From IMG/VR virus record IMGVR_UViG_3300009506_000012, positions 18,164 through 82,163 of that record: 64,000 bases of DNA; one strand, written 5' to 3'. The notes under the pieces are model-generated. The model saw nothing but the letters and a program-made list of their open reading frames with translations, had not been told where the DNA came from and did no database searches. The translations under genes were made by a program, and so were the position numbers. Of this stretch, positions 1-64,000 are shown one piece after another (the stretch's first letter is position 1; each line of letters starts with the position of its first letter). This stretch comes from a virus.

Positions 1-114
1 ATATTGCCGATTGGTGGCCACGTTGAAATTGCAAACGAAAGTACCAGACGGAATAAAACGGCCTTCAGGGTCTTTTCCTAAGTGTCCAATTAACTCGATA
101 CGTTGATGGGTCAT
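1..114 (-). CDS. ssb: Single-stranded DNA-binding protein, N-terminal part (cut by window edge)
   Basis: The first 38 residues are visible and match the start of bacterial and phage SSB (OB fold): IELIGHLGKDPEGRF, then a GTFVCNFNVATNR strand. SSB coats single-stranded DNA during replication and recombination. The ATG at 112-114 overlaps the TGA of the upstream gene (ATGA) and follows an AAGGAG site, so translation is probably coupled. It ends the leftward early operon seen here, and the C-terminal part lies beyond position 1. Assignment is by family pattern. Confidence 0.9.
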   Translation of the reverse strand, partial: MTHQRIELIGHLGKDPEGRFIPSGTFVCNFNVATNRQY

Positions 115-491
115 ACTTTTTTCTCCTTAACAGTTGGATATGGAATTGCAATACTTTCAAGATACTTGATACGTTTTTCATACAATGATGCCCAGACTTC
201 ATAATACATAAAGCATTCATTGTGAACGTGCCAAGGATTTTCAGTTCTCAAATTGCCTGTAAAATATTCAAGCGGTAATTTGAACACGCACAGACTTGCA
301 GTTTCTTGTTTCTTCAGCCAGGGAGTGATATGCAAATGGACCTCACCTATAGAGCTGTGATTGCGCAAATAGATACCTTGCTTGAAGATACCGGCATCTT
401 TGGCCACCAGTAGCCAGGCGGTTTGTCCAGAGAACCATTGTGTTCTGCTGGCATATCGATTTAGTGAGATTCTAAGGTAGTTTTCTGTCAC
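111..491 (-). CDS. Hypothetical protein upstream of ssb
   Basis: 126 residues starting with GTG after a weak GGA site; I recognise no family. The protein is rich in aromatic and basic residues (Trp, Tyr, His), has no membrane segment, and ends in a lysine-rich tail. Its stop overlaps the ssb start, so it is probably co-translated with ssb and may have a replication-related role; that is inference from position only. A 93-base leader upstream carries a GCTCCAC palindrome and a TATAAT-like box. Confidence 0.75.
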   Translation of the reverse strand: MTENYLRISLNRYASRTQWFSGQTAWLLVAKDAGIFKQGIYLRNHSSIGEVHLHITPWLKKQETASLCVFKLPLEYFTGNLRTENPWHVHNECFMYYEVWASLYEKRIKYLESIAIPYPTVKEKKV

Positions 492-524
492 TTACTAATC
501 CATGGTATCAGTATTTGGATGCTT

Positions 525-540
525 GCTCCACTAGTGGAGC
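525..540. repeat. Dispersed palindrome copy 1
   Basis: Perfect 16 bp palindrome GCTCCACTAGTGGAGC in the gap between two leftward genes, about 34 bases upstream of the GTG start at 491. One of eight related copies in the window. Confidence 0.85.
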
Positions 541-582
541 AGAGGTTCCCTATGGATAACTATGTATTTCAGGCTTTTATTA

Positions 583-597
583 TACTACGATGTGGTA
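583..597. promoter_or_regulatory. Operator-like inverted repeat over a leftward -10 box
   Basis: TACTAC-GAT-GTGGTA is a 15 bp inverted repeat with one mismatch. On the minus strand it overlaps a TATAAT box; no good -35 hexamer is seen 17 bases upstream. The same arm pattern, TACTAC-N3-GTAGTA, lies in the spacer of the strong promoter at 11022-11050, so a shared repressor or activator site is possible. Confidence 0.35.
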
Positions 598-785
598 AGT
601 TCTTCCTTGGTTTTTTGACGTAATTCATTGGCCTGTTCCAATACAGCAGGGACTGCATCAAGAATTTGACCAGCATCCATAGACTTGTCAATGAGAAACT
701 CTTGCCGGCGAACAAGAAACTTGAATACCGTATCATCAATCAGTTCGTTAAGCGTTTCTAATTCTTTCTGATTTAGCTTTTTCAC
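585..785 (-). CDS. Small hypothetical helical protein
   Basis: 66 residues, mostly charged and helical, with no recognised family. It starts with GTG at 783-785, overlapping the TAG stop of the methyltransferase gene (TAGTG), and an AAAGGAG site lies 4 bases upstream. The overlap suggests translational coupling with the methyltransferase. It could be a small accessory or regulatory protein; nothing in the sequence proves that. Confidence 0.75.
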   Translation of the reverse strand: MKKLNQKELETLNELIDDTVFKFLVRRQEFLIDKSMDAGQILDAVPAVLEQANELRQKTKEELTTS

Positions 786-1684
786 TAGACTCCTTTCAGT
801 TCATATTGGCCAACAGCAATCCGCTGGAATTCAGGATTTTGTCCCACGGTCTGACGGACTTTTTCCTGCCAATGCGGATTTGCTTTAGCCTTATCAGTTC
901 CTTCAATGGCCTCGTATAGCTCCTGAAGCGTAGCTATTTTCCCACGACTGCGTAAAGTATGAGCCACCAGGTTACGCCAGGTCACATTACTCATATTGAC
1001 CCGGTTGATTCCAGACACGATTGCAACATCCAGGGCCATCATGTATCCAGACTTCTGCCATACCAGCAATTTCTCGTGCATAATAGGCACAAATCCATTG
1101 GCTCCGGACCATTTCCCACCACGCATCGAGGTCACATTATTCTGCACTTTGATGATTTCCTCTTTGAGGGTACCTGGACAATTCAGTTCGAGCATAGAAG
1201 CCAGGGGATAAAACTCTCCGCTTTTACGCATATTGCCCATCAGAATTGCATAATACCCACCACGCTTCAAAGCCCGATAGATATTCATGGTGGCCAGGAG
1301 AGTCTTTTCCAGAAACTCATCAACGTCCTTGCATTGACTGAGATCATCCGGATGCGATGAATAAGTGATCATTGTGTGATAAGGAGGATGGAAAAAACAG
1401 GTTGCAGCTTCCTCGCCCAACACATTCAACAGGTCATCTTTCAGTAAATTAAATCCTTGCTGAAGATCAAAACCGGCGTAGCGAATACTCATACTTGCAG
1501 CTACATCACGACTGGTGCCGCTACCTTCAGCAGGATCCACGAACAGTTCTTCACGATTCCGATGCCAGCGCTCGAGGAAACCATAGACTACATGTCCGGA
1601 CGTATTTCCACGGAAATCAGACCGACCCCAGGGACCGCGATTTGGAAAACTTACAACGCTATTCTGGATTTTCATCGATTCCAT
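785..1684 (-). CDS. DNA methyltransferase with C-terminal winged-helix domain
   Basis: 299 residues. Residues 50-57 (DPAEGSGT) match the SAM-binding motif I of N4-cytosine/N6-adenine DNA methyltransferases. Residues 99-102 read HPPY where the catalytic motif IV normally reads (D/N/S)PPY, so the first position is substituted. Residues about 235-297 resemble a HARE-HTH-type winged helix (TWRNLVAHTLRSRGKIATL), probably DNA binding. Likely role: modification of phage or host DNA, for protection against restriction or for regulation. The start overlaps the upstream gene by 26 bases; an internal ATG at 1673-1675 is an alternative. No restriction enzyme gene is adjacent. Target base and sequence are unknown. 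Confidence 0.8.
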   Translation of the reverse strand: MESMKIQNSVVSFPNRGPWGRSDFRGNTSGHVVYGFLERWHRNREELFVDPAEGSGTSRDVAASMSIRYAGFDLQQGFNLLKDDLLNVLGEEAATCFFHPPYHTMITYSSHPDDLSQCKDVDEFLEKTLLATMNIYRALKRGGYYAILMGNMRKSGEFYPLASMLELNCPGTLKEEIIKVQNNVTSMRGGKWSGANGFVPIMHEKLLVWQKSGYMMALDVAIVSGINRVNMSNVTWRNLVAHTLRSRGKIATLQELYEAIEGTDKAKANPHWQEKVRQTVGQNPEFQRIAVGQYELKGV

Positions 1685-2210
1685 AGGTTTTATCAGAAAT
1701 CATATCAGTACATAAATTGAATATATCTAGTGCTTGGGCTCCGGACAAAGGACGTACCGCATTATCATCAATAGTGACCATGGCACGTATTTTAGTCAAT
1801 GCCTGTTTCAATTGCTGAATACGTTGAAGATAAGGATTTTCTTTTCTTTCAGCCAATTCACGAACGAACCAACTAACCTGATCAAGTTGACGCTGTTCAA
1901 ATGAATTACGATCCATATATGTAAAAAGCATATTTATAGTCCAATGAAGAATACGTTGTTCAATCAGGGGATGAACAATCAATTCAAGTTCTGCAAGTTT
2001 ATTATGTCCTCGAGCATTGACTTCGAGAGAATCGTCTTTGAACATTTCCAATTCTTTCAAGGCACCCATCATCAAAGCAATTTCACTATAATTGAAACCC
2101 ATATCTAAAATGGGTCCGACATTCTGATTTTTCTCTGGGTGTGCCAGTGTTTTGAGTACAAGATATTGCAGAATAATACGTTCATCATTAGAAAATTCTT
2201 TTGTTGTCAT
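1659..2210 (-). CDS. Hypothetical protein, possibly winged-helix
   Basis: 183 residues, unrecognised. The first 80 residues (ERIILQYLVLKTLAH, then alternating short helices) could form a small helix-turn-helix fold. The remainder is helical with a cluster of Gln, Arg and Leu typical of a coiled coil (about residues 100-140). It overlaps the methyltransferase gene downstream and is coupled by ATGA to the gene upstream. Confidence 0.7.
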   Translation of the reverse strand: MTTKEFSNDERIILQYLVLKTLAHPEKNQNVGPILDMGFNYSEIALMMGALKELEMFKDDSLEVNARGHNKLAELELIVHPLIEQRILHWTINMLFTYMDRNSFEQRQLDQVSWFVRELAERKENPYLQRIQQLKQALTKIRAMVTIDDNAVRPLSGAQALDIFNLCTDMISDKTYGIDENPE

Positions 2211-2506
2211 GAATTTTCCTTTTCCACTTTATTCATCAATTTGAGTATCACGGCATCACGTTCCTCTTGGGATAAACCTTCAAGAGAAGCCATGTTCTTA
2301 TATTTCTTATCAGTTTCAGTTTCTACATTTGCAATTTTAATCAACTTGTCAAGCACAGCATCCCAACTGATAAACGGTAAACTGCCACCATTGGGAAAGA
2401 TGATACGCTGCACACCCTGAATGCGCTTGACTTGCAGGTTCAGTTCATGATCAGCAATATATCGCTGGCAAATAGCTTTATTCGCTCTTGCCATCATCAT
2501 CATCAT
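2207..2506 (-). CDS. Hypothetical protein with repeated start codons
   Basis: Up to 99 residues, unrecognised. The 5' end is a run of five in-frame ATG codons. An AAGG site just upstream makes the third or fourth ATG as likely as the first. This GAT/ATG-rich stretch is also read in another frame as the Asp-rich tail of the small protein at 2478-2609. The C-terminal 40 residues are charged and helical. Its stop overlaps the next gene start (ATGA). Confidence 0.7.
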   Translation of the reverse strand: MMMMMARANKAICQRYIADHELNLQVKRIQGVQRIIFPNGGSLPFISWDAVLDKLIKIANVETETDKKYKNMASLEGLSQEERDAVILKLMNKVEKENS

Positions 2507-2609
2507 CCTTCATCATCCTACCAGTAGGAGGATACAAAATTGTCAGAATTTCTTTTGCCAGGCTTAACAGTCCAGTTGCCATACCTACAAGCATTTTTAC
2601 AAACCACAT
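2478..2609 (-). CDS. Small membrane-associated protein (43 aa)
   Basis: 43 residues: a hydrophobic N-terminal half (MWFVKMLVGMATGLLSLAK) followed by a charged tail with five consecutive Asp. The start follows an AAAGGA site 9 bases upstream, and just upstream of that site is palindrome copy 2. The last 29 bases overlap the next gene in a different frame. A single membrane helix or amphipathic helix is likely; function unknown. Confidence 0.6.
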   Translation of the reverse strand: MWFVKMLVGMATGLLSLAKEILTILYPPTGRMMKDDDDDGKSE

Positions 2610-2623
2610 AGTTTTATTCCTTT

Positions 2624-2640
2624 GCTCCACATTGTGGAGC
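2624..2640. repeat. Dispersed palindrome copy 2
   Basis: GCTCCACATTGTGGAGC, two 7 bp arms around ATT. It fills the gap between the stop of the gene at 2641-2787 and the ribosome binding site of the gene at 2478-2609 (start 2609, minus strand). Confidence 0.85.
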
Positions 2641-2787
2641 CTAAACCGATCCTAGTAAGCTATTGAACCAATCCAATAGACCAGCCAGTATCAACAAGCC
2701 AACTCCAATCAGTAACAAGAGAGTCGCGCCAACTTTGCCCATAAGATTCCACCATATCCAGAATTCTTTTTTCAGTTTTACAACCAT
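2641..2787 (-). CDS. Small membrane protein (48 aa)
   Basis: 48 residues with a clear membrane helix at about 22-38 (TLLLLIGVGLLILAGLL), a basic N-terminus and a GGA site 9 bases before the ATG. The stop codon touches palindrome copy 2. A second ATG at 2792-2794 opens a different, non-hydrophobic frame of 43 codons. I prefer the hydrophobic frame, but the choice is not certain. Confidence 0.6.
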   Translation of the reverse strand: MVVKLKKEFWIWWNLMGKVGATLLLLIGVGLLILAGLLDWFNSLLGSV

Positions 2788-2793
2788 TTTTCA

Positions 2794-3117
2794 TTATCCA
2801 AAATAGCCGAATTCTTGAGCAATACCCCAGTACACTCCATCATTTTCATCTCCGGCAATCAGATCAGCCATTTCTAAAGCTGGATGATCGAATTCGTTAT
2901 TCTGCCACTGTTTAGACTTTTTTCCAGTACAGGTGATTTGATGTTGTTTCAGGGTTTCTTCAGTAAAGGGTTTACTTTTTCGTGATCGAGTACGACCACA
3001 TCGGTTGCATTCCAGGCCACTATGCACATCATTCATGTGCTGCTTGAGGCTTTCTTCCGTGAACGGTTTTCCACTGTTCAAAGAGACATCCATATCGCAA
3101 ATCTTACATCGAGGCAT
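2794..3117 (-). CDS. Tandem zinc-finger-like protein
   Basis: 107 residues from the ATG at 3115-3117, chosen because a longer reading would overlap the upstream gene much further. It has two related modules: CKICD...KPFTEESLKQHMNDVH and CNRCG...KPFTEETLKQHQITC. Each has a CxxC pair and a later H...H/C pair, like C2H2 fingers, so zinc and nucleic-acid binding is likely. The C-terminal 30 residues are acidic. It overlaps the upstream gene by 14 bases. Function unknown. Confidence 0.7.
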   Translation of the reverse strand: MPRCKICDMDVSLNSGKPFTEESLKQHMNDVHSGLECNRCGRTRSRKSKPFTEETLKQHQITCTGKKSKQWQNNEFDHPALEMADLIAGDENDGVYWGIAQEFGYFG

Positions 3118-3460
3118 GATACTGTGTATCCAATTCTGTAACAAAATCCAGAATGCTCTTTTTGAATACGGCACTATAGTTCAGAAAGCCAACAAGTTTA
3201 GCAATTGCTTCAATATGTTCTTTGCTGAAGGCTTCTTCTTCCATGTATTCTGTAATCCATGGAATGGTATTGGGTTCAAGTTCACCCCATTTAGTACCAT
3301 CAATAAAATCAGTTTCTATGTAAGTAGCATCATGATCATAAGCATGTTGCGCTCTTACAATCAAGATAGAATCATCTGTAGTTTTGATGAAAATAGTGTT
3401 ATCAGTTGATTGTATAGCTTTAATTTTTTTACCGAGAATTTCTTTCAAAATATCATTCAT
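3104..3460 (-). CDS. Hypothetical protein
   Basis: 118 residues from the ATG at 3458-3460, which has an AGGA site 8 bases upstream; a longer frame to 3517 lacks one. Short beta strands (residues 10-40) are followed by an acidic helical C-terminal half. No family recognised and no membrane segment. Confidence 0.7.
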   Translation of the reverse strand: MNDILKEILGKKIKAIQSTDNTIFIKTTDDSILIVRAQHAYDHDATYIETDFIDGTKWGELEPNTIPWITEYMEEEAFSKEHIEAIAKLVGFLNYSAVFKKSILDFVTELDTQYHASM

Positions 3461-3476
3461 TTTTATTATCCTTGTC

Positions 3477-3725
3477 CTAAGTAAAGAATATTTGAGCTTC
3501 TTTAGTAGCTTTAGCAATTAAGCTTATAGGTACATTGAAATGAGAGGCCCAAATATGCAAAGTTTCATCTTCAATTTCGACTCCTCGTTTCAACTCAAGG
3601 AAAATCCAATCTCGAATTTCAAGGAATTTCATTTGAGTACGGCAACGAAGAATTTCGCTAATAGCATCATCAATTGCATCGATACACACTTCAGGATCTT
3701 CAAGACGTTCAATTAGATCAGGCAT
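3477..3725 (-). CDS. Hypothetical protein
   Basis: 82 residues from the ATG at 3723-3725, preceded by GGAAGGA. Acidic, helical and soluble-looking, with no recognised family. It lies in the same tight leftward operon as its neighbours. Confidence 0.7.
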   Translation of the reverse strand: MPDLIERLEDPEVCIDAIDDAISEILRCRTQMKFLEIRDWIFLELKRGVEIEDETLHIWASHFNVPISLIAKATKEAQIFFT

Positions 3726-3836
3726 TTTATATCCTTCCTTCACGTTTCCATTTCTCTTTGATTTCAAGCCCCATGACAATTCCATAAGGCAATCTCAATA
3801 TATGCAAACGCCACATACGTTTAAGCCAGATCCACA

Positions 3837-4148
3837 TTACAAATTCCCATCATCTCCAATGCCATGACCCATTTGACCGCTATAGTTTTGCATTGTTTGC
3901 CAGTTCTGTGCTGCTCTTGGAAATGTTGATCGGAAAAAATGTAATTCAGCTTCTAAATCTTTGATTTGATTCTGAAGTTCTGCAATTTCGTGTTCAAGAG
4001 ATAACATATGCTGATCAACAAAATCAGGTAATGGTGGTTCGGGTTCAGGATATACAGGCTTTGGGTTTACATCCTTATAGGGAATCCCACAATGCTTACA
4101 GAAATCATCAGGGGCATCAAAATCACCACACAAAGGACATCGTTTCAT
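3837..4148 (-). CDS. Zinc-ribbon / coiled-coil protein
   Basis: 103 residues from the ATG at 4146-4148, which overlaps the upstream TGA (ATGA) and follows a GGAG. Residues 4-20 hold a zinc ribbon (CPLCGDF...FCKHCG). A Pro/Glu-rich linker leads to a coiled coil at about 49-70 (LEHEIAELQNQIKDLEAEL). It may be an oligomeric adaptor; function unknown. Confidence 0.7.
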   Translation of the reverse strand: MKRCPLCGDFDAPDDFCKHCGIPYKDVNPKPVYPEPEPPLPDFVDQHMLSLEHEIAELQNQIKDLEAELHFFRSTFPRAAQNWQTMQNYSGQMGHGIGDDGNL

Positions 4149-4360
4149 TGTGGCTCCACTGGATTGTACGCTTGAGGTATTGGAGCCCAACCAACCATCG
4201 TTATTGAATTCATGGCAAGACCTGTATCCATAGTAACAGCACCTGCAAAAACTTCAGCAAGAGCAACATAATGCCCACCATATTCAGATTCGCACAGTAC
4301 GACTACCTGTTCACCTGGATGATCTCGGACGGCTTTTTTGAAATCCGAATTCCAATTCAT
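4145..4360 (-). CDS. Small hypothetical protein
   Basis: 71 residues, unrecognised and soluble-looking. The start overlaps the stop of the 33-residue gene at 4357-4458 (ATGA) and an AAAGGA site lies just upstream. The stop overlaps the zinc-ribbon gene start. A strict chain of ATGA overlaps links four genes here. Confidence 0.7.
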   Translation of the reverse strand: MNWNSDFKKAVRDHPGEQVVVLCESEYGGHYVALAEVFAGAVTMDTGLAMNSITMVGWAPIPQAYNPVEPQ

Positions 4361-4458
4361 TCTTTTCCTTTCATTTTGAATATCAGTTCAACGAATCTTG
4401 CAATCATCAAAAGACAATAACCCAGGATCCGTATCGGGAGAGGAGCATTTTCAATCAT
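4357..4458 (-). CDS. Small membrane-associated protein (33 aa)
   Basis: 33 residues: a hydrophobic centre (ILGYCLLMIARFVELIF) and a basic tail. The ATG at 4456-4458 overlaps the end of the previous small gene, and the TGA overlaps the next ATG at 4358-4360. This double overlap is the main evidence that it is translated. Confidence 0.5.
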   Translation of the reverse strand: MIENAPLPIRILGYCLLMIARFVELIFKMKGKE

Positions 4459-4546
4459 TAATCATTCCATCAGAATCATGCAGGATACATCCAATTGCAA
4501 CCAGTATGATGCCAATAGCCCATACCAGTTCATTAACCGGTATCAT
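4451..4546 (-). CDS. Small membrane protein (31 aa)
   Basis: 31 residues with a membrane helix (LVWAIGIILVAIGCIL) and an acidic tail. The ATG at 4544-4546 overlaps the TGA of the upstream gene (ATGA), which fits coupled translation. Function unknown. Confidence 0.55.
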   Translation of the reverse strand: MIPVNELVWAIGIILVAIGCILHDSDGMIND

Positions 4547-4851
4547 TCCAGATCCGGGATATCATTTTCGTGAATGAACATTATGACCGTACCCTGTTCA
4601 CCTATTGAAATTGCAATTGCAGGATGACAATCACAATCGTTAACAGTAGGGTGATCCAAACTGAGCATCAAACAGGAATCATCATGTGCAACATCTACAT
4701 CTGCATATCCACATACTCGATCTTTCAATACATGCTTTGCCATATCCTGTACATGAGTTTCAAGAATATAGGAACAAACACCTTCTCCGGACTTGATTCC
4801 TTTCTGGACTTCTTCATCAGTATAGATAATGACTTCTGGTTTATTTTCCAT
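4543..4851 (-). CDS. Hypothetical acidic protein
   Basis: 102 residues from the second of two adjacent ATG codons, chosen for better spacing from the AGAGGA site. Acidic, with four cysteines (two in NDCDCHP) that could bind a metal. No family recognised. It is the first gene after the noncoding stretch at 4855-5165. Confidence 0.7.
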   Translation of the reverse strand: MENKPEVIIYTDEEVQKGIKSGEGVCSYILETHVQDMAKHVLKDRVCGYADVDVAHDDSCLMLSLDHPTVNDCDCHPAIAISIGEQGTVIMFIHENDIPDLE

Positions 4852-4854
4852 CAT

Positions 4855-5165
4855 TCCTCTTTTAGTTCGTTTTGCCTCATTGCATACGCAGTTTGTGGAA
4901 GTCTTGTATTGAGCCTTTCAGGAACCACAAGGATTTCAGCCTCAATACATAAGTAGGAGCTTTACCAGTTCTTATTCCCATTCATCAAAACTGCATTATT
5001 CTCCTCACACCACAACTCACGATAGTATGCAATACGCCATCCCATGTGAATTCAATGTGATCTGTATGTTCTTTTCCAGCATCTTTTACCTACCAATTAG
5101 TATACGGACGCTATGTTCAGCCCAAATCCTGCCGAAAACAAAAAAATCACCGAATTTTCCGGATT
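4855..5165. other. Stretch without a confident gene
   Basis: Only short open frames are present. The best is a 33-codon minus-strand frame at 4985-5089 that includes DHIEFTWDGVLHTIV, but it opens after a TAG and has no good start, so it may be a decayed gene. A minus-strand TATACT box lies near 5100 with no proper -35. I see no strong hairpin. Confidence 0.4.
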
Positions 5166-5516
5166 CTAGTCGGATTCTTCGGAATTTGCTTGAAAATCGT
5201 CAAGTTGTGGCATATAAGCCCAGGCTACCAATTTGCTTGTATTCTTGGTGGCCAGGTACTTTGCAGCTTCTACGGTTATGATGTGAATTGCTTTGAGGTC
5301 CTCTTTAGGGTCATAGAACAGGCCCAAAACGAATTCATCAATCATAGTGGCTAACGCATTCATGTCCATATTCCATCGATGATGGTACTTATGGTGTTCG
5401 ATCAGTGTTCTGTAGCCGTCAAGCTGTTTTTGCAGTTCAGCCTTTTCATGGCGCAGTAGTGTGAGTTCAGCGAACGCACGTTCAATATCTTCGGTTTCAT
5501 AGGAATCGCGTGTCAC
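5166..5516 (-). CDS. Hypothetical protein with N-terminal coiled coil
   Basis: 116 residues from the GTG at 5514-5516, chosen because AAAGGA lies 7 bases upstream; an upstream in-frame GTG would place the start inside palindrome copy 3. Residues 8-36 (AFAELTLLRHEKAELQKQL) look like a coiled coil. It is the first gene downstream of the promoter at 5589-5617, so it leads the distal early operon. Confidence 0.75.
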   Translation of the reverse strand: MTRDSYETEDIERAFAELTLLRHEKAELQKQLDGYRTLIEHHKYHHRWNMDMNALATMIDEFVLGLFYDPKEDLKAIHIITVEAAKYLATKNTSKLVAWAYMPQLDDFQANSEESD

Positions 5517-5528
5517 TTGATTTCCTTT

Positions 5529-5543
5529 CTCCACATGGTGGAG
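5529..5543. repeat. Dispersed palindrome copy 3 (shorter arms)
   Basis: CTCCAC-ATG-GTGGAG, 6 bp arms. It lies about 40 bases downstream of the predicted start of transcription of the leftward promoter and directly upstream of the AAAGGA site of the gene starting at 5516. Confidence 0.75.
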
Positions 5544-5588
5544 GGGGAGCAGGATGTCTCAGCGTCACCCTGCGTCCCTCCCATTTCA

Positions 5589-5617
5589 GTTATACTCTAA
5601 CTACTACCAGTTGTCAA
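5589..5617 (-). promoter_or_regulatory. Sigma70-type promoter, leftward
   Basis: Read on the minus strand: TTGACA (5612-5617), a 17-base spacer, then TATAAC (5589-5594). This is close to consensus. It would drive the operon running from 5516 leftward to ssb. Confidence 0.7.
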
Positions 5618-5619
5618 TA

Positions 5620-5727
5620 CTATGGGCAGGTCGCAGCTACGTGCAGGGTGTACCAGGTCAACAGGAACACCAGTGCCCAAGCCAAGCCGCGTAGGAATTT
5701 GTAGAAGTTCTCATTCACACGGTGCAT
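5620..5727 (-). CDS. Small membrane protein (35 aa)
   Basis: 35 residues with a membrane helix (GLAWALVFLLTWYTLHVA) and a basic N-terminus, preceded by an AGAGG site. It lies alone in the gap between two operons, just upstream of the leftward promoter. Confidence 0.55.
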   Translation of the reverse strand: MHRVNENFYKFLRGLAWALVFLLTWYTLHVAATCP

Positions 5728-5842
5728 TGTACCTCTGAAGTCACAGTGCATCCCCCGGCGAAATGTGCATGCCGAGGGACGCACTTGTGCTATTCAGTTC
5801 AGGGGTGCTATGTCAGTATCCAGCAGGGCTAACCGGTTAGGG

Positions 5843-6823
5843 TTAGAGTTCTACAGTAATGCCAGGCTGACTGGTGATAGCCGTTGCAGCGGCCAAGCGG
5901 GTAGCCAGGGAGTCGCTGCCCCACTGAGGCAGACGAATGGGCTCCATCAGCATGCCGCCATCGCTACGGCGCATGATGGGCGTGCGGTACGGCCAATCCT
6001 TCAGGGTGATTTCGCCGCCAGTGTACAGCGGTACCATGTAATCTGCATCAGGTACACCAGCATTGACTTGTACCTCCGCAGTTTCCAGGTTGTCACGCAT
6101 TTCGCGGTTGACACGAGCAGCCTGCCGGTTGACGAAGCGGCGCTGTTCGTTCATTTCTTCAGGATTGTCTGCGTTGACCACGGCCATGACCTGCTGGGCA
6201 CGTTCGATCAGTTTCGGGCCAATAGAAATCGACACATTGACATCTTCGCTGAGCATGGCGCTACCAGTCAGGCAGTACCAAAAGATCCAGGGGTTCTCGC
6301 TACGCACCGTGAAGGAATCTTCATAGGAGCGTTTGTAGAGCTTGCCTTGCAGCAAGTCCAGGCGGTTCCAGCCCTCATTGGGGATATCGCGCTGATCGAC
6401 CGTGAGCGTGTATTTCACGCCTTCGAGTTCGACCGTGACAGCATCACGAGCAGGATCATACGCGCTACTCACATATGCCATCGTTCCAGTGCCGAAGGTA
6501 GCAAAGAGCTTCTCGACCGGGGCGACCAGGATCAGGTTGGCGTTGCCGAACACACCACCAGCAACATACTTGGCCACCATCTCCAAGCCGGCCTTGCAAG
6601 CCAGGAGGTTGTTGGACAGTGACAGGTCGCGCATCGGGTCATAGGGGCGATCCGAGTGATAGGCGACCAGGCGGTGGGAATTGCCGTTGGCAGTGGTTTC
6701 CAGAAGGACGTTCAAAGCAGTATTGACAGTGGTTTGGGTGGTTGTGTTTGTATCGGACATAGTATTCTCGACTTCAGCAGCGTTCTCAACAGTAGTAGAA
6801 GGTTGGGTCTGTTTCTTAGCCAT
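5843..6823 (-). CDS. Hypothetical protein
   Basis: 326 residues. The first 40 are Thr/Asn/Gln-rich and look disordered; the rest is mixed alpha/beta without a membrane segment. I recognise no family. It is separated by 5 bases from the zinc-finger gene upstream and probably forms a unit with it. GC content and codon choice look richer in GC than in the short genes further left, a hint of a different history or higher expression. Confidence 0.75.
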   Translation of the reverse strand: MAKKQTQPSTTVENAAEVENTMSDTNTTTQTTVNTALNVLLETTANGNSHRLVAYHSDRPYDPMRDLSLSNNLLACKAGLEMVAKYVAGGVFGNANLILVAPVEKLFATFGTGTMAYVSSAYDPARDAVTVELEGVKYTLTVDQRDIPNEGWNRLDLLQGKLYKRSYEDSFTVRSENPWIFWYCLTGSAMLSEDVNVSISIGPKLIERAQQVMAVVNADNPEEMNEQRRFVNRQAARVNREMRDNLETAEVQVNAGVPDADYMVPLYTGGEITLKDWPYRTPIMRRSDGGMLMEPIRLPQWGSDSLATRLAAATAITSQPGITVEL

Positions 6824-6828
6824 AGTGA

Positions 6829-8265
6829 TTAGAGGGTTTCAGTGATGCCAAGGCGCTCGAATTCAGCTTCGAACTGGTTTCGCGGCGCTTTGACCTTTTC
6901 AGCAACATAGGACAAGAAACGTCCGGGCAGAATTTCAGGCTTCTGCTTCTTAGCGCCCTGGAAGTCGTGCCGTTCCAGAACATCGATCAGGTTATAGCCT
7001 TTATTCTGCTTCTGCACAGAGATGCAGGCATTCAGTAGTTTGGTTGACCACACAGCGAATGGCAGATGGGCCGTTTCGCTGAATGTCTCGTTATCCCCCA
7101 ATATCATTTCCCCCGAATCGTTCACGTGAGCATGTTTCCCAACATACGAGAAATCATGGCTCTCGAAGAACTTATACCGGCTCATCTGATAGTCAAAAAC
7201 TTCATTCCAGACAGCACGAGTATCTTCTGGGGTCCAATCCTTGTACCACTTGTCACCCAGGTCACGTTTCAGGATCCCGTTCAGCTTCCACATGGTGTCG
7301 TGCATGAACGAAATTGCAAAGTGATTCTTGTCATCTTCAGGAATGCGATAGGAGATCGCTCCATCAGTTTCGTACTTGGTTGGCACCCAGATTTCACCCC
7401 AGAGCATGCGCTCAAAACGAGTGTTTTCCCGGTCCAGCCAGTCCTGTGCCCGTTTCTGAACGTTCGCACCCAGATCGGCATTGTGTTCAGCAGCCAGTTC
7501 TTGTGCATGGCGCATGTTGTTCATAAGCGCAATTTCTTCTGCACTGGTCTTGCCGCGCTTGTAGCGGGGATCCAGCTTCAGAACGGCCAGCTGTCCGATC
7601 GCGGCGGCCAGGGTCTGATTGAGGGTTTCAATCATGGCCTCATCGCGGTATGCTTCCGGGATTGCCATCAGTGCGGGCATGCTTTCATCTTGGATGGTTT
7701 CAATCAGGTCTTGTTTCTCGCGGATTTCTGCGAAGAAAGCCTGATCTTCAACAGCCTGGTTGTGAGCTTCTTCAGCCGTGAGCTTCACCGTATTAATGAA
7801 TTCGCCCAGCACAGCGAATGGATCTTTTGCAGGTTCGGGTTTTTCAATTTTTGGTGCAGCAGCCTTTTTCTCTGCCTGCTTCTTTGCACAGGCCTGCTCA
7901 TGTGAGTACAGCCCAATAGCTGATTTGCATGCACGTGAGCAATATTGACAGATATGCTCTTTCACAACATCCTCTTTCTGCTCTATCACAGTAGTAGCAA
8001 TAGAGTCATCTAATACACCAACATTAGCTATTGTTTCTTCAATAGCTTTACGTTTGTTGGCTTTAGTCTTAGGCTTATTAGCCTTAGCGCTGGGCTTGCT
8101 AGTGCCCTTATTAGCGCCCTTGTCAGTAACAGGCTCATCAATGAGGTCAGGATGCATCTCAAAGTTATGCCATGCAGCCATATCCTCCTGGGACATAGGC
8201 CCAGAGAAATCAAAGTCCTGCTTGCAGATGTCACAGTGGTACAGAAGGTCATTAGTAGTAGTCAT
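6829..8265 (-). CDS. Large protein with two zinc-finger motifs
   Basis: 478 residues, start supported by AAGGAGATATGAC. Residues 11-38 form a C2H2-like finger (CDIC...HNFEMH). A Lys/Ala-rich linker follows (about 48-72). A second CxxC...H...C motif is near 106-127 (CQYCSRACKS...SHEQAC). The remaining 340 residues are helical with many Trp and Tyr, unrecognised. It may bind nucleic acid or scaffold a complex. Confidence 0.75.
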   Translation of the reverse strand: MTTTNDLLYHCDICKQDFDFSGPMSQEDMAAWHNFEMHPDLIDEPVTDKGANKGTSKPSAKANKPKTKANKRKAIEETIANVGVLDDSIATTVIEQKEDVVKEHICQYCSRACKSAIGLYSHEQACAKKQAEKKAAAPKIEKPEPAKDPFAVLGEFINTVKLTAEEAHNQAVEDQAFFAEIREKQDLIETIQDESMPALMAIPEAYRDEAMIETLNQTLAAAIGQLAVLKLDPRYKRGKTSAEEIALMNNMRHAQELAAEHNADLGANVQKRAQDWLDRENTRFERMLWGEIWVPTKYETDGAISYRIPEDDKNHFAISFMHDTMWKLNGILKRDLGDKWYKDWTPEDTRAVWNEVFDYQMSRYKFFESHDFSYVGKHAHVNDSGEMILGDNETFSETAHLPFAVWSTKLLNACISVQKQNKGYNLIDVLERHDFQGAKKQKPEILPGRFLSYVAEKVKAPRNQFEAEFERLGITETL

Positions 8266-8276
8266 GTCATATCTCC

Positions 8277-8483
8277 TTAGATAGACTGGTAAGAAACGAT
8301 CAGATAATCAATATACGCATCCCATACATGCTGAGGAAGCGTAGCCCAATATTTCTCTCGTGCAACAACATCGAGCATGAGAGTACGGGCATGGACAAGG
8401 CGTACTGCTACAGAGATGGGCACCTCTAGTAGCCGCTTACTATGCGTGCCGCATAATAAGACTTTATCAGTGGTGTTGGACAT
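8277..8483 (-). CDS. Small hypothetical protein
   Basis: 68 residues, unrecognised, probably alpha-helical. An AAGGAGG site precedes the ATG by a few bases. It lies in the same leftward operon as the zinc-finger protein. Confidence 0.7.
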   Translation of the reverse strand: MSNTTDKVLLCGTHSKRLLEVPISVAVRLVHARTLMLDVVAREKYWATLPQHVWDAYIDYLIVSYQSI

Positions 8484-8494
8484 CGAATACCTCC

Positions 8495-9043
8495 TTATTT
8501 GGTGTTCTTGTCTTTTTTGGGAGCAGGTGTTTTATCAGGCTTGCCTGTGCAGTCTGCGTCACACCCATTGTGCTTGTTGTGTACATCGTTGGGGTTGTTA
8601 TCAGGCTTGCTGTCATTCCCATAGTGATTACCATGGTCTACATGTACCTTGACCACAGGTGCATCATCATCAGGGACAACGACAATAACAGGATCATCGT
8701 CATCATCAGGCACATCGATAGCAGGCGTATCAGGTGTATTTTGATGTGTGCGTACTGCTACATCAGTGTCACTACCACAATCACGCATGGTGTCATGCAC
8801 ACCACCAGGGTAGGGGAATACATCAACTGCGATGCACAGTAGCACAGGTACATCCTCTTTAGCTGACCATGTAACAATCACATGGCTGGTAGGACGTACA
8901 CTATTAGGCACATGCACAATGGGTGCATGCACAGAGGCTGCATCAACAGCAGGGGTCATAGTGCTATTGGACAGCACTACTGCTACAACGGCCAGTATGA
9001 TGACCAGTAGCGAGGGCAATAGGGCCTTACAATTGTTGGACAT
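8495..9043 (-). CDS. Exported or membrane-anchored Asp/His/Pro-rich protein
   Basis: 182 residues with an AAAGGAG site. An N-terminal hydrophobic segment at about 8-25 (LLPSLLVIILAVVAVVLS) acts as a signal anchor or signal peptide. The rest is low complexity: runs of Asp (DDDDD), repeated VPDDD, then His, Asn and Lys, suggesting a flexible and perhaps metal-binding extracytoplasmic domain. Function unknown; an envelope-level effect such as superinfection exclusion is possible. Confidence 0.7.
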   Translation of the reverse strand: MSNNCKALLPSLLVIILAVVAVVLSNSTMTPAVDAASVHAPIVHVPNSVRPTSHVIVTWSAKEDVPVLLCIAVDVFPYPGGVHDTMRDCGSDTDVAVRTHQNTPDTPAIDVPDDDDDPVIVVVPDDDAPVVKVHVDHGNHYGNDSKPDNNPNDVHNKHNGCDADCTGKPDKTPAPKKDKNTK

Positions 9044-9078
9044 TAGATATCTCCTTTCTATGTCCTAATAGAGTATGA

Positions 9079-9128
9079 GTGTGCGAATGCACACCTTTAT
9101 GCTCATCATCTCTAATGATGATGAGCAT
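9079..9128. promoter_or_regulatory. Two adjacent hairpins between leftward genes
   Basis: A 6 bp stem, GTGTGC-gaat-GCACAC (9079-9094), and a 12 bp stem, ATGCTCATCATC/GATGATGAGCAT, with a 6-base loop (9099-9128). No U-tract follows on either strand, so RNA processing, stability or attenuation is more likely than simple termination. Confidence 0.5.
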
Positions 9129-9140
9129 CAGAGGTGTTCA

Positions 9141-9326
9141 CTAGCGGGCGCGAACAATCGAAGCGAACACGTTCGAGATACGGACAGCCGCAAGCATCTT
9201 TTCAGATCGTTGCGGATCGTTGACAGGCATCTCGTATGCCTTGCCTTCCCAATCCAGGCGCAAGCGATGAAGCTCACGCTGTGCCGGGCTCAGGGGAGGG
9301 ATGTGGGACTTACGGGTCTTATTCAT
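9141..9326 (-). CDS. Small basic hypothetical protein
   Basis: 61 residues from the ATG at 9324-9326, chosen because GGAGGAG lies 7 bases upstream; a longer frame lacks a site. Strongly basic (many Arg and Lys), so possibly nucleic-acid binding. It is the first gene of the leftward arm, divergent from 9485. Confidence 0.65.
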   Translation of the reverse strand: MNKTRKSHIPPLSPAQRELHRLRLDWEGKAYEMPVNDPQRSEKMLAAVRISNVFASIVRAR

Positions 9327-9379
9327 GGGGTTACTCCTCCGCCCCCGCCCTATAGGACGGGAGCATAATAAGAATGAAT

Positions 9380-9411
9380 GGGGTAGGTTCACTTATGGAT
9401 ACTCCTACCCC
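9380..9411. other. Hairpin in the divergent intergenic region
   Basis: GGGGTAGG (9380-9387) pairs with CCTACCCC (9404-9411) around a 16-base loop. It lies between the divergent genes at 9326 and 9485. The rest of this gap holds only weak promoter-like boxes (TATACT near 9463). Confidence 0.4.
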
Positions 9412-9484
9412 CTTACTATGCCCCGTCAAAAAGTATGGCAACTAAAAATGTGATATACTACCAATCGGAAGGTGACTACAAAAA

Positions 9485-9817
9485 ATGAGAAAAGCAAAGA
9501 CTTTAGATCTACCAGTAATTGAGAAATGGGTATATGCTTATTTCTATGATGGAGAGATACCTGGAACGTGTGAGGAGGCTGAGTCTGGATATCTTTTGGG
9601 TGCAAGCACCACGAAGGTAAGGCTTGCGGTTACTCCACTTGAGGGGAATTCGAATTTGTTGCATTTCCAAATACTGGGAGTGAGGCAGGGCATTCCTACG
9701 TATTGCCGGCTGAAAGATGAAACAGGGACAACGATTGCACAGGTGACTGAGATCGAAGTTTTCAGAATAGAACCAGGGATATTGAAACCATATGAGATAA
9801 ATTTCAGAGTGGAATGA
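9485..9817 (+). CDS. Hypothetical protein, first gene of the rightward arm
   Basis: 110 residues, unrecognised. The mainly beta-strand pattern (TTKVRLAVTPLE, LLHFQILGV, IEVFRIEPG) suggests a small beta fold. A GGAAGGTG site precedes the ATG by about 10 bases. It heads the rightward operon. Confidence 0.7.
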   Translation: MRKAKTLDLPVIEKWVYAYFYDGEIPGTCEEAESGYLLGASTTKVRLAVTPLEGNSNLLHFQILGVRQGIPTYCRLKDETGTTIAQVTEIEVFRIEPGILKPYEINFRVE

Positions 9818-9828
9818 GGAGGCTGTAT

Positions 9829-9954
9829 ATGAGATTTCAGGATATTTGGGTGGTAGTGGTACGCGAGGGAAAAGAACTTTTTTGGGCGCTGGTGCGGGCT
9901 CTTGTGGCGCTGGCGATTGGGATTGCGATCTTGATTGTGTTTGGAATGTTCTGA
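9829..9954 (+). CDS. Small membrane protein (41 aa)
   Basis: 41 residues with one C-terminal membrane helix (LVALAIGIAILIVFGMF) after a charged amphipathic start. GAGGAGG lies 7 bases before the ATG. It abuts the next small membrane protein at 9956. Confidence 0.65.
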   Translation: MRFQDIWVVVVREGKELFWALVRALVALAIGIAILIVFGMF

Positions 9955-9955
9955 G

Positions 9956-10120
9956 ATGAGAATCAAGATCAAGAGAAAGAATGCGTTTACTGCTCTTACG
10001 ATTTACAGTTTTGTGATTTTTCCTTTGGTTGCTCTTTTTTTCAGGCTCAATCCGTATGTAGTATCAGCCGGGTTTCTTTTTCAAGTAATTTTGGGGTTCT
10101 TGTATCTTGCATCGGAATAG
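9956..10120 (+). CDS. Small membrane protein with two helices (54 aa)
   Basis: 54 residues: basic N-terminus (MRIKIKRKN), then helices at about 11-30 and 35-53. The ATG follows the previous stop by one base. Size and topology resemble small class II holins, but it is far from the lysis genes, so function is open. Confidence 0.65.
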   Translation: MRIKIKRKNAFTALTIYSFVIFPLVALFFRLNPYVVSAGFLFQVILGFLYLASE

Positions 10121-10129
10121 GGATTTGAG

Positions 10130-10336
10130 ATGAAATTGACTGCACCAAAACCCTGTCATCTGGATGACATCACTAGAGAACAGTGGATTGCATTCAAGTG
10201 GAAATCGGTCTACGTGCTTGCGGAAACAGCTCCGCTGATGTTCTGTATTGGGGAAGCTGATGCTGAAGGCGCCGAACAACGTGGCCGGGATTGGGATATG
10301 CTGATGGCTGCACGAAAGAAGATCGTGGATGGATAA
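10130..10336 (+). CDS. Small hypothetical protein
   Basis: 68 residues, soluble-looking, mixed charge with two Trp in the N-terminal half. It overlaps the next gene by 8 bases. No family recognised. Confidence 0.65.
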   Translation: MKLTAPKPCHLDDITREQWIAFKWKSVYVLAETAPLMFCIGEADAEGAEQRGRDWDMLMAARKKIVDG

Positions 10337-10673
10337 AATATTTTCTATTCGCAAACATCCAATACGCAAGGTCATTCATGAAGGAAAAGTAATTCATGCC
10401 GACTATGGCCCGAGAGATGCCCGCACCTATGGGGAGGTTACGCTTACCGGAGTTACAGATGATGACCAGTTATCTTTTCCGTTGCAACTGGGAACGCATA
10501 TTGGGATGCCCCGTATCAAAAGATTTTTGCTAGAATATAATGACCAGACATTTACAGTCAGAGTCTTTTTTACGGTAGAAGCTCTTTACATAGACAAAAA
10601 AAAGAAAAAATATGAAACGATAGAAATCTATGAATGTATCGATTATGACCCATCAGATGAAATTCCATTTTGA
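10329..10673 (+). CDS. Hypothetical protein
   Basis: 114 residues with many alternating beta strands (GEVTLTGVT, FTVRVFFTVEALYI, ETIEIYECI) and an acidic end. No recognised family. It lies in the same operon as its neighbours. Confidence 0.65.
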   Translation: MDKIFSIRKHPIRKVIHEGKVIHADYGPRDARTYGEVTLTGVTDDDQLSFPLQLGTHIGMPRIKRFLLEYNDQTFTVRVFFTVEALYIDKKKKKYETIEIYECIDYDPSDEIPF

Positions 10674-10687
10674 AAGGAAACAAAGTC

Positions 10688-10900
10688 ATGGCTAAAACAA
10701 AAATGAGAGCGCTAAGTTTGATCCCCATCCGGACCCAAATGGACACAAATCCCGAAAACGTCAGTGGCAACGTGCGGAAAGATGAAGAAGTTATGGTCAC
10801 CTCGACCCGCGAAAAAGACGATATTGTTTACGGGAGAATCGGGAAAGGCCTGTATGTGATTGTGGAACGTAATGGAGTATCCAACTTCGAACAGGTCTAA
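10688..10900 (+). CDS. Small hypothetical protein, SH3-like C-terminal part
   Basis: 70 residues from the ATG at 10688, chosen because AAAGGA lies 9 bases upstream; an upstream in-frame TTG overlaps the previous stop. Residues 35-70 (EEVMVTSTREKD, YGRIGKGLYVIVERNG) resemble a bacterial SH3-like barrel. It is the last gene before the late-operon control region. Confidence 0.6.
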   Translation: MAKTKMRALSLIPIRTQMDTNPENVSGNVRKDEEVMVTSTREKDDIVYGRIGKGLYVIVERNGVSNFEQV

Positions 10901-10919
10901 AATCTGGTAAAATACCTGT

Positions 10920-11021
10920 GGCGCAGGTGGCCACACCTCCATTACAGACGATGATAGTTTTCACTCCTTTGGTAGCTAACCTTAGTAGCAAATCCTGGAA
11001 ATCCGATCCCACACCTGCGCC
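10920..11021. other. 102-base element closed by a 10 bp inverted repeat
   Basis: GGCGCAGGTG (10920-10929) is the reverse complement of CACCTGCGCC (11012-11021). An inner 5 bp hairpin (AGGTG-gcca-CACCT) competes with the 5' arm. The length and terminal stem recall a tRNA, but no T-arm TTCGA or CCA end is present on either strand. It could be a structured RNA at the 3' end of the preceding transcript, just before the promoter at 11022. Confidence 0.4.
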
Positions 11022-11050
11022 TTGACTTTTTTACTACATAGTAGTATATT
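11022..11050 (+). promoter_or_regulatory. Strong sigma70-type promoter of the late operon
   Basis: TTGACT (11022-11027), exactly 17 bases, TATATT (11045-11050). A 15 bp inverted repeat, TACTAC-ATA-GTAGTA (11032-11046), fills the spacer and reaches the -10 box, as a repressor operator would. Transcription would start near 11057 and enter the hairpin at 11058. Confidence 0.7.
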
Positions 11051-11057
11051 ATTTTCC

Positions 11058-11102
11058 AACACACGTTTGGGTGCCCCCCTCACCCCGGCGTGTGTTTTTT
11101 TT
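11058..11102 (+). terminator. Intrinsic terminator or attenuator directly after the late promoter
   Basis: AACACACG (11058-11065) pairs with CGTGTGTT (11089-11096). An inner GGGTG/CACCC stem stacks inside, and a run of ten T follows. RNA from the promoter at 11022 would end after about 45 bases unless antitermination occurs. A TATAAT box just after it (11108-11113) has no clear -35. Confidence 0.7.
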
Positions 11103-11185
11103 TTGTGTATAATAGCCCACAACACTACATAAACAGTAACCAGAAAAGAGATAACCCGTCATGACACTACAGGAGCGCAATATCA

Positions 11186-11428
11186 ATGGACGACAATGCC
11201 GAATACCAGAATATGGTTACTTACTGGAAAAGTGTAGGGCAACCTGAGTATATAGAATATGGAGGGGGCAGCTACCGGGTCTTTACTCCCAATGGAGAGG
11301 ATCAACCCACTTTTCAAGCTCAAGACTCAAACGCGATGTACGGCACAACTTCAACCTCGAAGATGGCCAAGGAGCCAACCAAACGGGTAGCTCCAAATCC
11401 CAATAAAGCATCCGATCTGGGGGACTGA
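11186..11428 (+). CDS. Hypothetical protein
   Basis: 80 residues, polar, Asn/Gln/Thr/Pro-rich and probably mostly disordered. A CAGGAG site is upstream. First gene after the late promoter; no family recognised. Confidence 0.65.
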   Translation: MDDNAEYQNMVTYWKSVGQPEYIEYGGGSYRVFTPNGEDQPTFQAQDSNAMYGTTSTSKMAKEPTKRVAPNPNKASDLGD

Positions 11429-11429
11429 C

Positions 11430-11759
11430 ATGGATAACCAGGATAATATTTATTCAACTTCTGATAAAACGGTTTGCTTTGCGCTGGATATGCTTTTTGA
11501 ATTAGTGGACACGGCCACTGATGAACGTGACAAGATGGTTTACAACTTCAGGAAAAACGACAAGCGTAGCGTTCCTGTTCTTGTAGATGACACTACCTGC
11601 AAATTCGAGGTATTGAGTGTCATGGATATCGTTACCATGATCCGCAACGGCCAGGCTAACAAGATCATGTTTTCTTTTGGGGATTACTGGACCTCTGAAG
11701 GCACGTGGCTGACAAACCTGCGCCATTTCCACAACGAAAGAGCGTATCACCGGAAATGA
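11430..11759 (+). CDS. Hypothetical protein
   Basis: 109 residues, mixed alpha/beta, unrecognised. One base separates it from the previous gene, and its TGA overlaps the next ATG (ATGA), so it belongs to the late operon leading to the terminase. Confidence 0.7.
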   Translation: MDNQDNIYSTSDKTVCFALDMLFELVDTATDERDKMVYNFRKNDKRSVPVLVDDTTCKFEVLSVMDIVTMIRNGQANKIMFSFGDYWTSEGTWLTNLRHFHNERAYHRK

Positions 11760-11881
11760 TGGTTTTGTATTTATGGTGGAACAATACGACTTTTTGGGCT
11801 GACCGTTCTTATTGGCGCAAAGCCTGGGAGGTCGTATACACACAAACAGCACCCGATCATATATGGACAAGGAGAAATTGA
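11756..11881 (+). CDS. Small Trp-rich protein (41 aa)
   Basis: 41 residues with seven Trp, mixed with charged residues; no membrane helix. Its ATG overlaps the upstream TGA, and its stop lies one base before the next ATG. The exact fit between neighbours is the evidence for it being a gene. Confidence 0.5.
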   Translation: MMVLYLWWNNTTFWADRSYWRKAWEVVYTQTAPDHIWTRRN

Positions 11882-11882
11882 G

Positions 11883-12158
11883 ATGAGTGAAATGAATATA
11901 GCTTCTACAAAGATGAACGAAGTTCCATCAGCGCTTGAAAGGCTGGATACGGTAATCGAAGATCTTCTTTCACTTCCAGAAATATTCGAGGCTCAATTCG
12001 CACCTGTACTGAGTCCGGTCAAAGATTCCGAAACCGAGAAATCAGTGCCCGATGCTCGTTATGAAAGCGCACTGGCCAATGAGATCATGGAACGCGCCCG
12101 GAGAGTAAGGCTTGCAGGTGTTCGGCTTCACGCTATTCTTCAGCGTAATCAACTTTAG
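11883..12158 (+). CDS. Hypothetical protein before the terminase
   Basis: 91 residues, helical and acidic (ALERLDTVIEDLLSLPE), ending in a basic helix. It occupies the place where many phages encode the small terminase subunit, but I see no helix-turn-helix, so that role is only a positional guess. Its TAG overlaps the terminase GTG (TAGTG). Confidence 0.7.
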   Translation: MSEMNIASTKMNEVPSALERLDTVIEDLLSLPEIFEAQFAPVLSPVKDSETEKSVPDARYESALANEIMERARRVRLAGVRLHAILQRNQL

Positions 12159-13777
12159 TGTACACACTCAATAAATCACAGGTTGAGATAATCAAGAGAG
12201 GGCTAACCGATTCATCTCAACTTGATTTTTTTACTGGGTATTGGTTCGATAAGGGTGGGGGGCATGGCTTTCAGTTTGACCGTGGTTTCGTTCCTGAATA
12301 TGCCTGGCAAAAAAAACTCGTTTTTGCACAACAAAATCTGATATGCGGCGTCATGGGGATCGGTTCTGGGAAAACACTGGGGGTCGGGATGGCTGCATAT
12401 ACCTGGGCTATGTCTACAGAGGGTTTCAAATTCATGAACGGCGCAAACTGGGCATACCAGTCCCGCTTGATGAAGGACCTGATTGAGACTCAGATCATTG
12501 ATACCCCTGCGGAAAATCTGGTTGATAACAGTGTAGATACTCCCTATCCCAAGATCACCCTGGCTTACAAGATCGGAAAGATCACCTACAGGTCAACCAT
12601 GGAATTCATGTCCATGGATAAACAGGCCGCGAAGATATTTTCATGGCGTGGTGACTGGATCAACCTGGATGAAGCTGCCCTGATCGACCAGCTGGATGTG
12701 GCGTTGATGAACCTGTCCACCCGTCTGACCGGTAAGACTGCTCGAGGCCGTGAATACCTGGCGCGAATGTCCCTGATGACCAATCCCTGGGCAAATGAAT
12801 CAGCTACACATGTGTATTATTTCTATGACCTGGCTATTGATAATCCGGATGAATGCCTGTCTATCAGTGTGCCCACCTCAGCCAATACTAACATTACGGA
12901 ACGGCAGATCAAGAACACCTTACGCTTCATCCGTGACCCTGAAGAACAGGAACGTCTTTTGGATGGCCAGCGACCTGAAGGTAAAGGCCTGTTCTTCTCG
13001 AAACCGTCTGTAGGCCAGTGTGCCGATCCGTATATGTCAGAATACATTGAAACCAAGTTCAAGGCCGGTGTACCGGGTTTTCAGGTTGTTAAGGCTATGA
13101 GTTTTGGTGTGATCGAGTACCAGACCCCCAAAACCAGCGATTATTGTTTCCTGGTCGGGGATCCGGGCACCGGTAACTTTCCTGCAAGGAATGCACCCTG
13201 TATTGCGGTTATTGATGCCTCCGGACTTCCCCAGGAGCCGGCTTTCATCGTGGCGTTCTGGTGGGGAAGCGGAAACCGGCGCATTCAGCCGTTTATGAAC
13301 AAGTTCTATGACTATAAGGACAAGTACCGGCCTATCTTTGCTGGCGTGGACAGTACCGGACCCCAAGCCGGTATGGTACAGCTCATGAATTTGACGAAAG
13401 TGTGGTCGGGACAGGTAGAGAGCCTGGCAGACCAGCAATCGGTTTATGGGATGGACTTCAGTGTAGGCCGAAAGGACTCAATGCTTCTTGCGAACCGGAA
13501 CCTGCTTGAATTGGGGCTGATTCGTTGGGCAGACTTCGCAAAAGGCATTAAAATGCAATACTATAATTATGATCGCGCACTGGATCGCTCAGGTCAACCT
13601 AAGATTGCACAAGATATTGTGGCATGTCTCTCGATGGGGGCGTTCGCTATCCGCGCGTATTACAATATTGGTCCGGACGAGCAAGCTGAGCGTGAGCGAC
13701 AAGTTAGATCAAACCTCGACACGGCTTACCGAAATATCAGACGACCTGCGCAGGAGCGCAATTACAGATCAAGATGA
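12158..13777 (+). CDS. terL: Terminase large subunit (packaging ATPase/nuclease)
   Basis: 539 residues with GTG start. It packages DNA into the prohead at the portal. Walker A-type loop GIGSGKT at 67-73, Walker B with catalytic Glu in WINLDEA at 167-173, and coupling motif SLMTNP at 205-210. The C-terminal RNase H-fold nuclease has acidic residues at D335 (VGDPGTG) and D398 (AGVDSTG). Length is usual for the family. It is coupled to the upstream gene and precedes portal and capsid genes. The packaging type (cos or pac) cannot be told from what I see. Confidence 0.93.
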   Translation: MYTLNKSQVEIIKRGLTDSSQLDFFTGYWFDKGGGHGFQFDRGFVPEYAWQKKLVFAQQNLICGVMGIGSGKTLGVGMAAYTWAMSTEGFKFMNGANWAYQSRLMKDLIETQIIDTPAENLVDNSVDTPYPKITLAYKIGKITYRSTMEFMSMDKQAAKIFSWRGDWINLDEAALIDQLDVALMNLSTRLTGKTARGREYLARMSLMTNPWANESATHVYYFYDLAIDNPDECLSISVPTSANTNITERQIKNTLRFIRDPEEQERLLDGQRPEGKGLFFSKPSVGQCADPYMSEYIETKFKAGVPGFQVVKAMSFGVIEYQTPKTSDYCFLVGDPGTGNFPARNAPCIAVIDASGLPQEPAFIVAFWWGSGNRRIQPFMNKFYDYKDKYRPIFAGVDSTGPQAGMVQLMNLTKVWSGQVESLADQQSVYGMDFSVGRKDSMLLANRNLLELGLIRWADFAKGIKMQYYNYDRALDRSGQPKIAQDIVACLSMGAFAIRAYYNIGPDEQAERERQVRSNLDTAYRNIRRPAQERNYRSR

Positions 13778-13848
13778 GTTCCCTGAACAGTGGCCAACCA
13801 CAGACCGTGATTACAGGTTACGAAACAGAGATCAAAGGAGATAGATGA
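13774..13848 (+). CDS. Possible tiny overlapping gene (24 aa)
   Basis: The ATG overlaps the terminase TGA (ATGA) and the TGA overlaps the start of the next gene. The 24-residue product is polar and unrecognised. It may be a real coupled leader peptide or chance; only its position supports it. Confidence 0.3.
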   Translation: MSSLNSGQPQTVITGYETEIKGDR

Positions 13849-14159
13849 TGTCAGACGATAAACTGGATATGAATAACCTGCCTTTTGACGCCCATGAAGC
13901 TGCGGAGATGCTTAACAAACATTTCGAAGATATCTCAGAACCGGCACCCTTGATTCCTTCTGAAGCGCTGTACGGATTTGCGGCCTGGCTGACTGCTCTG
14001 AAGGAACCTGTCACGATGGGCGCAAGTCATCCTGCCGGCATTGTTGCCCAATTGGTAGACGAATTCTGCAAAGCGAATCAGCTTATGGATCCGCGTCCTG
14101 GTTTCGAAAAACGCTTCAAATATCCCATCACAAGGACGCTCCACGGCAAAAAGAAATAG
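13848..14159 (+). CDS. Hypothetical protein between terminase and portal
   Basis: 103 residues from the second of two ATG codons, 7 bases after AAAGGAG. Helical, ends in a basic tail. The pattern LPFDAHEAAEMLNKHFEDI and the later AAWLTALKEPVT are not from a family I know. Expressed with the head genes. Confidence 0.7.
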   Translation: MSDDKLDMNNLPFDAHEAAEMLNKHFEDISEPAPLIPSEALYGFAAWLTALKEPVTMGASHPAGIVAQLVDEFCKANQLMDPRPGFEKRFKYPITRTLHGKKK

Positions 14160-14186
14160 ATGGTGCTGAATGCAATTCTTTCGTAA

Positions 14187-14215
14187 TTGACATTTAGAAT
14201 TAGACAACTTACAAT
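14187..14215 (+). promoter_or_regulatory. Sigma70-type promoter before the portal gene
   Basis: TTGACA (14187-14192), 17 bases, TACAAT (14210-14215). Predicted transcription start is near 14222, giving a leader of about 60 bases that contains the hairpin at 14228-14279. Confidence 0.65.
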
Positions 14216-14227
14216 AAAAATAACATA

Positions 14228-14279
14228 AACCTCACATGAACACTAAAAGTCGCATTGTCGCTGCTATTCGTGTGAGGTT
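14228..14279 (+). promoter_or_regulatory. Leader hairpin holding the portal ribosome binding site
   Basis: AACCTCACA (14228-14236) pairs with TGTGAGGTT (14271-14279), loop 34 bases. The 3' arm contains GAGG, the only Shine-Dalgarno-like site before the ATG at 14282, so folding would mask it. It could also act as an attenuator with the short T run. Confidence 0.5.
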
Positions 14280-14281
14280 TT

Positions 14282-15910
14282 ATGGTTGTCCCAATCAATA
14301 CGCAGGTCGAGGAGATCATGGGGGAAGCCCAGCTTATCAAGTTCTCTTTGTCCGACATAAAAAGTTTCCCTCTGAACGAATTCCTTGAGCGCAGGATCAT
14401 CTATCAGAATCTTTTCTCATGGTACAACGGCGACAAGCTGAAGGAAACACAAATCCAGGGCGGGAAACAGGTAGAAAAATTCCCAATCAAACTAAATCCG
14501 ATCCGGGGTGCAGTTTACAAACATGCCTATGCCTTGTTTGGCGAATTCTCAATGGATTCAAGGCCACTGGCACCGGCTCAGCTGCGTCCGGACGATATGA
14601 GCAAAAAGGACCAGGCGCAACGCGGTCAGGATTTCCTGAATACCGTATGGGCAGAATCCCATGGTCGTTCTGTGCAAATGCGGAACGGTCTTATTTCACA
14701 GATCAACGGGGGATGTGTATTCAAAACAAGCTACGTCCCTAAAGCAAGATTCAGGACTTATCCATTCAGAGTAGAAGGCATACATGTCAGCAACTTTATT
14801 GGTGTGCCTATGTCCGGGGAAGAATTCAGGCTCGAGGAGGCCTGGATCGTTAAGGCGATCAGCCATGACGAAGCCAAGCGAAAATTCGGATTGAGTTTTG
14901 ACCCGGCAGAACCGGTCTATTATGTTGAATACTGGAATCCGGATGAATGTGATTTTTCAGTCAACGGTGTTCGCATTACTTCAGGTATCCGGGATACCCT
15001 TGGCAAAGAGATTCTTTATGGCGGGAAAAACCCTTGGGGGTTTGTGCCTATTACATATATTCCCAGAGTGCGCACAAATGGCTTTTATGGGGAATCTCTC
15101 ATTACAGACAACGTGCAGGGTATTGTAGAGGAACTCAACCGCAGAACCGCGGATTTCGGGGATGCAGTTTCCGATGATAGCCATACCTATTATGTACTTG
15201 TGGGTGCCAGCAAACGTCCGGATATCTATGAACTGGCTCCGGGGGTGCGTGTCATCCAGATCAAACCCGAACCCTCCTTTACAGGGAAAGAAGTACCACC
15301 GTCATTGGAAAGACTGGGGGCACAGAAAGCCAATGAGTCCATGGATAAGCTGATTGACCAGCTCTATAACAATTTCAGACGCGAAGCCTTTGTACCTGCC
15401 GTTGCAGATGGTGAGGATGAAGGTTCACAGCGTAGCGCCCTTACCCTGGCGATGCGCATGTGGCCTTTGCTTTCTCACACCTCCATGCAGCGTATCCTGT
15501 GGGGTGACGGGTTGTCTCAGGTTGACAATCAGCTCTTACGTATGGCTCAGATCAAGGGTTTTGGGGATATTCCACAAAGTGTGACCAGGATGCGTATCGA
15601 GCGCAAATGGGCTCCATTCCTGCCAAGGGACAGCGAGTCCTTTATCAATGAACTGGTCAATCGTGCTTCTGCAAATCTTGGGTCCACGGAACATTTGTTA
15701 TCGCTTATTGATGACATCGAGGATCCCGCAGAACAATACAAGATGATCATCGCGCAACTCAAAGAGATTGCCGATATCGATGCAAAAGCAACTGCCGAGG
15801 CTCAGGCTGCCGCCTATCAAGCTAGAGCAGACGCGACTGCGCAAAATCAAACATCAACACCACAAAAACAGACGAGCAAAACCACATCAAAAGCCAATAA
15901 TAAGGAGTAA
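14282..15910 (+). CDS. Portal protein
   Basis: 542 residues. It forms the dodecameric ring at the capsid vertex through which DNA passes. Placement after terminase and before scaffold and capsid, the length, and the pattern of an N-terminal wing, central helical stem (about 270-380, ELNRRTADFGDAVSDD) and Gln/Ala/Thr-rich C-terminal tail fit portal proteins. An in-frame ATG 13 codons in, after GAGGAG, is an alternative start. Its leader hairpin and own promoter suggest separate control. Confidence 0.8.
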   Translation: MVVPINTQVEEIMGEAQLIKFSLSDIKSFPLNEFLERRIIYQNLFSWYNGDKLKETQIQGGKQVEKFPIKLNPIRGAVYKHAYALFGEFSMDSRPLAPAQLRPDDMSKKDQAQRGQDFLNTVWAESHGRSVQMRNGLISQINGGCVFKTSYVPKARFRTYPFRVEGIHVSNFIGVPMSGEEFRLEEAWIVKAISHDEAKRKFGLSFDPAEPVYYVEYWNPDECDFSVNGVRITSGIRDTLGKEILYGGKNPWGFVPITYIPRVRTNGFYGESLITDNVQGIVEELNRRTADFGDAVSDDSHTYYVLVGASKRPDIYELAPGVRVIQIKPEPSFTGKEVPPSLERLGAQKANESMDKLIDQLYNNFRREAFVPAVADGEDEGSQRSALTLAMRMWPLLSHTSMQRILWGDGLSQVDNQLLRMAQIKGFGDIPQSVTRMRIERKWAPFLPRDSESFINELVNRASANLGSTEHLLSLIDDIEDPAEQYKMIIAQLKEIADIDAKATAEAQAAAYQARADATAQNQTSTPQKQTSKTTSKANNKE

Positions 15911-15915
15911 GTATC

Positions 15916-16695
15916 ATGCCTTCATCCGATCCATCCGATCCTGTCACCCAGACGCCAACCAAGGAACCTGCTGTTACGGAACCAAAGACGGCTACCGGAA
16001 CCCAGACGGAACCGACCGCCGATTACAAAGGCAAAACCGCCGAGGGCTGGCATACCGCCTATGCCGCGTTGCAAAATAATTACAATAGTCTCAAAACAGA
16101 CACCGATCAAAAAATTGGTGATCTTACTGGCCAACTTGAGACTGTCAACACGGACTTGAAAACAGCCCGGAACCAGGCGTCCCAGTTTGAGCAAACCAAC
16201 ACCACATTACAGGAAACCATTCAAAATCTCAATAAAACCTTTGGCCTTGAAGATGGCGCTGACGCAAAGGCTCTTGTTACGAAAGCGGGTGAAATTGTCA
16301 CCCAGAGTGAAGCCGGATCAAAAGCCATATCGCAATTAGAACGTGCCAATCTGATCATCACAGAGTATCCGGAACTCGCAAGCTGGGAAGCAAAAGGATT
16401 GCTACCGACTGCCGAGGATACTGAAACGCTGAAAACCAAACTTAATGATTTCAAATCCAACCTGGGAATGAAGGTTGGAGAAGATGTCAAAAAGACGATT
16501 GAAGGCGCTTCTCCGGACACAGTAGTTACTGAACCCAAGACCCCTGATGACGCCAATCAGGAATCCGAAGATTATTTGTGGAATCGGCTTACCGAACTGG
16601 CGAACGAGACACCGTTCAACCGTGTTGAGTACAACAAGGTTCAGGCACGCTATGACGAACTTCTAGCGAACAAGGCGAAGGCAAAACAGCAATAA
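15916..16695 (+). CDS. Scaffolding protein
   Basis: 259 residues with AAGGAG site. The N-terminus is Pro/Thr-rich and disordered; a long coiled coil spans about 50-105 (NSLKTDTDQKIGDLTGQLE), then an acidic linker and a basic C-terminal helix (VQARYDELLANKAKAKQQ) like the capsid-binding helix of phage scaffolds. It lies directly before the capsid gene. It probably guides procapsid assembly and is then removed; no protease gene is seen here. Confidence 0.75.
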   Translation: MPSSDPSDPVTQTPTKEPAVTEPKTATGTQTEPTADYKGKTAEGWHTAYAALQNNYNSLKTDTDQKIGDLTGQLETVNTDLKTARNQASQFEQTNTTLQETIQNLNKTFGLEDGADAKALVTKAGEIVTQSEAGSKAISQLERANLIITEYPELASWEAKGLLPTAEDTETLKTKLNDFKSNLGMKVGEDVKKTIEGASPDTVVTEPKTPDDANQESEDYLWNRLTELANETPFNRVEYNKVQARYDELLANKAKAKQQ

Positions 16696-16707
16696 TAGGA
16701 GTTTACG

Positions 16708-18093
16708 ATGGCAGACCCCATCACTGATTATTATGCAGACAATCCGGTTGAGGTACTGGATAAGAACCAACGTACCTGGTACGACCCCGATGTGCTGCTA
16801 CTGTTCAAAAATAGGTCACTCTTTACCAATGTTGTGACCTATGCGCGAAATCTCGGTGACGTTCGCGCTACAAGCATGGTGGTAACCCAGATCCTGGAAC
16901 CACATGCCAATTACAACGCCCTCGCAACCCGGCAGCTGTGGCTCCCGGCGATGCACATTGACTCTCGTTCTATCGAGATCACCTTCAGTCACCACGGTGG
17001 CAAGGTGGCCATGCACGATTATGATGAGCTGGTGACTTACTGGCAGACCAATGGAAACCCAGGCCTGCGCGTCATCCTCAATCGTGTCCTCGGTCAGAAC
17101 ATTGTTGATGTCCATGACTTCCTGGCCCGTAACGCTTTGCTGTACGGCGCTTTGGCACAAACCGGTTATGTGTATTACGCCGGTTCTGCAACCAACTTTT
17201 CCGATCTTGTCTCAACCGATTCGATGACCCCTGATATCTGTATGGAAATCCAGCTGGGTATGAAGTACCGTGAAGTCGCCGGCGCTCTCAATCCGGATGG
17301 CTCTCCCGGCGCTGTGGTGTGCTACACCACGCCTGGTGTGATTTATGAATTCCAACAGGATCCAGACTGGGTTGAGGTTGCAAAATATGCGGATCCGGCT
17401 CGCTTGTTCCGCTATGAGGTTGGCACCTACAAGAATGTGCGTTTTGTTGAAAATACGCGCCTGACCCTGTTCAACTGCGGCACGATTGAATTCCAGGCCG
17501 CAATCAGCGCGGCTGCACATGCCGGTGATGGTGCGCCCAATCCTTCTACGACCAAGGTCGATGGTACCTATATGGTCGGTCAGACTACAGCTGGAATCGT
17601 GAACTACATTCAGCTTGATACGCCCATCACTGGAACGATCGCTGATAACCTGGCTGTCAATGACATTCTGACCATTCACACCTCTCGTACCAGCACTTTC
17701 AACGTAACCAATGGCGTGAACCCATTCGATGGCACCCTGCACAATCGCCGTCTGGTCGAGATTGATGAGGCCAATGGCCGGCTTATCTTCGATAAGCCGA
17801 TCATGATGGACTTCGCAACTGACCTGGGTGGTGGCGTTTATGGATACGTGACCAAAGGCTTCCATATCCACTCGAGCATCTTCATTGGTGCCCCGCAGGG
17901 TATTGTCGCTGGCCTGGCCGCGCCTATCCGTCTGCACACCCCGCCCCCCATCGATGACCTGGAAGCGATTTATCGTTTCTCATGGAATGATCGTATGGGC
18001 TATCAACCATATGCCCCAGAGGTGTATGAGGTTGTGTTTAGCGCTGGTTCTGTCCGGTTCAAGGGCAAGATGGGCGCTGCTGCTGGATCCTAA
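16708..18093 (+). CDS. Major capsid protein (N4-gp56-like)
   Basis: 461 residues, AGGAG site. It forms the icosahedral shell. Residues 237-248 (EVGTYKNVRFVE) match the signature of the N4 gp56-type HK97-fold capsid family, as does the position after the scaffold. A segment at about 275-380 reads like an inserted beta domain (YIQLDTPITGTIADNL, HNRRLVEIDE) and may be surface exposed. No protease cleavage site is evident. Confidence 0.85.
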   Translation: MADPITDYYADNPVEVLDKNQRTWYDPDVLLLFKNRSLFTNVVTYARNLGDVRATSMVVTQILEPHANYNALATRQLWLPAMHIDSRSIEITFSHHGGKVAMHDYDELVTYWQTNGNPGLRVILNRVLGQNIVDVHDFLARNALLYGALAQTGYVYYAGSATNFSDLVSTDSMTPDICMEIQLGMKYREVAGALNPDGSPGAVVCYTTPGVIYEFQQDPDWVEVAKYADPARLFRYEVGTYKNVRFVENTRLTLFNCGTIEFQAAISAAAHAGDGAPNPSTTKVDGTYMVGQTTAGIVNYIQLDTPITGTIADNLAVNDILTIHTSRTSTFNVTNGVNPFDGTLHNRRLVEIDEANGRLIFDKPIMMDFATDLGGGVYGYVTKGFHIHSSIFIGAPQGIVAGLAAPIRLHTPPPIDDLEAIYRFSWNDRMGYQPYAPEVYEVVFSAGSVRFKGKMGAAAGS

Positions 18094-18107
18094 TCCATCG
18101 AGGCTTT

Positions 18108-18743
18108 ATGTCTACTCTATCAGAAGTTCGATTGAAGGTATTGAGGGTGCTGTCCGATGAGGATGGTGCCCAATACTCTACAGACCTGCTACAAGATGGG
18201 ATTGAGGCGGCTCACATCGCCGTTTTGCCATGGGTCTATAAGAGAAGCGAACAGACACTGGTTGCTGATGAAGAAACGGTTTCATTCGCTTTGCCTTCGG
18301 ACTTCTATAAGGTCATATCCATATTCGACTCTGAGAGTGGTTACTACATTCCGGAAGGTGTACAGGCTGCATTCTCGCAACCTGGTGACAATGTGAACGT
18401 CAATCAGGAATTCGCGCAATATCCGGAAGGATATCTGACACTCCTGAACGCTCCGACCGAAGATCTGGTGATGAAGTACGCAGCATATTGGAGCGTACCG
18501 ACCGGCGAAAACGATTCGCTTGAAGTCCCATCCACACTGATTATGCCGATTGTGCTTTTTACGGCTTCTTATGCACTACTAGAGAAGTCAAGTAACGTCA
18601 GCTCGATCCGTCAATGGGCAGACAAGAACGTAGATGCCGGCACCCCGGTGATGAATCCAATGCGTGACCAGTCTAACTTCTACCTGTCACGTTTCACGGA
18701 AGCTATGAAGCTCCTGCCCGCACTTTCCCAAGGGTTTGCATAA
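18108..18743 (+). CDS. Head-tail connector (adaptor) protein
   Basis: 211 residues. Helical N-terminal segment (LSEVRLKVLRVLSDEDG), a central beta part (ETVSFALPSDFYKVISIFD) and a C-terminal helix bundle, a pattern seen in phage gp6/gp15-type adaptors that bind under the portal. Its TAA overlaps the next ATG (TAATG). Assignment rests on position and general pattern. Confidence 0.6.
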   Translation: MSTLSEVRLKVLRVLSDEDGAQYSTDLLQDGIEAAHIAVLPWVYKRSEQTLVADEETVSFALPSDFYKVISIFDSESGYYIPEGVQAAFSQPGDNVNVNQEFAQYPEGYLTLLNAPTEDLVMKYAAYWSVPTGENDSLEVPSTLIMPIVLFTASYALLEKSSNVSSIRQWADKNVDAGTPVMNPMRDQSNFYLSRFTEAMKLLPALSQGFA

Positions 18744-19300
18744 TGGAAGAACCTTCACACATCGTTCCTATGCTGTGTAACCGGATACTCACCTCTCTGA
18801 CAGATGTTTGCATTACGAATATAGAGAGTAGAGATCCAACACGCATGAACGATATCAAGGTTGGTCGCTTTCAAGAGGACCCGCAAAAAACCATGATTCG
18901 AGCATCCATCCAGGGCGGTGATCTTGAGGATCCAGGCCTGATGGATGAGATTGTGGATCCGGAGAAATCAAAGAACAGGCTTGCCTTTTACGCACCTGCT
19001 AGAGAAATTGGCGGTGGCCAGTTATGGTGGCGCAAGGGTGTTATCCGTCTTGAGATGTTCTTTATGGTTGAACGTCCTGCCGTATCTGAAGAAGAAGCCA
19101 GGGAGCGTGCTTATCTTGTGCTTGGCCGCATCCAACAACACATCGAGACAATTCCGGTATATGACCTTACAGACCAACATGGAGAAAAAGCCATAAAGCT
19201 ATTTCACCCGCGAAATAGTTTCTATCAGTCTGGTGGCCCTCCCTCGTCATGGATTTGGCGAGGCAAACTAATCTGGGAATGCCTGACTGAAAGACCATAA
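18743..19300 (+). CDS. Head-tail completion or tail terminator protein
   Basis: 185 residues, coupled to the adaptor gene. Beta strands (GVIRLEMFFMVERP) and helix (EEEARERAYLVLGRIQQHIE) resemble small tail-terminator-type proteins that cap the tail tube, and it sits just before the tube gene. No diagnostic motif; a minor structural protein is the safe call. Confidence 0.55.
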   Translation: MEEPSHIVPMLCNRILTSLTDVCITNIESRDPTRMNDIKVGRFQEDPQKTMIRASIQGGDLEDPGLMDEIVDPEKSKNRLAFYAPAREIGGGQLWWRKGVIRLEMFFMVERPAVSEEEARERAYLVLGRIQQHIETIPVYDLTDQHGEKAIKLFHPRNSFYQSGGPPSSWIWRGKLIWECLTERP

Positions 19301-19310
19301 GGAGTAACAA

Positions 19311-20393
19311 ATGGCTACAACTGCTCAGGCCGGGATTTTTGGATGGGGTCCTCAAAGCGCCATGGAATCTGCCGCAACGCAGTATTGGCGTCACAAGGCC
19401 ACAAATATCGATCTCGGTATCTTAGACGATATCAGGGTCGGACCGCTTGAAATTGGTTCCGGCCCATTTCCCACGTTCCCGTACAAGGCCGGTTATGTGA
19501 TCGGCGGGGGCGTGGATATGCAGCCTCGTCTGGAGGATTCTCTAGGCTGGCTGTTGTACGCGCATCTGGGTTCTCACAGTGTCGGTGCGGCTGTTGATGG
19601 GGTTTATCCTCACACGTTCGTGCCTGATACTGACCCGTCATTCGTGCGCTGGCTGTCTTTGCGCAAGTACATTCCTCAGAAGGAATCAGACCCGGCTACT
19701 GACCTCGGTGAACTTTATACCGACTGCAAACCAGTCAACCTTGGCCTGACCCTGCCTAACGATATGCCCATTACGGCACGTTGGGACTTCATGGGACGTT
19801 CCTTCACCCTGGTTGACGACATCACGCCGTGGACCTGGGAAAATGCCGCGTATGAGGACTGGCAGTCCATTCCGGTAGGTTGTGAAACCGGTGGCGACAT
19901 CCAGTTTACCGGTGGCGATCTATCCGGGCTGTCCGTTCCTGTGGTACGTGCGCAGGTTGCTTTCGGCAATCAGAACCTGGATATCCGTCAAGAAAAGGTG
20001 TATGGCTCACCTGAACTAGAGGACATCACCATCATTCAGCGTCAGTTGACCTTCGATGTAACGATCAAGTGGAATGATCCCTCGATCTATCGAAATATTC
20101 TGACCCTGCTTTCCAACGGTACTAGCTGGTCATCCCGTCCTTTGACTGGTTCACTGGATATCAAGACCGTAGGTACTGCATTAGCCGGTTCGTCCACTAC
20201 ACAGAAATTCGAGCTTGATATTACTGCCGATGAAGTCATGTGGCAGATGAACGGCCCAATCACGATGGCCGCTGGTCAGGCAATCATGATGCGGTTCACT
20301 GGAACTGCATTGGAGCCTTCCAGTGGTGACTATGCAACATTCACGTTGTATAATGAGGTGGCTGATTACGCTTGGCCTTCTGCGGGCTCTTAG
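19311..20393 (+). CDS. Major tail tube protein
   Basis: 360 residues, AAGGAG site. It is expected to polymerise into the tail tube. Predominantly beta-sandwich with a repeated two-half layout (VRAQVAFGNQNLDI, DVTIKWNDPSIYRNIL) as in phage tube proteins of the lambda gpV / phi13-type superfamily. At 360 residues it is longer than simple tube proteins (about 150-250), leaving room for a surface domain. Gene order supports the call. Confidence 0.7.
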   Translation: MATTAQAGIFGWGPQSAMESAATQYWRHKATNIDLGILDDIRVGPLEIGSGPFPTFPYKAGYVIGGGVDMQPRLEDSLGWLLYAHLGSHSVGAAVDGVYPHTFVPDTDPSFVRWLSLRKYIPQKESDPATDLGELYTDCKPVNLGLTLPNDMPITARWDFMGRSFTLVDDITPWTWENAAYEDWQSIPVGCETGGDIQFTGGDLSGLSVPVVRAQVAFGNQNLDIRQEKVYGSPELEDITIIQRQLTFDVTIKWNDPSIYRNILTLLSNGTSWSSRPLTGSLDIKTVGTALAGSSTTQKFELDITADEVMWQMNGPITMAAGQAIMMRFTGTALEPSSGDYATFTLYNEVADYAWPSAGS

Positions 20394-20477
20394 GCGCATG
20401 ATCCTCCTTCTGTTGGCCTGGGTGGGTTCCACGACCTGCCCAGGTCGACCACATCACACAAACAGGAATACAACAAT

Positions 20478-21173
20478 ATGACAACTAAATTCGCAATCAT
20501 CGCAGGCCCCAGAACCGGAAGCAGTACGATCCAAGTCTTTCTTGAAGATCTGGGGGTTTTTGTTTATAGAGAACCATTTAGACCCGAGAAAAATATACAT
20601 CCATATCCGGATACTCTCAATGAGATTTATTTCAAAAAGAACGCAGTTGGATTGAAGCATGTTTACACTCATGTCAACATTGAGGAAAATATCCGAATGG
20701 TTGAATGGCTTTATCAGAGAGGCATTACTACTGTTCTTCTGACGCGCAGGAATAAATTTCACCAGGCGGTCAGTCTTTTGATTGCCAAAAAACTGAATAT
20801 CTGGGCAGTCAAACCTGATGTCATGGCGGCGCTTGAATACAGGAATGTTGAAAGTTTTGAAATCTCGATCAGCGAGATTGAAAAGTTTATTGAATATGCT
20901 GAAACGATTGAAAGCGCTATTATGGGTATCCATATTCCCGACTATCAGATTTTTCAGACATTGTATTATGAAGCCTATTTCAATCAGGACTCTGCCAGGG
21001 CATTGACCAATGCAAGTCAGCTTGTTCGGGCGCTGGGTATCACAGCACCGGATTACATCGCTCCAATGATCCAACAGCATTTTGCGCCAGGAAGAAAACA
21101 GAACACCGAAGCTATCTATAGATTGATTTCTAATCGTGCTGAAATTGAAGAACATTTCGGAGCAAAATTATGA
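20478..21173 (+). CDS. Sulfotransferase-like protein
   Basis: 231 residues. Residues 10-17 (GPRTGSST) match the PAPS 5'-phosphosulfate loop of sulfotransferases, and residues 87-99 (LLTRRNKFHQAVS) match the 3'-phosphate binding R...S motif. It probably transfers sulfate to a sugar or protein acceptor. It is the first gene of a five-gene modification cassette inside the tail operon and overlaps the following methyltransferase (ATGA). The acceptor is unknown, and a degenerate binding protein cannot be excluded. Confidence 0.7.
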   Translation: MTTKFAIIAGPRTGSSTIQVFLEDLGVFVYREPFRPEKNIHPYPDTLNEIYFKKNAVGLKHVYTHVNIEENIRMVEWLYQRGITTVLLTRRNKFHQAVSLLIAKKLNIWAVKPDVMAALEYRNVESFEISISEIEKFIEYAETIESAIMGIHIPDYQIFQTLYYEAYFNQDSARALTNASQLVRALGITAPDYIAPMIQQHFAPGRKQNTEAIYRLISNRAEIEEHFGAKL

Positions 21174-21736
21174 CAGACAAGGTTATTGTCGATCTTGGAG
21201 GAGAGGGGCATTACCAAAATGGCACCGTAACGGTCAACATCAATCCCGAATCAGGTAGCGACATCATATGTGATATCACGGCGCGTGGCCAGGAGCTGCA
21301 CAGATACTTTCCTTATGGGAGTGTGGACATGTTTACCTGTATCCATACTCTTGAACATCTTGACCCGGCTGATGTTCCTGAAAGTCTGCTTTACTGGAAA
21401 TCCATTCTGAAAGATGGAGGCCGGTTATTGGTTATCGTTCCGGACCTGAAGCAGTTATGGCAGGATGTAATGAATGAAATTGTTTCCGAAGATGTTGCAA
21501 TCGCAATCACATTTCGTAATAATTTCAATGGAAAATTTGAATACTGGGACACCCATAAATGGGGCTGGACACGTAAAACTTTGCGCCGGGATATGGCATC
21601 CTGTGGTTTCAAAGTCATTGATCCTGAACGACCATTTTCGAAAGATTACATCTTCGATGATTACAGCTTTAGCTACACCGGTGATGTGCATCATTATGTT
21701 ATTCCAAATTTGCGAGTGATGGGGTTGAACAAATGA
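21170..21736 (+). CDS. SAM-dependent methyltransferase
   Basis: 188 residues. IVDLGGEGHY at 6-15 is a short form of the SAM-binding motif I, MFTCIHTLEHLDPADVPE at about 58 matches motif II of class I methyltransferases (Methyltransf_11-like), and LKDGGRLLVIVPD follows as motif III. It likely methylates a sugar or other small acceptor in the cassette pathway. Coupled to both neighbours by short overlaps. Confidence 0.8.
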   Translation: MTDKVIVDLGGEGHYQNGTVTVNINPESGSDIICDITARGQELHRYFPYGSVDMFTCIHTLEHLDPADVPESLLYWKSILKDGGRLLVIVPDLKQLWQDVMNEIVSEDVAIAITFRNNFNGKFEYWDTHKWGWTRKTLRRDMASCGFKVIDPERPFSKDYIFDDYSFSYTGDVHHYVIPNLRVMGLNK

Positions 21737-22500
21737 ATGAATATCTTGAGAAGTTTCACCTGCAATATTTTCTGGAACACAAAAGAGAGAATCGCTATTG
21801 GTGGTTTTTGAGGAATCAGTTTATGCCACCTGTGTATACTACCTTGGATGAACCTGAATTCTTATTGCTGATGGAGTGGTTTCGAGAAACAGACAAGAGA
21901 GGTGTTGCCGGGGAATGTTCTGTGCCTCTCATCTCTGCTTTGCTTGGATTTATCGCCGGGTCCGGGATAGATGCAGTTGTACAGCTGGGTCATGCTTACG
22001 GATATTCCAGTCTGCTTATGGGCTGGATGCTTCGCAGAATGGGGAAAAAACATGCACTATTTTCAATCGATATCAATCCGGATGCAACTGCTTTTGCCCA
22101 ACACTATATTGACAAGGCTGACCTCAATGAAGTTGTTGCGCTCCGTGTTGGCAATAGTGCTGACCCAAAGATGGTAGATCGTGCCAGGCAGTATTTTGGA
22201 AAAGAACCACAAATGATCTTCATTGACAGCAGTCATCAATACAAACATACACTGAATGAATTACGGCTTTATTACAATGCGCTTCCCAAGAATGGGATTA
22301 TCTTTCTGCATGATATCTCTCGTTTTGCAACCAGGTTTGATAAAACAGGAAAGGGGGGAGTCATGAAGGCGGTCTGCGAGTTTGTTGAAACCAATCTTAC
22401 TGAATCCGGTCTGTTCAATCGGCATATCGAAGGTAGCGACAGGGACGCGCCTTTGATTTTGTTGGATGGGTGTGGTCTGGGAGTGATACAGAAGTTATGA
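21733..22500 (+). CDS. Class I methyltransferase, Methyltransf_24-like
   Basis: 255 residues. VVQLGHAYGYSSLLM near residues 78-92 is the SAM-binding loop, SIDINPDA gives the acidic end of strand 2, and MIFIDSSHQYKHTLNEL with IIFLHD follows the pattern of Methyltransf_24 and cephalosporin hydroxylase-type enzymes found in glycan clusters. Likely a sugar O-methyltransferase. Its TGA overlaps the ATG of the HAD/GT gene (ATGA). Confidence 0.75.
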   Translation: MNEYLEKFHLQYFLEHKRENRYWWFLRNQFMPPVYTTLDEPEFLLLMEWFRETDKRGVAGECSVPLISALLGFIAGSGIDAVVQLGHAYGYSSLLMGWMLRRMGKKHALFSIDINPDATAFAQHYIDKADLNEVVALRVGNSADPKMVDRARQYFGKEPQMIFIDSSHQYKHTLNELRLYYNALPKNGIIFLHDISRFATRFDKTGKGGVMKAVCEFVETNLTESGLFNRHIEGSDRDAPLILLDGCGLGVIQKL

Positions 22501-24650
22501 ACAGTTTCGATTGTTTTGATACTCTGATTGGTCGAACTTGCGTTGATCCTGTCAATATTTTCGAAATGGTTGGAAACGAGATTAGGGATCCGGATTTTGT
22601 CAAAAAACGGATTGCCGCAGAAAGATTCTTTCAGCGCAAAAAGGCTCCTTATACACTTGATACTATTTATAAACAGCTTGGCCAACCAGAGCTGGCTGAA
22701 ATTGAATTCGGCTTCGAGCTTAAGAGTACATTCAAAATAAAACGCTATGCAAAAATGCTTCGGGAAGATGACATTATTATTAGTGACATGTACCTGACTG
22801 AAGATCAGGTACGCTTACTTCTCGAGAAAGCCGGCATTCATTTCGGCGGGAAGATATTTGTTAGCAATTATGGAAAGTTTTCTGGAAACATTTGGAGAAC
22901 GGTCAAAGAGCAGAGTCACAAGATCGAATTTCACCATGGGGATAATTCTTTCACAGACTTTGAAAGTCCAAGAAAACACGGTATTCGTGCAATCAGGGTC
23001 ACTGACACAAAACTGAACAAGATCGAAAAGCTGTATGCCGATACGCTTCCGGAACTGGGTGCCTGGGTGCGCAACAATCGGCTTCGGTATATCGTGGACG
23101 AGCGCAAAGAATTCTTGACGTTTATGCAAAATCAGTACAACATGCCGCTGTTGTGGAGTATCTGTCAGGAACTTGATCACTATCACAATGTGTATGATTT
23201 ATTATTTATGTCCAGAGATACCCAGCTTCTGCACCGCATGTACACGACCCTGGTTCCGGACGCGAGAGCTGAATATATCTATATCAGCCGAGATACTTTG
23301 CGAGGTGACAGTCAGTCTTATTTCGAATATTTGAATTCGAAGTTAACAAACAGATCTATACTGGTTGACATGGCATCCTCTTGTGGATCTTTGAAAGAAT
23401 CTCTACCTCATCTTCAGGTAAAAGAGCCCAATGTGTTTACAGCTGTTTTTTTACCTGTGCCGTTCAAGGTCGATCTTGGCCCAATCCATTGTTTTGCGAT
23501 GACAACCAATACCCAGATACAAATCAACAATACCTATTTGGAGATGTTGAATTATGCAGACCATCTTCATGTGGCTGATGTTGTTGACGGAAAACCTGTA
23601 TTCGATCTTCCTGGTGAATATGACATGGAAAAGGTCAAAGCTTACCATCGTGCTTTCAACCTGATGCTTGAAAATATTCCCAACCGTATAGTTGATGCAA
23701 AACCAGTATTCTTCCATGCACTAGCTGAAATCCAGAAGAACAAAGACAGAATCGGCAAAGAGTTTCCGAATCATGTTCCTATCGAAATCAAGCATAAAAA
23801 AACCATAAAGCAGGAACGCGCCAAAGACAATGTGATTGTGATCGGAGCTATCGCTAATTATTCCTGGACAAACATAGAACCATGGTGGAAATCTTTGAAG
23901 GCAACCGGTTTCGATGGGGATATACATATGCTGTGCTACAACATTGGAGGCCAGTCAATTCGGTACATGGAACGTAGAGGCATTCAAACACATGTCAGAA
24001 AGTTGACCGGGAAACAGATTGTGATTGATCGCTTTCGTGACCTGGCTACGCTTCTGGATGATATCGATCCGGATACCTGGATTGTTTTTCCGGATGTTGG
24101 GGATATCGTATTTCAGTACAACCCGAGACACTACCTCGAATCTGTATCAAAAGATATTGTGGTGACGCATGAAGGTGTTCTTTTCAGCGGAAACAAGTGG
24201 ATGCTGAATAACCTCTATGAGAGCTTTCCAAAATACGCTGAAGGTCTGAAGGATAAGTTCTTCTTCAATGCTGGCTCCATAGCTGCTAAAGCTGGAATAC
24301 TTTCGCAAATGTCAGAACACATCTACAAACTATGCTTGGAAAATCAGAACGCCACCAGTCACGACCAGACCGCCATGAACATCCTGCTTCACAATAACCC
24401 TGTTTATCGAAAGAAAACATTATTTTTGAGTCCCAATGATCCATGGTGTTTTTGCGGAGCTTCAAGTATATTTGCACGACCCGAAGATGCCAAGAATTAT
24501 TTGAGCGATCCGGTTACAGTTCAGAACGGAATTTGCTATTCGCGCCCTAATGTAAAGACCTGCATGTTTCATCACTACACACGAAACAAAAATATTGCCA
24601 GGCAGGTGATAACCCAGGTCAATCGCAGATTTGTAAATTCAAGACGGTAA
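22497..24650 (+). CDS. HAD-like hydrolase fused to a glycosyltransferase
   Basis: 717 residues, start chosen at the ATGA overlap. The N-terminal half has HAD motifs: SFDCFDTL at 3-10 (nucleophile D5), IIISDMYL with S96, and HHGDNSFTD with D149. The C-terminal part, about 440-717, looks like a GT-A glycosyltransferase: NVIVIGAIANYSW start, FPDVGD in place of the DxD metal motif, and FFNAGSIA as in acceptor-site loops. HAD-GT fusions occur in surface glycan pathways. It probably adds a sugar to a phage or host glycan. Confidence 0.75.
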   Translation: MNSFDCFDTLIGRTCVDPVNIFEMVGNEIRDPDFVKKRIAAERFFQRKKAPYTLDTIYKQLGQPELAEIEFGFELKSTFKIKRYAKMLREDDIIISDMYLTEDQVRLLLEKAGIHFGGKIFVSNYGKFSGNIWRTVKEQSHKIEFHHGDNSFTDFESPRKHGIRAIRVTDTKLNKIEKLYADTLPELGAWVRNNRLRYIVDERKEFLTFMQNQYNMPLLWSICQELDHYHNVYDLLFMSRDTQLLHRMYTTLVPDARAEYIYISRDTLRGDSQSYFEYLNSKLTNRSILVDMASSCGSLKESLPHLQVKEPNVFTAVFLPVPFKVDLGPIHCFAMTTNTQIQINNTYLEMLNYADHLHVADVVDGKPVFDLPGEYDMEKVKAYHRAFNLMLENIPNRIVDAKPVFFHALAEIQKNKDRIGKEFPNHVPIEIKHKKTIKQERAKDNVIVIGAIANYSWTNIEPWWKSLKATGFDGDIHMLCYNIGGQSIRYMERRGIQTHVRKLTGKQIVIDRFRDLATLLDDIDPDTWIVFPDVGDIVFQYNPRHYLESVSKDIVVTHEGVLFSGNKWMLNNLYESFPKYAEGLKDKFFFNAGSIAAKAGILSQMSEHIYKLCLENQNATSHDQTAMNILLHNNPVYRKKTLFLSPNDPWCFCGASSIFARPEDAKNYLSDPVTVQNGICYSRPNVKTCMFHHYTRNKNIARQVITQVNRRFVNSRR

Positions 24651-24651
24651 T

Positions 24652-24668
24652 GCTCCACATTGTGGAGC
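24652..24668. repeat. Dispersed palindrome copy 4
   Basis: GCTCCACATTGTGGAGC directly between the HAD/GT gene stop and the next start. Its right arm supplies GGAG, placed 9 bases before the ATG at 24677, so the palindrome contains the ribosome binding site. Confidence 0.85.
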
Positions 24669-24676
24669 TGATTAGC

Positions 24677-25744
24677 ATGAGCGCCTACAATCCTCCAAGA
24701 CTTGTTTCCAAAGCATACGATAGACCTGTTGACATACTGGCTACCAGGCCGCATTTTGTTGACCATATCGCTCCTGTATGGAGGCACCTAGAAAATCGAG
24801 GTGGCTTTTATGTTCCTGAAGTATTGTTAGATTATGCTAAAACCAAAGTACCTGAAGCCGTAGGGGTAAAGCCAGTTGGCAGAAGCGATAAGCTGAATAT
24901 CAGGCCTCCCGAAAAAAATGTGTACTTTACCTGCGCTTATGGGGATTTAGAGAAAGGCATGATTACTGACCTGAAACGGGTTTTTATCTTTATGGAACAC
25001 GGAGTCGGGTTAGTGTTTCCGGGAAATCCTCACTATGCCGGGAGTGTTGGCCTTCGAAGGCGTGTTCATTTCTTTCTTGCGCCAAATCAGAATATTCATG
25101 ATAAGACCTGGACCACTTTTCCAGAAGCACCGCAAGCTATTGTTGGCACCCCAAAGATGGATAATGTTCCAACAGATATGCCGATCAACCGGGATGACCC
25201 GTTGATTATTATCTCATTTCACTGGGATGGAAGGAAGGTGGCCAGGGAAGCGGCGAACGCATATCCACATTTCAGAGAGATTCTTCCGGAAATTGCAAAA
25301 CGATATCACTTGGCCGGCCATGCTCATCCACGTATCGCAAACTACTTCGAAAGAGTGTATAATGAATTAGGCATTGAGTTCATTCGTGATTTTGATGAAG
25401 TCATGCGCAGAGGGGACCTTTATCTAAATGATGCCAGTTCAACAGCATATGAATTCGGCGTCACTGGGAAACCAGTCATCTTACTTAACTCGCCCGGTTA
25501 CCGGCGTAACATAAATTTTGGAATCCGATTTTGGCAATACACAGATTGGGCTATTCAGGTTGATGAACCTGGCCAGCTCATTTCTGCTATAGAACAAACA
25601 CTACATAAACCCTCACATGAACAGAAACAGAAACAGATGGTAGCAGACCTCTACCCGTACCATGGGCAGAGTGCAAAGCGTGCTGCTGATCAAATAAACA
25701 GATTTCTGAACATGCGAGGAACCAATGCCATACAAGATACCTGA
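24677..25744 (+). CDS. GT-B / CDP-glycerol transferase-like protein
   Basis: 355 residues from the ATG at 24677, chosen because GGAG of palindrome copy 4 lies 9 bases upstream; an ATG at 24650 would put the palindrome in the coding region. The C-terminal half holds LNDASSTAYEFGVTGKPVIL, close to the SS..(Y/F)E motif of CDP-glycerol glycerophosphotransferases (TagB/TagF) and GT-B enzymes, and LAGHAHPR upstream. It likely transfers a sugar or glycerol-phosphate. It ends the modification cassette and overlaps the chaperone gene by 20 bases. Confidence 0.7.
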   Translation: MSAYNPPRLVSKAYDRPVDILATRPHFVDHIAPVWRHLENRGGFYVPEVLLDYAKTKVPEAVGVKPVGRSDKLNIRPPEKNVYFTCAYGDLEKGMITDLKRVFIFMEHGVGLVFPGNPHYAGSVGLRRRVHFFLAPNQNIHDKTWTTFPEAPQAIVGTPKMDNVPTDMPINRDDPLIIISFHWDGRKVAREAANAYPHFREILPEIAKRYHLAGHAHPRIANYFERVYNELGIEFIRDFDEVMRRGDLYLNDASSTAYEFGVTGKPVILLNSPGYRRNINFGIRFWQYTDWAIQVDEPGQLISAIEQTLHKPSHEQKQKQMVADLYPYHGQSAKRAADQINRFLNMRGTNAIQDT

Positions 25745-26225
25745 TGTTGTTGAAACCGAATTCAGACTCGAGGAATTAGATTCCAGAGAGAATATTCCTG
25801 ATGAAGAAGCCACAATGATTATGGTCAAGACTGCTTCAGTGGCTGAAAATTCAAAACGATCCCAACTGTTTTCAAAATACGTGCAGGAAATTCCAAAAGA
25901 TGATGCAGAACCAGAACGCATTATTTATAACTTCCCACTGTATACGCTTATGCAGAAGGAAACCTTTCTGACCCTGGTAGGGTGCAATATCCAATTCCCA
26001 ACTGGAAAGAGTGATAATGAAGGTAATCCGGAGCTGAAGCCTTTGTTTAGATTCCGTAAGACTCCCCGTGGAAACGAACTGAATATGAGTGAATTGGAAT
26101 TCAATAAAGCCTGGGGGATGCTTGACGATGATGTTGCCGCCGAGATCCATTCCAAAGTTTTAGAAGTCAATCCACACTGGATATTCCAGAATGTCGGAGG
26201 TAACACGGACCTGGGGGAAGGCTAG
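25725..26225 (+). CDS. Tail assembly chaperone, first part
   Basis: 166 residues, acidic. It sits between tail-tube and tape-measure genes, where most siphoviruses encode a chaperone pair (lambda gpG/gpGT) that binds the tape measure before tube assembly. Just before its TAG, the sequence CTGGGGGAAGGC could let ribosomes slip -1 into the next frame. Role assigned by position and size. Confidence 0.6.
   Translation: MPYKIPDVVETEFRLEELDSRENIPDEEATMIMVKTASVAENSKRSQLFSKYVQEIPKDDAEPERIIYNFPLYTLMQKETFLTLVGCNIQFPTGKSDNEGNPELKPLFRFRKTPRGNELNMSELEFNKAWGMLDDDVAAEIHSKVLEVNPHWIFQNVGGNTDLGEG
26213..26219 (+). promoter_or_regulatory. Possible -1 frameshift site
   Basis: G-GGG-GAA lies two codons before the TAG at 26223-26225. 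The frame that becomes open at 26204 and runs to 26509 is exactly the -1 frame. The heptamer is not a perfect X-XXY-YYZ, since only the P-site GGG re-pairs well. No clear stimulatory hairpin is seen in the next 30 bases. Confidence 0.4.
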
Positions 26226-26257
26226 TATCCGCAGAGCTACAAGGTCTAAAGGCTGCT

Positions 26258-26509
26258 TTGTGGGATTACTTTGGCCAAGCAAATGAACGAGCAGAAGGTA
26301 TAAAGGTAACAGAAGAAGAACGTGTAGACAAACCAAAAGCACTGACCAGATACGAACAAATACAAGAACTGCACATTCCATATGTTGATGGTGGCCTTAT
26401 GGATCAACCTTACTTATGGATGCAGCAGCATGGCGTCATCAAAAGTTTCCTCGTTGAATGGAACGCCACGCAAAAAGCATTAGCACAACTTTCAGCGCAA
26501 GGACAGTGA
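26258..26509 (+). CDS. Tail assembly chaperone, second part
   Basis: 83 residues if it starts at the TTG at 26258 (an AAAGG lies 4-5 bases upstream). The frame is open from 26204, so it may instead be reached by -1 frameshifting from the gene before it to give a gpGT-like fusion. Helical and polar, ends in Gln/Ala. It lies two bases before the tape measure gene. Confidence 0.6.
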   Translation: MWDYFGQANERAEGIKVTEEERVDKPKALTRYEQIQELHIPYVDGGLMDQPYLWMQQHGVIKSFLVEWNATQKALAQLSAQGQ

Positions 26510-26510
26510 T

Positions 26511-29500
26511 ATGCCCTACACGGTTCCAAATCCTACAACCGATCAATTCAGGACTTATCTTGAAAACCTTCTGAAAACATTTGATAAAACCTATCAGGTT
26601 CAATATGTGCCTCCACAGAAGGATGCCGGCAATAGCGATATTGAAGGAACGGATTTTTTCAACATCACAAAAAAATCCTCCAACAATGCTGGTGTTCTCA
26701 AGACTAACCTCAAGATAAACTTGGGACATGAGTCTCGTTTTAGAACGACCTACGGTGGACAGACTCCCCAGCAATTTGAACGTGCCCCGGAAATCCTAAC
26801 GGGTTCCGGGCAAAGTGCTTATACCGTTGGTGGCTCCTGGGCTTCAGTGGCCACGGTTGTCGATCAGCCTGGCGGGAAATCTGATATTGATATCAGGCAT
26901 GATTTGCGCTCTCCAATAGAAAGCCTGGCCACTTTGATCAGCACTGGTTTTTCAGATGTCGAAAAAGAAAACCGGTTCAATCCCGGAGCTGTTACGGGTG
27001 ATGTAACCAGCAAGATTATGAATCTGCTATCCACAGGTTCCAGTGAACACAGTGATTTTGCGGTCCCTGCCGGCGCTTTGATGACAACAACTGGAATTGA
27101 TGTAGATGCTGTTCGCAGAAAAGCCGCTCAAGCCATTCAGCTCGTAAATAGCTACGACCCTACTGGCACCGCAGAGGTAGGGCAGTTTGCACAACGAGAG
27201 GCGATAGCCAAGGCGCGTGAAAACATGATGCGTCTTAGCATTCCTGTACCTGGCCGGGGAGGAAAGCCAATTGATTCCTTTTTCAAAGAAGCTGGGTATG
27301 CTCCCGATCGCGCACAGGCTGACCGCCTTGTCGCATTATCACAGGCTTCTCGGGTTGTCCGTGATGCTCTTGGTCAGCCAACAGATACTGAAATCTATCT
27401 GCCTTCTCCGAAGATAGCCAAACACATGACTATTTTGAGTTCTGGTCGTCAACAAGCATCTTTACTTGGTGAAGATTATCAACCTATTGCGCCAAAGATG
27501 ATCACAGGACGTGTACCAACATCCGGATACAGAATGACAACCGCTGATGTTGGAGGCAGAATTCCTGAAAAGTCTCTAGTGCTTGGAACAATGTTTTCGC
27601 CTCAATATCCTATTCCGGGTGCAGGAATGTATTTTCCGGAAACTGTAGATGCCAATGTGAAATCAGGTGGCTACAAGGCTACTCAAAGTTTTGGAGTAAC
27701 TCGGAATGTCAAGGATCTTCTTACCGATAAAACCCAGCTTAATTTACAGCAACAAACCGGAAATGTAATCCCATCTTCTCTGAATTATGACGTTTTCTCA
27801 ATGCGTACTAAAGAGATGAAAAAGTCTGATCCGGATATTATGTTACAGCAACGAGCAGGCACACATTCTTTTGCCGTTGGAAATCAGCAATTGCGTATTC
27901 CCAGATATTACACGGCTGAAGGAATCGGAGCCAGCTACGATAAGCAGATGCTTCGCAAGAAACAACTTCAAGAGGTGACCCCGGCAGAGATTGAAGCACT
28001 TTCAAAACGCCTGGGCGTGAATGTTGTTCCAGACGCAACCATTGAAGAAGTCCTCTTAGAGATGGAAGGCCAAAAACTAGTTGGTGGCAAGTTTGCCATT
28101 GAGGGTGTCAAATCAGATATCACCCCTTATACCGGCACTCCAACTTTTTCAGCTGGTGGCAAGGAAAGAGCCATCAGCGCAGTAACCTGGGAATCCAAGC
28201 AAATGCTGGAAACCTTTACAGGTAGCCTTGGGGCTATTTCTCCTACAGCCCAATATGGAATCCTGAATGAATATCAAAAATCGCTTACGGCTTCAGGGGA
28301 TACGGATATGGCCGCGAACGTTCGTGCCGTCATCAAACAGCAAAAGGCATTGAGGAGAGAGGATCCTACAGCCAGGCTTGATCTTCAAGCAGCTGCAAAT
28401 CAAATAGCAGGAACTGCAACGGATGCACCTGTACATGGATTGTCCAGAGATATCTTTCAGCGTGTATTTCTGGGAGGCTCTAAGGTACAAGATTTTGCAG
28501 GTATGAATGAGGCAGACCTATCTGCGTTTGCCCAATCTGATCTGAATGTTCGCAATCTGAAAAAATTCGGTATGGGATGGGTATCTCCCGAAATGAGCAA
28601 TCCCATAACAACCATGTGGGACAGAAGCCAGGTCGAGGCTTTGTTCACTGGATACCGTCAGGGAAGTAATGTACCTGAAGCTGAATTACGTGCGCGGTTT
28701 GGGCGTCAATATGGTTTTGATTTTTCAAATGCAAAAGGTGACCAGATTGCACAGACGTTCAGGCCTAGTGGGTTTTACATGCCAGCGATTGCCGGTCCAT
28801 CTGTGGAGTTTTCCGGAGGCGGCACACTTGGTTCCGAAGAAACGCAAATCCTTTCAGCGATTGCACCAGGCTTTGCAAACCGTCTGGGCGCTAATGCAGA
28901 AGGACTGACCCGGCGTGATCCTGTGCGTTGGGCTCAACGTCAGATCGCACATATCGCCGCTACTGAAATGGATCGGGGCGAGGGTAAGTACACCAAGATT
29001 GATAATGCGCTTCAGATTGGCACAGAACAGGCGACCAAAATGTGGGCAGATCCGGAGTTTCGTGCCTTGCTTGGAGATGAGGCCGGTGATTTAGCTGGAA
29101 TGAAACGCTTTGAAGAAAAGCTGAAAAGTTTCTTTCCGGGCTCAGAGGATTTGAACCGCAGGCCTATTACCTTTGAAGCTGCCCCAGGTCGTTACCTTCC
29201 ATCAACCAGGGCAATTTCTGCTTTAGCTACTGAAAGTTCGGCAACTATGCGAGGCGGCATAAGAACAGGTGAGGATGTTACACGTTCTTGGAATATGTTC
29301 CAGAGCGCTTTTTCCCAGGCTGTCACTTCGCAGATCAACGAGGACCCGACTGGTTTGCTTGAGGGTACCCAGAATCTAACATCGCATTTTATGAGACAGT
29401 TTGGCCTCCCTGAAGGCGGCAAGCGTGATGTTATCAAGAAAATGATGGGAAGCGAAATCGGTGTTGCTTCAGGTCACTATGCTTTCTGGAATGAACTTAA

Positions 29501-32500
29501 ACAAAACGAGGTTTATGCCAGTAAAGAGAAATACATGGAAGCAATCCGTAAAGAGCTTTCAGCCCAGGGACTTGATACCCCCGAACGACCATTATCCAAT
29601 CAAGAAGTAGAACAGGTCTACAACATGATTGCAGGTCTGCCTTCAGAGGTTGGAACTGCGCCTAATGATGTGCGAACCAAAGGGTTACCCGGTGTGGTGG
29701 CTCGCTGGCCTATTGTAGCCGGTGAGGAATCCATGCTGGGAATGCGCTTTGTCACCCCGGAGCATCTACAGCGTTCGGGCCGGCAGGCACCTGTTGAGGC
29801 CGGTATGGGAAACCTTCACTGGCGAATCGGTGTTGGGCCGTCCAGTATTATGCAGGGTGACTTCGATCTTGACTACATGCTTGGTTTGATGGGGCTGACC
29901 GGAACAAGAGATGAAAGTGGCAAGCTGGATGTGAGTTTCGCAGCCTATAATAGAAACGGCAGGCTCGGAAAAGATATAAGTGCGCTTGTCAATCGAACAC
30001 AGCAAATGAGCTATGAGACTATTCAGAGGATCCTTTATCCATCTAAAAATGCTCAACAGCAATTCGACCCAATTTTCCAGGCATTCCAGGATAGAGATAA
30101 AACAGGTACGCTTGGGCCAATGCAACAAGTGGCAAGAAATCTGATTGGCGAACAGTTTGGAAAATCAGGCTGGCAGCCTTACGGCCATCTGTTAGACAGC
30201 GTGGCTACATATGGGGGAGCCAAAATGATGATGGGTACTTCTTATAACTTCACTCGTGCGCTCGAAGCAGCAGCCGGTGTAGGCGGCTGGTCAACTGAGG
30301 GAATCATGCAGGGACGTAGAGGCAGGGCACAGATCTATCAACCTCACCTTGATCTTCAGACATCCCAGGCTGCACCGATGGTTCGTATGTATCAGTCATC
30401 CTTCTTGGCCGAGGGCAAGGGTGGCAAACTGGGATTGGGCTTTGGTACCGATGTGGCTGGGTATGGATTGCAGTTCATGAAAAATGCCGGCAAGATCATG
30501 AATCTGAGCGAGGATAATACCAGTCGCATTATTACCATGCTGGCAGGTAGTGCCATTACTCCTACAACAGCCGGTGAGCTTCCATCTCCGGAAATGCTTG
30601 GGTATGCTTTCTCTCCGGAAGAAGGTAGGGTAAATACTGCTCCTGAAGATATGCAGACTTCACTGGACCTGTTCACAAAATGGAAAAATGCAGAACGCCA
30701 CCCAGAGAATGCTGCCGAATACAATAAACGCGCAGATTACGAGGAGGCTTACATGAGAACAACCGGCCTCGCTGACGTACTTCAGGCACCCTATAACATG
30801 GAGGGCACCACAGATGAAAGAGCTACTGCCATGCAACACACTCTTTCCCAGTGGATGAAATATAACTATTACGGCACGAAAGAAGGCCGTGAAACAGCCT
30901 TGCAGGGCAACTTCATTACAGCCATGTTCTCGAAGTCTTATGCAAAGAAACAGGAAAAGGAACCAGGATGGACACCTCCACTCGACTTCAGGACTTCGAA
31001 ACTCGGTTCACGGATGATGGGCAAAGCCAATATCCAGGCACCTCTTTTCAATATGATGAAAGGCGGTTTATCTTCCGGACGCACCTTGCGCCGTCTGCTG
31101 AACTCCATAGGACAGACATCCGGTCTGACAAGTTGGGCAACCGGCAATCTTCAGGCTCTTGGTTTTGGAACGGACGAGACTATCTTCCCGCAATCACAGG
31201 TATCCGCTTCGGGTAACGTGCGATCTACCGGGCCGAACGGTGAACCGATTATCGTCAGTCCAGAAATGGAACGTCTATGGGCTAAAGACTGGGCACGTAT
31301 GAAAAACAAAGGTCTCTACGAGGGCAACTTTGGTCAATACATAGAAGAACGCAAGGCAGACCTGGCTAGGCTAAACACATCTTTTGCAGGAAAGCCTGTG
31401 GATCAAGCAAGAGTAAATCCGGAAACAAAAGACATCGAAGGTGGCTTCGAGAATATTCCCATGGTGGATTTCGATGCCATCAATAATGCACAACCAGAAC
31501 CAGAACAAACGCAAACTACTACTACACAACCCGAACAAACTACTGCAAAACCACAACAAAAAACGCCAAAACCACAACAGCCCAGTAGTACCCAAAAACC
31601 GCAACCTGGTGGTACACAGCCTCCCAATAAACAACCACCCGGAGGAGGAACGTCTACTCCAGTAAGCCCCACCACCCCACCCTCTGGTACTCCCCCACCC
31701 AGAGCGCCGCAGGATGCTTCTCAGAACACCAAGTTTCCTGGTCTACCTGCCAACAGTATTCCGACTGAACAGGCACAAGAGTACATCGGCAAGTTTAGAG
31801 AGTACATGCCAAATATCACACAAGCAGCTGGCGCAATTCAGTCAGAACTTGGCGCTATTACTGGGGCAACCCCTGGACCAATGGGTGTGTACGAAGCTAT
31901 GGCGCAACTTCCTGAAGAACAGCGCATGGAAATCCTGAAAAAGTATCAGGAACCGGCGCGTCAGGCTCAGGAGCTGATGGGACTTGCGAAAAAGGTTTAT
32001 CCAAATCTTGAGAAGAACGTGATCGACCCGGCTGTACTCAGGCAGTTCGGTATGTCCGGAGCTGATCTGCGCATCATGTCTGAAGATACTCTGCTCACCA
32101 ACAATCCAGTTGGGCAGAACCTGGTTGACCTTGGTGGTCTGACGGGTGTTCCGGGGTTTGAAACCTTGAAAAAGCGTGGAGGTACCACAGCCGCATCCGG
32201 TCAGGTTAGTGCAAATATTGCTCAGATCCATTTCCAGGAATTGGGCGAAATTACAAAGAAGCTAACTGAGAATTTTGAGAACCTATCAAAAGGTCAAATC
32301 AAACATAGCGATGCCCTGAAGGAAGAAACCAAACTCCTTGAACAGCGTGAACAGGCCAGGCAAAAACAAGCGTTATCAGAGAAAGCTGCTCCACTAGTGG
32401 AGCAAGGCTTACTCGAGCCTGAAATCACGGCCACCAAACGAGGAAAACCGCAAATCTCGTACAAGCGTACTGACAAACCAATTCCTCAAGAAATGTATAA

Positions 32501-35500
32501 GGCTTCCCAGGCTTATGATGAACAGCTTCTGAAAACTGAAGGTCTTGGTGGGACAGAAGGCCAGGATAGATTGATCGGTGGTGTACGTCCGAGTTTCATG
32601 CGCCGGGTGCTGGGTGGCTTTGGACTCATGTACATGCGTTCATTAGGCAATATCATTACAGGTGGGTTAGGGTATGGCCAACAAGAGCGCACAAACATGG
32701 AGCAAGTATTCGGAGCCTCAGCTGGTGGAATGGCTGGCATTGGATATACTCCTCAGAATCAGGCGCAAGTGCTTCAGAATCGGATGGCGCTGGGTGGCCA
32801 GGCTTATAACCCTATGCTTGGATTGCAGATGGCAAGAGCGCAATCTCCACTACTTCAGGATATTTCAGCAGCTGGTGGTGCTGGACTTGGTACTTATGCC
32901 CTGTTACAACAGGCTGCTCTTTGGGGTGGTGAAGGATCCATATTCCAACAAATAGCCAATGGCGGTTTATCTGCTTTTGGTGGTCGATTGAATATCGGTG
33001 CAGGGACTGTGGTTGGCGGTGCAGTTGGCGCTTCGTTGCTGGCGCAAGGATATGCCAAGTCTCAAGATACTGAAGGCCTTGCTTACCGATGGGGTACTGG
33101 GAATGCCTTCTCAAAGATCACAGGCTTGACCGATACTCTTGGTCGAATTGGAGCTGGCCAGGCATTTACAGGTGATATCTATCAACGCGGTGCTACATAT
33201 CGAATGCTTCAGGAAAACCTGCAACGTCCTGAAGGAATGACCACTCAAGGTGTTATGGATTGGGTTACAGAGCAGGGTCTTGGTGGTCAGAAGTATGTTG
33301 ATGCCGGGACTCCGGAAGGTCAGGCATGGTATGGCCAGGCAACACAAAAACTATTGCTTGACCAAAACCCCGAATTTGCTCCTGAAACAATTGCGGCAAC
33401 TTATCAGTTCATGCAACGGAACCAGATGAACCTGAAAGACTTTGGGACAATTGCATCCCAATTTCAGACAGGGTATACAGAAGAATCTGTTTCATCGATG
33501 CTCAAGGGTTTTGGAATGAGCATGGGGCAACAACTTTCGCAAACTGAGAATTGGGCTGGCGGGAATGCGCCTACCAATTTAGGTGTTGCTTACATGCAGA
33601 CGCTTGGCATGATCAACCAAAACAACGCGCCGCAATTCCAGGCCGGTCTTGAGTATATGGGTCAGCTTGGATTTGCCCCGCAAATAATGCAACAACAGCA
33701 AGGATTGAGCAATCAAGAAATGGTCAACCAGGTCTTACAGTGGGGAGGCCAGGGAGCTATGCAGGGTGGTTTGTACGCACAACGAGCGCAGGCCTATCAG
33801 CAAGGTGCCTTTATGGGTTGGAATGTTCAGGCTCCGGAAGCACCTCCTGAAAATCTGACACCCGAGCAGTTCGGTCAGGGGATGTATGAGTCCCAGAAGC
33901 AATCCCAGAAGATGATGCAAATCGAGCAGATTGCTAACCAGTTCTCATCCAATTTCGGATGGAGTGGTGAACAGCGTCAGGGTTTCCTGGGTGACATGGA
34001 AAGTTTCTACAAGTCCGGACGCTTCAATGCTTATTATGCTGATGTTCTGGGTGGCGCTTCCCAGATGAATCCTTATGCCATGACTCAGCTGTATACCCAA
34101 CAACAGCCAGGCGGGGCACTGGCCGGTATTGGACCACAGATACAACCATGGCAGGTCACCAAAGATATTTGGGGGCCAGGTGCGGGAGAGTTGGCAGGTA
34201 AAGCCGTGAACCTGCCAGCTTTCACCGTGTCCGGAGGAACACACCCACAATTCCAGGCATTGTCTGAAATGCTTGGACCTGATTTCATGCAACAATTGCT
34301 TGGCACCGATGCCGGGAATGCCTTTGTCAATGGGTATCAGATGGAAGGCACGAACATGCCGGCTGTGGCTGGTCTTATGGGATATCAGATGCAACAAGCT
34401 GATAAACAGTGGGATTTGCGTCAAGCACAAATGGGTATTTCAGATCGAGGCAATCAGCTTCAGATGGAATATCTTCCCAAGATATGGAATATTCAAGATC
34501 AAATGCGTGACCTTGGATATCGTCATCAGATGTTCCAGTTTGGTCAGCAAGAAAAACAGATTGCCATGCAAGCCGGTCAATTCTATGAAAACATAGGCCT
34601 CAGCGAGTATCAGTCCCAGCTTCAGCGTGGATGGACCCAACAGGATTGGGCATTCAATTCCGAAACCAGAGCGATGCAACACGGATGGCGAGTAGAGGAC
34701 TTCGAGGAACAACGCCGCTTTATGACTGGTCGTCAGCGCCGGTTGGCTGAACGCCAAATGGAACGCGAGAACATCACCTATGGTCGTGAGGGTGAACAGA
34801 TCGACCGTCAGCAAGAACGGCAAAAAGAACTTTGGGCACTTGAGGATGAGCGCTTCCAGATGCAGAAGGACCATTATGAAGAACAGCGTCAGATGCAGGA
34901 AGAATCTCTCAAGGAAAACAAGAAGTATTATGAGCAGAACTTTGAACTTCAGAAAAAGCTAACTGATCTTCAGCGCGAATTGACCATGAAGCAGCTGGAA
35001 CTTCAGAAAGAATCTCTTGAACTTCAGAAACAAATTGCTGAAGAACAACACAAGATGCAACAAGTACAGCAGGCTATCCAGTTACTAATGCTTCAAAATC
35101 AGACCAAGCTAGAGGACAGCCAGCAAATCTTTGGTGGCATCAGTGAGGAGATGCGCACCCTGTTCGAGGATTGGGCTGATGTTATTGGCAACGGCGGTTC
35201 GGGCTCCGGAGGTTATACCAATTACACTGTATACGGATCCGGAGGTGCTAGCGGTACTATCAATAGTGGTGTCCGTCCGGAAGGAAGTAGCGGCGGCATG
35301 CAGATGGCCGAGGGTGGCGACTTCTGGGTGGGAGAAAACGGTCCGGAACTGCTCAGTGTTGGTATGGATGGTCCAACTACCAGGATGCGAGGACGCATTC
35401 AACCTACCAAATACGATCCTTGGGGTTCTACAGCGATAGATTCAAAACCCTCTTTCAAAGAAACCAAAGAGCAGACCATTGTTGTGCAGATTGGCAACGA

Positions 35501-35546
35501 GGAAATCAAGCGCTTTGTTGTCAGAACAGTAGAGGATGACTTGTAA
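26511..35546 (+). CDS. Tape measure protein
   Basis: 3011 residues, one of the longest expected for a siphovirus; at about 1.5 angstrom per residue the tail would be near 450 nm. The N-terminal 1650 residues are mixed and repeat-poor. A Pro/Gln/Thr-rich linker spans about 1661-1737. Hydrophobic Gly-rich stretches lie near 2030-2060 and 2115-2180, usual for the part inserted in the host membrane. A long Gln/Glu coiled coil covers about 2690-2865. The C-terminal end has GGDFWVGENGPELL, a hallmark of tape measure tails. No lysozyme or peptidase motif was recognised. Confidence 0.88.
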   Translation: MPYTVPNPTTDQFRTYLENLLKTFDKTYQVQYVPPQKDAGNSDIEGTDFFNITKKSSNNAGVLKTNLKINLGHESRFRTTYGGQTPQQFERAPEILTGSGQSAYTVGGSWASVATVVDQPGGKSDIDIRHDLRSPIESLATLISTGFSDVEKENRFNPGAVTGDVTSKIMNLLSTGSSEHSDFAVPAGALMTTTGIDVDAVRRKAAQAIQLVNSYDPTGTAEVGQFAQREAIAKARENMMRLSIPVPGRGGKPIDSFFKEAGYAPDRAQADRLVALSQASRVVRDALGQPTDTEIYLPSPKIAKHMTILSSGRQQASLLGEDYQPIAPKMITGRVPTSGYRMTTADVGGRIPEKSLVLGTMFSPQYPIPGAGMYFPETVDANVKSGGYKATQSFGVTRNVKDLLTDKTQLNLQQQTGNVIPSSLNYDVFSMRTKEMKKSDPDIMLQQRAGTHSFAVGNQQLRIPRYYTAEGIGASYDKQMLRKKQLQEVTPAEIEALSKRLGVNVVPDATIEEVLLEMEGQKLVGGKFAIEGVKSDITPYTGTPTFSAGGKERAISAVTWESKQMLETFTGSLGAISPTAQYGILNEYQKSLTASGDTDMAANVRAVIKQQKALRREDPTARLDLQAAANQIAGTATDAPVHGLSRDIFQRVFLGGSKVQDFAGMNEADLSAFAQSDLNVRNLKKFGMGWVSPEMSNPITTMWDRSQVEALFTGYRQGSNVPEAELRARFGRQYGFDFSNAKGDQIAQTFRPSGFYMPAIAGPSVEFSGGGTLGSEETQILSAIAPGFANRLGANAEGLTRRDPVRWAQRQIAHIAATEMDRGEGKYTKIDNALQIGTEQATKMWADPEFRALLGDEAGDLAGMKRFEEKLKSFFPGSEDLNRRPITFEAAPGRYLPSTRAISALATESSATMRGGIRTGEDVTRSWNMFQSAFSQAVTSQINEDPTGLLEGTQNLTSHFMRQFGLPEGGKRDVIKKMMGSEIGVASGHYAFWNELKQNEVYASKEKYMEAIRKELSAQGLDTPERPLSNQEVEQVYNMIAGLPSEVGTAPNDVRTKGLPGVVARWPIVAGEESMLGMRFVTPEHLQRSGRQAPVEAGMGNLHWRIGVGPSSIMQGDFDLDYMLGLMGLTGTRDESGKLDVSFAAYNRNGRLGKDISALVNRTQQMSYETIQRILYPSKNAQQQFDPIFQAFQDRDKTGTLGPMQQVARNLIGEQFGKSGWQPYGHLLDSVATYGGAKMMMGTSYNFTRALEAAAGVGGWSTEGIMQGRRGRAQIYQPHLDLQTSQAAPMVRMYQSSFLAEGKGGKLGLGFGTDVAGYGLQFMKNAGKIMNLSEDNTSRIITMLAGSAITPTTAGELPSPEMLGYAFSPEEGRVNTAPEDMQTSLDLFTKWKNAERHPENAAEYNKRADYEEAYMRTTGLADVLQAPYNMEGTTDERATAMQHTLSQWMKYNYYGTKEGRETALQGNFITAMFSKSYAKKQEKEPGWTPPLDFRTSKLGSRMMGKANIQAPLFNMMKGGLSSGRTLRRLLNSIGQTSGLTSWATGNLQALGFGTDETIFPQSQVSASGNVRSTGPNGEPIIVSPEMERLWAKDWARMKNKGLYEGNFGQYIEERKADLARLNTSFAGKPVDQARVNPETKDIEGGFENIPMVDFDAINNAQPEPEQTQTTTTQPEQTTAKPQQKTPKPQQPSSTQKPQPGGTQPPNKQPPGGGTSTPVSPTTPPSGTPPPRAPQDASQNTKFPGLPANSIPTEQAQEYIGKFREYMPNITQAAGAIQSELGAITGATPGPMGVYEAMAQLPEEQRMEILKKYQEPARQAQELMGLAKKVYPNLEKNVIDPAVLRQFGMSGADLRIMSEDTLLTNNPVGQNLVDLGGLTGVPGFETLKKRGGTTAASGQVSANIAQIHFQELGEITKKLTENFENLSKGQIKHSDALKEETKLLEQREQARQKQALSEKAAPLVEQGLLEPEITATKRGKPQISYKRTDKPIPQEMYKASQAYDEQLLKTEGLGGTEGQDRLIGGVRPSFMRRVLGGFGLMYMRSLGNIITGGLGYGQQERTNMEQVFGASAGGMAGIGYTPQNQAQVLQNRMALGGQAYNPMLGLQMARAQSPLLQDISAAGGAGLGTYALLQQAALWGGEGSIFQQIANGGLSAFGGRLNIGAGTVVGGAVGASLLAQGYAKSQDTEGLAYRWGTGNAFSKITGLTDTLGRIGAGQAFTGDIYQRGATYRMLQENLQRPEGMTTQGVMDWVTEQGLGGQKYVDAGTPEGQAWYGQATQKLLLDQNPEFAPETIAATYQFMQRNQMNLKDFGTIASQFQTGYTEESVSSMLKGFGMSMGQQLSQTENWAGGNAPTNLGVAYMQTLGMINQNNAPQFQAGLEYMGQLGFAPQIMQQQQGLSNQEMVNQVLQWGGQGAMQGGLYAQRAQAYQQGAFMGWNVQAPEAPPENLTPEQFGQGMYESQKQSQKMMQIEQIANQFSSNFGWSGEQRQGFLGDMESFYKSGRFNAYYADVLGGASQMNPYAMTQLYTQQQPGGALAGIGPQIQPWQVTKDIWGPGAGELAGKAVNLPAFTVSGGTHPQFQALSEMLGPDFMQQLLGTDAGNAFVNGYQMEGTNMPAVAGLMGYQMQQADKQWDLRQAQMGISDRGNQLQMEYLPKIWNIQDQMRDLGYRHQMFQFGQQEKQIAMQAGQFYENIGLSEYQSQLQRGWTQQDWAFNSETRAMQHGWRVEDFEEQRRFMTGRQRRLAERQMERENITYGREGEQIDRQQERQKELWALEDERFQMQKDHYEEQRQMQEESLKENKKYYEQNFELQKKLTDLQRELTMKQLELQKESLELQKQIAEEQHKMQQVQQAIQLLMLQNQTKLEDSQQIFGGISEEMRTLFEDWADVIGNGGSGSGGYTNYTVYGSGGASGTINSGVRPEGSSGGMQMAEGGDFWVGENGPELLSVGMDGPTTRMRGRIQPTKYDPWGSTAIDSKPSFKETKEQTIVVQIGNEEIKRFVVRTVEDDL
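32388..32403. repeat. Dispersed palindrome copy 5 (inside the tape measure)
   Basis: GCTCCACTAGTGGAGC, identical to copy 1, read as Ala-Pro-Leu-Val-Glu in the coding frame near residue 1960. Confidence 0.85.
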
Positions 35547-35977
35547 TGGCTACTAATCGATATATCACTTTACAAGACAGTGAACTATCCGTGGTGAAAC
35601 GCTTCAAATCCATAGGGCTTCGAACTCCATGGCAACGCACCGACAATTTCAGAGTCACGCTTGGTGGTGATATTGATAAGGTTGCTGGAACTATCTTGTA
35701 TGCTTATCAATATGTCTTGCGTGTTCCTGCTGAAGTTGATGATCTGAACTACGGAACGCTTGACGATCTAAAGTCCTTGTTTGTTTTGAACAATCCGAAT
35801 GGTACTCCGAACGATATCATTACACTGATTGATCACTATGGAGATTCCCACACGGTCCTTTTCAACGAGGATGTTACCCCGGAGCCTTTGACAACTATGC
35901 TTGAAGGCTACAATGCCTGGTTTATTGTGCCAATTTCTTTCGTTGAAATATTTTTAGCCGGAGGAAGCGGTTCATGA
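35546..35977 (+). CDS. Small tail protein after the tape measure
   Basis: 143 residues, coupled by TAATG. Beta-rich with no signature, ending in GGSGS. In siphoviruses this position encodes a distal-tail-associated protein, so a role at the tail tip is likely but unproven. Its stop overlaps the next ATG. Confidence 0.6.
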   Translation: MATNRYITLQDSELSVVKRFKSIGLRTPWQRTDNFRVTLGGDIDKVAGTILYAYQYVLRVPAEVDDLNYGTLDDLKSLFVLNNPNGTPNDIITLIDHYGDSHTVLFNEDVTPEPLTTMLEGYNAWFIVPISFVEIFLAGGSGS

Positions 35978-38900
35978 GTAGAAGCATTACAGGCACAATG
36001 AGTGCAGCGCTTGCCAATGACCATGCAGTCGGGCCGTTAGCCAGGGCTGAGGTGTTTCCATCTCTGGTATCTTTTGAAGCCCTTACAAGAGATAATGCAG
36101 TTTCAGGGGCAGACACCAATCCTGCTTCTGATGATCCGATGAGGCAGGATATTATTTACAATGCCACAGCTGGCCTGGTTACTTTCTACGCTGATGGGAC
36201 TCTTAAGTATGCACTTGATGGAGATTCCTCCCCAGTCTCTACCGTGGAATCATCCAGTATCAAGCCGGGGGTATACGGAAACAAGTTGTATGTCTTGGTT
36301 GGAAGTTCCATTTATCGCAGGTCAATCAATTGGAGCCAGGTGACTTCCAAGAACACCAATCCTTTCAGTGCTGATGCAACCCTGTCCCCAAGTAATACCA
36401 TTGTAGCCATACATGGAATCAGCGAAACAGAATGTGTGGCCATTGGGGATGATGATGGTGGGTTCTCAATAGCATATTTTACAGGTACAACTGAGATCGT
36501 ATGTTCTTCTCGTTTTATGTTTCCAAGTTCAATTGACTGGGACGGGTCTGATAGAACAATGGAATCGCTTGGCCTGTTCTCTACTGCCTTCAGGCTTGGA
36601 AACAGAATATTCGTTTATATCAGTAATGCTTCAAGTGGCATGGTGCAGGGTGTATTCTACGACCTGGACACACAGGTTTGGAGTGATGTTTTTGTAGCCT
36701 TGCCTACAGATCTGGATGTTAGTCTGTGTGAATTCAGAATTGCAAATTCGTTTGTCCGGAACAATGTTGGTTACATGGTTGGCCAGCTTATTCGAACGGA
36801 CATCTATGAAACCGATCAGCCTTATACGCTTATCCTGTCTACGGATGACGGCAGGAATTTTGATATCTCTCGTTTTTCATTTGTCGCAAACTTAGGCTAT
36901 AGATTCTTAGGAACGGTTGGTACAGATAATAATCTCTACCTGGGTAATTGCAATCGTATCTGTCAAGAGCCCTCTACCTGGGTATTTGACGGGGACGATG
37001 ATAGTACCTCGCCTATGACCGATATCCCCATGAGCGATATCCTGTCTGTTGAATTCAATGCAGATGACATGACCCTCACCCTGAAATCCGGGAACGAGGC
37101 TGTTTTAGAGAATACTCATTTCAGTGAGGGTTCTCGTGTAAAACTCTATTCCGGATACAAGACTTCTTCAGGGGATGAATACATCAAGTTTGGAACCTAT
37201 ATCATAGATTCTCAGGGGCTCAAGTTTGCCGATGGGGATCGGGGTTATACAGCCAGGTGTGTGCATGAAGGACAGTGGAAATTGCAAGGACTATCAATGC
37301 CGTTCTACGCGGAGATCCTTGGGTTATCCAGTATGTATGACCCAATGACAGAAGAATCGGGCGACCTCTATGCAGCTCCTAACAACAATCTAACTGAAGA
37401 ACATTTTTATATTGACTTCTGGAATAGCGAACCATACGCTAATGCCAGCGAGGGAATCACTGGCCACGATATCATGAATACCGGTGTAGGAACCTGCAAT
37501 ACAACAGCCTCGCACAAGGTTGGTTTTATCACCAAGGAATTGTCGATCGTTCTTAGCACAAGCGGAAATCCGAAAATCACAGGTACAACACTGAACGTGA
37601 AGATCTATGGATGGTCCAGACCTAACCCGAGTGGGCTGAATGATGTGGTCAATCTGGTACTTGTCACCTGCGATGAAGATGGCAAAAACGAGGAAACCGT
37701 TATTACCGCAGACACAAAGCGCTGGAAAACAACTTACCCGACCGCAGTAGCTGGCGAAGATCCTATCACCCTGGCCGTTTCAGGTATGACTGTAGACCGC
37801 TACATCAAGAAGGTTGGCCTTGTTTTCGAACAGACGAACGGTGCGATATCCTGTCCGGGACGTGTCGAGTTTGTGGATAATGTTGAGGTGCCTGTATCTT
37901 TATCGTTATCGAATACTCCATGGGAACGAACCGGGGAAGGTACGTTCAAGATTCCCGCTGCCGGCCAGCCTTTTATTATGTTTTCACAGAAACCCTATAA
38001 CGCTTTCAACTTCTTCCTGACTTCTCTTTTTGAGAATACAGTTACAGGTGGTATTTCCGGATACCCGGTTGCGGTTGGGCTGATCGGCCTGGCCGAGGAC
38101 GCTTCAAATTTCATAGTTGCCCGATATGATAAGGTTACTGATAAGGCACAGCTCGTACTGGTTCGGAACGGACTTGAAACCGAATTAGCAAATGCGGCTC
38201 CTGGGTGGTCAATGGGAGATCTTCAGGGGATGCAATTCTCTCATCAGGATGGGCATTTTGAAATCAAGATGTACAACGAAAGCACAGAAACTTACAGCAC
38301 AGTCCTGACTTATGACTGGGGTGCAGCTGATGGGTTTATGTTCACATCCAGAACTGTCACGCGCAAGTGCGGAATCTATGGGGCGATTATGGCTCCTAGT
38401 GTTAAGCTGATCGCTTACGATGGAAGCTCACAAGAGGACACCACCACGGCTGACGGCATGCCGATTGATCCGCTTGGAGATATTACAGACTTCCCCAGCT
38501 CAGGTGATCTGTATGTGGAAGGAAATATCTACAGCTACACAGGCAAGATATCTCACCCAGCCTACATTCCTGGCCCTCATCAGCTGAGGAATACAGGCAA
38601 GGTCAATGCACCTTATGGGATTGGAAAGCCTGGTGTGGAATGTTATCTGTTCGATTGGAATGGCAGTACCAGTGCCTACAATGGGAAACTGATTGCCCTG
38701 GATAATGGCAAGAACTTTATCAGCATCGGTTCTCAATGGCATATCTACATCACAACCGGTGGGAAGAAGATTTGGCTTCGCAATCGGTCCAGACACTATT
38801 CTGAAAACACTCAACTTGTTGGCGCATCTGGTACCACAGCGACCAGAGTATGGCCGGGGCTTGGAGGCTTTTCCGGGGTCAGTCTGAAGTCCGGAACACC

Positions 38901-40092
38901 AAGGCGCATCGGTAGAAATTCGCGCGCGATTCTAAGCCTGGATGGAGAGATAACCTGTTATTGGTTTATGGGCTCCGGTGGGCAGCACGATACTACGGTG
39001 AAAGATTTGATTGAGTCTACCTGTGCGATCAGCGGCACAAAAGCCTTGTTCCCTGGTGACTTCTACGATAGTCAGATTGATGTGAATGGGTCAGAAGTAG
39101 AATTTTTCAACGATGCTTATGGTGAGGGCTTTGACCTTGAATTCGATCTCAGCGCTCCGGAAACCTTTGAGATCCGGACGAACGTCAGGATTGTTCCGGA
39201 CAACTATGACAACAGCACAGAAATAGAATCGGATACTGGTACAAAGTTGGTTTGCACTGACCTGGGCAGCGGTAGCTTCAGCATCTCGTTAGTTTCCACG
39301 CCTTCAGATACGGTCATGTACACGTTTGTATATTCGAACGGAAATGCTTTCCAACACTACAGGATCTTGTATTATGAAAACAATATTAGTGTATATCACA
39401 ATTATCGCTGGGTGGCTTCTATTGCGCTGGATGAACTGGACTATAACCAGACAGGTTCTGTCACAGTTAACGGATATTCTTCTTCTCTGGTGAGCTTCCT
39501 GGATGTTTACATCCGTGACTTAAGTGATTGGCGCGAAGCAATCTACATTGATCTTGAAACAGACGGTGCGGCAGCAATCGGCTCGATCATTCAGGAAAGG
39601 CCGGTTGAGATTGTTCCTAACCCTGATGGAAGTCTTAGCTTCTTCTACGACATGACTAGGCCAAGAGTCACCATGCTTTATACCCCTTTTACCCATGAAC
39701 ACAACAAAAGCATTCCAAGGGACGGTGCTTCAGATGCTATTGTTTATGGATCTGATGATGTCAAGACGATTGTGAATGCAGATTTTGCTAACACCTTTGG
39801 ATTTTCCACTGTCTTGTTACGCTTTCCTAATCTGAATGTGGGTGCAGTAGAGGCTGCCCAGAGAACCCAGATAAAAGCCTTTGAAAGAAAGGATGAACAT
39901 ACCTTTACAGCGCGTATTGATTTCCGTATCATGCCAAGTGACGTGATCGATTATGACTATATAATTTCTGGAACGGGTAGAGCCGTTTCCGGATCTGCTA
40001 TTGTTGAAAGTGCAAATTTTTCAATATCCCAGAACGGAAAGAAGATAAGCGCAAACATGACGGTCAAGGGTAGAGGAGAATACGGTGCCTAA
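35974..40092 (+). CDS. Large tail tip protein
   Basis: 1372 residues, almost entirely short beta strands. Residues about 60-330 look like a beta-propeller or sensor-like domain (VYGNKLYVLVGSSIYRR, LILSTDDGRNFDISRF). A concanavalin-like lectin part may lie near 640-830. The C-terminal 250 residues are again beta-rich. The position fits the tail tip or hub (lambda gpJ / Tal zone) that contacts the host, but no diagnostic hub motif is seen. Confidence 0.6.
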   Translation: MSRSITGTMSAALANDHAVGPLARAEVFPSLVSFEALTRDNAVSGADTNPASDDPMRQDIIYNATAGLVTFYADGTLKYALDGDSSPVSTVESSSIKPGVYGNKLYVLVGSSIYRRSINWSQVTSKNTNPFSADATLSPSNTIVAIHGISETECVAIGDDDGGFSIAYFTGTTEIVCSSRFMFPSSIDWDGSDRTMESLGLFSTAFRLGNRIFVYISNASSGMVQGVFYDLDTQVWSDVFVALPTDLDVSLCEFRIANSFVRNNVGYMVGQLIRTDIYETDQPYTLILSTDDGRNFDISRFSFVANLGYRFLGTVGTDNNLYLGNCNRICQEPSTWVFDGDDDSTSPMTDIPMSDILSVEFNADDMTLTLKSGNEAVLENTHFSEGSRVKLYSGYKTSSGDEYIKFGTYIIDSQGLKFADGDRGYTARCVHEGQWKLQGLSMPFYAEILGLSSMYDPMTEESGDLYAAPNNNLTEEHFYIDFWNSEPYANASEGITGHDIMNTGVGTCNTTASHKVGFITKELSIVLSTSGNPKITGTTLNVKIYGWSRPNPSGLNDVVNLVLVTCDEDGKNEETVITADTKRWKTTYPTAVAGEDPITLAVSGMTVDRYIKKVGLVFEQTNGAISCPGRVEFVDNVEVPVSLSLSNTPWERTGEGTFKIPAAGQPFIMFSQKPYNAFNFFLTSLFENTVTGGISGYPVAVGLIGLAEDASNFIVARYDKVTDKAQLVLVRNGLETELANAAPGWSMGDLQGMQFSHQDGHFEIKMYNESTETYSTVLTYDWGAADGFMFTSRTVTRKCGIYGAIMAPSVKLIAYDGSSQEDTTTADGMPIDPLGDITDFPSSGDLYVEGNIYSYTGKISHPAYIPGPHQLRNTGKVNAPYGIGKPGVECYLFDWNGSTSAYNGKLIALDNGKNFISIGSQWHIYITTGGKKIWLRNRSRHYSENTQLVGASGTTATRVWPGLGGFSGVSLKSGTPRRIGRNSRAILSLDGEITCYWFMGSGGQHDTTVKDLIESTCAISGTKALFPGDFYDSQIDVNGSEVEFFNDAYGEGFDLEFDLSAPETFEIRTNVRIVPDNYDNSTEIESDTGTKLVCTDLGSGSFSISLVSTPSDTVMYTFVYSNGNAFQHYRILYYENNISVYHNYRWVASIALDELDYNQTGSVTVNGYSSSLVSFLDVYIRDLSDWREAIYIDLETDGAAAIGSIIQERPVEIVPNPDGSLSFFYDMTRPRVTMLYTPFTHEHNKSIPRDGASDAIVYGSDDVKTIVNADFANTFGFSTVLLRFPNLNVGAVEAAQRTQIKAFERKDEHTFTARIDFRIMPSDVIDYDYIISGTGRAVSGSAIVESANFSISQNGKKISANMTVKGRGEYGA

Positions 40093-42391
40093 AAAGAATA
40101 CATCGCTAAGTCGTAAGATCAATGACAGCATCAAGCAAGGAAAGCTCATGCCAGCCGTGGTCGTGGACGTATTCAATAAACGTGCGACTATTCAGCTTTC
40201 AGGAAATGGCGCACTACTTCATAACCTGCGTGTGATTGGCGGGCCAGTAGATAAACTGCAAAAAGTAGATGTAGACTTCACGACCCCGGAACCGACTGTG
40301 GTGGCGATCAGCAAAGAATGGGTGACTAGCGATGAACTCGAGAAAGCACTGAAGGCGCTTACCGCAGACAGTATCGAGCAGAAGTTGCGCTTCGATATTG
40401 TTCTTTTTTCCGGAGGTGGCGCACAGGACCAATACCCCCCAACCGCCGAAGGCCTCTCGAGCGCAGTTGATGCTGCCGGCAACGGGGATGTCATTTTTCT
40501 TCCGGATGTTGATATTGAGATCGACCTGACAATTCCTGAATATGTGACCTTGCGAGGAGTGAGCAAGCGGCAATCTATTATTCGTGGAAGCATCACCTTC
40601 AGCTCCGGGGTATCTTTTGAAAACCTGTGTTTGCTTCAGGGAAGGTTCACCAGTGAAGAAGTCGTAGGAATTACAGTCCCGGCTGTCACAAGTAAAACCT
40701 TCATCCGTCATTGTGAGATACATGGCTATAACTGCTCAGATGGGAACGCGGTAGCGGTTGACCTGGCGGCTGGTGCCAAGTTAGAGATCGAGCATTCCGT
40801 AGTGATCGGTGACGCGGCCAATGCAAGCGCCTGGGCTGTTCGCGGTGTAGCTGGAAGCACGTGCAGAATCAGTAATGGACAGGTGTTTGGAAAAACTGAT
40901 GTGTATACCGGTACAGGGATTTATGAATATTCAAACCTTGAATTTGAAAGCGAGATTGCAAGAGGTTGTATTGTTAGTGGGGAATTAAGGAACGGGGCCT
41001 CTGTCTCTAATTCGGTATACAACACTCTGGTTCCTGCGGGTGCTATTCTGGATCCAAGTGGTATTGTGACAGAACCTTATTTCAAGGAAATTTACGATAG
41101 TGTTCTCAATCTGTATGTTGGAGGCACACCTGTTCTTCGCGTGGGAGACTACATTTATTTCATCGATATGGATGGGTTTGCAGGTTCAAACGGGCAAGTC
41201 ATAGTTACTGAATATGATATCGTCAATGATACTTCTAAGAGTCTCAACGCAGGGACTTACTATACTCTTACGGGCAGGGATATAATCTGTGCTGGGGACA
41301 ACAGGAAAATCTATGCCGCTTTCAGATCTACCTTCAGCACAGTCGAAATTGATGTGATCGAGTGTGATTTTGAAAATGATACAGTTACCAATATAAAAAC
41401 ATGGGAAGATGGAGATGAACCAGGGTTCTACGACAACCCACGGGGCATCTACTGCCTTCAAGATACTTCGGGCAATTTGCATCTTGTCCTGTTTGGACAG
41501 TGGGAAAACACAAACAACACAAATGTGAACACGATAACCTGCTCCGGTGTTTACATCCGTCATTATGATTTTGCGGCTGATGCCTGGGTGACTAAAACAC
41601 TTGAATACAATTCTAACTATTATGGGATAAGTGCAAACTGGTATTTTCCTCCTGGCATGTGGGAAGATAAATTCCTTCTTTTTCCAACCCCGTCAACATT
41701 CGTTGCTGAGGATGCCGCTGGCAACGATCTGAATAACAATTACGATATACCTCCTGATGGACTATACGTGATGAGTGTTCCCATCTATGACATCAAAAAC
41801 AAAACATTCACACAACTCTATAGAGAGGTCACAGGCACTGATGACTGGACAGGCCAACCAAGTCTTGATATCGCAGCTGTCAGTCCTGCCACGGGTGAAG
41901 TCATCATAGGCTGGCAAAATGGCGATGGAAGCAACACCTATGATTCAGTCCATATATACAGGTGGGATATTGATACCGGCAACATCACTCACATTCATGA
42001 GACTGCTGATACTGGTACCCTAAGTTTCATGAACTCTGACACCGAACTCTATATTTTTGAATACACCAGCTACAGTCCTTATGTCGGTATTCTTAGAAAA
42101 GCCTCTGACTGGTCAATTCTCAGCTCTAATTTTTCGGTATCTCCTTTTGGGGTACGTATTGTGGATGATCAGGACCGGTTCTGGAGATATGATGAGACTA
42201 CTGAAAAGGTATTTGGCACCAAGGTCACAGATGATAGCGATCAAATATCTTTTGATGCACCTAAAAGTTTATTGTCTGACGGACAGGCTCAAGATTATTT
42301 CTTTATTCTTCTCATGGGTGACTGTATTGCAATCTGGATAAAAGAAGGCATATCTACTACTAATAGAGTACATATCTGGTTGGTGAAATGA
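40085..42391 (+). CDS. Tail fibre or spike protein with beta-helix
   Basis: 768 residues, GTG start with GGAG 6 bases upstream. Residues about 100-350 show the layout of a right-handed beta-helix (GNGDVIFLPDVDIEIDLTIP, YVTLRGVSKRQSIIRG), as in pectate-lyase-like phage spikes that bind or cut polysaccharide. The C-terminal 400 residues look like a propeller. Likely receptor binding or depolymerase; catalytic residues were not identified. Confidence 0.65.
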   Translation: MPKKNTSLSRKINDSIKQGKLMPAVVVDVFNKRATIQLSGNGALLHNLRVIGGPVDKLQKVDVDFTTPEPTVVAISKEWVTSDELEKALKALTADSIEQKLRFDIVLFSGGGAQDQYPPTAEGLSSAVDAAGNGDVIFLPDVDIEIDLTIPEYVTLRGVSKRQSIIRGSITFSSGVSFENLCLLQGRFTSEEVVGITVPAVTSKTFIRHCEIHGYNCSDGNAVAVDLAAGAKLEIEHSVVIGDAANASAWAVRGVAGSTCRISNGQVFGKTDVYTGTGIYEYSNLEFESEIARGCIVSGELRNGASVSNSVYNTLVPAGAILDPSGIVTEPYFKEIYDSVLNLYVGGTPVLRVGDYIYFIDMDGFAGSNGQVIVTEYDIVNDTSKSLNAGTYYTLTGRDIICAGDNRKIYAAFRSTFSTVEIDVIECDFENDTVTNIKTWEDGDEPGFYDNPRGIYCLQDTSGNLHLVLFGQWENTNNTNVNTITCSGVYIRHYDFAADAWVTKTLEYNSNYYGISANWYFPPGMWEDKFLLFPTPSTFVAEDAAGNDLNNNYDIPPDGLYVMSVPIYDIKNKTFTQLYREVTGTDDWTGQPSLDIAAVSPATGEVIIGWQNGDGSNTYDSVHIYRWDIDTGNITHIHETADTGTLSFMNSDTELYIFEYTSYSPYVGILRKASDWSILSSNFSVSPFGVRIVDDQDRFWRYDETTEKVFGTKVTDDSDQISFDAPKSLLSDGQAQDYFFILLMGDCIAIWIKEGISTTNRVHIWLVK

Positions 42392-42960
42392 TGGCCGCAA
42401 TTCCGCTGAAAGGTGATCGGTCTGCTAGAGATGATGTCAACTATCCCTCTCTGCATTCCAAAGGAATAGAGGATGGAAATCAAACTATCCATCTTCCTCC
42501 TGGGACAAGTGTAGGTGACATAGCTTATTGGGATGGAACCAAATGGACAACTCAACCTCTGACAGGCAGTCAAGGAGTCGTCCCACCTATCATGACCCTT
42601 GGCACCTATGAAGGATCCATACAGGTTGCTACCTCACCACTTGGAATTTACAACCGCTATGGGGAAAGCCGTGAGATCATAGAAGTCTTTTTATCCGTGT
42701 CTGCCGCTCCGGTCGGAGCAGATATTCTTGTTGATATTCTTGTCGGAGGTGCTTCTATCTTTGGAGCAACCAAAGCCACTCTTGCAGCTGGTCAAACTAC
42801 TGGTGTGATTACATCTTTCCTGGATCCTGTTTGGTTAGCCAACAGTAAGTTGGTTTGGGACATTACTCAAGTTGGTTCAAGCACACCTGGTTCCGACCTG
42901 GTTGTTCATATTCTGCATGAGAAATATTCAGTGCCTGGCTCTGGAGGCTCGGGTTCATGA
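42388..42960 (+). CDS. Tail fibre accessory protein
   Basis: 190 residues, starts ATGATG over the previous stop. The N-terminal part includes DIAYWDGTKWTTQPLTGSQG, a short fibre-type strand motif; the rest is beta-rich and ends in GSGGSGS, like the small protein at 35546. Function: minor fibre or linker, by position. Confidence 0.55.
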   Translation: MMAAIPLKGDRSARDDVNYPSLHSKGIEDGNQTIHLPPGTSVGDIAYWDGTKWTTQPLTGSQGVVPPIMTLGTYEGSIQVATSPLGIYNRYGESREIIEVFLSVSAAPVGADILVDILVGGASIFGATKATLAAGQTTGVITSFLDPVWLANSKLVWDITQVGSSTPGSDLVVHILHEKYSVPGSGGSGS

Positions 42961-44015
42961 CTAGACTCATTACTGATGATCTTGAATCTGGTTCTGGGAC
43001 TTGGGATAGCAGTACAAGCGCATCTGTTGTTACAGCTCCCGTTGCTCACGGGACATATGCAGTTAGACTTGGATCATATGGACAGGCACGATGGCTGAGT
43101 CTTACACTCACCGAAGCCTATACCCGTTTTTATTTCATGACAGATGATCATTCTAATTTGTATATGATCACAGGAATGAAAGCCAGTGCTACTATGGTAG
43201 CGAATTTAAGACGAGATGGAAGCACCAAAAAGTTACGCTATTATTTAGCAAACACTTTGAAACAAACAGGAAGCATTGATATCGAGCCGGGTACGTGGTA
43301 CCTGATTGAAACTTATTTTCTTGAAGCCTCTAGTGGTGGACGTTATGTTGTAAAAGTGAATGGGGTAACAGATATTGATTACACCGGAGATACAAAAGGA
43401 CCTTACGGGAATTGCACCGAATTCAACGTAGGAAAATACGATGTAGGGATTATCTATCACTATTTTGATGACATCGCAGTCAATGATCCGAACGGGGGTT
43501 CAGATGATTCCTGGATAGGCAATTATCCTGGTATCAACTTACTGAAAACGTTCGAGGGTATGACCCTGGCGGGGACTGGAACGGTACCTACAAGTGCGAC
43601 ATTAGACAAAACTCTTGGCAACATGACAGTTGCAGGAACTGCCGATATTGTTGTTTCAGGCGATCTTGATAAGTCCTTTGAGAACATGACCGTTTCAGGC
43701 AGCACTGAAACCTTCATTACAGCCTCACTGTCCAAGACTTTTGAGAACATGTTCACCGCAAGCCGTTCTCTGAATTCTGCTGGAAAGCGTTCCAGTGCGT
43801 TACAGTATCTAAAACCTTATATGATTGTTGGTGTGCTTCCGGATAATTACATTTCAAGTGAAGATCGAGCCCATGTTCTCGGTTATTATTCTCTTGTAGT
43901 AGACAACTTGCAAATAAACGCATCTCTAACAATAATTTTTGATGACTTTGTATTGGACGGGCTTATCCTTGCTCGAGAGGGCCGGGTCTGGGGACCGGCG
44001 ATACAGGCAGGCTAA
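42957..44015 (+). CDS. Fibre protein: lectin-like domain plus four short repeats
   Basis: 352 residues. Residues 1-190 resemble a LamG/concanavalin-type beta sandwich (TRFYFMTDDHSNLYMITGM, EPGTWYLIETYFLE). From about 195 there are four copies of the repeat LxKTFENMTxAGTxxV (TFEGM, TLGNM, SFENM, TFENM), the same unit as in the large fibre at 48103. Probably host-surface binding. Coupled by ATGA. Confidence 0.6.
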   Translation: MTRLITDDLESGSGTWDSSTSASVVTAPVAHGTYAVRLGSYGQARWLSLTLTEAYTRFYFMTDDHSNLYMITGMKASATMVANLRRDGSTKKLRYYLANTLKQTGSIDIEPGTWYLIETYFLEASSGGRYVVKVNGVTDIDYTGDTKGPYGNCTEFNVGKYDVGIIYHYFDDIAVNDPNGGSDDSWIGNYPGINLLKTFEGMTLAGTGTVPTSATLDKTLGNMTVAGTADIVVSGDLDKSFENMTVSGSTETFITASLSKTFENMFTASRSLNSAGKRSSALQYLKPYMIVGVLPDNYISSEDRAHVLGYYSLVVDNLQINASLTIIFDDFVLDGLILAREGRVWGPAIQAG

Positions 44016-44716
44016 TGGCAAATTTCACTCATCTTGGTTCTATGTCAAACATCTCGTGGACAACTAACTTGACCATAGCAATATACCTGTCAGTTGATTT
44101 CGCCTGGCCTTTATGGATATTGAATATTATTGTCGATAATCCAGCTGGAAGAAATTCTCCCGATACACCTGTTTGGAATACTGGCTATACCAGTGATCCA
44201 TTTACCGATTGCGGTCAGGGAGTTGTTAGCTCCGGAGGAGAGTTAGCCATTGAACAATGGTATATCCAATATCCAACAGTGGTGAATAATCGCGCATTAT
44301 CTTTTCACAATTACAACCAGGACAATGTTGGTGTGTTTTATTCACGCTTTGACATCGATACCGCTTTTGAAAGTTGTCAGCTCGAGGATTCTGGAAGCGG
44401 TTCAGGAACGGGTGCAGATCCATCTGTGGCAACTGCGAGTCTATCTGCAAATTCCCTGCTTTATGGACTTCTTGGTTCCGGATACAGAAATGCACCTGTT
44501 ACGGGTTCCGGATTTACTATGCTGGCTGAAGATGATGCCGGTCAATACGGTGCAGGTATCGAATATATGATTGATACTGGGGCAGCTGGCTCGAAGAATG
44601 TTGGTTGGACACAAAGCGCTGACGATTGGGCCGCGATTTACACGGCCTTTGAGGTTACGGCTGGTGGTATAGCGGTTCCTGTAATGACAGACTTGGCCAG
44701 GCAGAGGAGAAACTAA
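44015..44716 (+). CDS. Tail-associated protein
   Basis: 233 residues, TAATG coupling. Beta-rich N-terminal half (WTTNLTIAIYLSVDFAWPLW) and an Ala/Gly-rich C-terminal half; GSGSGTG linker near residue 127. No family recognised; it is one of a run of fibre and adhesion proteins. Confidence 0.55.
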   Translation: MANFTHLGSMSNISWTTNLTIAIYLSVDFAWPLWILNIIVDNPAGRNSPDTPVWNTGYTSDPFTDCGQGVVSSGGELAIEQWYIQYPTVVNNRALSFHNYNQDNVGVFYSRFDIDTAFESCQLEDSGSGSGTGADPSVATASLSANSLLYGLLGSGYRNAPVTGSGFTMLAEDDAGQYGAGIEYMIDTGAAGSKNVGWTQSADDWAAIYTAFEVTAGGIAVPVMTDLARQRRN

Positions 44717-45502
44717 ATGCGATTCCTGCGAAAGAACACAGCGGTTATTATTACAGTAGGACCGTTTCTAGATCCAGCCGATGGGGTTACTCCGGAAACA
44801 GCTCTAACTGTCACAAACTGCCATTTGACCATGATGCTTGATGACGATGATGGTTCAGCACCCAACCTGATTGTTGACACAGCTCCAACAGCTTCAGGAG
44901 GGGATAATGACATGGTTCACATTACCGGTGATGATGCCGGTTTCTATTCTCTCGAACTGACTGCCGCTCAGACCAACTACAATGGACGTGTCATCCTGGC
45001 CATTACAGATGCCGCCAATCATGTTCCAGTATGGCATGAATTCACCATCTTGCCTGGTGTGGTGTACGATTCGATTGTAAGCGGCTCCGATTATCTTCAG
45101 GTTGACACGCTTCAGATTGAGGGTACGGACGCAACCGATCAGCTGGATGCGCATGACGGCAACCCTCTTGATGCTGCTGGCGTCCGAAGCGCTGTTGGCC
45201 TGGCTTCTGCCAATCTTGATACCCAGCTTGATGCAATTCCAACTGCTTCAGAGATCAATGCTGAGGTTGTTGATGTATTGAAAACAGACACATCCACATT
45301 ACCCGGACAAGAATCCCCGTCTGCTACTCCGACCATTGAGGAAATGATCACCTGGCTGTATAAGTTTTTGCGCAACAAGAGTACGCAATCAGGTACCCAG
45401 ATGAGTGTTTACAATGATGCTGGTGATACAGTCGATCACAAGGCAACTGTTGGAGATGATGGGACGACATTTACACGTGGTGAAATACAAACTGGGCCAT
45501 AA
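44717..45502 (+). CDS. Tail fibre-type protein
   Basis: 261 residues. The N-terminal 115 residues are a beta domain. The centre holds AGVRSAVGLASANLDTQLDA, a motif I know from many phage tail-fibre and host-adhesion proteins. Beyond that come helical and polar parts. Likely part of the adhesion complex; no enzyme motif. Confidence 0.6.
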   Translation: MRFLRKNTAVIITVGPFLDPADGVTPETALTVTNCHLTMMLDDDDGSAPNLIVDTAPTASGGDNDMVHITGDDAGFYSLELTAAQTNYNGRVILAITDAANHVPVWHEFTILPGVVYDSIVSGSDYLQVDTLQIEGTDATDQLDAHDGNPLDAAGVRSAVGLASANLDTQLDAIPTASEINAEVVDVLKTDTSTLPGQESPSATPTIEEMITWLYKFLRNKSTQSGTQMSVYNDAGDTVDHKATVGDDGTTFTRGEIQTGP

Positions 45503-45588
45503 AATCACAAAACATTTATAATAGATATGTACATCCAACATAAACCAGACAGAACTGAATACTTCTTTTTTATAAAAGTGAGGTCGAA

Positions 45589-45999
45589 ATGACTATTCAA
45601 CTGTCTACCGCCGTTCGAAATGCAAAACTGGATGCTGTGGAATCTACTATTGGTGCTTCTGCTATCATGAAAATCTTTGATAGTGGTGGTTCTCCTCCGG
45701 CCAACTGCGCTGCCGCTGATGTTGGAACTGTACTGGCCACCATCAACCTTCCTGCTGACTGGATGGCCGCAGCTGCTTCAGGGGCAAAAGCAAAATCAGG
45801 AACATGGGAAGATACAAGTGCTGACAATGCCGGTGACGCAGATTACTTCCGTATCTATGACAATGGTGAAACAGCCTGTGGTATGCAAGGTTCTGCTGGT
45901 GACCTGGGTACCGAAGATCTTGTTTTGGATAATGCTACTATCGCTGCTGGTCAGCAAATCACGGTCACAGGATTTACCTGGACTGAAGGCAACGCATAA
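45589..45999 (+). CDS. Conserved tail-region protein
   Basis: 136 residues, preceded by GTGAGG. The pattern VRNAKLDAVESTIGASAIMKIF followed by NLPADWMAAAASGAKAKSGTW is common in phage proteins near fibre genes; function is unknown. A TATAAT box with no good -35 lies upstream near 45518. The hairpin at 46003 follows its stop. Confidence 0.65.
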   Translation: MTIQLSTAVRNAKLDAVESTIGASAIMKIFDSGGSPPANCAAADVGTVLATINLPADWMAAAASGAKAKSGTWEDTSADNAGDADYFRIYDNGETACGMQGSAGDLGTEDLVLDNATIAAGQQITVTGFTWTEGNA

Positions 46000-46002
46000 A
46001 AC

Positions 46003-46024
46003 TAGGGGGGTGAGAATCCCCCTA
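46003..46024 (+). terminator. Hairpin between fibre genes
   Basis: TAGGGGG (46003-46009) pairs with CCCCCTA (46018-46024), 8-base loop, then ATTTTATAT. It could terminate or attenuate transcription between the genes at 45589 and 46032. The U-tract is short. Confidence 0.5.
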
Positions 46025-46031
46025 ATTTTAT

Positions 46032-47804
46032 ATGTCTATCTCAATAACTAATCTCACAAGTGGCGATGGAGGGGCATCTCCGAATACTACTGCATCTATT
46101 TCCCCGACAAACGGGGCGGTTGTTTTTGCGTGGGTGGTTTGGGCGGTCAATACTTCGCATTCGGTCGTTTCTGATAGTGCTTCCGGTTGTGGGTTGACGT
46201 GGACGAAAGTTTCCGATTTTATTTGGGGAGTACGAAGGCGAGCATTTCTCTATGTTGGAACAGGCACGCCTTCAAGCGGTCAATTGACATTCAGCTTTGT
46301 TCCATCTGGAGGAACGGTTCAAGATTGCTTATGGATTGTGGATGAAGCAACGGGGTTAGATGCAACTACGCCGTATGGAAATGTTTATGACGCTGCGCAC
46401 GCGACCGATACTAATGTTTCCATTTCTATTGCAGAATCTCCGAATGCAGGTGATTTTGTTTGGTCGGCGATGGCTTGTGAAACGTTGAGTAGCACGATCA
46501 GCATCAACTCGGAATTAACAAATTTGACCGCAACCGTTGAAACGGGCGACAATGTAAGGAATATTGGGGCGGGATATGATTCATCTCCCGATTCAACTCC
46601 CACCCCTTCTTTCGATTACACGCCCGCAGGTTACTCGGGGATTGTTGCTTTAATTTTGAATGTCGCGTCTGCACCTGCTGTAGCTGTAGATCAGGAAGGA
46701 TTTCGGTTTCGTGATGATGATGGCTCTGAAAGCACAGCAAGTTGGAAAGCTGCTCAAGATACCGATGTTGTCATAGGCACAAATGAGCAATTCAGATTGC
46801 GTGAACTGCTCAATGCTACCGGCAATCCTGATTCTGCTCAATATCAGATTGAAGCACAACGACTGCTCAAAATCCTGGCTCATCCTGCTCAAGCTGACTG
46901 GTCACTGGAATCTACCAGCGCCATTGTGCCCGGCACGACCGGCGCATGGGATGATGCCCTGTGGATGTCTCGGCCTGGACCATTGATAAAGATCGGAAGT
47001 ACCTATTTCCTTTATTACACAGGCGCATTGTATGATGATGGGTATGGGGATGGAACATTCAGAGCTATTGGAGTATGTACTTCTACCGATGGTGTGAACT
47101 TCACCAAATACGCTGGTAATCCAATCATCACCTATACCACTACTGGATTTACAGAAATCGAAGAAGGCGCCTCAATTCCAACGATCTATATTGATCGAAC
47201 TGGAACACTCCACATGTGGTATGGAGCCTCTAAATATTATGATGTTGATCAGGTTGATGTAGATATCCGTTATCGAAAATCATTGGACGGCTATAACTGG
47301 ACTAATGACACATTAGTGCATGCTGCAACTGGAACCGAATACATTCCGACTTCACCTATGATTTGTGGCAACCAATGGAATCTATATGTCCTTGGACCAC
47401 TTACTTCAGGATATGGTGCTTTAGGTAGATTGTACGGATCATCCCCAACAGATATGCCAACTTATGAATTGATTAATGCAAGTAATTGGCGCTTCGGTGG
47501 CTCAGTAAACTTTTTGCAGGGTCGAGATTTGTATATGCTCGGGTTAACTGCATCAACTAATTTGTATAACTATCAAACTAGAACACTAGATTGTAATGAT
47601 CCATCTACAATTAGCAATCTTGTAGAGAGTGGTGGATTTGATCCTTATTACGGGCCAAATATCAACCTGGATCTTGACAATGAATTGTGGAGGATGTTTG
47701 TTCTTTCAGTAACTGGTGATGCGTATGATGGACATATACGGCAATACACCGCACCGTTTTCATGGACTGACCAAGAGGCTCTCGAGTGGCTGAAGATCCA
47801 GTAG
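46032..47804 (+). CDS. Fibre protein with Ig-like part and beta-propeller
   Basis: 590 residues. Residues 1-215 form a beta sandwich whose codons (many GCG, TCG, ACG) differ from those of neighbours, suggesting a recently acquired domain. Residues about 290-590 resemble a five-bladed propeller of GH43/GH32-type glycosidases (GPLIKIGSTYFLYYTG, CTSTDGVNFTKY). A sugar-binding or glycosidase role is possible; catalytic acids were not pinned down. Confidence 0.6.
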   Translation: MSISITNLTSGDGGASPNTTASISPTNGAVVFAWVVWAVNTSHSVVSDSASGCGLTWTKVSDFIWGVRRRAFLYVGTGTPSSGQLTFSFVPSGGTVQDCLWIVDEATGLDATTPYGNVYDAAHATDTNVSISIAESPNAGDFVWSAMACETLSSTISINSELTNLTATVETGDNVRNIGAGYDSSPDSTPTPSFDYTPAGYSGIVALILNVASAPAVAVDQEGFRFRDDDGSESTASWKAAQDTDVVIGTNEQFRLRELLNATGNPDSAQYQIEAQRLLKILAHPAQADWSLESTSAIVPGTTGAWDDALWMSRPGPLIKIGSTYFLYYTGALYDDGYGDGTFRAIGVCTSTDGVNFTKYAGNPIITYTTTGFTEIEEGASIPTIYIDRTGTLHMWYGASKYYDVDQVDVDIRYRKSLDGYNWTNDTLVHAATGTEYIPTSPMICGNQWNLYVLGPLTSGYGALGRLYGSSPTDMPTYELINASNWRFGGSVNFLQGRDLYMLGLTASTNLYNYQTRTLDCNDPSTISNLVESGGFDPYYGPNINLDLDNELWRMFVLSVTGDAYDGHIRQYTAPFSWTDQEALEWLKIQ

Positions 47805-48106
47805 TGAAATGGCGTATCTATTATGAGAATGGAACCACGTTTAGCGATTTAGATGGTGACTTCTTCGATGCACCCACTTATGGTGTGTTGGCAATAGCCT
47901 GTGATGATGGAGAATGGATAAATGGGGACATCACGGGCTTACTTCAATATCTTCAAAAACTCGGTATCGTGAAAATCGGGATCCATTCTGATAATTCAGT
48001 TTACAACCAGGTTCTTCACAAAGCCAGGCATGATAAGGACCTCAATGCAGACAGGGTAATTCTCGAGGGCGAGACTTACTACATGTTCAAAGGACCGCTT
48101 AGATGA
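47786..48106 (+). CDS. Small tail-region protein
   Basis: 106 residues, GTG start, overlapping the previous gene by 19 bases and the next by ATGA. The first 60 residues (VVKWRIYYENGTTFSDLDGD) look like a small beta domain. Function unknown; perhaps a fibre chaperone or an adaptor. Confidence 0.6.
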   Translation: MAEDPVVKWRIYYENGTTFSDLDGDFFDAPTYGVLAIACDDGEWINGDITGLLQYLQKLGIVKIGIHSDNSVYNQVLHKARHDKDLNADRVILEGETYYMFKGPLR

Positions 48107-50979
48107 CTACTTCATTTACTTCGCAGGTAGGATTCAGGATTCGCAACGGGGATTCTGTTGGCTTGAATGTGGATAGTGACTGGGCGGCTAATCAAAATAC
48201 AGGTGCCTCTATTGGGGTTGATACCACCTTCCGTGTCCGTCTTGAAGTTGAGGAACAAAACAATAAGAACGAAGTAGTAGGTGGCCAGCTTGAAGCTCGT
48301 CTAAATACAGGTTCCTGGTTCAATGTAACCACATCATCTACTGTACTCAAGGCAGTTACGTCTGGTCAGTTCACAGATGAAGATGCAACCACAAATCTTC
48401 TAACCGCTTCTGCAAAAGCCTTTGTTGCCGGTTCGGGTTCAGTTGATGGTGTTGCTACTGGTGTAGCTATTCAAAATGAGCATGTTGAATTTGAATATTC
48501 TGTTCAGATTCCAAATGCTGATGTAGTCAATGGGGACACAATTCAATTCAGAATAGCGGGAATTGATGGATGGGCTGTAACCGGCTCGATCACTGTTGTT
48601 GAAACAGTGAATACGAATGCCACCCTGAGCGAAACGCTTGACAACATGACTGCCGCAGCCACGGCTACTGTTCTGGTTGATAGCTCTCTTGCTAAGACCC
48701 TGGCAGACATGACCCTGGCGGGCACAGGAGTACAGCTCAATGAGGCTGTTCTTGCAGAGACTCTCGAGAACATGACCCTGGCAGGTACTGTATCTACCGC
48801 TACTGCTATTGAGGGAACTCTATCTAAAACCTTTGAGGACATGGCAGGATATGGACAAGTACAGACCCCGCACATTATTCTGTCAGATTCATCCTATATC
48901 ACAGCCAGCGGCGAGAACACGACCGCCCAACTTACCCCGCCAAGCGGGAAAACCACCGGTGATTTTCAAGCAGGCCGTATTCAGGATGACGAGAATCCCA
49001 CGGATGCTATTGACCTGGCCACTGATACCTACACAGAACTTGAATGGTCGCTGAAAGCACTCAACCTGAAGATCGGGGATAGCTTCAACTTCAGAGTAAC
49101 CGTCAGCGGCACTGTTCTGGACTCATATTCTGTCACTCCACTAGTGGAGATTGTCAACACAGGTCAGCTTGGTGAAACCCTGGATGGGATGACCGTTGCG
49201 GGTACTGGCACTATAGGCACAGGAGCAAACACAGCCACACTTGCAGAAACCTTTGACGATATGACAGGTGCGGGAACTGCTACCGTTTTGGTAGATGGTT
49301 CTCTGGATAAGACTCTTGAGGACATGATTGCCTCGGGTACGGGCGTGGTTGCCGTTGACAGCTCTCTCGACTCTACGCTTGAAGATATGACGAATGCAGG
49401 GACTGGAACCGTATTGGTTTTGGGTACCCTGGATGAAACTTTTGATGGGATGACCCTGGAAGGTACTGTTAGCCTGGCAACCAATGCTGATGCTGATATC
49501 ACCTTCGAGAATATGATAGGTGCCGGCGCTGGAACTGTTCAGGTGCAAGCATCACTTGATAAGACCTTTGACCCGCTGACGGTTTCCGGAATTGGTATAA
49601 CTCCGATAACATCTGATCTGGATGCTACCTTTGAGGACATGACCAATACAGGTACAGGGACTGTATTGGATGAAGGTAGTCTGAACAGCACTTTTGAGAA
49701 TATGATTGTAGCTGGGAGCGCTGGACTTGGTACCGGGGCGGTTCTCGATGCAACCTTTGAAGATATGTTGCAATCCGGGTTGGGTCAGGTAGATGCAACC
49801 GGTGCAACCGATGCAACCTTCGAGGATATGACCAGTGTGGCCACGGTTGCGGTCCTTGATACAGCTGCTCTTGATATTACCTTCAGCGATATGATTGGTG
49901 TCGGGGATGGAGATGTCCCGGTTATCGCAATCCTCAGTAAATCCTTTGAGGTGATGGATGGTTCCGGGCAAGCCACGGTTGATATTACTGCCTCACTTGA
50001 TAAGTCTTTTGAAGATCTTCAGCAATCCGCTACTGTAAACGTATTTATCACCGGGGCACTTGCTTCCACAATGGAAGATATGGCCGGCGCTGGCACCGCT
50101 ACGGCAGATGCTGGCGGGGTTTTAGATGAAACCCTTGAGGGGATGACGGCTTCAGGCACGATCGCAGTTGATGTCACGGCACAGGCTGATATTACCTTCG
50201 AGGACATGACCCAGAGCGCAACGGGTGGCGCAGGGACTATCCTCACTCTGGATATCACCTTTGAAAACATGGCCGGCGCTGGAACTGTAGAGACTCCAAT
50301 TACTGGCCAGGCAGATATCACTTTCGAGGATATGCTCAATACCGGCACCGGCATTGTGCTTATTGATGTTGACCAGGATATAGCCTTTGATGATATGGCA
50401 GCCAGTGCCCAGGCTGATGTCCTGATCGATGCCAGTCTTGACAGCACCTTCGGCGTCATGGTGGTTGCAGGTACGGCCACGGCAACACAAATAAGCTCAG
50501 GCTCTCTTGATACGCAGTTTGAGGACATGAGTATCAGTGCCGATGCTGATGCCCTCGTGTTCGCAATTGCGAACATTACATTCGACTCCATGACCGGGAC
50601 CGGTGCAGTTAATGTAGCTGTTCATGGAACACTGGCAGATCAGTTTGATGATATGCTTGCCGATGGAGATGCCAAGGCGCTTGTAACAGGAACATTGTCA
50701 CGTACTTTTGATGACATGTTCATGGTGATTGAGGGGATAATAGGGAATGCAAGTGTAGTCTTTGAGGATATGGCTGGCGCAGGCACAGCGATTGCACCTG
50801 CCAGTGCCCAGGCCGATATCAGTTTCACTGGCACATACATCAAGCATAAACTGGAACATCAATTCACAGTCACAGCATACACAACCAGTCAAATTCTATT
50901 GAAAACCGAATCCGCAGGAACTGAAACGGTTATCAACACTGAAGGAGCAGGCTCCTTAGAAATAGAGACACGTGTATGA
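48103..50979 (+). CDS. Long fibre protein made of about 30 short repeats
   Basis: 958 residues. A beta-sandwich N-terminal domain (1-165) is followed by about 30 copies of a 21-22 residue unit, consensus LDxTFEDMTxAGTGTVxVxxS. One non-repeat domain (about 250-345, LTPPSGKTTGDFQAGRIQDD) interrupts the array. Degenerate repeats like these usually form a beta solenoid or a rigid rod. It probably extends from the tail to the host surface. Repeats also occur in the 352-residue fibre at 42957. Confidence 0.75.
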   Translation: MTTSFTSQVGFRIRNGDSVGLNVDSDWAANQNTGASIGVDTTFRVRLEVEEQNNKNEVVGGQLEARLNTGSWFNVTTSSTVLKAVTSGQFTDEDATTNLLTASAKAFVAGSGSVDGVATGVAIQNEHVEFEYSVQIPNADVVNGDTIQFRIAGIDGWAVTGSITVVETVNTNATLSETLDNMTAAATATVLVDSSLAKTLADMTLAGTGVQLNEAVLAETLENMTLAGTVSTATAIEGTLSKTFEDMAGYGQVQTPHIILSDSSYITASGENTTAQLTPPSGKTTGDFQAGRIQDDENPTDAIDLATDTYTELEWSLKALNLKIGDSFNFRVTVSGTVLDSYSVTPLVEIVNTGQLGETLDGMTVAGTGTIGTGANTATLAETFDDMTGAGTATVLVDGSLDKTLEDMIASGTGVVAVDSSLDSTLEDMTNAGTGTVLVLGTLDETFDGMTLEGTVSLATNADADITFENMIGAGAGTVQVQASLDKTFDPLTVSGIGITPITSDLDATFEDMTNTGTGTVLDEGSLNSTFENMIVAGSAGLGTGAVLDATFEDMLQSGLGQVDATGATDATFEDMTSVATVAVLDTAALDITFSDMIGVGDGDVPVIAILSKSFEVMDGSGQATVDITASLDKSFEDLQQSATVNVFITGALASTMEDMAGAGTATADAGGVLDETLEGMTASGTIAVDVTAQADITFEDMTQSATGGAGTILTLDITFENMAGAGTVETPITGQADITFEDMLNTGTGIVLIDVDQDIAFDDMAASAQADVLIDASLDSTFGVMVVAGTATATQISSGSLDTQFEDMSISADADALVFAIANITFDSMTGTGAVNVAVHGTLADQFDDMLADGDAKALVTGTLSRTFDDMFMVIEGIIGNASVVFEDMAGAGTAIAPASAQADISFTGTYIKHKLEHQFTVTAYTTSQILLKTESAGTETVINTEGAGSLEIETRV
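49136..49149. repeat. Dispersed palindrome copy 6 (14 bp core)
   Basis: CTCCACTAGTGGAG inside the repeat-fibre gene, read as Pro-Leu-Val-Glu in the same frame as copy 5. It lacks the outer G/C pair. Confidence 0.75.
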
Positions 50980-51314
50980 GTGATAGACCTGACTTACATG
51001 TAGGCGATTGGGGATTTCCTATTGTCCTTCAGGTAAAGGACAAAGCAACCAGTCGCGCAAAAGATATTAGTAATGCTACAACATTGACCATGCTATTCCA
51101 AAAACCCGGTACCGGAGGAGAGACATTTTCTAAAGATGCCATATTATCCGGAAGCGGAGATGATGGTAAGATGCAATATACTCTTGAGCAAGGTATCATT
51201 GATACGGCTGGGGAATGGAGTATTCAAGGTTTGGCAGAGGATGACAACGGCACATTCTATACGGACATTGAGATATTCACTGTCGGAGAGAACATTATTA
51301 TTCAAGGATCCTAA
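50976..51314 (+). CDS. Baseplate upper protein (BppU-like N-terminal domain)
   Basis: 112 residues, coupled by ATGA. The pattern LHVGDWGFPIVLQVKDKA, then ATTLTMLFQKPG and YTLEQGIIDTAGEWSIQ, resembles the N-terminal domain of BppU-type baseplate and fibre-anchoring proteins. It likely links fibres to the tail tip. Confidence 0.6.
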   Translation: MSDRPDLHVGDWGFPIVLQVKDKATSRAKDISNATTLTMLFQKPGTGGETFSKDAILSGSGDDGKMQYTLEQGIIDTAGEWSIQGLAEDDNGTFYTDIEIFTVGENIIIQGS

Positions 51315-51316
51315 AC

Positions 51317-51925
51317 ATGCCTACCCAATTTGAGATATTTGTCCAGAATGCACTTGAGATCCACGATCCATATGCACAGGGACATGGAAAAAACGTATCT
51401 CAGTTAGCCTTACTGCTTGCATTAGAGTACGAGGACGGAACTCATCAAGAAAAGATTGACTACCCCACGTTGCAGATCGCTGCAAATATCCATGATGTGG
51501 GAAAACTGTTCGTACCAGAAATATTCATAAGCAAATCAACCAGGCTGACAATTTCAGAAATGGAGACTATCAAACTGCATACTGTGTTGGGCTATAGAGC
51601 TGTACAGTCTATGAGCCTGCCCTTTATCGCGCAAGATGTTATTCTGCATCATCATGAAAACTGGGATGGCACTGGATATCCACATGGATTGCTTGAAACC
51701 AATATCAGTATCTATTGCAGAATTGTACGCATTGTAGATTCTGCTGATGTCATGTTTGGAGCTAACAGACCTTATAAGAAACGAAAATCAGTCCAGCAAA
51801 TCATTACAGAACTTGAGTTTTGTTCGGGGCGTGAATACGATCCGTATCTGACGGCCAAGTTTGTCGGCATGCTTCGCAGGAAACCCGAAATACTAGAGGA
51901 AAGATATGGATACACAGGTTCTTGA
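51317..51925 (+). CDS. HD-GYP domain phosphodiesterase
   Basis: 202 residues consisting almost entirely of one HD-GYP domain. Metal and signature residues are all present: H23, H59-D60 with K63 (IHDVGK), H88, HHH 111-113 (HHHENWDGTGYP, GYP at 120-122), D141 and RPYKKRKS at 151-158. HD-GYP enzymes hydrolyse cyclic dinucleotides such as c-di-GMP, and some cleave 3'3'-cGAMP. There is no sensor domain. It lies between fibre and lysis genes, overlaps the next gene by 20 bases, and may alter host signalling or counter a cyclic-nucleotide defence. Confidence 0.85.
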   Translation: MPTQFEIFVQNALEIHDPYAQGHGKNVSQLALLLALEYEDGTHQEKIDYPTLQIAANIHDVGKLFVPEIFISKSTRLTISEMETIKLHTVLGYRAVQSMSLPFIAQDVILHHHENWDGTGYPHGLLETNISIYCRIVRIVDSADVMFGANRPYKKRKSVQQIITELEFCSGREYDPYLTAKFVGMLRRKPEILEERYGYTGS

Positions 51926-52454
51926 GGCTTTTCAAAAGATTGTCCAGAATGAAAACAGGCATCTAACTGAACGCTTTAACGCTGAGATCAATGGCGTATT
52001 AAGAGCCGTTGAAACTGTATCTCAAGATGTCAAAGAACTAGAAGGTAGGATGCGGCTTCTTGAAATATCCAATTCGGGTGTGATCGCAGAAATACAAGGA
52101 CGTATTGGTCAGCTTGTATCCAAACAAGTTGAACTTGAAAAAGATATCAATGTTATCGGACAAAGACAACAAGACTGGAATAAATATTACAAAGCCATGG
52201 AGGAGGAGATTGTCAAGTATTCGAAAGAAGTATTTTTAGAAAAAGATGAATTCCTTCAAAAAATGGCCGAACGGGATAAAGCTGACGCTGAAAAATGGCA
52301 GGAGCAATCCAACATCAACACCACTAACAAGGCGATCAAGGCCGCTGTCTATGTGCTGGCAGGAGCTGCGCTTTCTCTGATCATGGCCACGGCCTGGCAG
52401 ATATACCTAACCGGTGGAATCCAGAATTATGCTGAATACTTGATGGGAAAATAA
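51906..52454 (+). CDS. XhlA-like coiled-coil / membrane protein
   Basis: 182 residues, AGAGGAAAG site. Long coiled coil (about 20-105), then one membrane helix at about 145-167 (AAVYVLAGAALSLIMATAW). This layout is like hemolysin XhlA-type proteins in Gram-positive phage lysis cassettes, and it lies beside the endolysin and holin candidates. A spanin is another option. It ends just before the endolysin candidate. Confidence 0.6.
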   Translation: MDTQVLEAFQKIVQNENRHLTERFNAEINGVLRAVETVSQDVKELEGRMRLLEISNSGVIAEIQGRIGQLVSKQVELEKDINVIGQRQQDWNKYYKAMEEEIVKYSKEVFLEKDEFLQKMAERDKADAEKWQEQSNINTTNKAIKAAVYVLAGAALSLIMATAWQIYLTGGIQNYAEYLMGK

Positions 52455-52489
52455 TTTATAATGACCGAACAAACCTATACGGAGGAACA

Positions 52490-53386
52490 ATGACACAGAC
52501 GGCTTATGGATGGTATGCAATCCTGGATAACAAAATTCCAGTATACGAAGATCAACTTGTGGAAATGGTAGATCACGGCTTAACTGGTTTACAGATCGCA
52601 ACCGCAAAAGGTAGTCACCAATTAGGCTTGGCCCAACAGCACACTGAAATAGCAGACAGCCTCGGTATTCCTTACAGCATTCTAGTGCGCACAGATCCAA
52701 CAGATAAAGATGTTGCCAGGCAGGTGAAAGTTGCAGCATCTTCTTTGACGCTCAGGAATGCAAGTTCCATTTCTGTTCAGATGGATATCTTCTGGATGGA
52801 TTGGAGGGAAATGATAGCCAGGAATACTCACAGTTCTAATGGTTATGTTCGAACACAACGATCTGATGCTCTCAATCGCTGGTATCGAGATTACTTGAAA
52901 CGATTGCGCAAAGAGATCAATGACCCGGCCTTTGCGATTGTTGGCGTATCTCCTAAATGGTACATTCACAAATACTGTAGGATTCTTTCCAGTACAATTT
53001 CAACCATGTGTGATGCTTATATAGGCGAGGATCCCATGTTTTACGAACAAGAAGCACCTCTTGAAATGACCTGGGGTGAATTCGAAAGCAAGATATTATC
53101 TTATCAACCTCTGCGTATGAATATTCCTGGAACTATGAAGGTGGCAGGCTTTGAACTTGGGAGGTTGCCAGTCCTGGGATTTCCTGCTGTAAAAATAGGA
53201 GTTACTTCGACCATGAGTTTATTCGGCAGTTTGTCTATCATCGGCCAGGAAGCAGAAACAGAAATAGAAACAGGAAAGGAGGACGAAGAATCAGAGGAGC
53301 CCGAGGAACCCGAACCAGAAGAAGCGCCTGAAGAAGAAACATCTGAAGAAGAAGTATCCGAGAAGGATGAAGGAGAATCAGAATGA
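52490..53386 (+). CDS. Endolysin candidate, TIM-barrel glycosidase-like
   Basis: 298 residues, CGGAGG site. Residues 1-215 have the layout of a GH25-type (lysozyme) TIM barrel: a strand at GWYAIL, GLTGLQIATAKGS, IPYSILVRTDPTDKD and VQMDIFWMDW. Catalytic acids are not certain. The C-terminal 45 residues are an almost pure Glu/Pro/Ser tail. It lies next to the holin and XhlA-like genes. It may degrade peptidoglycan; homology search would decide. Confidence 0.5.
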   Translation: MTQTAYGWYAILDNKIPVYEDQLVEMVDHGLTGLQIATAKGSHQLGLAQQHTEIADSLGIPYSILVRTDPTDKDVARQVKVAASSLTLRNASSISVQMDIFWMDWREMIARNTHSSNGYVRTQRSDALNRWYRDYLKRLRKEINDPAFAIVGVSPKWYIHKYCRILSSTISTMCDAYIGEDPMFYEQEAPLEMTWGEFESKILSYQPLRMNIPGTMKVAGFELGRLPVLGFPAVKIGVTSTMSLFGSLSIIGQEAETEIETGKEDEESEEPEEPEPEEAPEEETSEEEVSEKDEGESE

Positions 53387-53748
53387 TCAATTACGCACCT
53401 GGTGTTTATGTGGTCAAGGTTTTCAGATTGAATATTCGCGGAGCTGCTGACGCTACCCACAACGGAACGCTTATTGGCCAACAACTTACACAGGGTGAAA
53501 ATGTTACTGTATTTGAAATCCTGGACGGAAAAGTATCAGGAGGTAAGGCAGTCTTTGGAAGGATTTCCCCGGTTGGAAGCAATCAACCAATGTATATTTG
53601 CCTTACAGATTTCAATCGTACCTTCGCTGAATACGATAGCCCGCTTATTACACAACCAATACCACAATCCAAAACAGACAGAGATTTTCTACGTTCACTC
53701 TATGCCTGGGCCGTTACTCAAGGGTATCAGGGTCCAGCACCCCTATAA
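53383..53748 (+). CDS. SH3-like protein of the lysis module
   Basis: 121 residues, coupled by ATGA. Residues 10-60 read like a bacterial SH3 domain (FRLNIRGAADATHNGTLIGQ followed by LTQGENVTVFEI), a type used for cell-wall binding. It may cooperate with the endolysin candidate as a separate binding subunit. Function inferred. Confidence 0.6.
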   Translation: MINYAPGVYVVKVFRLNIRGAADATHNGTLIGQQLTQGENVTVFEILDGKVSGGKAVFGRISPVGSNQPMYICLTDFNRTFAEYDSPLITQPIPQSKTDRDFLRSLYAWAVTQGYQGPAPL

Positions 53749-53760
53749 AGGAGTATGCAA

Positions 53761-54282
53761 ATGTTCGCTCATTCTCGCAAACGTCTTTTCTTAATGACAG
53801 TGGTCCTGGCTCTTGTTATGGCCATGTTCCTTGTCATCCCCGTCTTGGCCGCACCCGTTGGTTTTCAGGTCGAGGAACCCACCTTTGACTTTGGTGCGTT
53901 CCTTCAGAGTTGTACTGCCCTGTTCGCTACTTTGGTTGGTATCAACCAGTTCATTATGTTCCTGGTCAACTTCTTGAAAATGGTAAAGGTTGTTCCAGAT
54001 GGTGGTGGCGAATCTGCTTATAAACTATTGAACGGTCTTGCCTTTGCACTCTTGTTGGCACAGCAACTATTCTTACCTGCGTTTGATGTATTGCAGATTG
54101 ATAAAATTGCAGGTCTGCTTGCCCAGCTTGGCAGTATCGTTGTGCCGGCGCTGATCGCTATTGCTTTCCCGGCTGTCATGTGGTTGGGTGAGAAGGCTTA
54201 TCAGGCCTGGCGAGGCTTCCCCGTTCTCGGATATTCTTACAGTGCCGGTGGCATGAAGGCACTGTTCTCTAAAAATGGATAA
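53761..54282 (+). CDS. Holin-like membrane protein
   Basis: 173 residues from the ATG at 53761, since AAAGGAG lies 7 bases upstream; an ATG at 53755 is too close to it. A signal-peptide-like segment (LFLMTVVLALVMAMFLVIPV, with a possible cut after LAA) is followed by membrane segments near 45-65, 82-102 and 113-135. Size and place at the end of the lysis cassette suggest a holin or an inner-membrane partner of it, longer than most holins (80-150). Confidence 0.6.
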   Translation: MFAHSRKRLFLMTVVLALVMAMFLVIPVLAAPVGFQVEEPTFDFGAFLQSCTALFATLVGINQFIMFLVNFLKMVKVVPDGGGESAYKLLNGLAFALLLAQQLFLPAFDVLQIDKIAGLLAQLGSIVVPALIAIAFPAVMWLGEKAYQAWRGFPVLGYSYSAGGMKALFSKNG

Positions 54283-54367
54283 CAGATAGTCACTTACAAC
54301 TATCTGTGTCATAAAAAAGAGCGAGGGTATAGGACCTCGCTCTAAATTTTGCTCCACATTGTGGAGC
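54282..54367. terminator. Three-hairpin convergent terminator
   Basis: Stem 1: ACAGATAGT/ACTATCTGT (54282-54307). Stem 2: AGAGCGAGG/CCTCGCTCT (54318-54343), followed on the minus strand by TTTTTT. Stem 3: palindrome copy 7 (54351-54367), followed on the plus strand by ATTTTTATTTTTTC. It lies between the ends of convergent operons, so it stops both. Confidence 0.8.
54351..54367. repeat. Dispersed palindrome copy 7
   Basis: GCTCCACATTGTGGAGC, same as copies 2 and 4, here with a T-rich tail that makes a rightward intrinsic terminator. Confidence 0.85.
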
Positions 54368-54371
54368 ATTT

Positions 54372-54923
54372 TTATTTTTTCTTCAGCATATTCTTGGTTG
54401 CTTTCTTGGCAACCGTAAACCAATCTTCAAGACGCGGCTTGGCATATTCTGTCAGCTTGAACACTACATCATCCACGATATCCTGAACAACAAAATCGAT
54501 CGTGCCGTTTTGATTCTGTATCCTCAGCTGCATATCGTTGATAACTTGTGTCTGAAACATGGCTGGTAGTGGATGGCTTTGGTCAACTGCGTAAGCATCG
54601 ATTGCCATATGGATAAAACGAGCTTCCGGAATAATCCTGCTAAGAACCTCGAAGGCAAATGATCTCTTGATTACTGTTCGGAATTCTTTGGGCTCAGGTA
54701 TCTTGTCCCAGATACAGCTACCCTCCAACTTGCTCAAACCTCCCTGGTGTCTGATTTTTGCAGACCAGTTCAAAAGGATCATGTTCGTATCATTATCCAG
54801 AGGCGGGAAGGTTATGTACAATTCCTCAAAAGGGATGTTCAGGGAATCAGCAATAGCACGAATGGCATGCTGACCTTCACCAAGCCAAACATTTGCGTCT
54901 TTGGTAAGTGGATTATTCTTCAT
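54372..54923 (-). CDS. Hypothetical protein
   Basis: 183 residues, helical and amphipathic with a Lys-rich C-terminus (KKATKNMLKKK). No family recognised. It is the last gene of the right leftward operon, ending at the terminator, and overlaps the upstream gene by 11 bases. Confidence 0.7.
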   Translation of the reverse strand: MKNNPLTKDANVWLGEGQHAIRAIADSLNIPFEELYITFPPLDNDTNMILLNWSAKIRHQGGLSKLEGSCIWDKIPEPKEFRTVIKRSFAFEVLSRIIPEARFIHMAIDAYAVDQSHPLPAMFQTQVINDMQLRIQNQNGTIDFVVQDIVDDVVFKLTEYAKPRLEDWFTVAKKATKNMLKKK

Positions 54924-55164
54924 CGTTTATCCTTTCAGTATAAGTATCGATCAGATTCTTGATATCTTCTGAATAGTGATAGGCATCAAGTTCAAAAACT
55001 GGTCCAGTGGGCGGGATTGTATCAGCCAGGTATTTTATCTGTGGCCATATATGTCGAAAGATTTCAATCAGCGTCAAAGCCTCCCAAAGAGGATATCGAG
55101 CCTTAGAGTGTTTGACAATTGGCCGTTTACCATCCCATATCCATATAGCATATTTTTGCATCAT
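54913..55164 (-). CDS. Small hypothetical protein
   Basis: 83 residues from the ATG at 55162-55164, after AGGA which lies at the foot of the hairpin at 55179-55234; a longer frame to 55221 would run through that hairpin. Trp/Tyr-rich with an acidic end. Function unknown. Confidence 0.65.
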   Translation of the reverse strand: MMQKYAIWIWDGKRPIVKHSKARYPLWEALTLIEIFRHIWPQIKYLADTIPPTGPVFELDAYHYSEDIKNLIDTYTERINDEE

Positions 55165-55178
55165 AACGCTTTTTTCCT

Positions 55179-55234
55179 GTGTACGCACCCTGCGTATGTA
55201 CGTCCCGTAGGGGAAAATCACAGGGTGCGCACAC
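55179..55234. promoter_or_regulatory. Strong hairpin in a leader
   Basis: GTGTACGCACCCTG (55179-55192) pairs with CAGGGTGCGCACAC (55221-55234) with one mismatch, loop 28 bases holding a small CCC-gta-GGG stem. On the minus strand its far arm is followed directly by the AGGA site of the gene starting at 55164. No U-tract follows, so translational control or RNA stability is more likely than termination. Confidence 0.6.
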
Positions 55235-55248
55235 TAAAAGTGGGGAAG

Positions 55249-55920
55249 TCAGTTATCTTCAGACCATACGTCCTTCAGTGTTTCGAAATGACCGTAGCCA
55301 AGATTACGCATGATTTGAATGGCTTCATCAGTCTCTACCAGAACATAAGGATCGTTCGGTTTTGAACCAGCCTTTTCAATGATATCAAGTTGCAGGAAAT
55401 ATCCCATAATACGTTCCAGCTTTTTACGGCCTATCCTGTAAGTGGATTTCATGGCAGTCTGTGTGGTAGGACGATGATTAGAGAATGCCCTTGCCACGGT
55501 CATGATATCGCTTTGCCATTCTTCAGGAATATCAGTATGTACAACCTGAGTACCATCCGGACGTTCGATCTTGAAAACCAGCACCCGAGTGCTTGGAATA
55601 TCAGGCTTCCCGTCAAAGTTCAGGTCGCCTCGTGCAATCATTTCACTCTTAACATTCCAACGCCATAGAGAAAATAGAAAAACAGCACTGGCCAGGGCAA
55701 ATGAAATAAAGATATCCCACCAGAACCAGCCAACCCACAACTGGGTTTGCGCGAGAGAACCAACCAGACAGAACGAAAGCACGAACGCAATTCCAGTATG
55801 CCATATAGGAATCTTGGCAGCTACTTCTGTCTTGTGTACGATGTCACCGAATACGGCATACTGTTCGTGATCCGGACGCTGTGTCTGTTGTGGCTGAAAA
55901 GCTATATTACTGTTTCGCAT
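55249..55920 (-). CDS. Membrane protein with C-terminal winged-helix-like domain
   Basis: 223 residues. Two membrane helices at about 41-58 and 63-87, then GDLNFDGKPD, an EF-hand-like Ca-binding pattern, and a C-terminal domain that resembles a winged helix (QTAMKSTYRIGRKKLERIM, LDIIEKAG). A membrane-bound DNA-binding or signalling protein is possible. It overlaps the lipoprotein gene by 14 bases and is probably co-expressed with it. Confidence 0.6.
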   Translation of the reverse strand: MRNSNIAFQPQQTQRPDHEQYAVFGDIVHKTEVAAKIPIWHTGIAFVLSFCLVGSLAQTQLWVGWFWWDIFISFALASAVFLFSLWRWNVKSEMIARGDLNFDGKPDIPSTRVLVFKIERPDGTQVVHTDIPEEWQSDIMTVARAFSNHRPTTQTAMKSTYRIGRKKLERIMGYFLQLDIIEKAGSKPNDPYVLVETDEAIQIMRNLGYGHFETLKDVWSEDN

Positions 55921-56704
55921 CTCGATATCCTTCTATCAAATCTTCGAGGTATTTCTTGATCGTAGTTTCATCGGTCAAGGGTTGACCAGGAATTACTATA
56001 TCAGTATTGGCCATGGCTTCCGCAACTTCTCCATGAGAGGACACCAAGCCAGTCTTACGCATATTACTCAGCATCACAGAAGCCAACAATACTTCCCGGT
56101 TGATCTCTTTCATCTGTACATCACCGGCAGCATTTTCGTTTAGCTTTGTGATAACACGACTAGTTTGAACGTCCACAATACTCCATTCAGATTTGAATCG
56201 ACTATGCTTGATGTTGATACCCAAAGCATTTTCAATCTTGTCGGTCCAGGTATTACTGTTACTGGACTGTGGAAGCTGGTGCATAAACGGACGAGCAAGA
56301 CGAGTTTGCGGGTCAATTGGAATTAGATTACTACGAATAGTCATCCATTGAGCCATTGAATTTGCGCCGGCATCAATCACAATCCATGCACCTCTGGATA
56401 GCGCCAGGCCACCGACCACAACCACCATAAACATACTGTACAGAAACCAGGTGCCCAGTTTGACAATTGTTCCTTGCCATTTACTACGTACCTGTTTCCA
56501 GTATTCTTTTTTGGATACTTCAAAGTTGTGCATTTCAGAATCTTGCAAGCGCTCTTGTGCCATGTTCTGGGCAGTTTGATCAGCAAGCAATTCAGTCTGA
56601 TACTTTTGCCCCTCAGCCTTTATTTGGGCGGCTGTTTGATAGTTGCAAGAGGTAACCAGAAAAGCAAATACAGATATCAATAAAATTTTCAGTGTAGTGT
56701 TCAT
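55907..56704 (-). CDS. Putative lipoprotein with internal membrane helix
   Basis: 265 residues. N-terminal signal with lipobox LVTSC, lipid on Cys20. A second membrane helix at about 83-103 (LGTWFLYSMFMVVVVGGLAL) then a soluble C-terminal domain. Phage lipoproteins often act in the envelope, for example in superinfection exclusion; here that is inference. Coupled to the winged-helix membrane protein. Confidence 0.65.
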   Translation of the reverse strand: MNTTLKILLISVFAFLVTSCNYQTAAQIKAEGQKYQTELLADQTAQNMAQERLQDSEMHNFEVSKKEYWKQVRSKWQGTIVKLGTWFLYSMFMVVVVGGLALSRGAWIVIDAGANSMAQWMTIRSNLIPIDPQTRLARPFMHQLPQSSNSNTWTDKIENALGINIKHSRFKSEWSIVDVQTSRVITKLNENAAGDVQMKEINREVLLASVMLSNMRKTGLVSSHGEVAEAMANTDIVIPGQPLTDETTIKKYLEDLIEGYRDAKQ

Positions 56705-56721
56705 GTCAATGTCTCTAACTT

Positions 56722-56928
56722 TTAATAACTTACAGGTCGTTTCAGTATATATCTATTCCTTAGCTTGGATGGATCCAGAACAAATCCGTCCTCATTGGAT
56801 TTTATTTTTATTCTCTTACCAGGGCAGCGCCTATTCTTACAGGGCTTCCAAAGCCTGTGTTGGGTTTGCATCTCGATTTCATTCAGCTCAAGTTCTTGTC
56901 CACAATAAGGACAATAAGCAAAGTCCAT
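56722..56928 (-). CDS. Small zinc-ribbon protein
   Basis: 68 residues with CPYCGQ at 6-11 and CKNRRCPGK later, so a Cys4 zinc ribbon. The ATG directly follows the upstream stop (TAAATG). Possibly a nucleic-acid-binding adaptor. Confidence 0.65.
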   Translation of the reverse strand: MDFAYCPYCGQELELNEIEMQTQHRLWKPCKNRRCPGKRIKIKSNEDGFVLDPSKLRNRYILKRPVSY

Positions 56929-57492
56929 TTAGATGTCCAAGATATTTTTGACAATACGATAGCCGATAGAAGATGGTTCAACATAATCCGGGATTGCCCA
57001 ATTTTCTGTCAGCAATAGTATCTTGATTACAGTTCCATTATGCAATACCAGTTCAGTGTTTGATGGATTACTACGTTTGGCATCCATGTCACCAATGAAA
57101 AGGTCAGACAGATGAATATAAATTGCCGACTTCAGGTGTTCAATTACAGAGTCAACCAGTATGAAGATGTAACTATATTTCTCTACAGCTCTACGCATAT
57201 TAACGGCAAATGGTTTAGCACTGATATTGACCAGGCTTTCCTCGATCGTCAGCGCCGGCGCACTCTCGCTATGCAAGTGACCATTTTCAATAAGCCATTG
57301 TCTTGCCGTCAATCTGTTTTCAAGTGGCAGCTTACTACACAACATGATCTCTCTCTTGAATTCAACCAAGGCAACTTCTTCAGAAACGACTTCTCCGTTC
57401 ATGTTCTTTCGGAATTTCCATTCATCGAAGTCATCGATCAGTAACGTGGTTTCCAGTGGGAGCGGTGAATTTCTAACGATTTTCCTATTCAT
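56929..57492 (-). CDS. Hypothetical protein
   Basis: 187 residues, mixed, unrecognised. N-terminal half contains WKFRKNMNGEVVSEEVALVE; C-terminal half includes TELVLHNGTVIKILLLTENW. It overlaps the gene upstream by 4 bases. No membrane segment. Confidence 0.65.
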   Translation of the reverse strand: MNRKIVRNSPLPLETTLLIDDFDEWKFRKNMNGEVVSEEVALVEFKREIMLCSKLPLENRLTARQWLIENGHLHSESAPALTIEESLVNISAKPFAVNMRRAVEKYSYIFILVDSVIEHLKSAIYIHLSDLFIGDMDAKRSNPSNTELVLHNGTVIKILLLTENWAIPDYVEPSSIGYRIVKNILDI

Positions 57493-57860
57493 GTGTATAA
57501 AACCTTTCTCAGTTCATCTGTAAAATGCTTCAGGAAAACAAGATACTTCTGCGAAAGTGTTTCTCTATCACTGACAGCAATCCAAAGATCGGAGTTTTCT
57601 TGATATGGGAAACCTGGTTCAATCCTTACTTTTGTTTTTGTTTCAAGATTATCAGCACTCCATATTGTGATGATGCGTATGGCTTTTGGATAACGATAGG
57701 CACTAATCAAACAATCACCTAGCTCTCTGGAATAAGCCTCACCGATTTGAAGCATACTTACTTGATGGGCTATCCTTTGAATGATTGCATCTGCATCTTC
57801 CTTGGTGAATGTATTGTCAGCAGATATTCTAAGATGTGAGAATTGATTGTCGATTTGCAT
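57489..57860 (-). CDS. Hypothetical protein
   Basis: 123 residues, mixed alpha/beta, unrecognised. The gene overlaps the HNH-like gene by 32 bases upstream, an unusually long overlap, so one start may be later. Confidence 0.6.
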   Translation of the reverse strand: MQIDNQFSHLRISADNTFTKEDADAIIQRIAHQVSMLQIGEAYSRELGDCLISAYRYPKAIRIITIWSADNLETKTKVRIEPGFPYQENSDLWIAVSDRETLSQKYLVFLKHFTDELRKVLYT

Positions 57861-58323
57861 AAAGTAACCTGTTCAGTGCAGCGTTTGCCCGGTTGATATC
57901 GAGCATAAATTCCGAGGTGTTCTGTAAATAATCTCCCATCCCAAGCACGAAGTCTCTTACATTATCCACACCTTCATGCTTGATCAGATAGACAAGAGTC
58001 AGTAAACGATTGTCACCACCTTCAGCTCGTTGGTGGCATAACCCCGAATGAACCCAACCGCAATTGGCACGAGTATGTATTGCTAGTTGGGCCTCATCCG
58101 GAAGCGAACGCACGATTTGTCTGGATATAACAATCTCGTGCAGGTCAAATCCTCTATCATTCAGCGGTGTTAGTTTCCAACAATAACAGCATTCAACCCT
58201 TGGGCGGGCCGGATTACTTCTCTCGACTCTGTTCAATAAGGAGTTTCTTAGCTTTTCGCGCTTGCTCCAAAGTTGACTTTGTAAAGTATCCGAGTCTGTG
58301 TACAAGTTCTGGTCCTTTGCCAT
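57829..58323 (-). CDS. HNH-endonuclease-like protein
   Basis: 164 residues from 58323. CCYCWKLTPLND, DLHEIVISR and NCGWVHSGLCHQRAEG follow the HNH zinc pattern (C..C, then DLHxI, then N...lC..CH). It may be a nicking or homing-type nuclease or a degenerate one. The ATG at 58323 has no ribosome site and overlaps the upstream gene by 110 bases; a TTG at 58303-58305 with AAAGGA 7 bases upstream is a better start. Confidence 0.6.
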   Translation of the reverse strand: MAKDQNLYTDSDTLQSQLWSKREKLRNSLLNRVERSNPARPRVECCYCWKLTPLNDRGFDLHEIVISRQIVRSLPDEAQLAIHTRANCGWVHSGLCHQRAEGGDNRLLTLVYLIKHEGVDNVRDFVLGMGDYLQNTSEFMLDINRANAALNRLLYANRQSILTS

Positions 58324-58708
58324 TCAGAAAATAATCTATCAGTACACTGTGCATCCAACGGGTAATGCGAGTATCTTTTGAAGATGGGCCATACTCACTC
58401 AGCTCAGAATTCTCGCCAGGAAACCCATCCATCGCATATTCGACCGACCATCCCACTATCAGGGATAAGCACTGGTATCGATCCTGACCTTCCAGGTCCA
58501 TTAGACCAGTGAGATAGCCAACCTGCTTTTGGGTATGTTTATCATTCGCTGTAAACCAGTACCCAGTTGGAGGATTCTCAAAGTTGATCTTCAGGGCTTC
58601 CAGTTCGTTGACTATCCAGGGCAGGTTCTGCGGTTCCGGATTGATCTTCTCCAACAGCTCCAATTGGTAATCGTTCAGTTCTGGTGACTGGTTTATGGGC
58701 ATTGACAT
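58214..58708 (-). CDS. Hypothetical protein
   Basis: 164 residues with a good AAAGGA site 7 bases before the ATG. Helical, acidic in the middle, basic at the end (EQARKAKKLL). It is embedded in two long overlaps, 131 bases with the winged-helix gene upstream and 110 with the HNH-like gene downstream. No family recognised. Confidence 0.6.
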   Translation of the reverse strand: MSMPINQSPELNDYQLELLEKINPEPQNLPWIVNELEALKINFENPPTGYWFTANDKHTQKQVGYLTGLMDLEGQDRYQCLSLIVGWSVEYAMDGFPGENSELSEYGPSSKDTRITRWMHSVLIDYFLNGKGPELVHRLGYFTKSTLEQARKAKKLLIEQSREK

Positions 58709-58928
58709 AGGCTTTTCCTTTATCAGTGGTCACGAATATACCACCACGGACATTCAGCTTCTCAACATATCCATGTTCTACTAACCAATCTTTTCTCTGA
58801 AGCACAGTAACATGAGATACATTCAGCAATTGTTTTCCGATCTGACGCAACGAACGAGGGATAGGCTTGCTCAACTCTATCAATATGGTCAGATCTCTTT
58901 CGTCTAATTCTTTCTTTTCTCTAGGCAT
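58578..58928 (-). CDS. Winged-helix DNA-binding protein
   Basis: 116 residues. Residues 8-75 form a winged helix: RSLRQIGKQL, then HVTVLQRKDWLVEHGYVEKL, and a wing GGIFVTTDKGKAYV. It resembles MarR/LexA-like transcription regulators. The last 38 residues overlap the next gene in another frame and look unstructured. A likely regulator of the early or late genes, so a candidate to bind the operators noted in this window. Confidence 0.7.
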   Translation of the reverse strand: MPREKKELDERDLTILIELSKPIPRSLRQIGKQLLNVSHVTVLQRKDWLVEHGYVEKLNVRGGIFVTTDKGKAYVNAHKPVTRTERLPIGAVGEDQSGTAEPALDSQRTGSPEDQL

Positions 58929-58968
58929 TTTTTAGTCCTTTCTTGTTGGTATACTACCATATTGTAGC

Positions 58969-59433
58969 TTATTTTTCATCTAATAACAAAGTTGGTAGGA
59001 TTGAATCTGAAACAAATACTTCAACCTTGACCTTACCGCTACCAACCTCTATGTTTGATAGTAAACCAACCAGTTCTATCACCTTTTCAGATGACAGATT
59101 GGCCACAATAGAACGTGCTGCACTTTCCATATCCTCTTTATGGATAGCGATCCTGGGAGGATAGCTTCTTTTTTTCAATAATCTATCTTTCCAAATATGC
59201 GGAACCTTACCAGTATGGTAAATAGATGACAGTGTTCCACCGGGAATTGGCTCAAAGGTTTTCCACTGTTGTTGGATGTCCGTCCAGGCCAAACCCAGGT
59301 CATCATGCAGTTTTTTTAATTCTTTTTGTACGGCTTTCTCTGAAGCGAACGACCCTTTAGGGATGATTGTATTCTCAAGAGACGATCGCTTCACACGCTC
59401 ATTCTCAGACGTTGTGAGGGGGGTATTTGTCAC
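58969..59433 (-). CDS. Helix-turn-helix-like regulatory protein
   Basis: 154 residues from the GTG at 59431-59433, chosen because GGAGG lies 5 bases upstream; two ATG codons further upstream lack a site. Residues 40-90 (HDDLGLAWTDIQQQW, PIPGGTLSSIYHTGKVP) look like an XRE-type helix-turn-helix, a common layout for phage repressors or transcription regulators. The C-terminal half could dimerise. Another candidate for binding the dispersed palindrome. Confidence 0.6.
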   Translation of the reverse strand: MTNTPLTTSENERVKRSSLENTIIPKGSFASEKAVQKELKKLHDDLGLAWTDIQQQWKTFEPIPGGTLSSIYHTGKVPHIWKDRLLKKRSYPPRIAIHKEDMESAARSIVANLSSEKVIELVGLLSNIEVGSGKVKVEVFVSDSILPTLLLDEK

Positions 59434-59463
59434 TTGGTCCTCCATTTCTAGCAAAATCGATTC

Positions 59464-59904
59464 TTATTTTTTCAAAGGAATCATTTTTCCATCTGATATT
59501 GAATAGGAATGCGTCCAATCTCGACTGTTATCAAGCAGTTCCAGAAAGAAATAAATAGTACCCATTCCATTCAAGAGATGTTGATAAGCTATGATCTCTT
59601 TGGTATCCTCAGTTTTCATCAGGTTCTCAGGTTTCCAATAGCCTTTGATGTCAAATTCGTTACCTGCTCCTATGATAAGTACAAAGAAATCTCCACGGTT
59701 GTGTGAGAGTCTATAGGTTTTGCTCTCAACTTTTGAATAAACAACCTGTATTTTATAGTGGTCTTTACTAATCAGAGGAGTATCGGGTAACTCCTCGGGC
59801 ATGGGTGGGTACACATTCAGGGCTTTAGCTACTGCCCAGATAGCAGCTACACCATCCAGATCGCCTATTGCCAGCATTTCACCTACAGTTAGTGTTACTT
59901 TCAT
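59464..59904 (-). CDS. Hypothetical protein
   Basis: 146 residues, AAAGGAAA site. N-terminal helical part (GEMLAIGDLDGVAAIWAVA) then beta strands (HYKIQVVYSKVESKTYRL, GDFFVLIIGAG). No family known to me. It lies between RNase H and the helix-turn-helix gene. Confidence 0.65.
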   Translation of the reverse strand: MKVTLTVGEMLAIGDLDGVAAIWAVAKALNVYPPMPEELPDTPLISKDHYKIQVVYSKVESKTYRLSHNRGDFFVLIIGAGNEFDIKGYWKPENLMKTEDTKEIIAYQHLLNGMGTIYFFLELLDNSRDWTHSYSISDGKMIPLKK

Positions 59905-59916
59905 GTCAGTTTCCTT

Positions 59917-60501
59917 TCAGTTTATGGGAGTCATGGCTTTTTGTTTTTCCAAAAGCTCCATGTAGAGTTTGGCAGCGTATCTGCACATACGATCACAGGC
60001 CACGTTATGAACTGATACGGGATTTCCTCGCTTGCCGATACCGGTTTCAAGTTGCATTTGGTTGGGATGCCCATCCAAATGAGTCTGTTGAATACTTTCC
60101 CAGTTGACCAATCGTGAACGTAAGGCTTCATATCCTTTCATCCACATCTCAGGAATATTGGTCCATTTATATCCCCAAAACAAACGACCCAGGGATACCT
60201 TGCTATCAGAATACACATGTCCGTACCACGTATCAGGCACCCGAGAGAGCGCAAACAACAATGCCGCCATTTCAGTTTGATTGCTGGTTACCAGTCTGCG
60301 GTACTTAGGTTTCACCAAAATATCATCAGTGTCTTTGGGAAGAACATATCCATACAGATCTGTTTTTGTGCCATCTGCATGCAACAATCTGTACGCCCAT
60401 GTCCCCCCTAGGGGGGATGGATTCCTTCCAACTACACCGCCATCAGTGTAGATTGCAGTAATCTTTTTAGGTTCAGGGTTTGGGGGCTGGAATAGGTCCA
60501 C
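59917..60501 (-). CDS. RNase H-like nuclease
   Basis: 194 residues from the GTG at 60499-60501, which has AAGGA 7 bases upstream and overlaps the helicase gene by 29 bases. Acidic catalytic positions of RNase HI: D20 (AIYTDGG), E77 (NQTEMAALLFAL), D99 (YSDSK) and D170 (HNVACDRM). RNase H removes RNA primers from DNA. It lies beside helicase and loader genes, which fits a replication module. Confidence 0.85.
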   Translation of the reverse strand: MDLFQPPNPEPKKITAIYTDGGVVGRNPSPLGGTWAYRLLHADGTKTDLYGYVLPKDTDDILVKPKYRRLVTSNQTEMAALLFALSRVPDTWYGHVYSDSKVSLGRLFWGYKWTNIPEMWMKGYEALRSRLVNWESIQQTHLDGHPNQMQLETGIGKRGNPVSVHNVACDRMCRYAAKLYMELLEKQKAMTPIN

Positions 60502-61351
60502 TTTGTGTTCCTTTGTATATGTCACCGAATTTGGCCTGGCTTCCAAAGAATGCCATGGTTGTTGTGTCTAAGCCACCATAACGGGCTTTCCGTATCTTGA
60601 TACGGCGCTGGTCCGGAAGAACATCCCCGGCACCATTATCAATTGTCTGTACTTCTATGATCAGGTCGCCATCTCTGTCTGAGTCTCTCGAATGCAAGAC
60701 CTCATTGATATCATTCAGCTGGGCAGCGGCAATTACACTGACAGGATGAGGAGTGCCGTCTTTATTCTTGAGAATGTTTCCTTTGGCCAGTGCAGCCAGG
60801 TTCTTGCCATAGCGGGCTACATTGTCAGTCATCCCGCGTGGATTATCGACACGTCCTAATTGCAGATAATCCTGTAACAGTACATCCGGAAGCGGGTCAA
60901 GTGCTTGAAGCGTAGCCACAAGATCATCCCAATCGTACAAACCTTCTGACCAATATCCATGGAAGTCTCGCAAATCTCTTGCAGCATCAGAGAGTTTTGG
61001 CCAATCACCAGCCTCAAGGGTTACATCCCTGAAGCGAATTCGGTTGATGTTCCCAATATTGGCCGCTACTTTTTGAGCCAGAATCATCAGGCTTTCTTCC
61101 AATGACACGTATATGAATGGGACTTTCTTGTATCCCAATTCAATAGCGGCAGTATTCAGGAAGCTAGACTTTCCAGAACCAGGCTTGCCATAGATCAGAC
61201 TGTACCAATCTCTACCCCACCCACCTACAAAGCGCATGAACCACGGTGACGGGAACGAGAACCCCCGGTATGCTGCGGGATCATCGTGCATCTTCTTTGT
61301 TGTGCCTTCAAATTCATCTGCTAGGAGTTGACTTGTTACTGTTCTGCTCAT
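60473..61351 (-). CDS. DnaB-like replicative helicase, ATPase domain
   Basis: 292 residues. Walker A GKPGSGKS at 55-62, Walker B DVLLQDYLQL, and near the end RRIKIRKARYGG, typical of the DnaB/RecA-like C-terminal domain. It lacks the N-terminal primase-binding domain of bacterial DnaB (about 450 residues), a form used by some phages. It unwinds DNA at the phage replication fork, probably loaded by the next protein. Coupled to the loader gene by a one-base overlap. Confidence 0.8.
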   Translation of the reverse strand: MSRTVTSQLLADEFEGTTKKMHDDPAAYRGFSFPSPWFMRFVGGWGRDWYSLIYGKPGSGKSSFLNTAAIELGYKKVPFIYVSLEESLMILAQKVAANIGNINRIRFRDVTLEAGDWPKLSDAARDLRDFHGYWSEGLYDWDDLVATLQALDPLPDVLLQDYLQLGRVDNPRGMTDNVARYGKNLAALAKGNILKNKDGTPHPVSVIAAAQLNDINEVLHSRDSDRDGDLIIEVQTIDNGAGDVLPDQRRIKIRKARYGGLDTTTMAFFGSQAKFGDIYKGTQSGPIPAPKP

Positions 61352-62280
61352 TATCTTTTTTCCTGACGCCAGTCTTTACCTGCCATGGCCAGCCATCGGA
61401 CAATTTTTATATCTGTTAAGCGTGAACCTGTGCGAGGTATACCGTTTCTTTGCCAAATCTCTTTTGCCATTTTGAAAGGAAAATTGGTAGAAACTACAGT
61501 GATGAAATCAAAATACCGATTTGCTCTGCCCCGAAATTGAATAATGGAATCTATCTGAGAAGCAATCCATTTGGATCCATACTCCAATCCCAGGTCATCG
61601 ATGATAAGTATCGGATGATGTTTCATAGCAATCAGCATCTTTTGTATCTTTTCATTGTCAGACTTCATAAACGAAAACAGTTTTTCTTCAAGGTCACTTG
61701 CCACTACGTACATAGCCCAGGGATACCAGGCTCTCATCATGGCATTCAGCATATATGTTTTACCAGTGCCAGTCTTGCCACTAATCACCAGCCACTTATC
61801 AGGTCTTTCTATCCAGTTTGAAACAAACCTGAATGTTTCTTCAAATTTTTCCTGTTCTTCTTTGCGTTCTTTTGGAGGCAACTTGATATCAACAACATCA
61901 TGGCTCATATTCTTTAGATGTCTGGGACTCCAATGAGAAGCCCAATCATCATTAGCTTCATCAAAGCCAATAACATTACGTTCCGGACTTCCATAGCGCC
62001 GGCGAAACAACCAGCACAAACAGTAGTAATACCCGAAGTCATCTCTACGTGTCCCACTACCTTTGCAGAAAGCGCATTCAGAATTGTTGTATTTCATCCT
62101 CATGTATTCCATCAACAAAGCCTCAGAGGACATAATGGTTATGCCATAGTCATGCAAGGACTTGCCAATCTCTGGATAATGTTTTCCATGCAGAACATCA
62201 TTCCAGAATAAAAGCGATTCCATTGTAGATGGAGATTCAACATCATCGAGATACAACGATCTAATAATCGGGGAGGTCAT
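61351..62280 (-). CDS. DnaC-like helicase loader (AAA+ ATPase)
   Basis: 309 residues from the ATG at 62278-62280. Zinc cluster CAFCKGSG...CLC at 69-89, then Walker A GKTGTGKT at 168-175 and Walker B LIIDDLG at 225-231, in the pattern of DnaC/DnaI. It loads the helicase onto DNA. A longer frame to 62400 overlaps the gene upstream and is not preferred. Gene order loader-helicase-RNase H supports the role. Confidence 0.8.
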   Translation of the reverse strand: MTSPIIRSLYLDDVESPSTMESLLFWNDVLHGKHYPEIGKSLHDYGITIMSSEALLMEYMRMKYNNSECAFCKGSGTRRDDFGYYYCLCWLFRRRYGSPERNVIGFDEANDDWASHWSPRHLKNMSHDVVDIKLPPKERKEEQEKFEETFRFVSNWIERPDKWLVISGKTGTGKTYMLNAMMRAWYPWAMYVVASDLEEKLFSFMKSDNEKIQKMLIAMKHHPILIIDDLGLEYGSKWIASQIDSIIQFRGRANRYFDFITVVSTNFPFKMAKEIWQRNGIPRTGSRLTDIKIVRWLAMAGKDWRQEKR

Positions 62281-62632
62281 AATACTCACTTGTATCAACT
62301 TCCTGTCTTGCTTTCGGGCTTCCTTTTTTATTGAAAGATGCCAGGTTATCAGGATTTCGAATTGCAGATAGCAGACTGGCAAACTTGATCGCAATAACAC
62401 CCCCCTTGTTCTTGTCTTTTGCCCAGGCTATCTGTACTTTGATATAGTCATCAGGATATTTGCGCTGACCATCAACCATCTTTGACAGAATGGTTTTGGT
62501 TTTCTTGTTTGTTGCTCGAGTAGGATAATATTTCCGACCACAAGCATTCAGCATTTCAGTTTCAATATCAGTTTCCGGATAGCGCCAGGCGTCATCCTCA
62601 AAGGGATCTGCTACATATCTGGGCTCACTCAT
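62261..62632 (-). CDS. Hypothetical protein of the replication module
   Basis: 123 residues. Basic centre (KKTKTILSKM) and acidic ends, unrecognised. The pattern is soluble and may be an adaptor. It overlaps the loader by 20 bases and abuts the zinc protein upstream. Confidence 0.6.
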   Translation of the reverse strand: MSEPRYVADPFEDDAWRYPETDIETEMLNACGRKYYPTRATNKKTKTILSKMVDGQRKYPDDYIKVQIAWAKDKNKGGVIAIKFASLLSAIRNPDNLASFNKKGSPKARQEVDTSEYYDLPDY

Positions 62633-63121
62633 TTACTTGTACCTCCAACAATCAGGTTCTATAATAATCTCCCTGTTCTTGATACGTTCTTTCTTCGCCT
62701 CTGCCAGTTTTGCTAGATATTGTGCTTTAGAAAGTGTGAAATGCGTGGGGTCACTTGAGCATTTCCATCCAAGTTTCTCGCCGAAGGTTCCATTACGGTT
62801 AGGGTCATACTCAATATCCGCATGGCATATCGGACAATCTTTCGGCCATTGGCTTAGGGCTTTCTTTTCATCAAGATGAAGCCTTATCACATCGAAATAG
62901 GTAAGCCATTCATGCGGATTGAAATTCGAAAACCCAGCAGCTTTTAGAATAGACTTGACCTCATCCTCATCAAGATCGAACACTACCTCCATTCTCTCGA
63001 ACAGTTTTTCATAAGTGTACGGACCAGTTTCTAATGGTTGCGGCACTCTCAGTACCTGGCCACCACCATCGCTTGCTCGTTCTGCTTCAGTAGATTTCCT
63101 TGGTTCATAGTATGTGGTCAT
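62633..63121 (-). CDS. Zinc-ribbon protein of the replication module
   Basis: 162 residues from the ATG at 63119-63121. Zinc ribbon CPICHADIEYDP...WKCSSDPTH around 100-130. The N-terminal half is acidic and helical. The other possible ATG at 63137-63139 lies inside the stem at 63134-63152, which is why I prefer the later one, although it has no clear ribosome site. Function unknown. Confidence 0.6.
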   Translation of the reverse strand: MTTYYEPRKSTEAERASDGGGQVLRVPQPLETGPYTYEKLFERMEVVFDLDEDEVKSILKAAGFSNFNPHEWLTYFDVIRLHLDEKKALSQWPKDCPICHADIEYDPNRNGTFGEKLGWKCSSDPTHFTLSKAQYLAKLAEAKKERIKNREIIIEPDCWRYK

Positions 63122-63133
63122 AAGAAAAAGAGA

Positions 63134-63152
63134 GGGCATCCCCCTTATGCCC
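63134..63152 (-). terminator. Intrinsic terminator or attenuator, leftward
   Basis: GGGCAT (63134-63139) pairs with ATGCCC (63147-63152), 7-base loop, followed on the minus strand by TCTCTTTTTCTT. It lies after the stop of the gene at 63166 and just before the next start. An in-frame ATG is part of the stem. Confidence 0.6.
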
Positions 63153-63165
63153 TGTGGGTTTCAGT

Positions 63166-64000
63166 TTATTGGCTTTGTTCAATCATCCATTTTTTGGCAG
63201 CTTCACGAACAGCAGTTTCACCTTGAAGATTGGCCGCGTTGATCTCGTTTGCAATTGCAACTGCTTGACCAGTATCCACTTTCAACTCATCCATAATCCA
63301 CTGTAGGGTATCAGGAGTCTTGCTGGTGTTTCTACCAGTTCGAGCAGGTGGCTGTGTTTGCGCTCCACCTTGTGGAGCCGACTGCGTTTGCTTCTGCGGT
63401 TGCGGAGTATTTGGAGAGGTGGCACTCTTTTGCTGGGTGATAGGAACCTTGGTGGTGGCATCCAGTATCTTGATACCATAAAAGTCCTCAGCATCCGGAC
63501 TGAAAATACCACCAATGCCAGCTGCCATAATGACAGCGCTCACGAAAGCACGTTTCTGTGCCATCTTGTTGACTGTATTGGCCACGTCAGCTGGGTCCGG
63601 GTTCTTGATCTTTCCGACCTGTTGTTCAGTAATGGCCGGATCATCGTGAGCAAACTCCGCACCGCAACCACCCTTATTGGCCCAACAATACCATCCGGGA
63701 GGAGCATTCGGATCGCTACGAGGTGGGTACTTGCTCTTGCGGATTTCAGTAGCACCGCAATTCGGGCAGGTCAGATGACCACCACGATAACGGTACTTTG
63801 TTTCCCAGGAATTGCAGGAACCGATTGCCTCACCAACTACATGACCACCCCAATTGATTCGGCACAGGTATTCATAGAAGAAGAACGGCTCACCATCATG
63901 CTCTTTACCGGTCCAATCCAAAACCATAGTCCTGTAATCTATCGGGAACGTAGGCACAAAACCAAACCAGGTCTTGACCCGTTCAGCTCCGGACTTGAAC
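63166..64000 (-). CDS. Conserved phage zinc protein of recombination modules (cut by window edge)
   Basis: At least 278 residues; the N-terminus lies beyond the right edge and the frame stays open to 64000. Contains SGAERVKTWFG, SCNSWETKYRYR, CPNCGA, GWYCWANKGGCGAEF and NTVNKMAQKRA, a pattern of a widespread phage family of unknown biochemical activity found beside ssb and recombination genes. A DNA-repair or annealing role is inference. A Pro/Gln-rich linker near 63360-63420 holds palindrome copy 8. Confidence 0.7.
   Translation of the reverse strand, partial: FKSGAERVKTWFGFVPTFPIDYRTMVLDWTGKEHDGEPFFFYEYLCRINWGGHVVGEAIGSCNSWETKYRYRGGHLTCPNCGATEIRKSKYPPRSDPNAPPGWYCWANKGGCGAEFAHDDPAITEQQVGKIKNPDPADVANTVNKMAQKRAFVSAVIMAAGIGGIFSPDAEDFYGIKILDATTKVPITQQKSATSPNTPQPQKQTQSAPQGGAQTQPPARTGRNTSKTPDTLQWIMDELKVDTGQAVAIANEINAANLQGETAVREAAKKWMIEQSQ
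63362..63378. repeat. Dispersed palindrome copy 8
   Basis: GCTCCACCTTGTGGAGC, within the coding region of the zinc protein (read as Ala-Pro-Gln-Gly-Gly-Ala on the minus strand). Confidence 0.85.

Follow-up and report, generated by a model that had tools for sequence, protein, structure and literature searches.

The window, by which we mean the whole 64,000-nucleotide stretch analyzed here, represents a tailed-phage genome that encodes portal, major head, and minor tail proteins, together with a 3011-aa ORF (26511–35546) presumed from its length and position to be the tape measure. Between these presumed tape-measure and tail genes and the end of the module lies an ORF of 958 aa (48103–50979, plus strand), which is laid out as an N-terminal domain, four repeats, an inserted domain, a further 26 repeats, and a tail. 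The beta-rich N-terminal domain (residues 1–170; 48103–48612, +) is 31% identical to the corresponding domain of a protein from another viral locus, L104. It is followed by repeats 1–4 (residues 174–255; 48622–48867, +), an inserted domain of ~99 residues (about 256–354; 48868–49164, +), repeats 5–30 with a period of 21 (residues 355–906; 49165–50820, +), and, from the translation, a C-terminal tail of 52 residues (907–958) that together with the stop codon occupies 50821–50979 (+). Both sets of repeats were placed by a matrix scan with manual anchors. The whole protein matched no entry in Pfam, PHROG, NCBIfam, or the PDB, and the N-terminal domain searched separately had no match in Pfam, PHROG, or the PDB.

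A position-specific matrix identified 30 units in the 958-aa protein whereas copies with shuffled residues gave 0.2 on average; this bears out an earlier note on this DNA that had counted about 30 tandem copies from the sequence alone. That note had also given the repeat length as 21–22 residues and placed the insert at residues 250–345; the insert does exist, but its limits are corrected to those given above, and the period is 21: units within an array are spaced exactly 21 residues apart in 24 of 28 cases, the other four spacings being 23, 24, 23, and 18. Self-identity at a lag of 21 is 0.22, whereas 200 shuffles peaked at 0.12 over all lags. The units follow the consensus SLDxTFEDMTxAGTGTVxVxG, share a mean of 34% of their residues, and display alternating hydrophobic positions and a conserved Gly/Thr turn. 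Four further copies had been reported in a 352-aa protein (ORF 42957–44015), and these are indeed present at residues 194–281 (43536–43799, +; blastp to the 958-aa repeats, E 8e-13), the fourth unit being degenerate; when all 82,163 bases of the record were searched with the protein, the repeat was confined to these two ORFs. The N-terminal domain of the 352-aa protein (42957–43535, +) gave nothing significant in Pfam or the PDB and a weak match to phrog_2448 (E 5.5e-4); by resemblance only, it is possibly lectin-like.

Beyond the window, repeat arrays with up to 30 detected units were found in about 40 uncultivated phage loci and in gp039 of the cultured Caulobacter phage Seuss, and we define these here as the TL-x-x-M/A-T-x-x-G-T-G repeat family of phage proteins. 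The family is defined by a 17-residue core (SLxxTLxxMTLAGTGTV) at spacings of at least 21 residues, a pattern that the 958-aa protein follows with the single exception of its spacing of 18. A degenerate core pattern occurred in 65 viral stretches, whereas scanning about 257 Gb of genome sequence from bacteria and archaea gave only 25 hits; as the repeat HMM confirmed none of these 25 at E 0.01, we took them to be chance occurrences. A strict Met-type DNA pattern gave no matches, and one candidate, L016, was set aside as probably a chance pattern match in a short ORF with one motif. An HMM of the window repeats matched L051 (E 4.8e-70), L017 (3.9e-30), Seuss gp039 (1e-15, or 1.6e-16 with the repeat profile), and about a dozen more loci below 1e-7; matched loci include L083, L049, L092, L046, and L043. 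The Met-type repeats of the window and the Ala-type repeats found elsewhere are related at the profile level, with an hhalign E of 9.5e-5 against the L043 repeats versus 0.5 for a shuffled control. A census of spacings across about 40 loci gave 21 (228), 23 (114), 24 (37), 25 (10), and 22 (9) residues, with values below 21 occurring three times; this distribution would correspond to a fixed core with one insertion-tolerant loop, as expected for the rungs of a solenoid. LamG-type lectin domains occur in the same protein as the repeats in L006, L007, L017, L044, L078, and L097, with L092 just below the cut-off, and a CBM96 domain does so in L043. The full-length 958-aa protein has no close relatives in viral contigs or INPHARED, and the phage with the most similar terminase (L004, 70%) is represented by a 43-kb fragment that has no match to this protein. 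Separately, a 1337-aa phage protein in L052 (2696–6706, +) consists for the most part of at least some 40 copies of a 24-residue repeat, GSIDQSLQPVTQSATGTVxxPVYA.

The presence of one repeat in two genes of the window had been taken to suggest recombination between them. The repeat DNA of the two genes is no more similar than their protein similarity and codon use give, however, and exchange between them was rejected given that their longest exact DNA match is 14 bases. Tandem Repeats Finder detected no DNA-level array over either gene, only one 27-base run of a 9-mer, and the repeat in both exists at the protein level only. At four-fold degenerate sites of shared residues in the 958-aa gene the third base agrees at a frequency of 0.29–0.31 versus the 0.27–0.28 expected from base composition, and the longest DNA stretch repeated exactly has 17 bases, whereas in synonymous-codon shuffles this length averaged 16.1 and reached 23 at most. 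Because four-fold sites are at background and exact repeats are no longer than in shuffles, we consider the copies to be old, and recent amplification of the array was rejected on the same evidence. Synonymous sites are saturated in this phage, and thus neither recent expansion nor exchange between its two genes is supported. One may postulate that the array is a fast contingency locus, in which recent DNA duplication or slippage, or exchange between the two genes, tunes length within a population; copy number does vary among relatives elsewhere, and near-identical DNA units are present in the arrays of L051, L092, and Seuss gp039. The 958-aa gene, however, lacks the near-identical DNA copies of a VNTR (contingency) locus, and the background-level four-fold sites and short exact matches, both within it and between the two genes, make this explanation extremely unlikely.

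Variation in length is seen in the wider family. Copy number ranges from 9 to 15 across a group with a 23-residue period, which we read as freshwater; the same gene contains nine units and no lectin in L009, L064, and L090, and one unit, a lectin-sized domain, and 9–14 units in L006, L067, L007, L091, L096, and L102 (in L006 and L007 this domain proved to be LamG). Downstream of the array, L007 and L009 share 99.5% identity over 3.8 kb, and the 75 bases upstream are 98.7% identical, but L009 (527–1387) is without about 1 kb of L007 (2–1786) comprising the LamG lectin and about three repeats. This loss of a lectin and repeats between near-identical phages suggests a simple route to altered adsorption. 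Other near-identical pairs or sets have equal repeat numbers (L047/L065, L088/L099, L050/L093, and L064/L086/L090), and we therefore conclude that length and content change, but not constantly. The length variation among strains that the earlier note had anticipated is thus evident in the wider family, but most near-identical pairs are equal, and our searches returned no relatives of the window phage that cover the 958-aa gene.

The inserted domain, previously described as foreign, is a recurrent phage domain. Its relatives in 11 viral loci are 48–69% identical, with 22 invariant positions in an alignment of 11 rows, and by hhalign (94%, E 1.5e-7) it shares homology with the C-terminal half of the N-terminal domain within the same 958-aa protein; a foreign origin was rejected on both counts. 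In L110 the domain lies inside an array of the same repeat family as the 958-aa protein, and in L104, L105, L108, L109, L111, and L112 its relatives adjoin or interrupt short-repeat arrays of other sequence, with periods of about 19–23 residues. The L104 protein has the whole layout of the 958-aa protein, and hhalign detected no relation between the repeats of the two. The same holds for the repeats of L105, L108, L109, and L112 compared with the window repeat, with units in all five cut by hand-written patterns, so a deep relation may still exist. The large proteins in which repeats of different sequence and 20–23 residues lie around or beside the inserted domain are encoded at 4798–7740 in L105, 5437–9393 in L108, 5029–9117 in L109, 5152–7773 in L112, and 5269–7731 in L104. 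Within the window, a 590-aa protein (46032–47804, +) is similar over its residues 221–276 to the 958-aa protein's N-terminal domain (blastp E 0.003), which suggests that the same domains may be shuffled among neighboring genes. It is possible, if somewhat doubtful, that tailed phages have a common modular stalk slot in which repeats of 19–24 residues, unrelated in sequence but probably all solenoid-forming, are swapped between conserved end and inserted domains. If so, the reach of the adsorption apparatus would evolve through the swapping and resizing of interchangeable rods.

The repeats had been proposed to form a beta solenoid or rod, with structure prediction of consecutive repeats as a check. 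An AlphaFold model of six repeats from an alignment of 4 rows was too poor to use (pLDDT 44, pTM 0.37); with 13 gapless rows the model was all-beta and regular, with mostly two strands per repeat, and of moderate confidence (pLDDT 62, pTM 0.59). Foldseek returned no match to this model at E <1e-3. Among the matches listed were many beta-helices and other solenoids (the CAP1 CARP domain, pectate lyases, ice-binding proteins, bactofilin, and 3jx8), none of them significant, and a phage protein in BFVD aligned to the model with a TM of 0.79 and an rmsd of 2.7. The sister repeat of L051 matches the solved structures 3jx8 (E 3.9e-5) and 3pet (E 6.4e-5) and passes the Pfam cut-off for DUF2807 (32 versus 24.2 bits), although E-values for repetitive queries such as L051 can be inflated. 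DUF2807 proteins have a beta-helical fold. The window repeats themselves gave no significant match to DUF2807 (PF10988) or the PDB, and because they fail the cut-off that L051 alone passes, we liken them to this family without filing them as a member. The solenoid proposal thus gains moderate support from the L051 matches, the all-beta model, the minimum spacing of 21, and the restriction of insertions to one loop, but the fold stays predicted.

Two other arrangements of the array can be weighed against a single-chain solenoid. The low pLDDT of the first AlphaFold model would be compatible with a flexible, largely disordered linker, but we regard this as very unlikely given the strict minimum spacing, the alternating hydrophobic positions, the conserved Gly/Thr turn, and a model confidence that climbs with a deeper alignment. 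A trimeric beta-helix of intertwined chains, as in the T4 gp5 spike, would be consistent with weak matches to the gp5 C-terminal domain (E 0.04–0.7) and with the match of one A5 member to Gp5_C at 7e-7; the DUF2807 single-chain matches are stronger, however, and the gp5 repeat is 8 residues long as opposed to 21, and we consider a trimer of this kind quite unlikely.

The position of the gene bears on where the protein is located in the particle. A gene for a conserved virion structural protein (phrog_3758, E 6.4e-25; 45589–45999, +) lies 2.1 kb upstream of the repeat gene on the same strand. Of 16 other family loci for which 2.3 kb or more of upstream sequence was available, 12 have this order (Seuss, which was fetched through its phrog_3758 gene, and L065, a near-copy of L047, were omitted), although the 12 are not fully independent since L006 and L091 are related. 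The category of phrog_3758 is head and packaging, not tail, and in the Microcystis phage Mwe-JY26 its homolog follows the annotated major capsid protein at a distance of three genes, both of which would fit a scenario in which the 958-aa protein is a head fiber or decorates the capsid and its repeats still form a rod. Conversely, the repeat gene of the window comes long after the presumed tape-measure ORF, and that of Seuss is downstream of the annotated tail fiber J and adjoins lysis genes; a head location therefore seems unlikely, though it merits consideration. Other genes in the window are also of note. Just downstream of the repeat gene, 51317–51925 (+) encodes an HD-GYP-type phosphodiesterase-like protein (HD_5, E 5.6e-26) with the motifs HDVGK and HHENWDGTGYPHGL; among NCBIfam models it scores best against one for a c-di-GMP phosphodiesterase, below the model cut-off, and it could act on a host cyclic-dinucleotide signal. 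In the head–tail block, 22470–24650 and 24650–25744 (+) have weak, below-cut-off matches to glycosyltransferases or glycerophosphotransferases, and the latter gene is conserved in L004 at 50% identity.

We infer a solenoid fold and a spacer role for the 958-aa protein and, from gene order and the lectin or CBM partner domains, a tail location and receptor contact; the explanation that we lean toward, with some reserve, is that it is a virion adsorption (tail-tip) protein in which a rod of the DUF2807 or beta-helix type, with one rung per repeat, serves as a spacer for binding domains. Each 21-residue repeat would constitute one rung of a single-chain beta-solenoid. At the rise of 0.48 nm per rung that is typical of beta-helices, the 4 and 26 rungs would form two rods of about 2 and 12.5 nm with a small beta domain between them. 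The rod would place binding domains, putatively sugar-binding, away from the particle, and rod length and domain content would shift over evolutionary time via the gain and loss of repeat blocks. If rods hold sugar-binding domains out in this manner, phages could alter their attachment reach by adding or removing blocks. Were the rod interpretation correct, many unannotated phage proteins would gain one structural explanation, as length-adjustable beta rods with exchangeable sugar-binding or Ig-like domains, and selection on the reach of adsorption proteins would become testable; the repeat profile could also enter family libraries.

The features that appear to be new are the repeat family and how widely it occurs, the domains that accompany it, and what looks like the replacement of one short repeat by another of unrelated sequence within a single slot; we found no earlier description of the family in the open literature, which is weak evidence as subscription journals were outside the coverage. 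Seuss gp039 (YP_009785549.1) resembles the window protein in its 12 units, its 21-residue period, and its order relative to phrog_3758, but consists of repeats only (268 aa) with no binding-type domain recognized, and the Seuss genome announcement, when its text was searched for "repeat", made no mention of this feature (PMC4591317). Tail-associated repeat arrays and beta-helical phage rods are already known. The BACON arrays of crAss-like phages are tail-associated tandem repeats with a proposed role in host binding, and their content likewise varies by lineage (PMC6949934), but their units are whole named carbohydrate-binding domains rather than 21-residue rungs, and Pfam BACON had no match to the window-family repeats. 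The C-terminal spike of T4 gp5 is also a repetitive beta-helical phage rod, but it is built of three intertwined chains (PMC4576200) and has weak sequence matches to our repeats. The likeness to DUF2807 (PF10988; 3jx8, 3pet) lies in rungs of ~19–21 residues, in GxGxVxV followed by a hydrophobic strand, and in the passing of the cut-off by L051; DUF2807, however, comprises bacterial lipoprotein or adhesin-type domains of fixed size, whereas the window protein carries 30 units and is encoded in a phage virion module.

Follow-up and report, generated by a model that had tools for sequence, protein, structure and literature searches.

The question raised by this locus is what a virus would do with two overlapping genes, one for a lipobox protein (A) and one for a membrane protein whose C-terminus is predicted to fold as a winged helix (B). 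Our analysis suggests that the two products probably form a small device, as yet undescribed, that acts on phage DNA at the membrane, a reading based on the recurrence of the same pair in other, largely different phages near genes for DNA replication. The window, by which we mean the whole 64,000-nucleotide stretch that was analyzed, runs from position 18164 to position 82163 of a virus record of 82,163 bases. Its profile matches include an SPP1-like portal (6.4e-14) and the major head protein phrog_1357 (3.4e-15), and because portal and capsid are recognizable we take the record to be that of a tailed phage. The closest record found, G001 (82,822 bases), encodes a capsid protein that is 72% identical; a search for relatives by portal found none. 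The plus-strand late genes of the window end at 54282, and A and B lie at the end of a convergent minus-strand block.

Directly upstream of A is a minus-strand gene (56722-56928) for a 68-amino-acid zinc-ribbon-like protein, whose zinc-ribbon matches fall below cut-off and whose homolog in G001 (E 7e-15) adjoins B there; small cysteine-pair proteins were also seen by eye near A in G011, G020 and G021, three of the related phage records described below. On the other side, the gap between B and the next gene (55170-55248) holds a strong inverted repeat (55179-55234) with a fold energy of -35.4 kcal/mol as minus-strand RNA (z -7.0, with 0 of 200 shuffles as good). This hairpin stops near the likely ribosome-binding site of the next gene and is possibly an attenuator, a processing site or a DNA operator. 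Within the late genes, 51317-51925 on the plus strand encodes an HD-GYP-type domain protein (HD_5, E 5.6e-26; motif HHENWDGTGYPHGL) that by its motif would be cyclic-di-GMP-hydrolase-like. The gene that closes the late block (53755-54282, plus strand) encodes a membrane protein, putatively holin-like by position, with a relative in G020 (E 2.6e-7) that is itself related to a G011 protein (5.6e-18). By eye, the minus strand of the same phage record also encodes a small protein in which CxxC motifs accompany a Tat-like SRRDFLK signal (L002:12250-12675), and two genes (L002:16125-16793 and 16920-17795) with a VWA-like sequence (DTSGSMDMSD) and a J-domain-like stretch.

A is the first gene of the pair (55907-56704, minus strand) and encodes 265 residues. 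As originally predicted from the letters, it carries both a lipobox, VTSC at residues 17-20 (56645-56656, minus), with Cys20 as the candidate lipidated residue, and a second hydrophobic segment at residues 78-112 (56369-56473, minus). The family motif IRSNLIPIDPQTR follows at residues 123-135 (56300-56338, minus; consensus RANLIPLDxxTRQYP) and leads into a C-terminal domain, with 155 residues lying C-terminal to the best-scoring helix. All four A proteins with an intact N-terminus have a lipobox and qualify by motif as bacterial lipoproteins: VTSC in the window, LTAC in G011, LAAC in G020 and LATC in G021, the last of which departs from the strict motif by its T at -1. Searches with window A in Pfam, PHROGs, NCBIfam and PADLOC returned sub-threshold matches at best (for example HK_sensor at 0.017). 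An AlphaFold2 model of the G021 protein, of low confidence (mean pLDDT 51), has a long helix (20-113) that takes in the hydrophobic part, and after it a small beta/alpha domain; a fold search with this poor model was empty (best E 0.83).

A lipobox followed by a membrane segment brings lysis to mind. Unimolecular spanins combine a lipobox with a C-terminal transmembrane helix, and their gene sits in a lysis cassette. A could be such a protein with B as an accessory, since 60-72 residues separate its lipobox from the membrane segment in four proteins, the slot of the pair borders the late-gene end in both the window and G001, and G001 B has a weak match to a holin profile (phrog_785, E 0.0011, residues 28-84). 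However, all five A sequences continue for 99-155 residues past the membrane segment, and the pair is encoded opposite the late-gene strand. Both properties depart from the spanin layout, and in G011, G020 and G021 the pair lies near replication genes. We consider a spanin-like role very improbable.

B (55249-55920, minus strand; 223 residues) begins inside A, the two genes sharing 55907-55920, and both this 14-base overlap and the two-helix character claimed for B in the original prediction were borne out. The hydrophobic helices of B lie at about residues 39-57 and 67-85 (membrane hairpin 39-85, 55666-55806, minus), and the AlphaFold2 model places helices at 18-57 and 66-96. Between them are 2-9 residues in the seven members compared, leaving no room for a sizeable domain. 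After the hairpin comes the loop DLNFDGKPDIPS (residues 99-110; 55591-55626, minus), whose DLNFDG at 99-104 is the only DxNxDG match among the 142 stop-to-stop open reading frames of at least 100 amino acids in the window. D1, N3 and G6 of this loop are kept in all eight known B members and D5 in seven of the eight. The original prediction had called it EF-hand-like (DxNxDGxxD), and that description held for positions 1, 3, 5 and 6; position 12 is serine in the window (glutamate in three of the eight family members) and position 8 is proline. The B family profile matches EF-hands at E 0.27 and worse, and the AlphaFold2 model, with pLDDT below 50 in this region, shows no helix directly after the loop. 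A canonical EF-hand, in which a 12-residue loop ending in an acidic residue at position 12 is flanked by two helices, was accordingly rejected as the full claim.

A winged helix had also been predicted for the C-terminus of B, and fold prediction upheld it. AlphaFold2, run with five relatives, gave a mean pLDDT of 59 for the whole protein and block means of 73-82 over residues 131-190. The model has a beta hairpin (112-131), helices at 133-147, 154-161 and 165-177 and strands at 181-183 and 192-194, consistent with the alpha1-beta1-alpha2-alpha3-beta2-wing-beta3 order of a predicted winged helix at about residues 130-196 (55333-55533, minus). Foldseek against the PDB gave a best E of 4.3e-3 and none at or below 0.001; among the top matches listed were many winged helices, including Fur, TubR, BigR, TtgV, IscR and Zalpha. 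VIA aligned the domain with Zalpha (1qbj) at Z 8.8 and an rmsd of 1.5 over 63 residues and with IscR (4hf0) at Z 8.7, the highest matches being parts of the APC/C at Z 10; by the tool's own account a Z near 8 is common. In BFVD one match was entry A0A1P8DJI7 (E 4.7e-5, 202 residues), which from its length we take to be the B protein of Virus Rctr41k, and a further fold match, left out of the family, went to Burkholderia phage Maja (E 7e-4).

A winged-helix fold would not by itself imply DNA binding; winged helices also bind proteins or RNA. One alternative is that the domain is a protein-protein module and that the A-B membrane complex disables or recruits a host protein. The winged helices of APC/C and cullin subunits are among its PDB neighbors (Z about 8-10), and the recognition-helix residues of window B differ from those of other members, but the third helix is, by eye, rich in arginine and lysine in the other six aligned members, and we regard host takeover of this kind as improbable. 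A second alternative, which takes up the sensor idea of the original prediction, is a membrane-bound, one-component early transcription regulator, roughly like ToxR/ToxS, in which the winged helix would control phage or host promoters and A would serve as co-factor or signal input. Fur/PerR, IscR, BigR, TtgV and MarR are among the fold neighbors, the two-gene arrangement includes a membrane partner, and the DxNxDG loop could bind a divalent ion. Against this, the likeness to regulators is generic for winged helices, the 2-9 residues between the helices of B hold no sizeable domain, and the neighboring genes are often replication genes. In ToxR and CadC an N-terminal winged helix is followed by a single membrane helix and then by a periplasmic sensor. 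B resembles them in having, as predicted, a winged helix fixed to the membrane, but places two helices first, joined by a short loop, and the winged helix last, and does not belong to this type. Searches of Pfam and NCBIfam with window B gave no match to MarR, Fur, IscR or similar regulators, and the B family profile matches MarR chains at E 1.5-1.8. The regulator reading is in our judgment unlikely, if still reasonable.

Library searches with B were as sparse as those with A: in Pfam, PHROGs, NCBIfam and PADLOC the window protein had sub-threshold matches at best (FG-GAP_3 at 0.046, HRDC at 0.13). The DUF4131 matches of G011 B (1.9e-5) and Rctr41k B (8e-4) are below Pfam's cut-off and start in the membrane part, and Thermus histidine kinases match G001 B at E 6e-2 (query 57-181).

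B was nevertheless found in seven other phage records, making eight members with the window, and A lies directly upstream in four of the seven. Close relatives of window A or B were not found in viral contigs or INPHARED, nor was window B in plasmids, and BLAST of the two window proteins against the records of the first relatives matched none of ten in either case. In G001 the zinc-ribbon homolog adjoins a protein that has a pair of membrane helices, the sequence DINNDG and a C-terminus resembling that of B. A tblastn search with this G001 protein reached Virus Rctr41k at E 2e-2, a link that G011 B later gave at 9e-23, while a three-sequence B alignment, scanned against viral contigs, recovered G001 alone. 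DNA patterns built on the shared B motif led to G011, G012, G013, G020 and G021: a first pattern scan gave 14 stretches, of which 4 were kept (L031, L033, which is G001, L034 and L036), and a second gave 21, of which 5 were kept (L031, L033, L034, L154 and L165). Inspection by eye and a hydrophobicity filter removed the rest, which had no preceding membrane hairpin, had no C-terminal domain or were long unrelated proteins. L036 (G013) is the eighth B member (hhalign 89.3; hmmsearch E 3.5e-4) and has no A.

Bacterial genomes gave no further members. The B architecture was absent from all 80 stretches judged, out of 102, in a genome pattern scan, and profile scans found it in 0 of 400, 0 of 398 and 0 of 392 sampled genomes, with at most 7 candidates per genome scored among the matches listed and the sampled phyla being ones that may not hold the hosts. 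Virus Rctr41k (KX853513.1) encodes A as Rctr41k_01, cut by the contig end, and B as the complete Rctr41k_02, each annotated as hypothetical protein only. The source of Rctr41k is a methane-oxidizing enrichment culture; it is genome 4 in the accession list of the source paper, the available part of which proposes no function for either protein (PMC5099504).

How firmly do the window proteins belong to these families? For A, BLASTP joins the window to G011 (E 7e-12) and G011 to Rctr41k_01 (1e-21), with window and Rctr41k_01 at 0.017 directly. When a profile is built from the four A proteins other than the window's, it recovers window A at E 7.9e-9, the next open reading frame in ten records scoring 1.7, and the resemblance is therefore not one of chance. 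The stretch from the IPLD motif to the C-terminus taken by itself is not significant (E 45). We accordingly place window A in the family by its whole-length profile similarity, a family defined here by lipobox, membrane segment and RANLIPLDxxTRQYP. The B proteins of G011 and Rctr41k are close (BLASTP E 5.6e-36), as are those of G011 and G012 (3.8e-23), and window B diverges most among the members tested (E 3e-6 against Rctr41k_02). An hhalign comparison of the six other members with window B gave a probability of 89.9 and, as a single comparison, an E of 1.7e-6 over 178 columns, with an unrelated window membrane protein at 0.4 as control; hmmsearch missed window B with default filters and found it at E 0.017 with --max. 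None of 500 segment-preserving shuffles of the whole protein reached its profile or BLAST score. The C-terminal domain by itself is not significant, 14 of 500 shuffles reaching its BLAST score and 1 of 500 its profile score, with an E of 6.4 among open reading frames. Our assignment of window B to a family with two transmembrane helices, DxNx[DN]G and a predicted winged helix is based on the whole-protein comparison together with the fold, the loop and the position beside A.

Conservation of the pair, on which the original prediction had been staked beforehand, extends well beyond the window. The A-B order is kept in five phage records, namely the window, G011, G020, G021 and Rctr41k, with overlaps of 1-14 nucleotides in four of them and a spacing of 46 nucleotides in Rctr41k. 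G001, G012 and G013 have no A beside B, and the A profile with default filters finds nothing there at E<=10, so A is not obligatory for B. All-against-all comparison (BLASTP, E<=1e-5, open reading frames of at least 60 amino acids) showed how little else some of these phages share: G011 and G021 match in A and B alone, as do G020 and Rctr41k (2 matches each), and G020 and G021 share A, B and one antisense open reading frame overlapping them. Other pairs share more (8 matches for G011/G020, 7 for G021/Rctr41k and 3 for G011/Rctr41k). The window record matches G011 only through A (1.4e-7) and has five non-A/B matches with Rctr41k; at 1e-5 window B reaches no other record. That two pairs of phages have just A and B in common indicates that the genes are retained or transferred as a unit even where the genomes are largely different. 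The window genes at 20478-25744 (plus strand) are 37-45% identical to proteins of Virus Rctr41k and have no G001 match at that place, so that exchange or inheritance between these two phages has gone beyond A and B.

The genes around the pair are often replication genes. In G011 the gene after A and B encodes a membrane protein; a DnaB_2 initiator (1.1e-13) comes next, and then a DnaB helicase (5.4e-83). In G020 they stand after a ParB gene (HTH_ParB, 2.4e-18) and a regulator-like gene and before a DnaA_N protein (2.8e-11). A Toprim primase (1.8e-9) is encoded upstream on the same strand in G021, and a homolog of the DnaB_2 protein (1.5e-15) precedes B in G012, where a tyrosine integrase follows. 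The window pair is less tightly placed, adjoining late genes at the end of its minus-strand block and not inside a replication cluster, with a DnaB_C helicase (7.5e-12) encoded on its strand some 3.8 kb upstream. In Rctr41k an actin-like gene (ALP_N, 4e-15) begins 48 bp after B, the one case in seven records, and none was found in the window record. A multi-helix membrane protein directly follows B in G011 and comes one small gene later in G020 (L147:5924-6652, minus strand; L180:4973-5644, plus strand). By eye these proteins, which had no Pfam match, have a helix-turn-helix-like or C2H2-like C-terminus and are possibly further membrane-bound DNA handlers.

The same neighborhoods bear on when the pair is made, and on the suggestion that it protects the cell. 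In the three records examined, G011, G012 and G021, the strand opposite A/B carries, in divergent orientation, a serine recombinase and an HTH_3-type gene (3.4e-6, 1.4e-9 and 1.2e-3, the third value failing Pfam's cut-off). A divergent HTH gene with a recombinase resembles the usual layout of a repressor side facing an early lytic side. Tyrosine integrases lie on B's strand in G012, G021 and Rctr41k, and the regulator-like gene of Rctr41k is also on the A/B strand; the integrases blur the early-lytic reading and make expression of A and B in a lysogen possible. A further alternative is superinfection exclusion or envelope protection, in which A and B would block DNA entry by related phages; the integrases on the A/B strand make it slightly more likely than it would otherwise be. 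Five of seven records (G013 left out) have an integrase or serine recombinase, and a lipoprotein with a membrane protein is a make-up that suits exclusion: the Ltp-type lipoproteins (PMC3952083) are, like A, phage lipoproteins, but A differs in its second membrane segment and its winged-helix partner. Exclusion does not need a winged helix, B stands opposite the HTH gene and serine recombinase in the three records, and the window record and G001, which may be incomplete, yielded neither a tyrosine nor a serine recombinase. PADLOC 2.0 matches were weak, with none at E <= 0.001 for eight proteins (window B at 0.09, to a 2TM effector; G011 B at 0.0018, to LmuC, residues 159-200) and none for A. 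We consider exclusion a rather remote prospect. The original prediction had proposed an envelope sensor linked to gene control or an exclusion system; with no sizeable domain between the helices of B, replication genes as neighbors and B opposite the HTH_3 gene and serine recombinase, neither is favored.

We tentatively prefer a model in which A and B form an early inner-membrane complex that holds phage DNA or replication proteins at the cytoplasmic face. Both proteins would be made early in infection, and the winged helix of B would lie in the cytoplasm and bind phage DNA or a replication protein. The 15 residues after B's second helix contain 1-4 lysines or arginines and the loops 0-2, a weak positive-inside signal. 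With that topology, A would cross the membrane from a lipidated N-terminus outside to a C-terminus inside, and its long helix could allow the lipid-anchored protein to hold or assemble B. The DxNxDG loop would then form a rigid or metal-bound elbow between the membrane hairpin and the winged helix. It may bind an ion; a role as calcium sensor seems unlikely, since the loop would sit on the cytoplasmic side close to the membrane, and cytoplasmic free calcium is low. A bolder version of the preferred model, which we put forward as possible though doubtful, is that A and B are a two-gene, phage-specific complex that docks DNA to the membrane, a cassette that moves between phages with little other relationship and links early replication with the membrane of the host.

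Few phage proteins are known to handle DNA at the membrane, and to our knowledge the best-worked model is phi29. Its p16.7 joins a homeodomain-like DNA-binding domain to a single membrane helix and lacks a lipoprotein partner. For the membrane proteins p16.7 and p1, a role in anchoring phage DNA or terminal protein to the membrane has been proposed (PMC4974454, available part), and the role suggested for A-B would be analogous in function; A-B is of other make-up and includes a lipoprotein partner. Similarly, the available part of a study of the Corynebacterium prophage CGP3 proposes that AlpC and AlpA guide phage DNA to the membrane and describes AlpA as an adaptor DNA-binding protein (PMC4446434). 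The actin-like gene directly after B in Rctr41k offers a likeness to this pair, again at the level of possible function, but B is itself predicted to lie in the membrane and no actin-like gene was found in the window record. Among the open-license literature matches listed, there was no description of the A-B pair or of a phage lipoprotein combined with a membrane-anchored DNA-binding protein.

A and B represent two protein families without recognition in four profile libraries (Pfam, PHROGs, NCBIfam and PADLOC). If they do form a docking complex, then in at least one phage that complex adjoins a phage actin. With its presence in five phage records and its lipoprotein partner, the pair would serve as an independent example, open to testing, of how phages handle DNA at the membrane.
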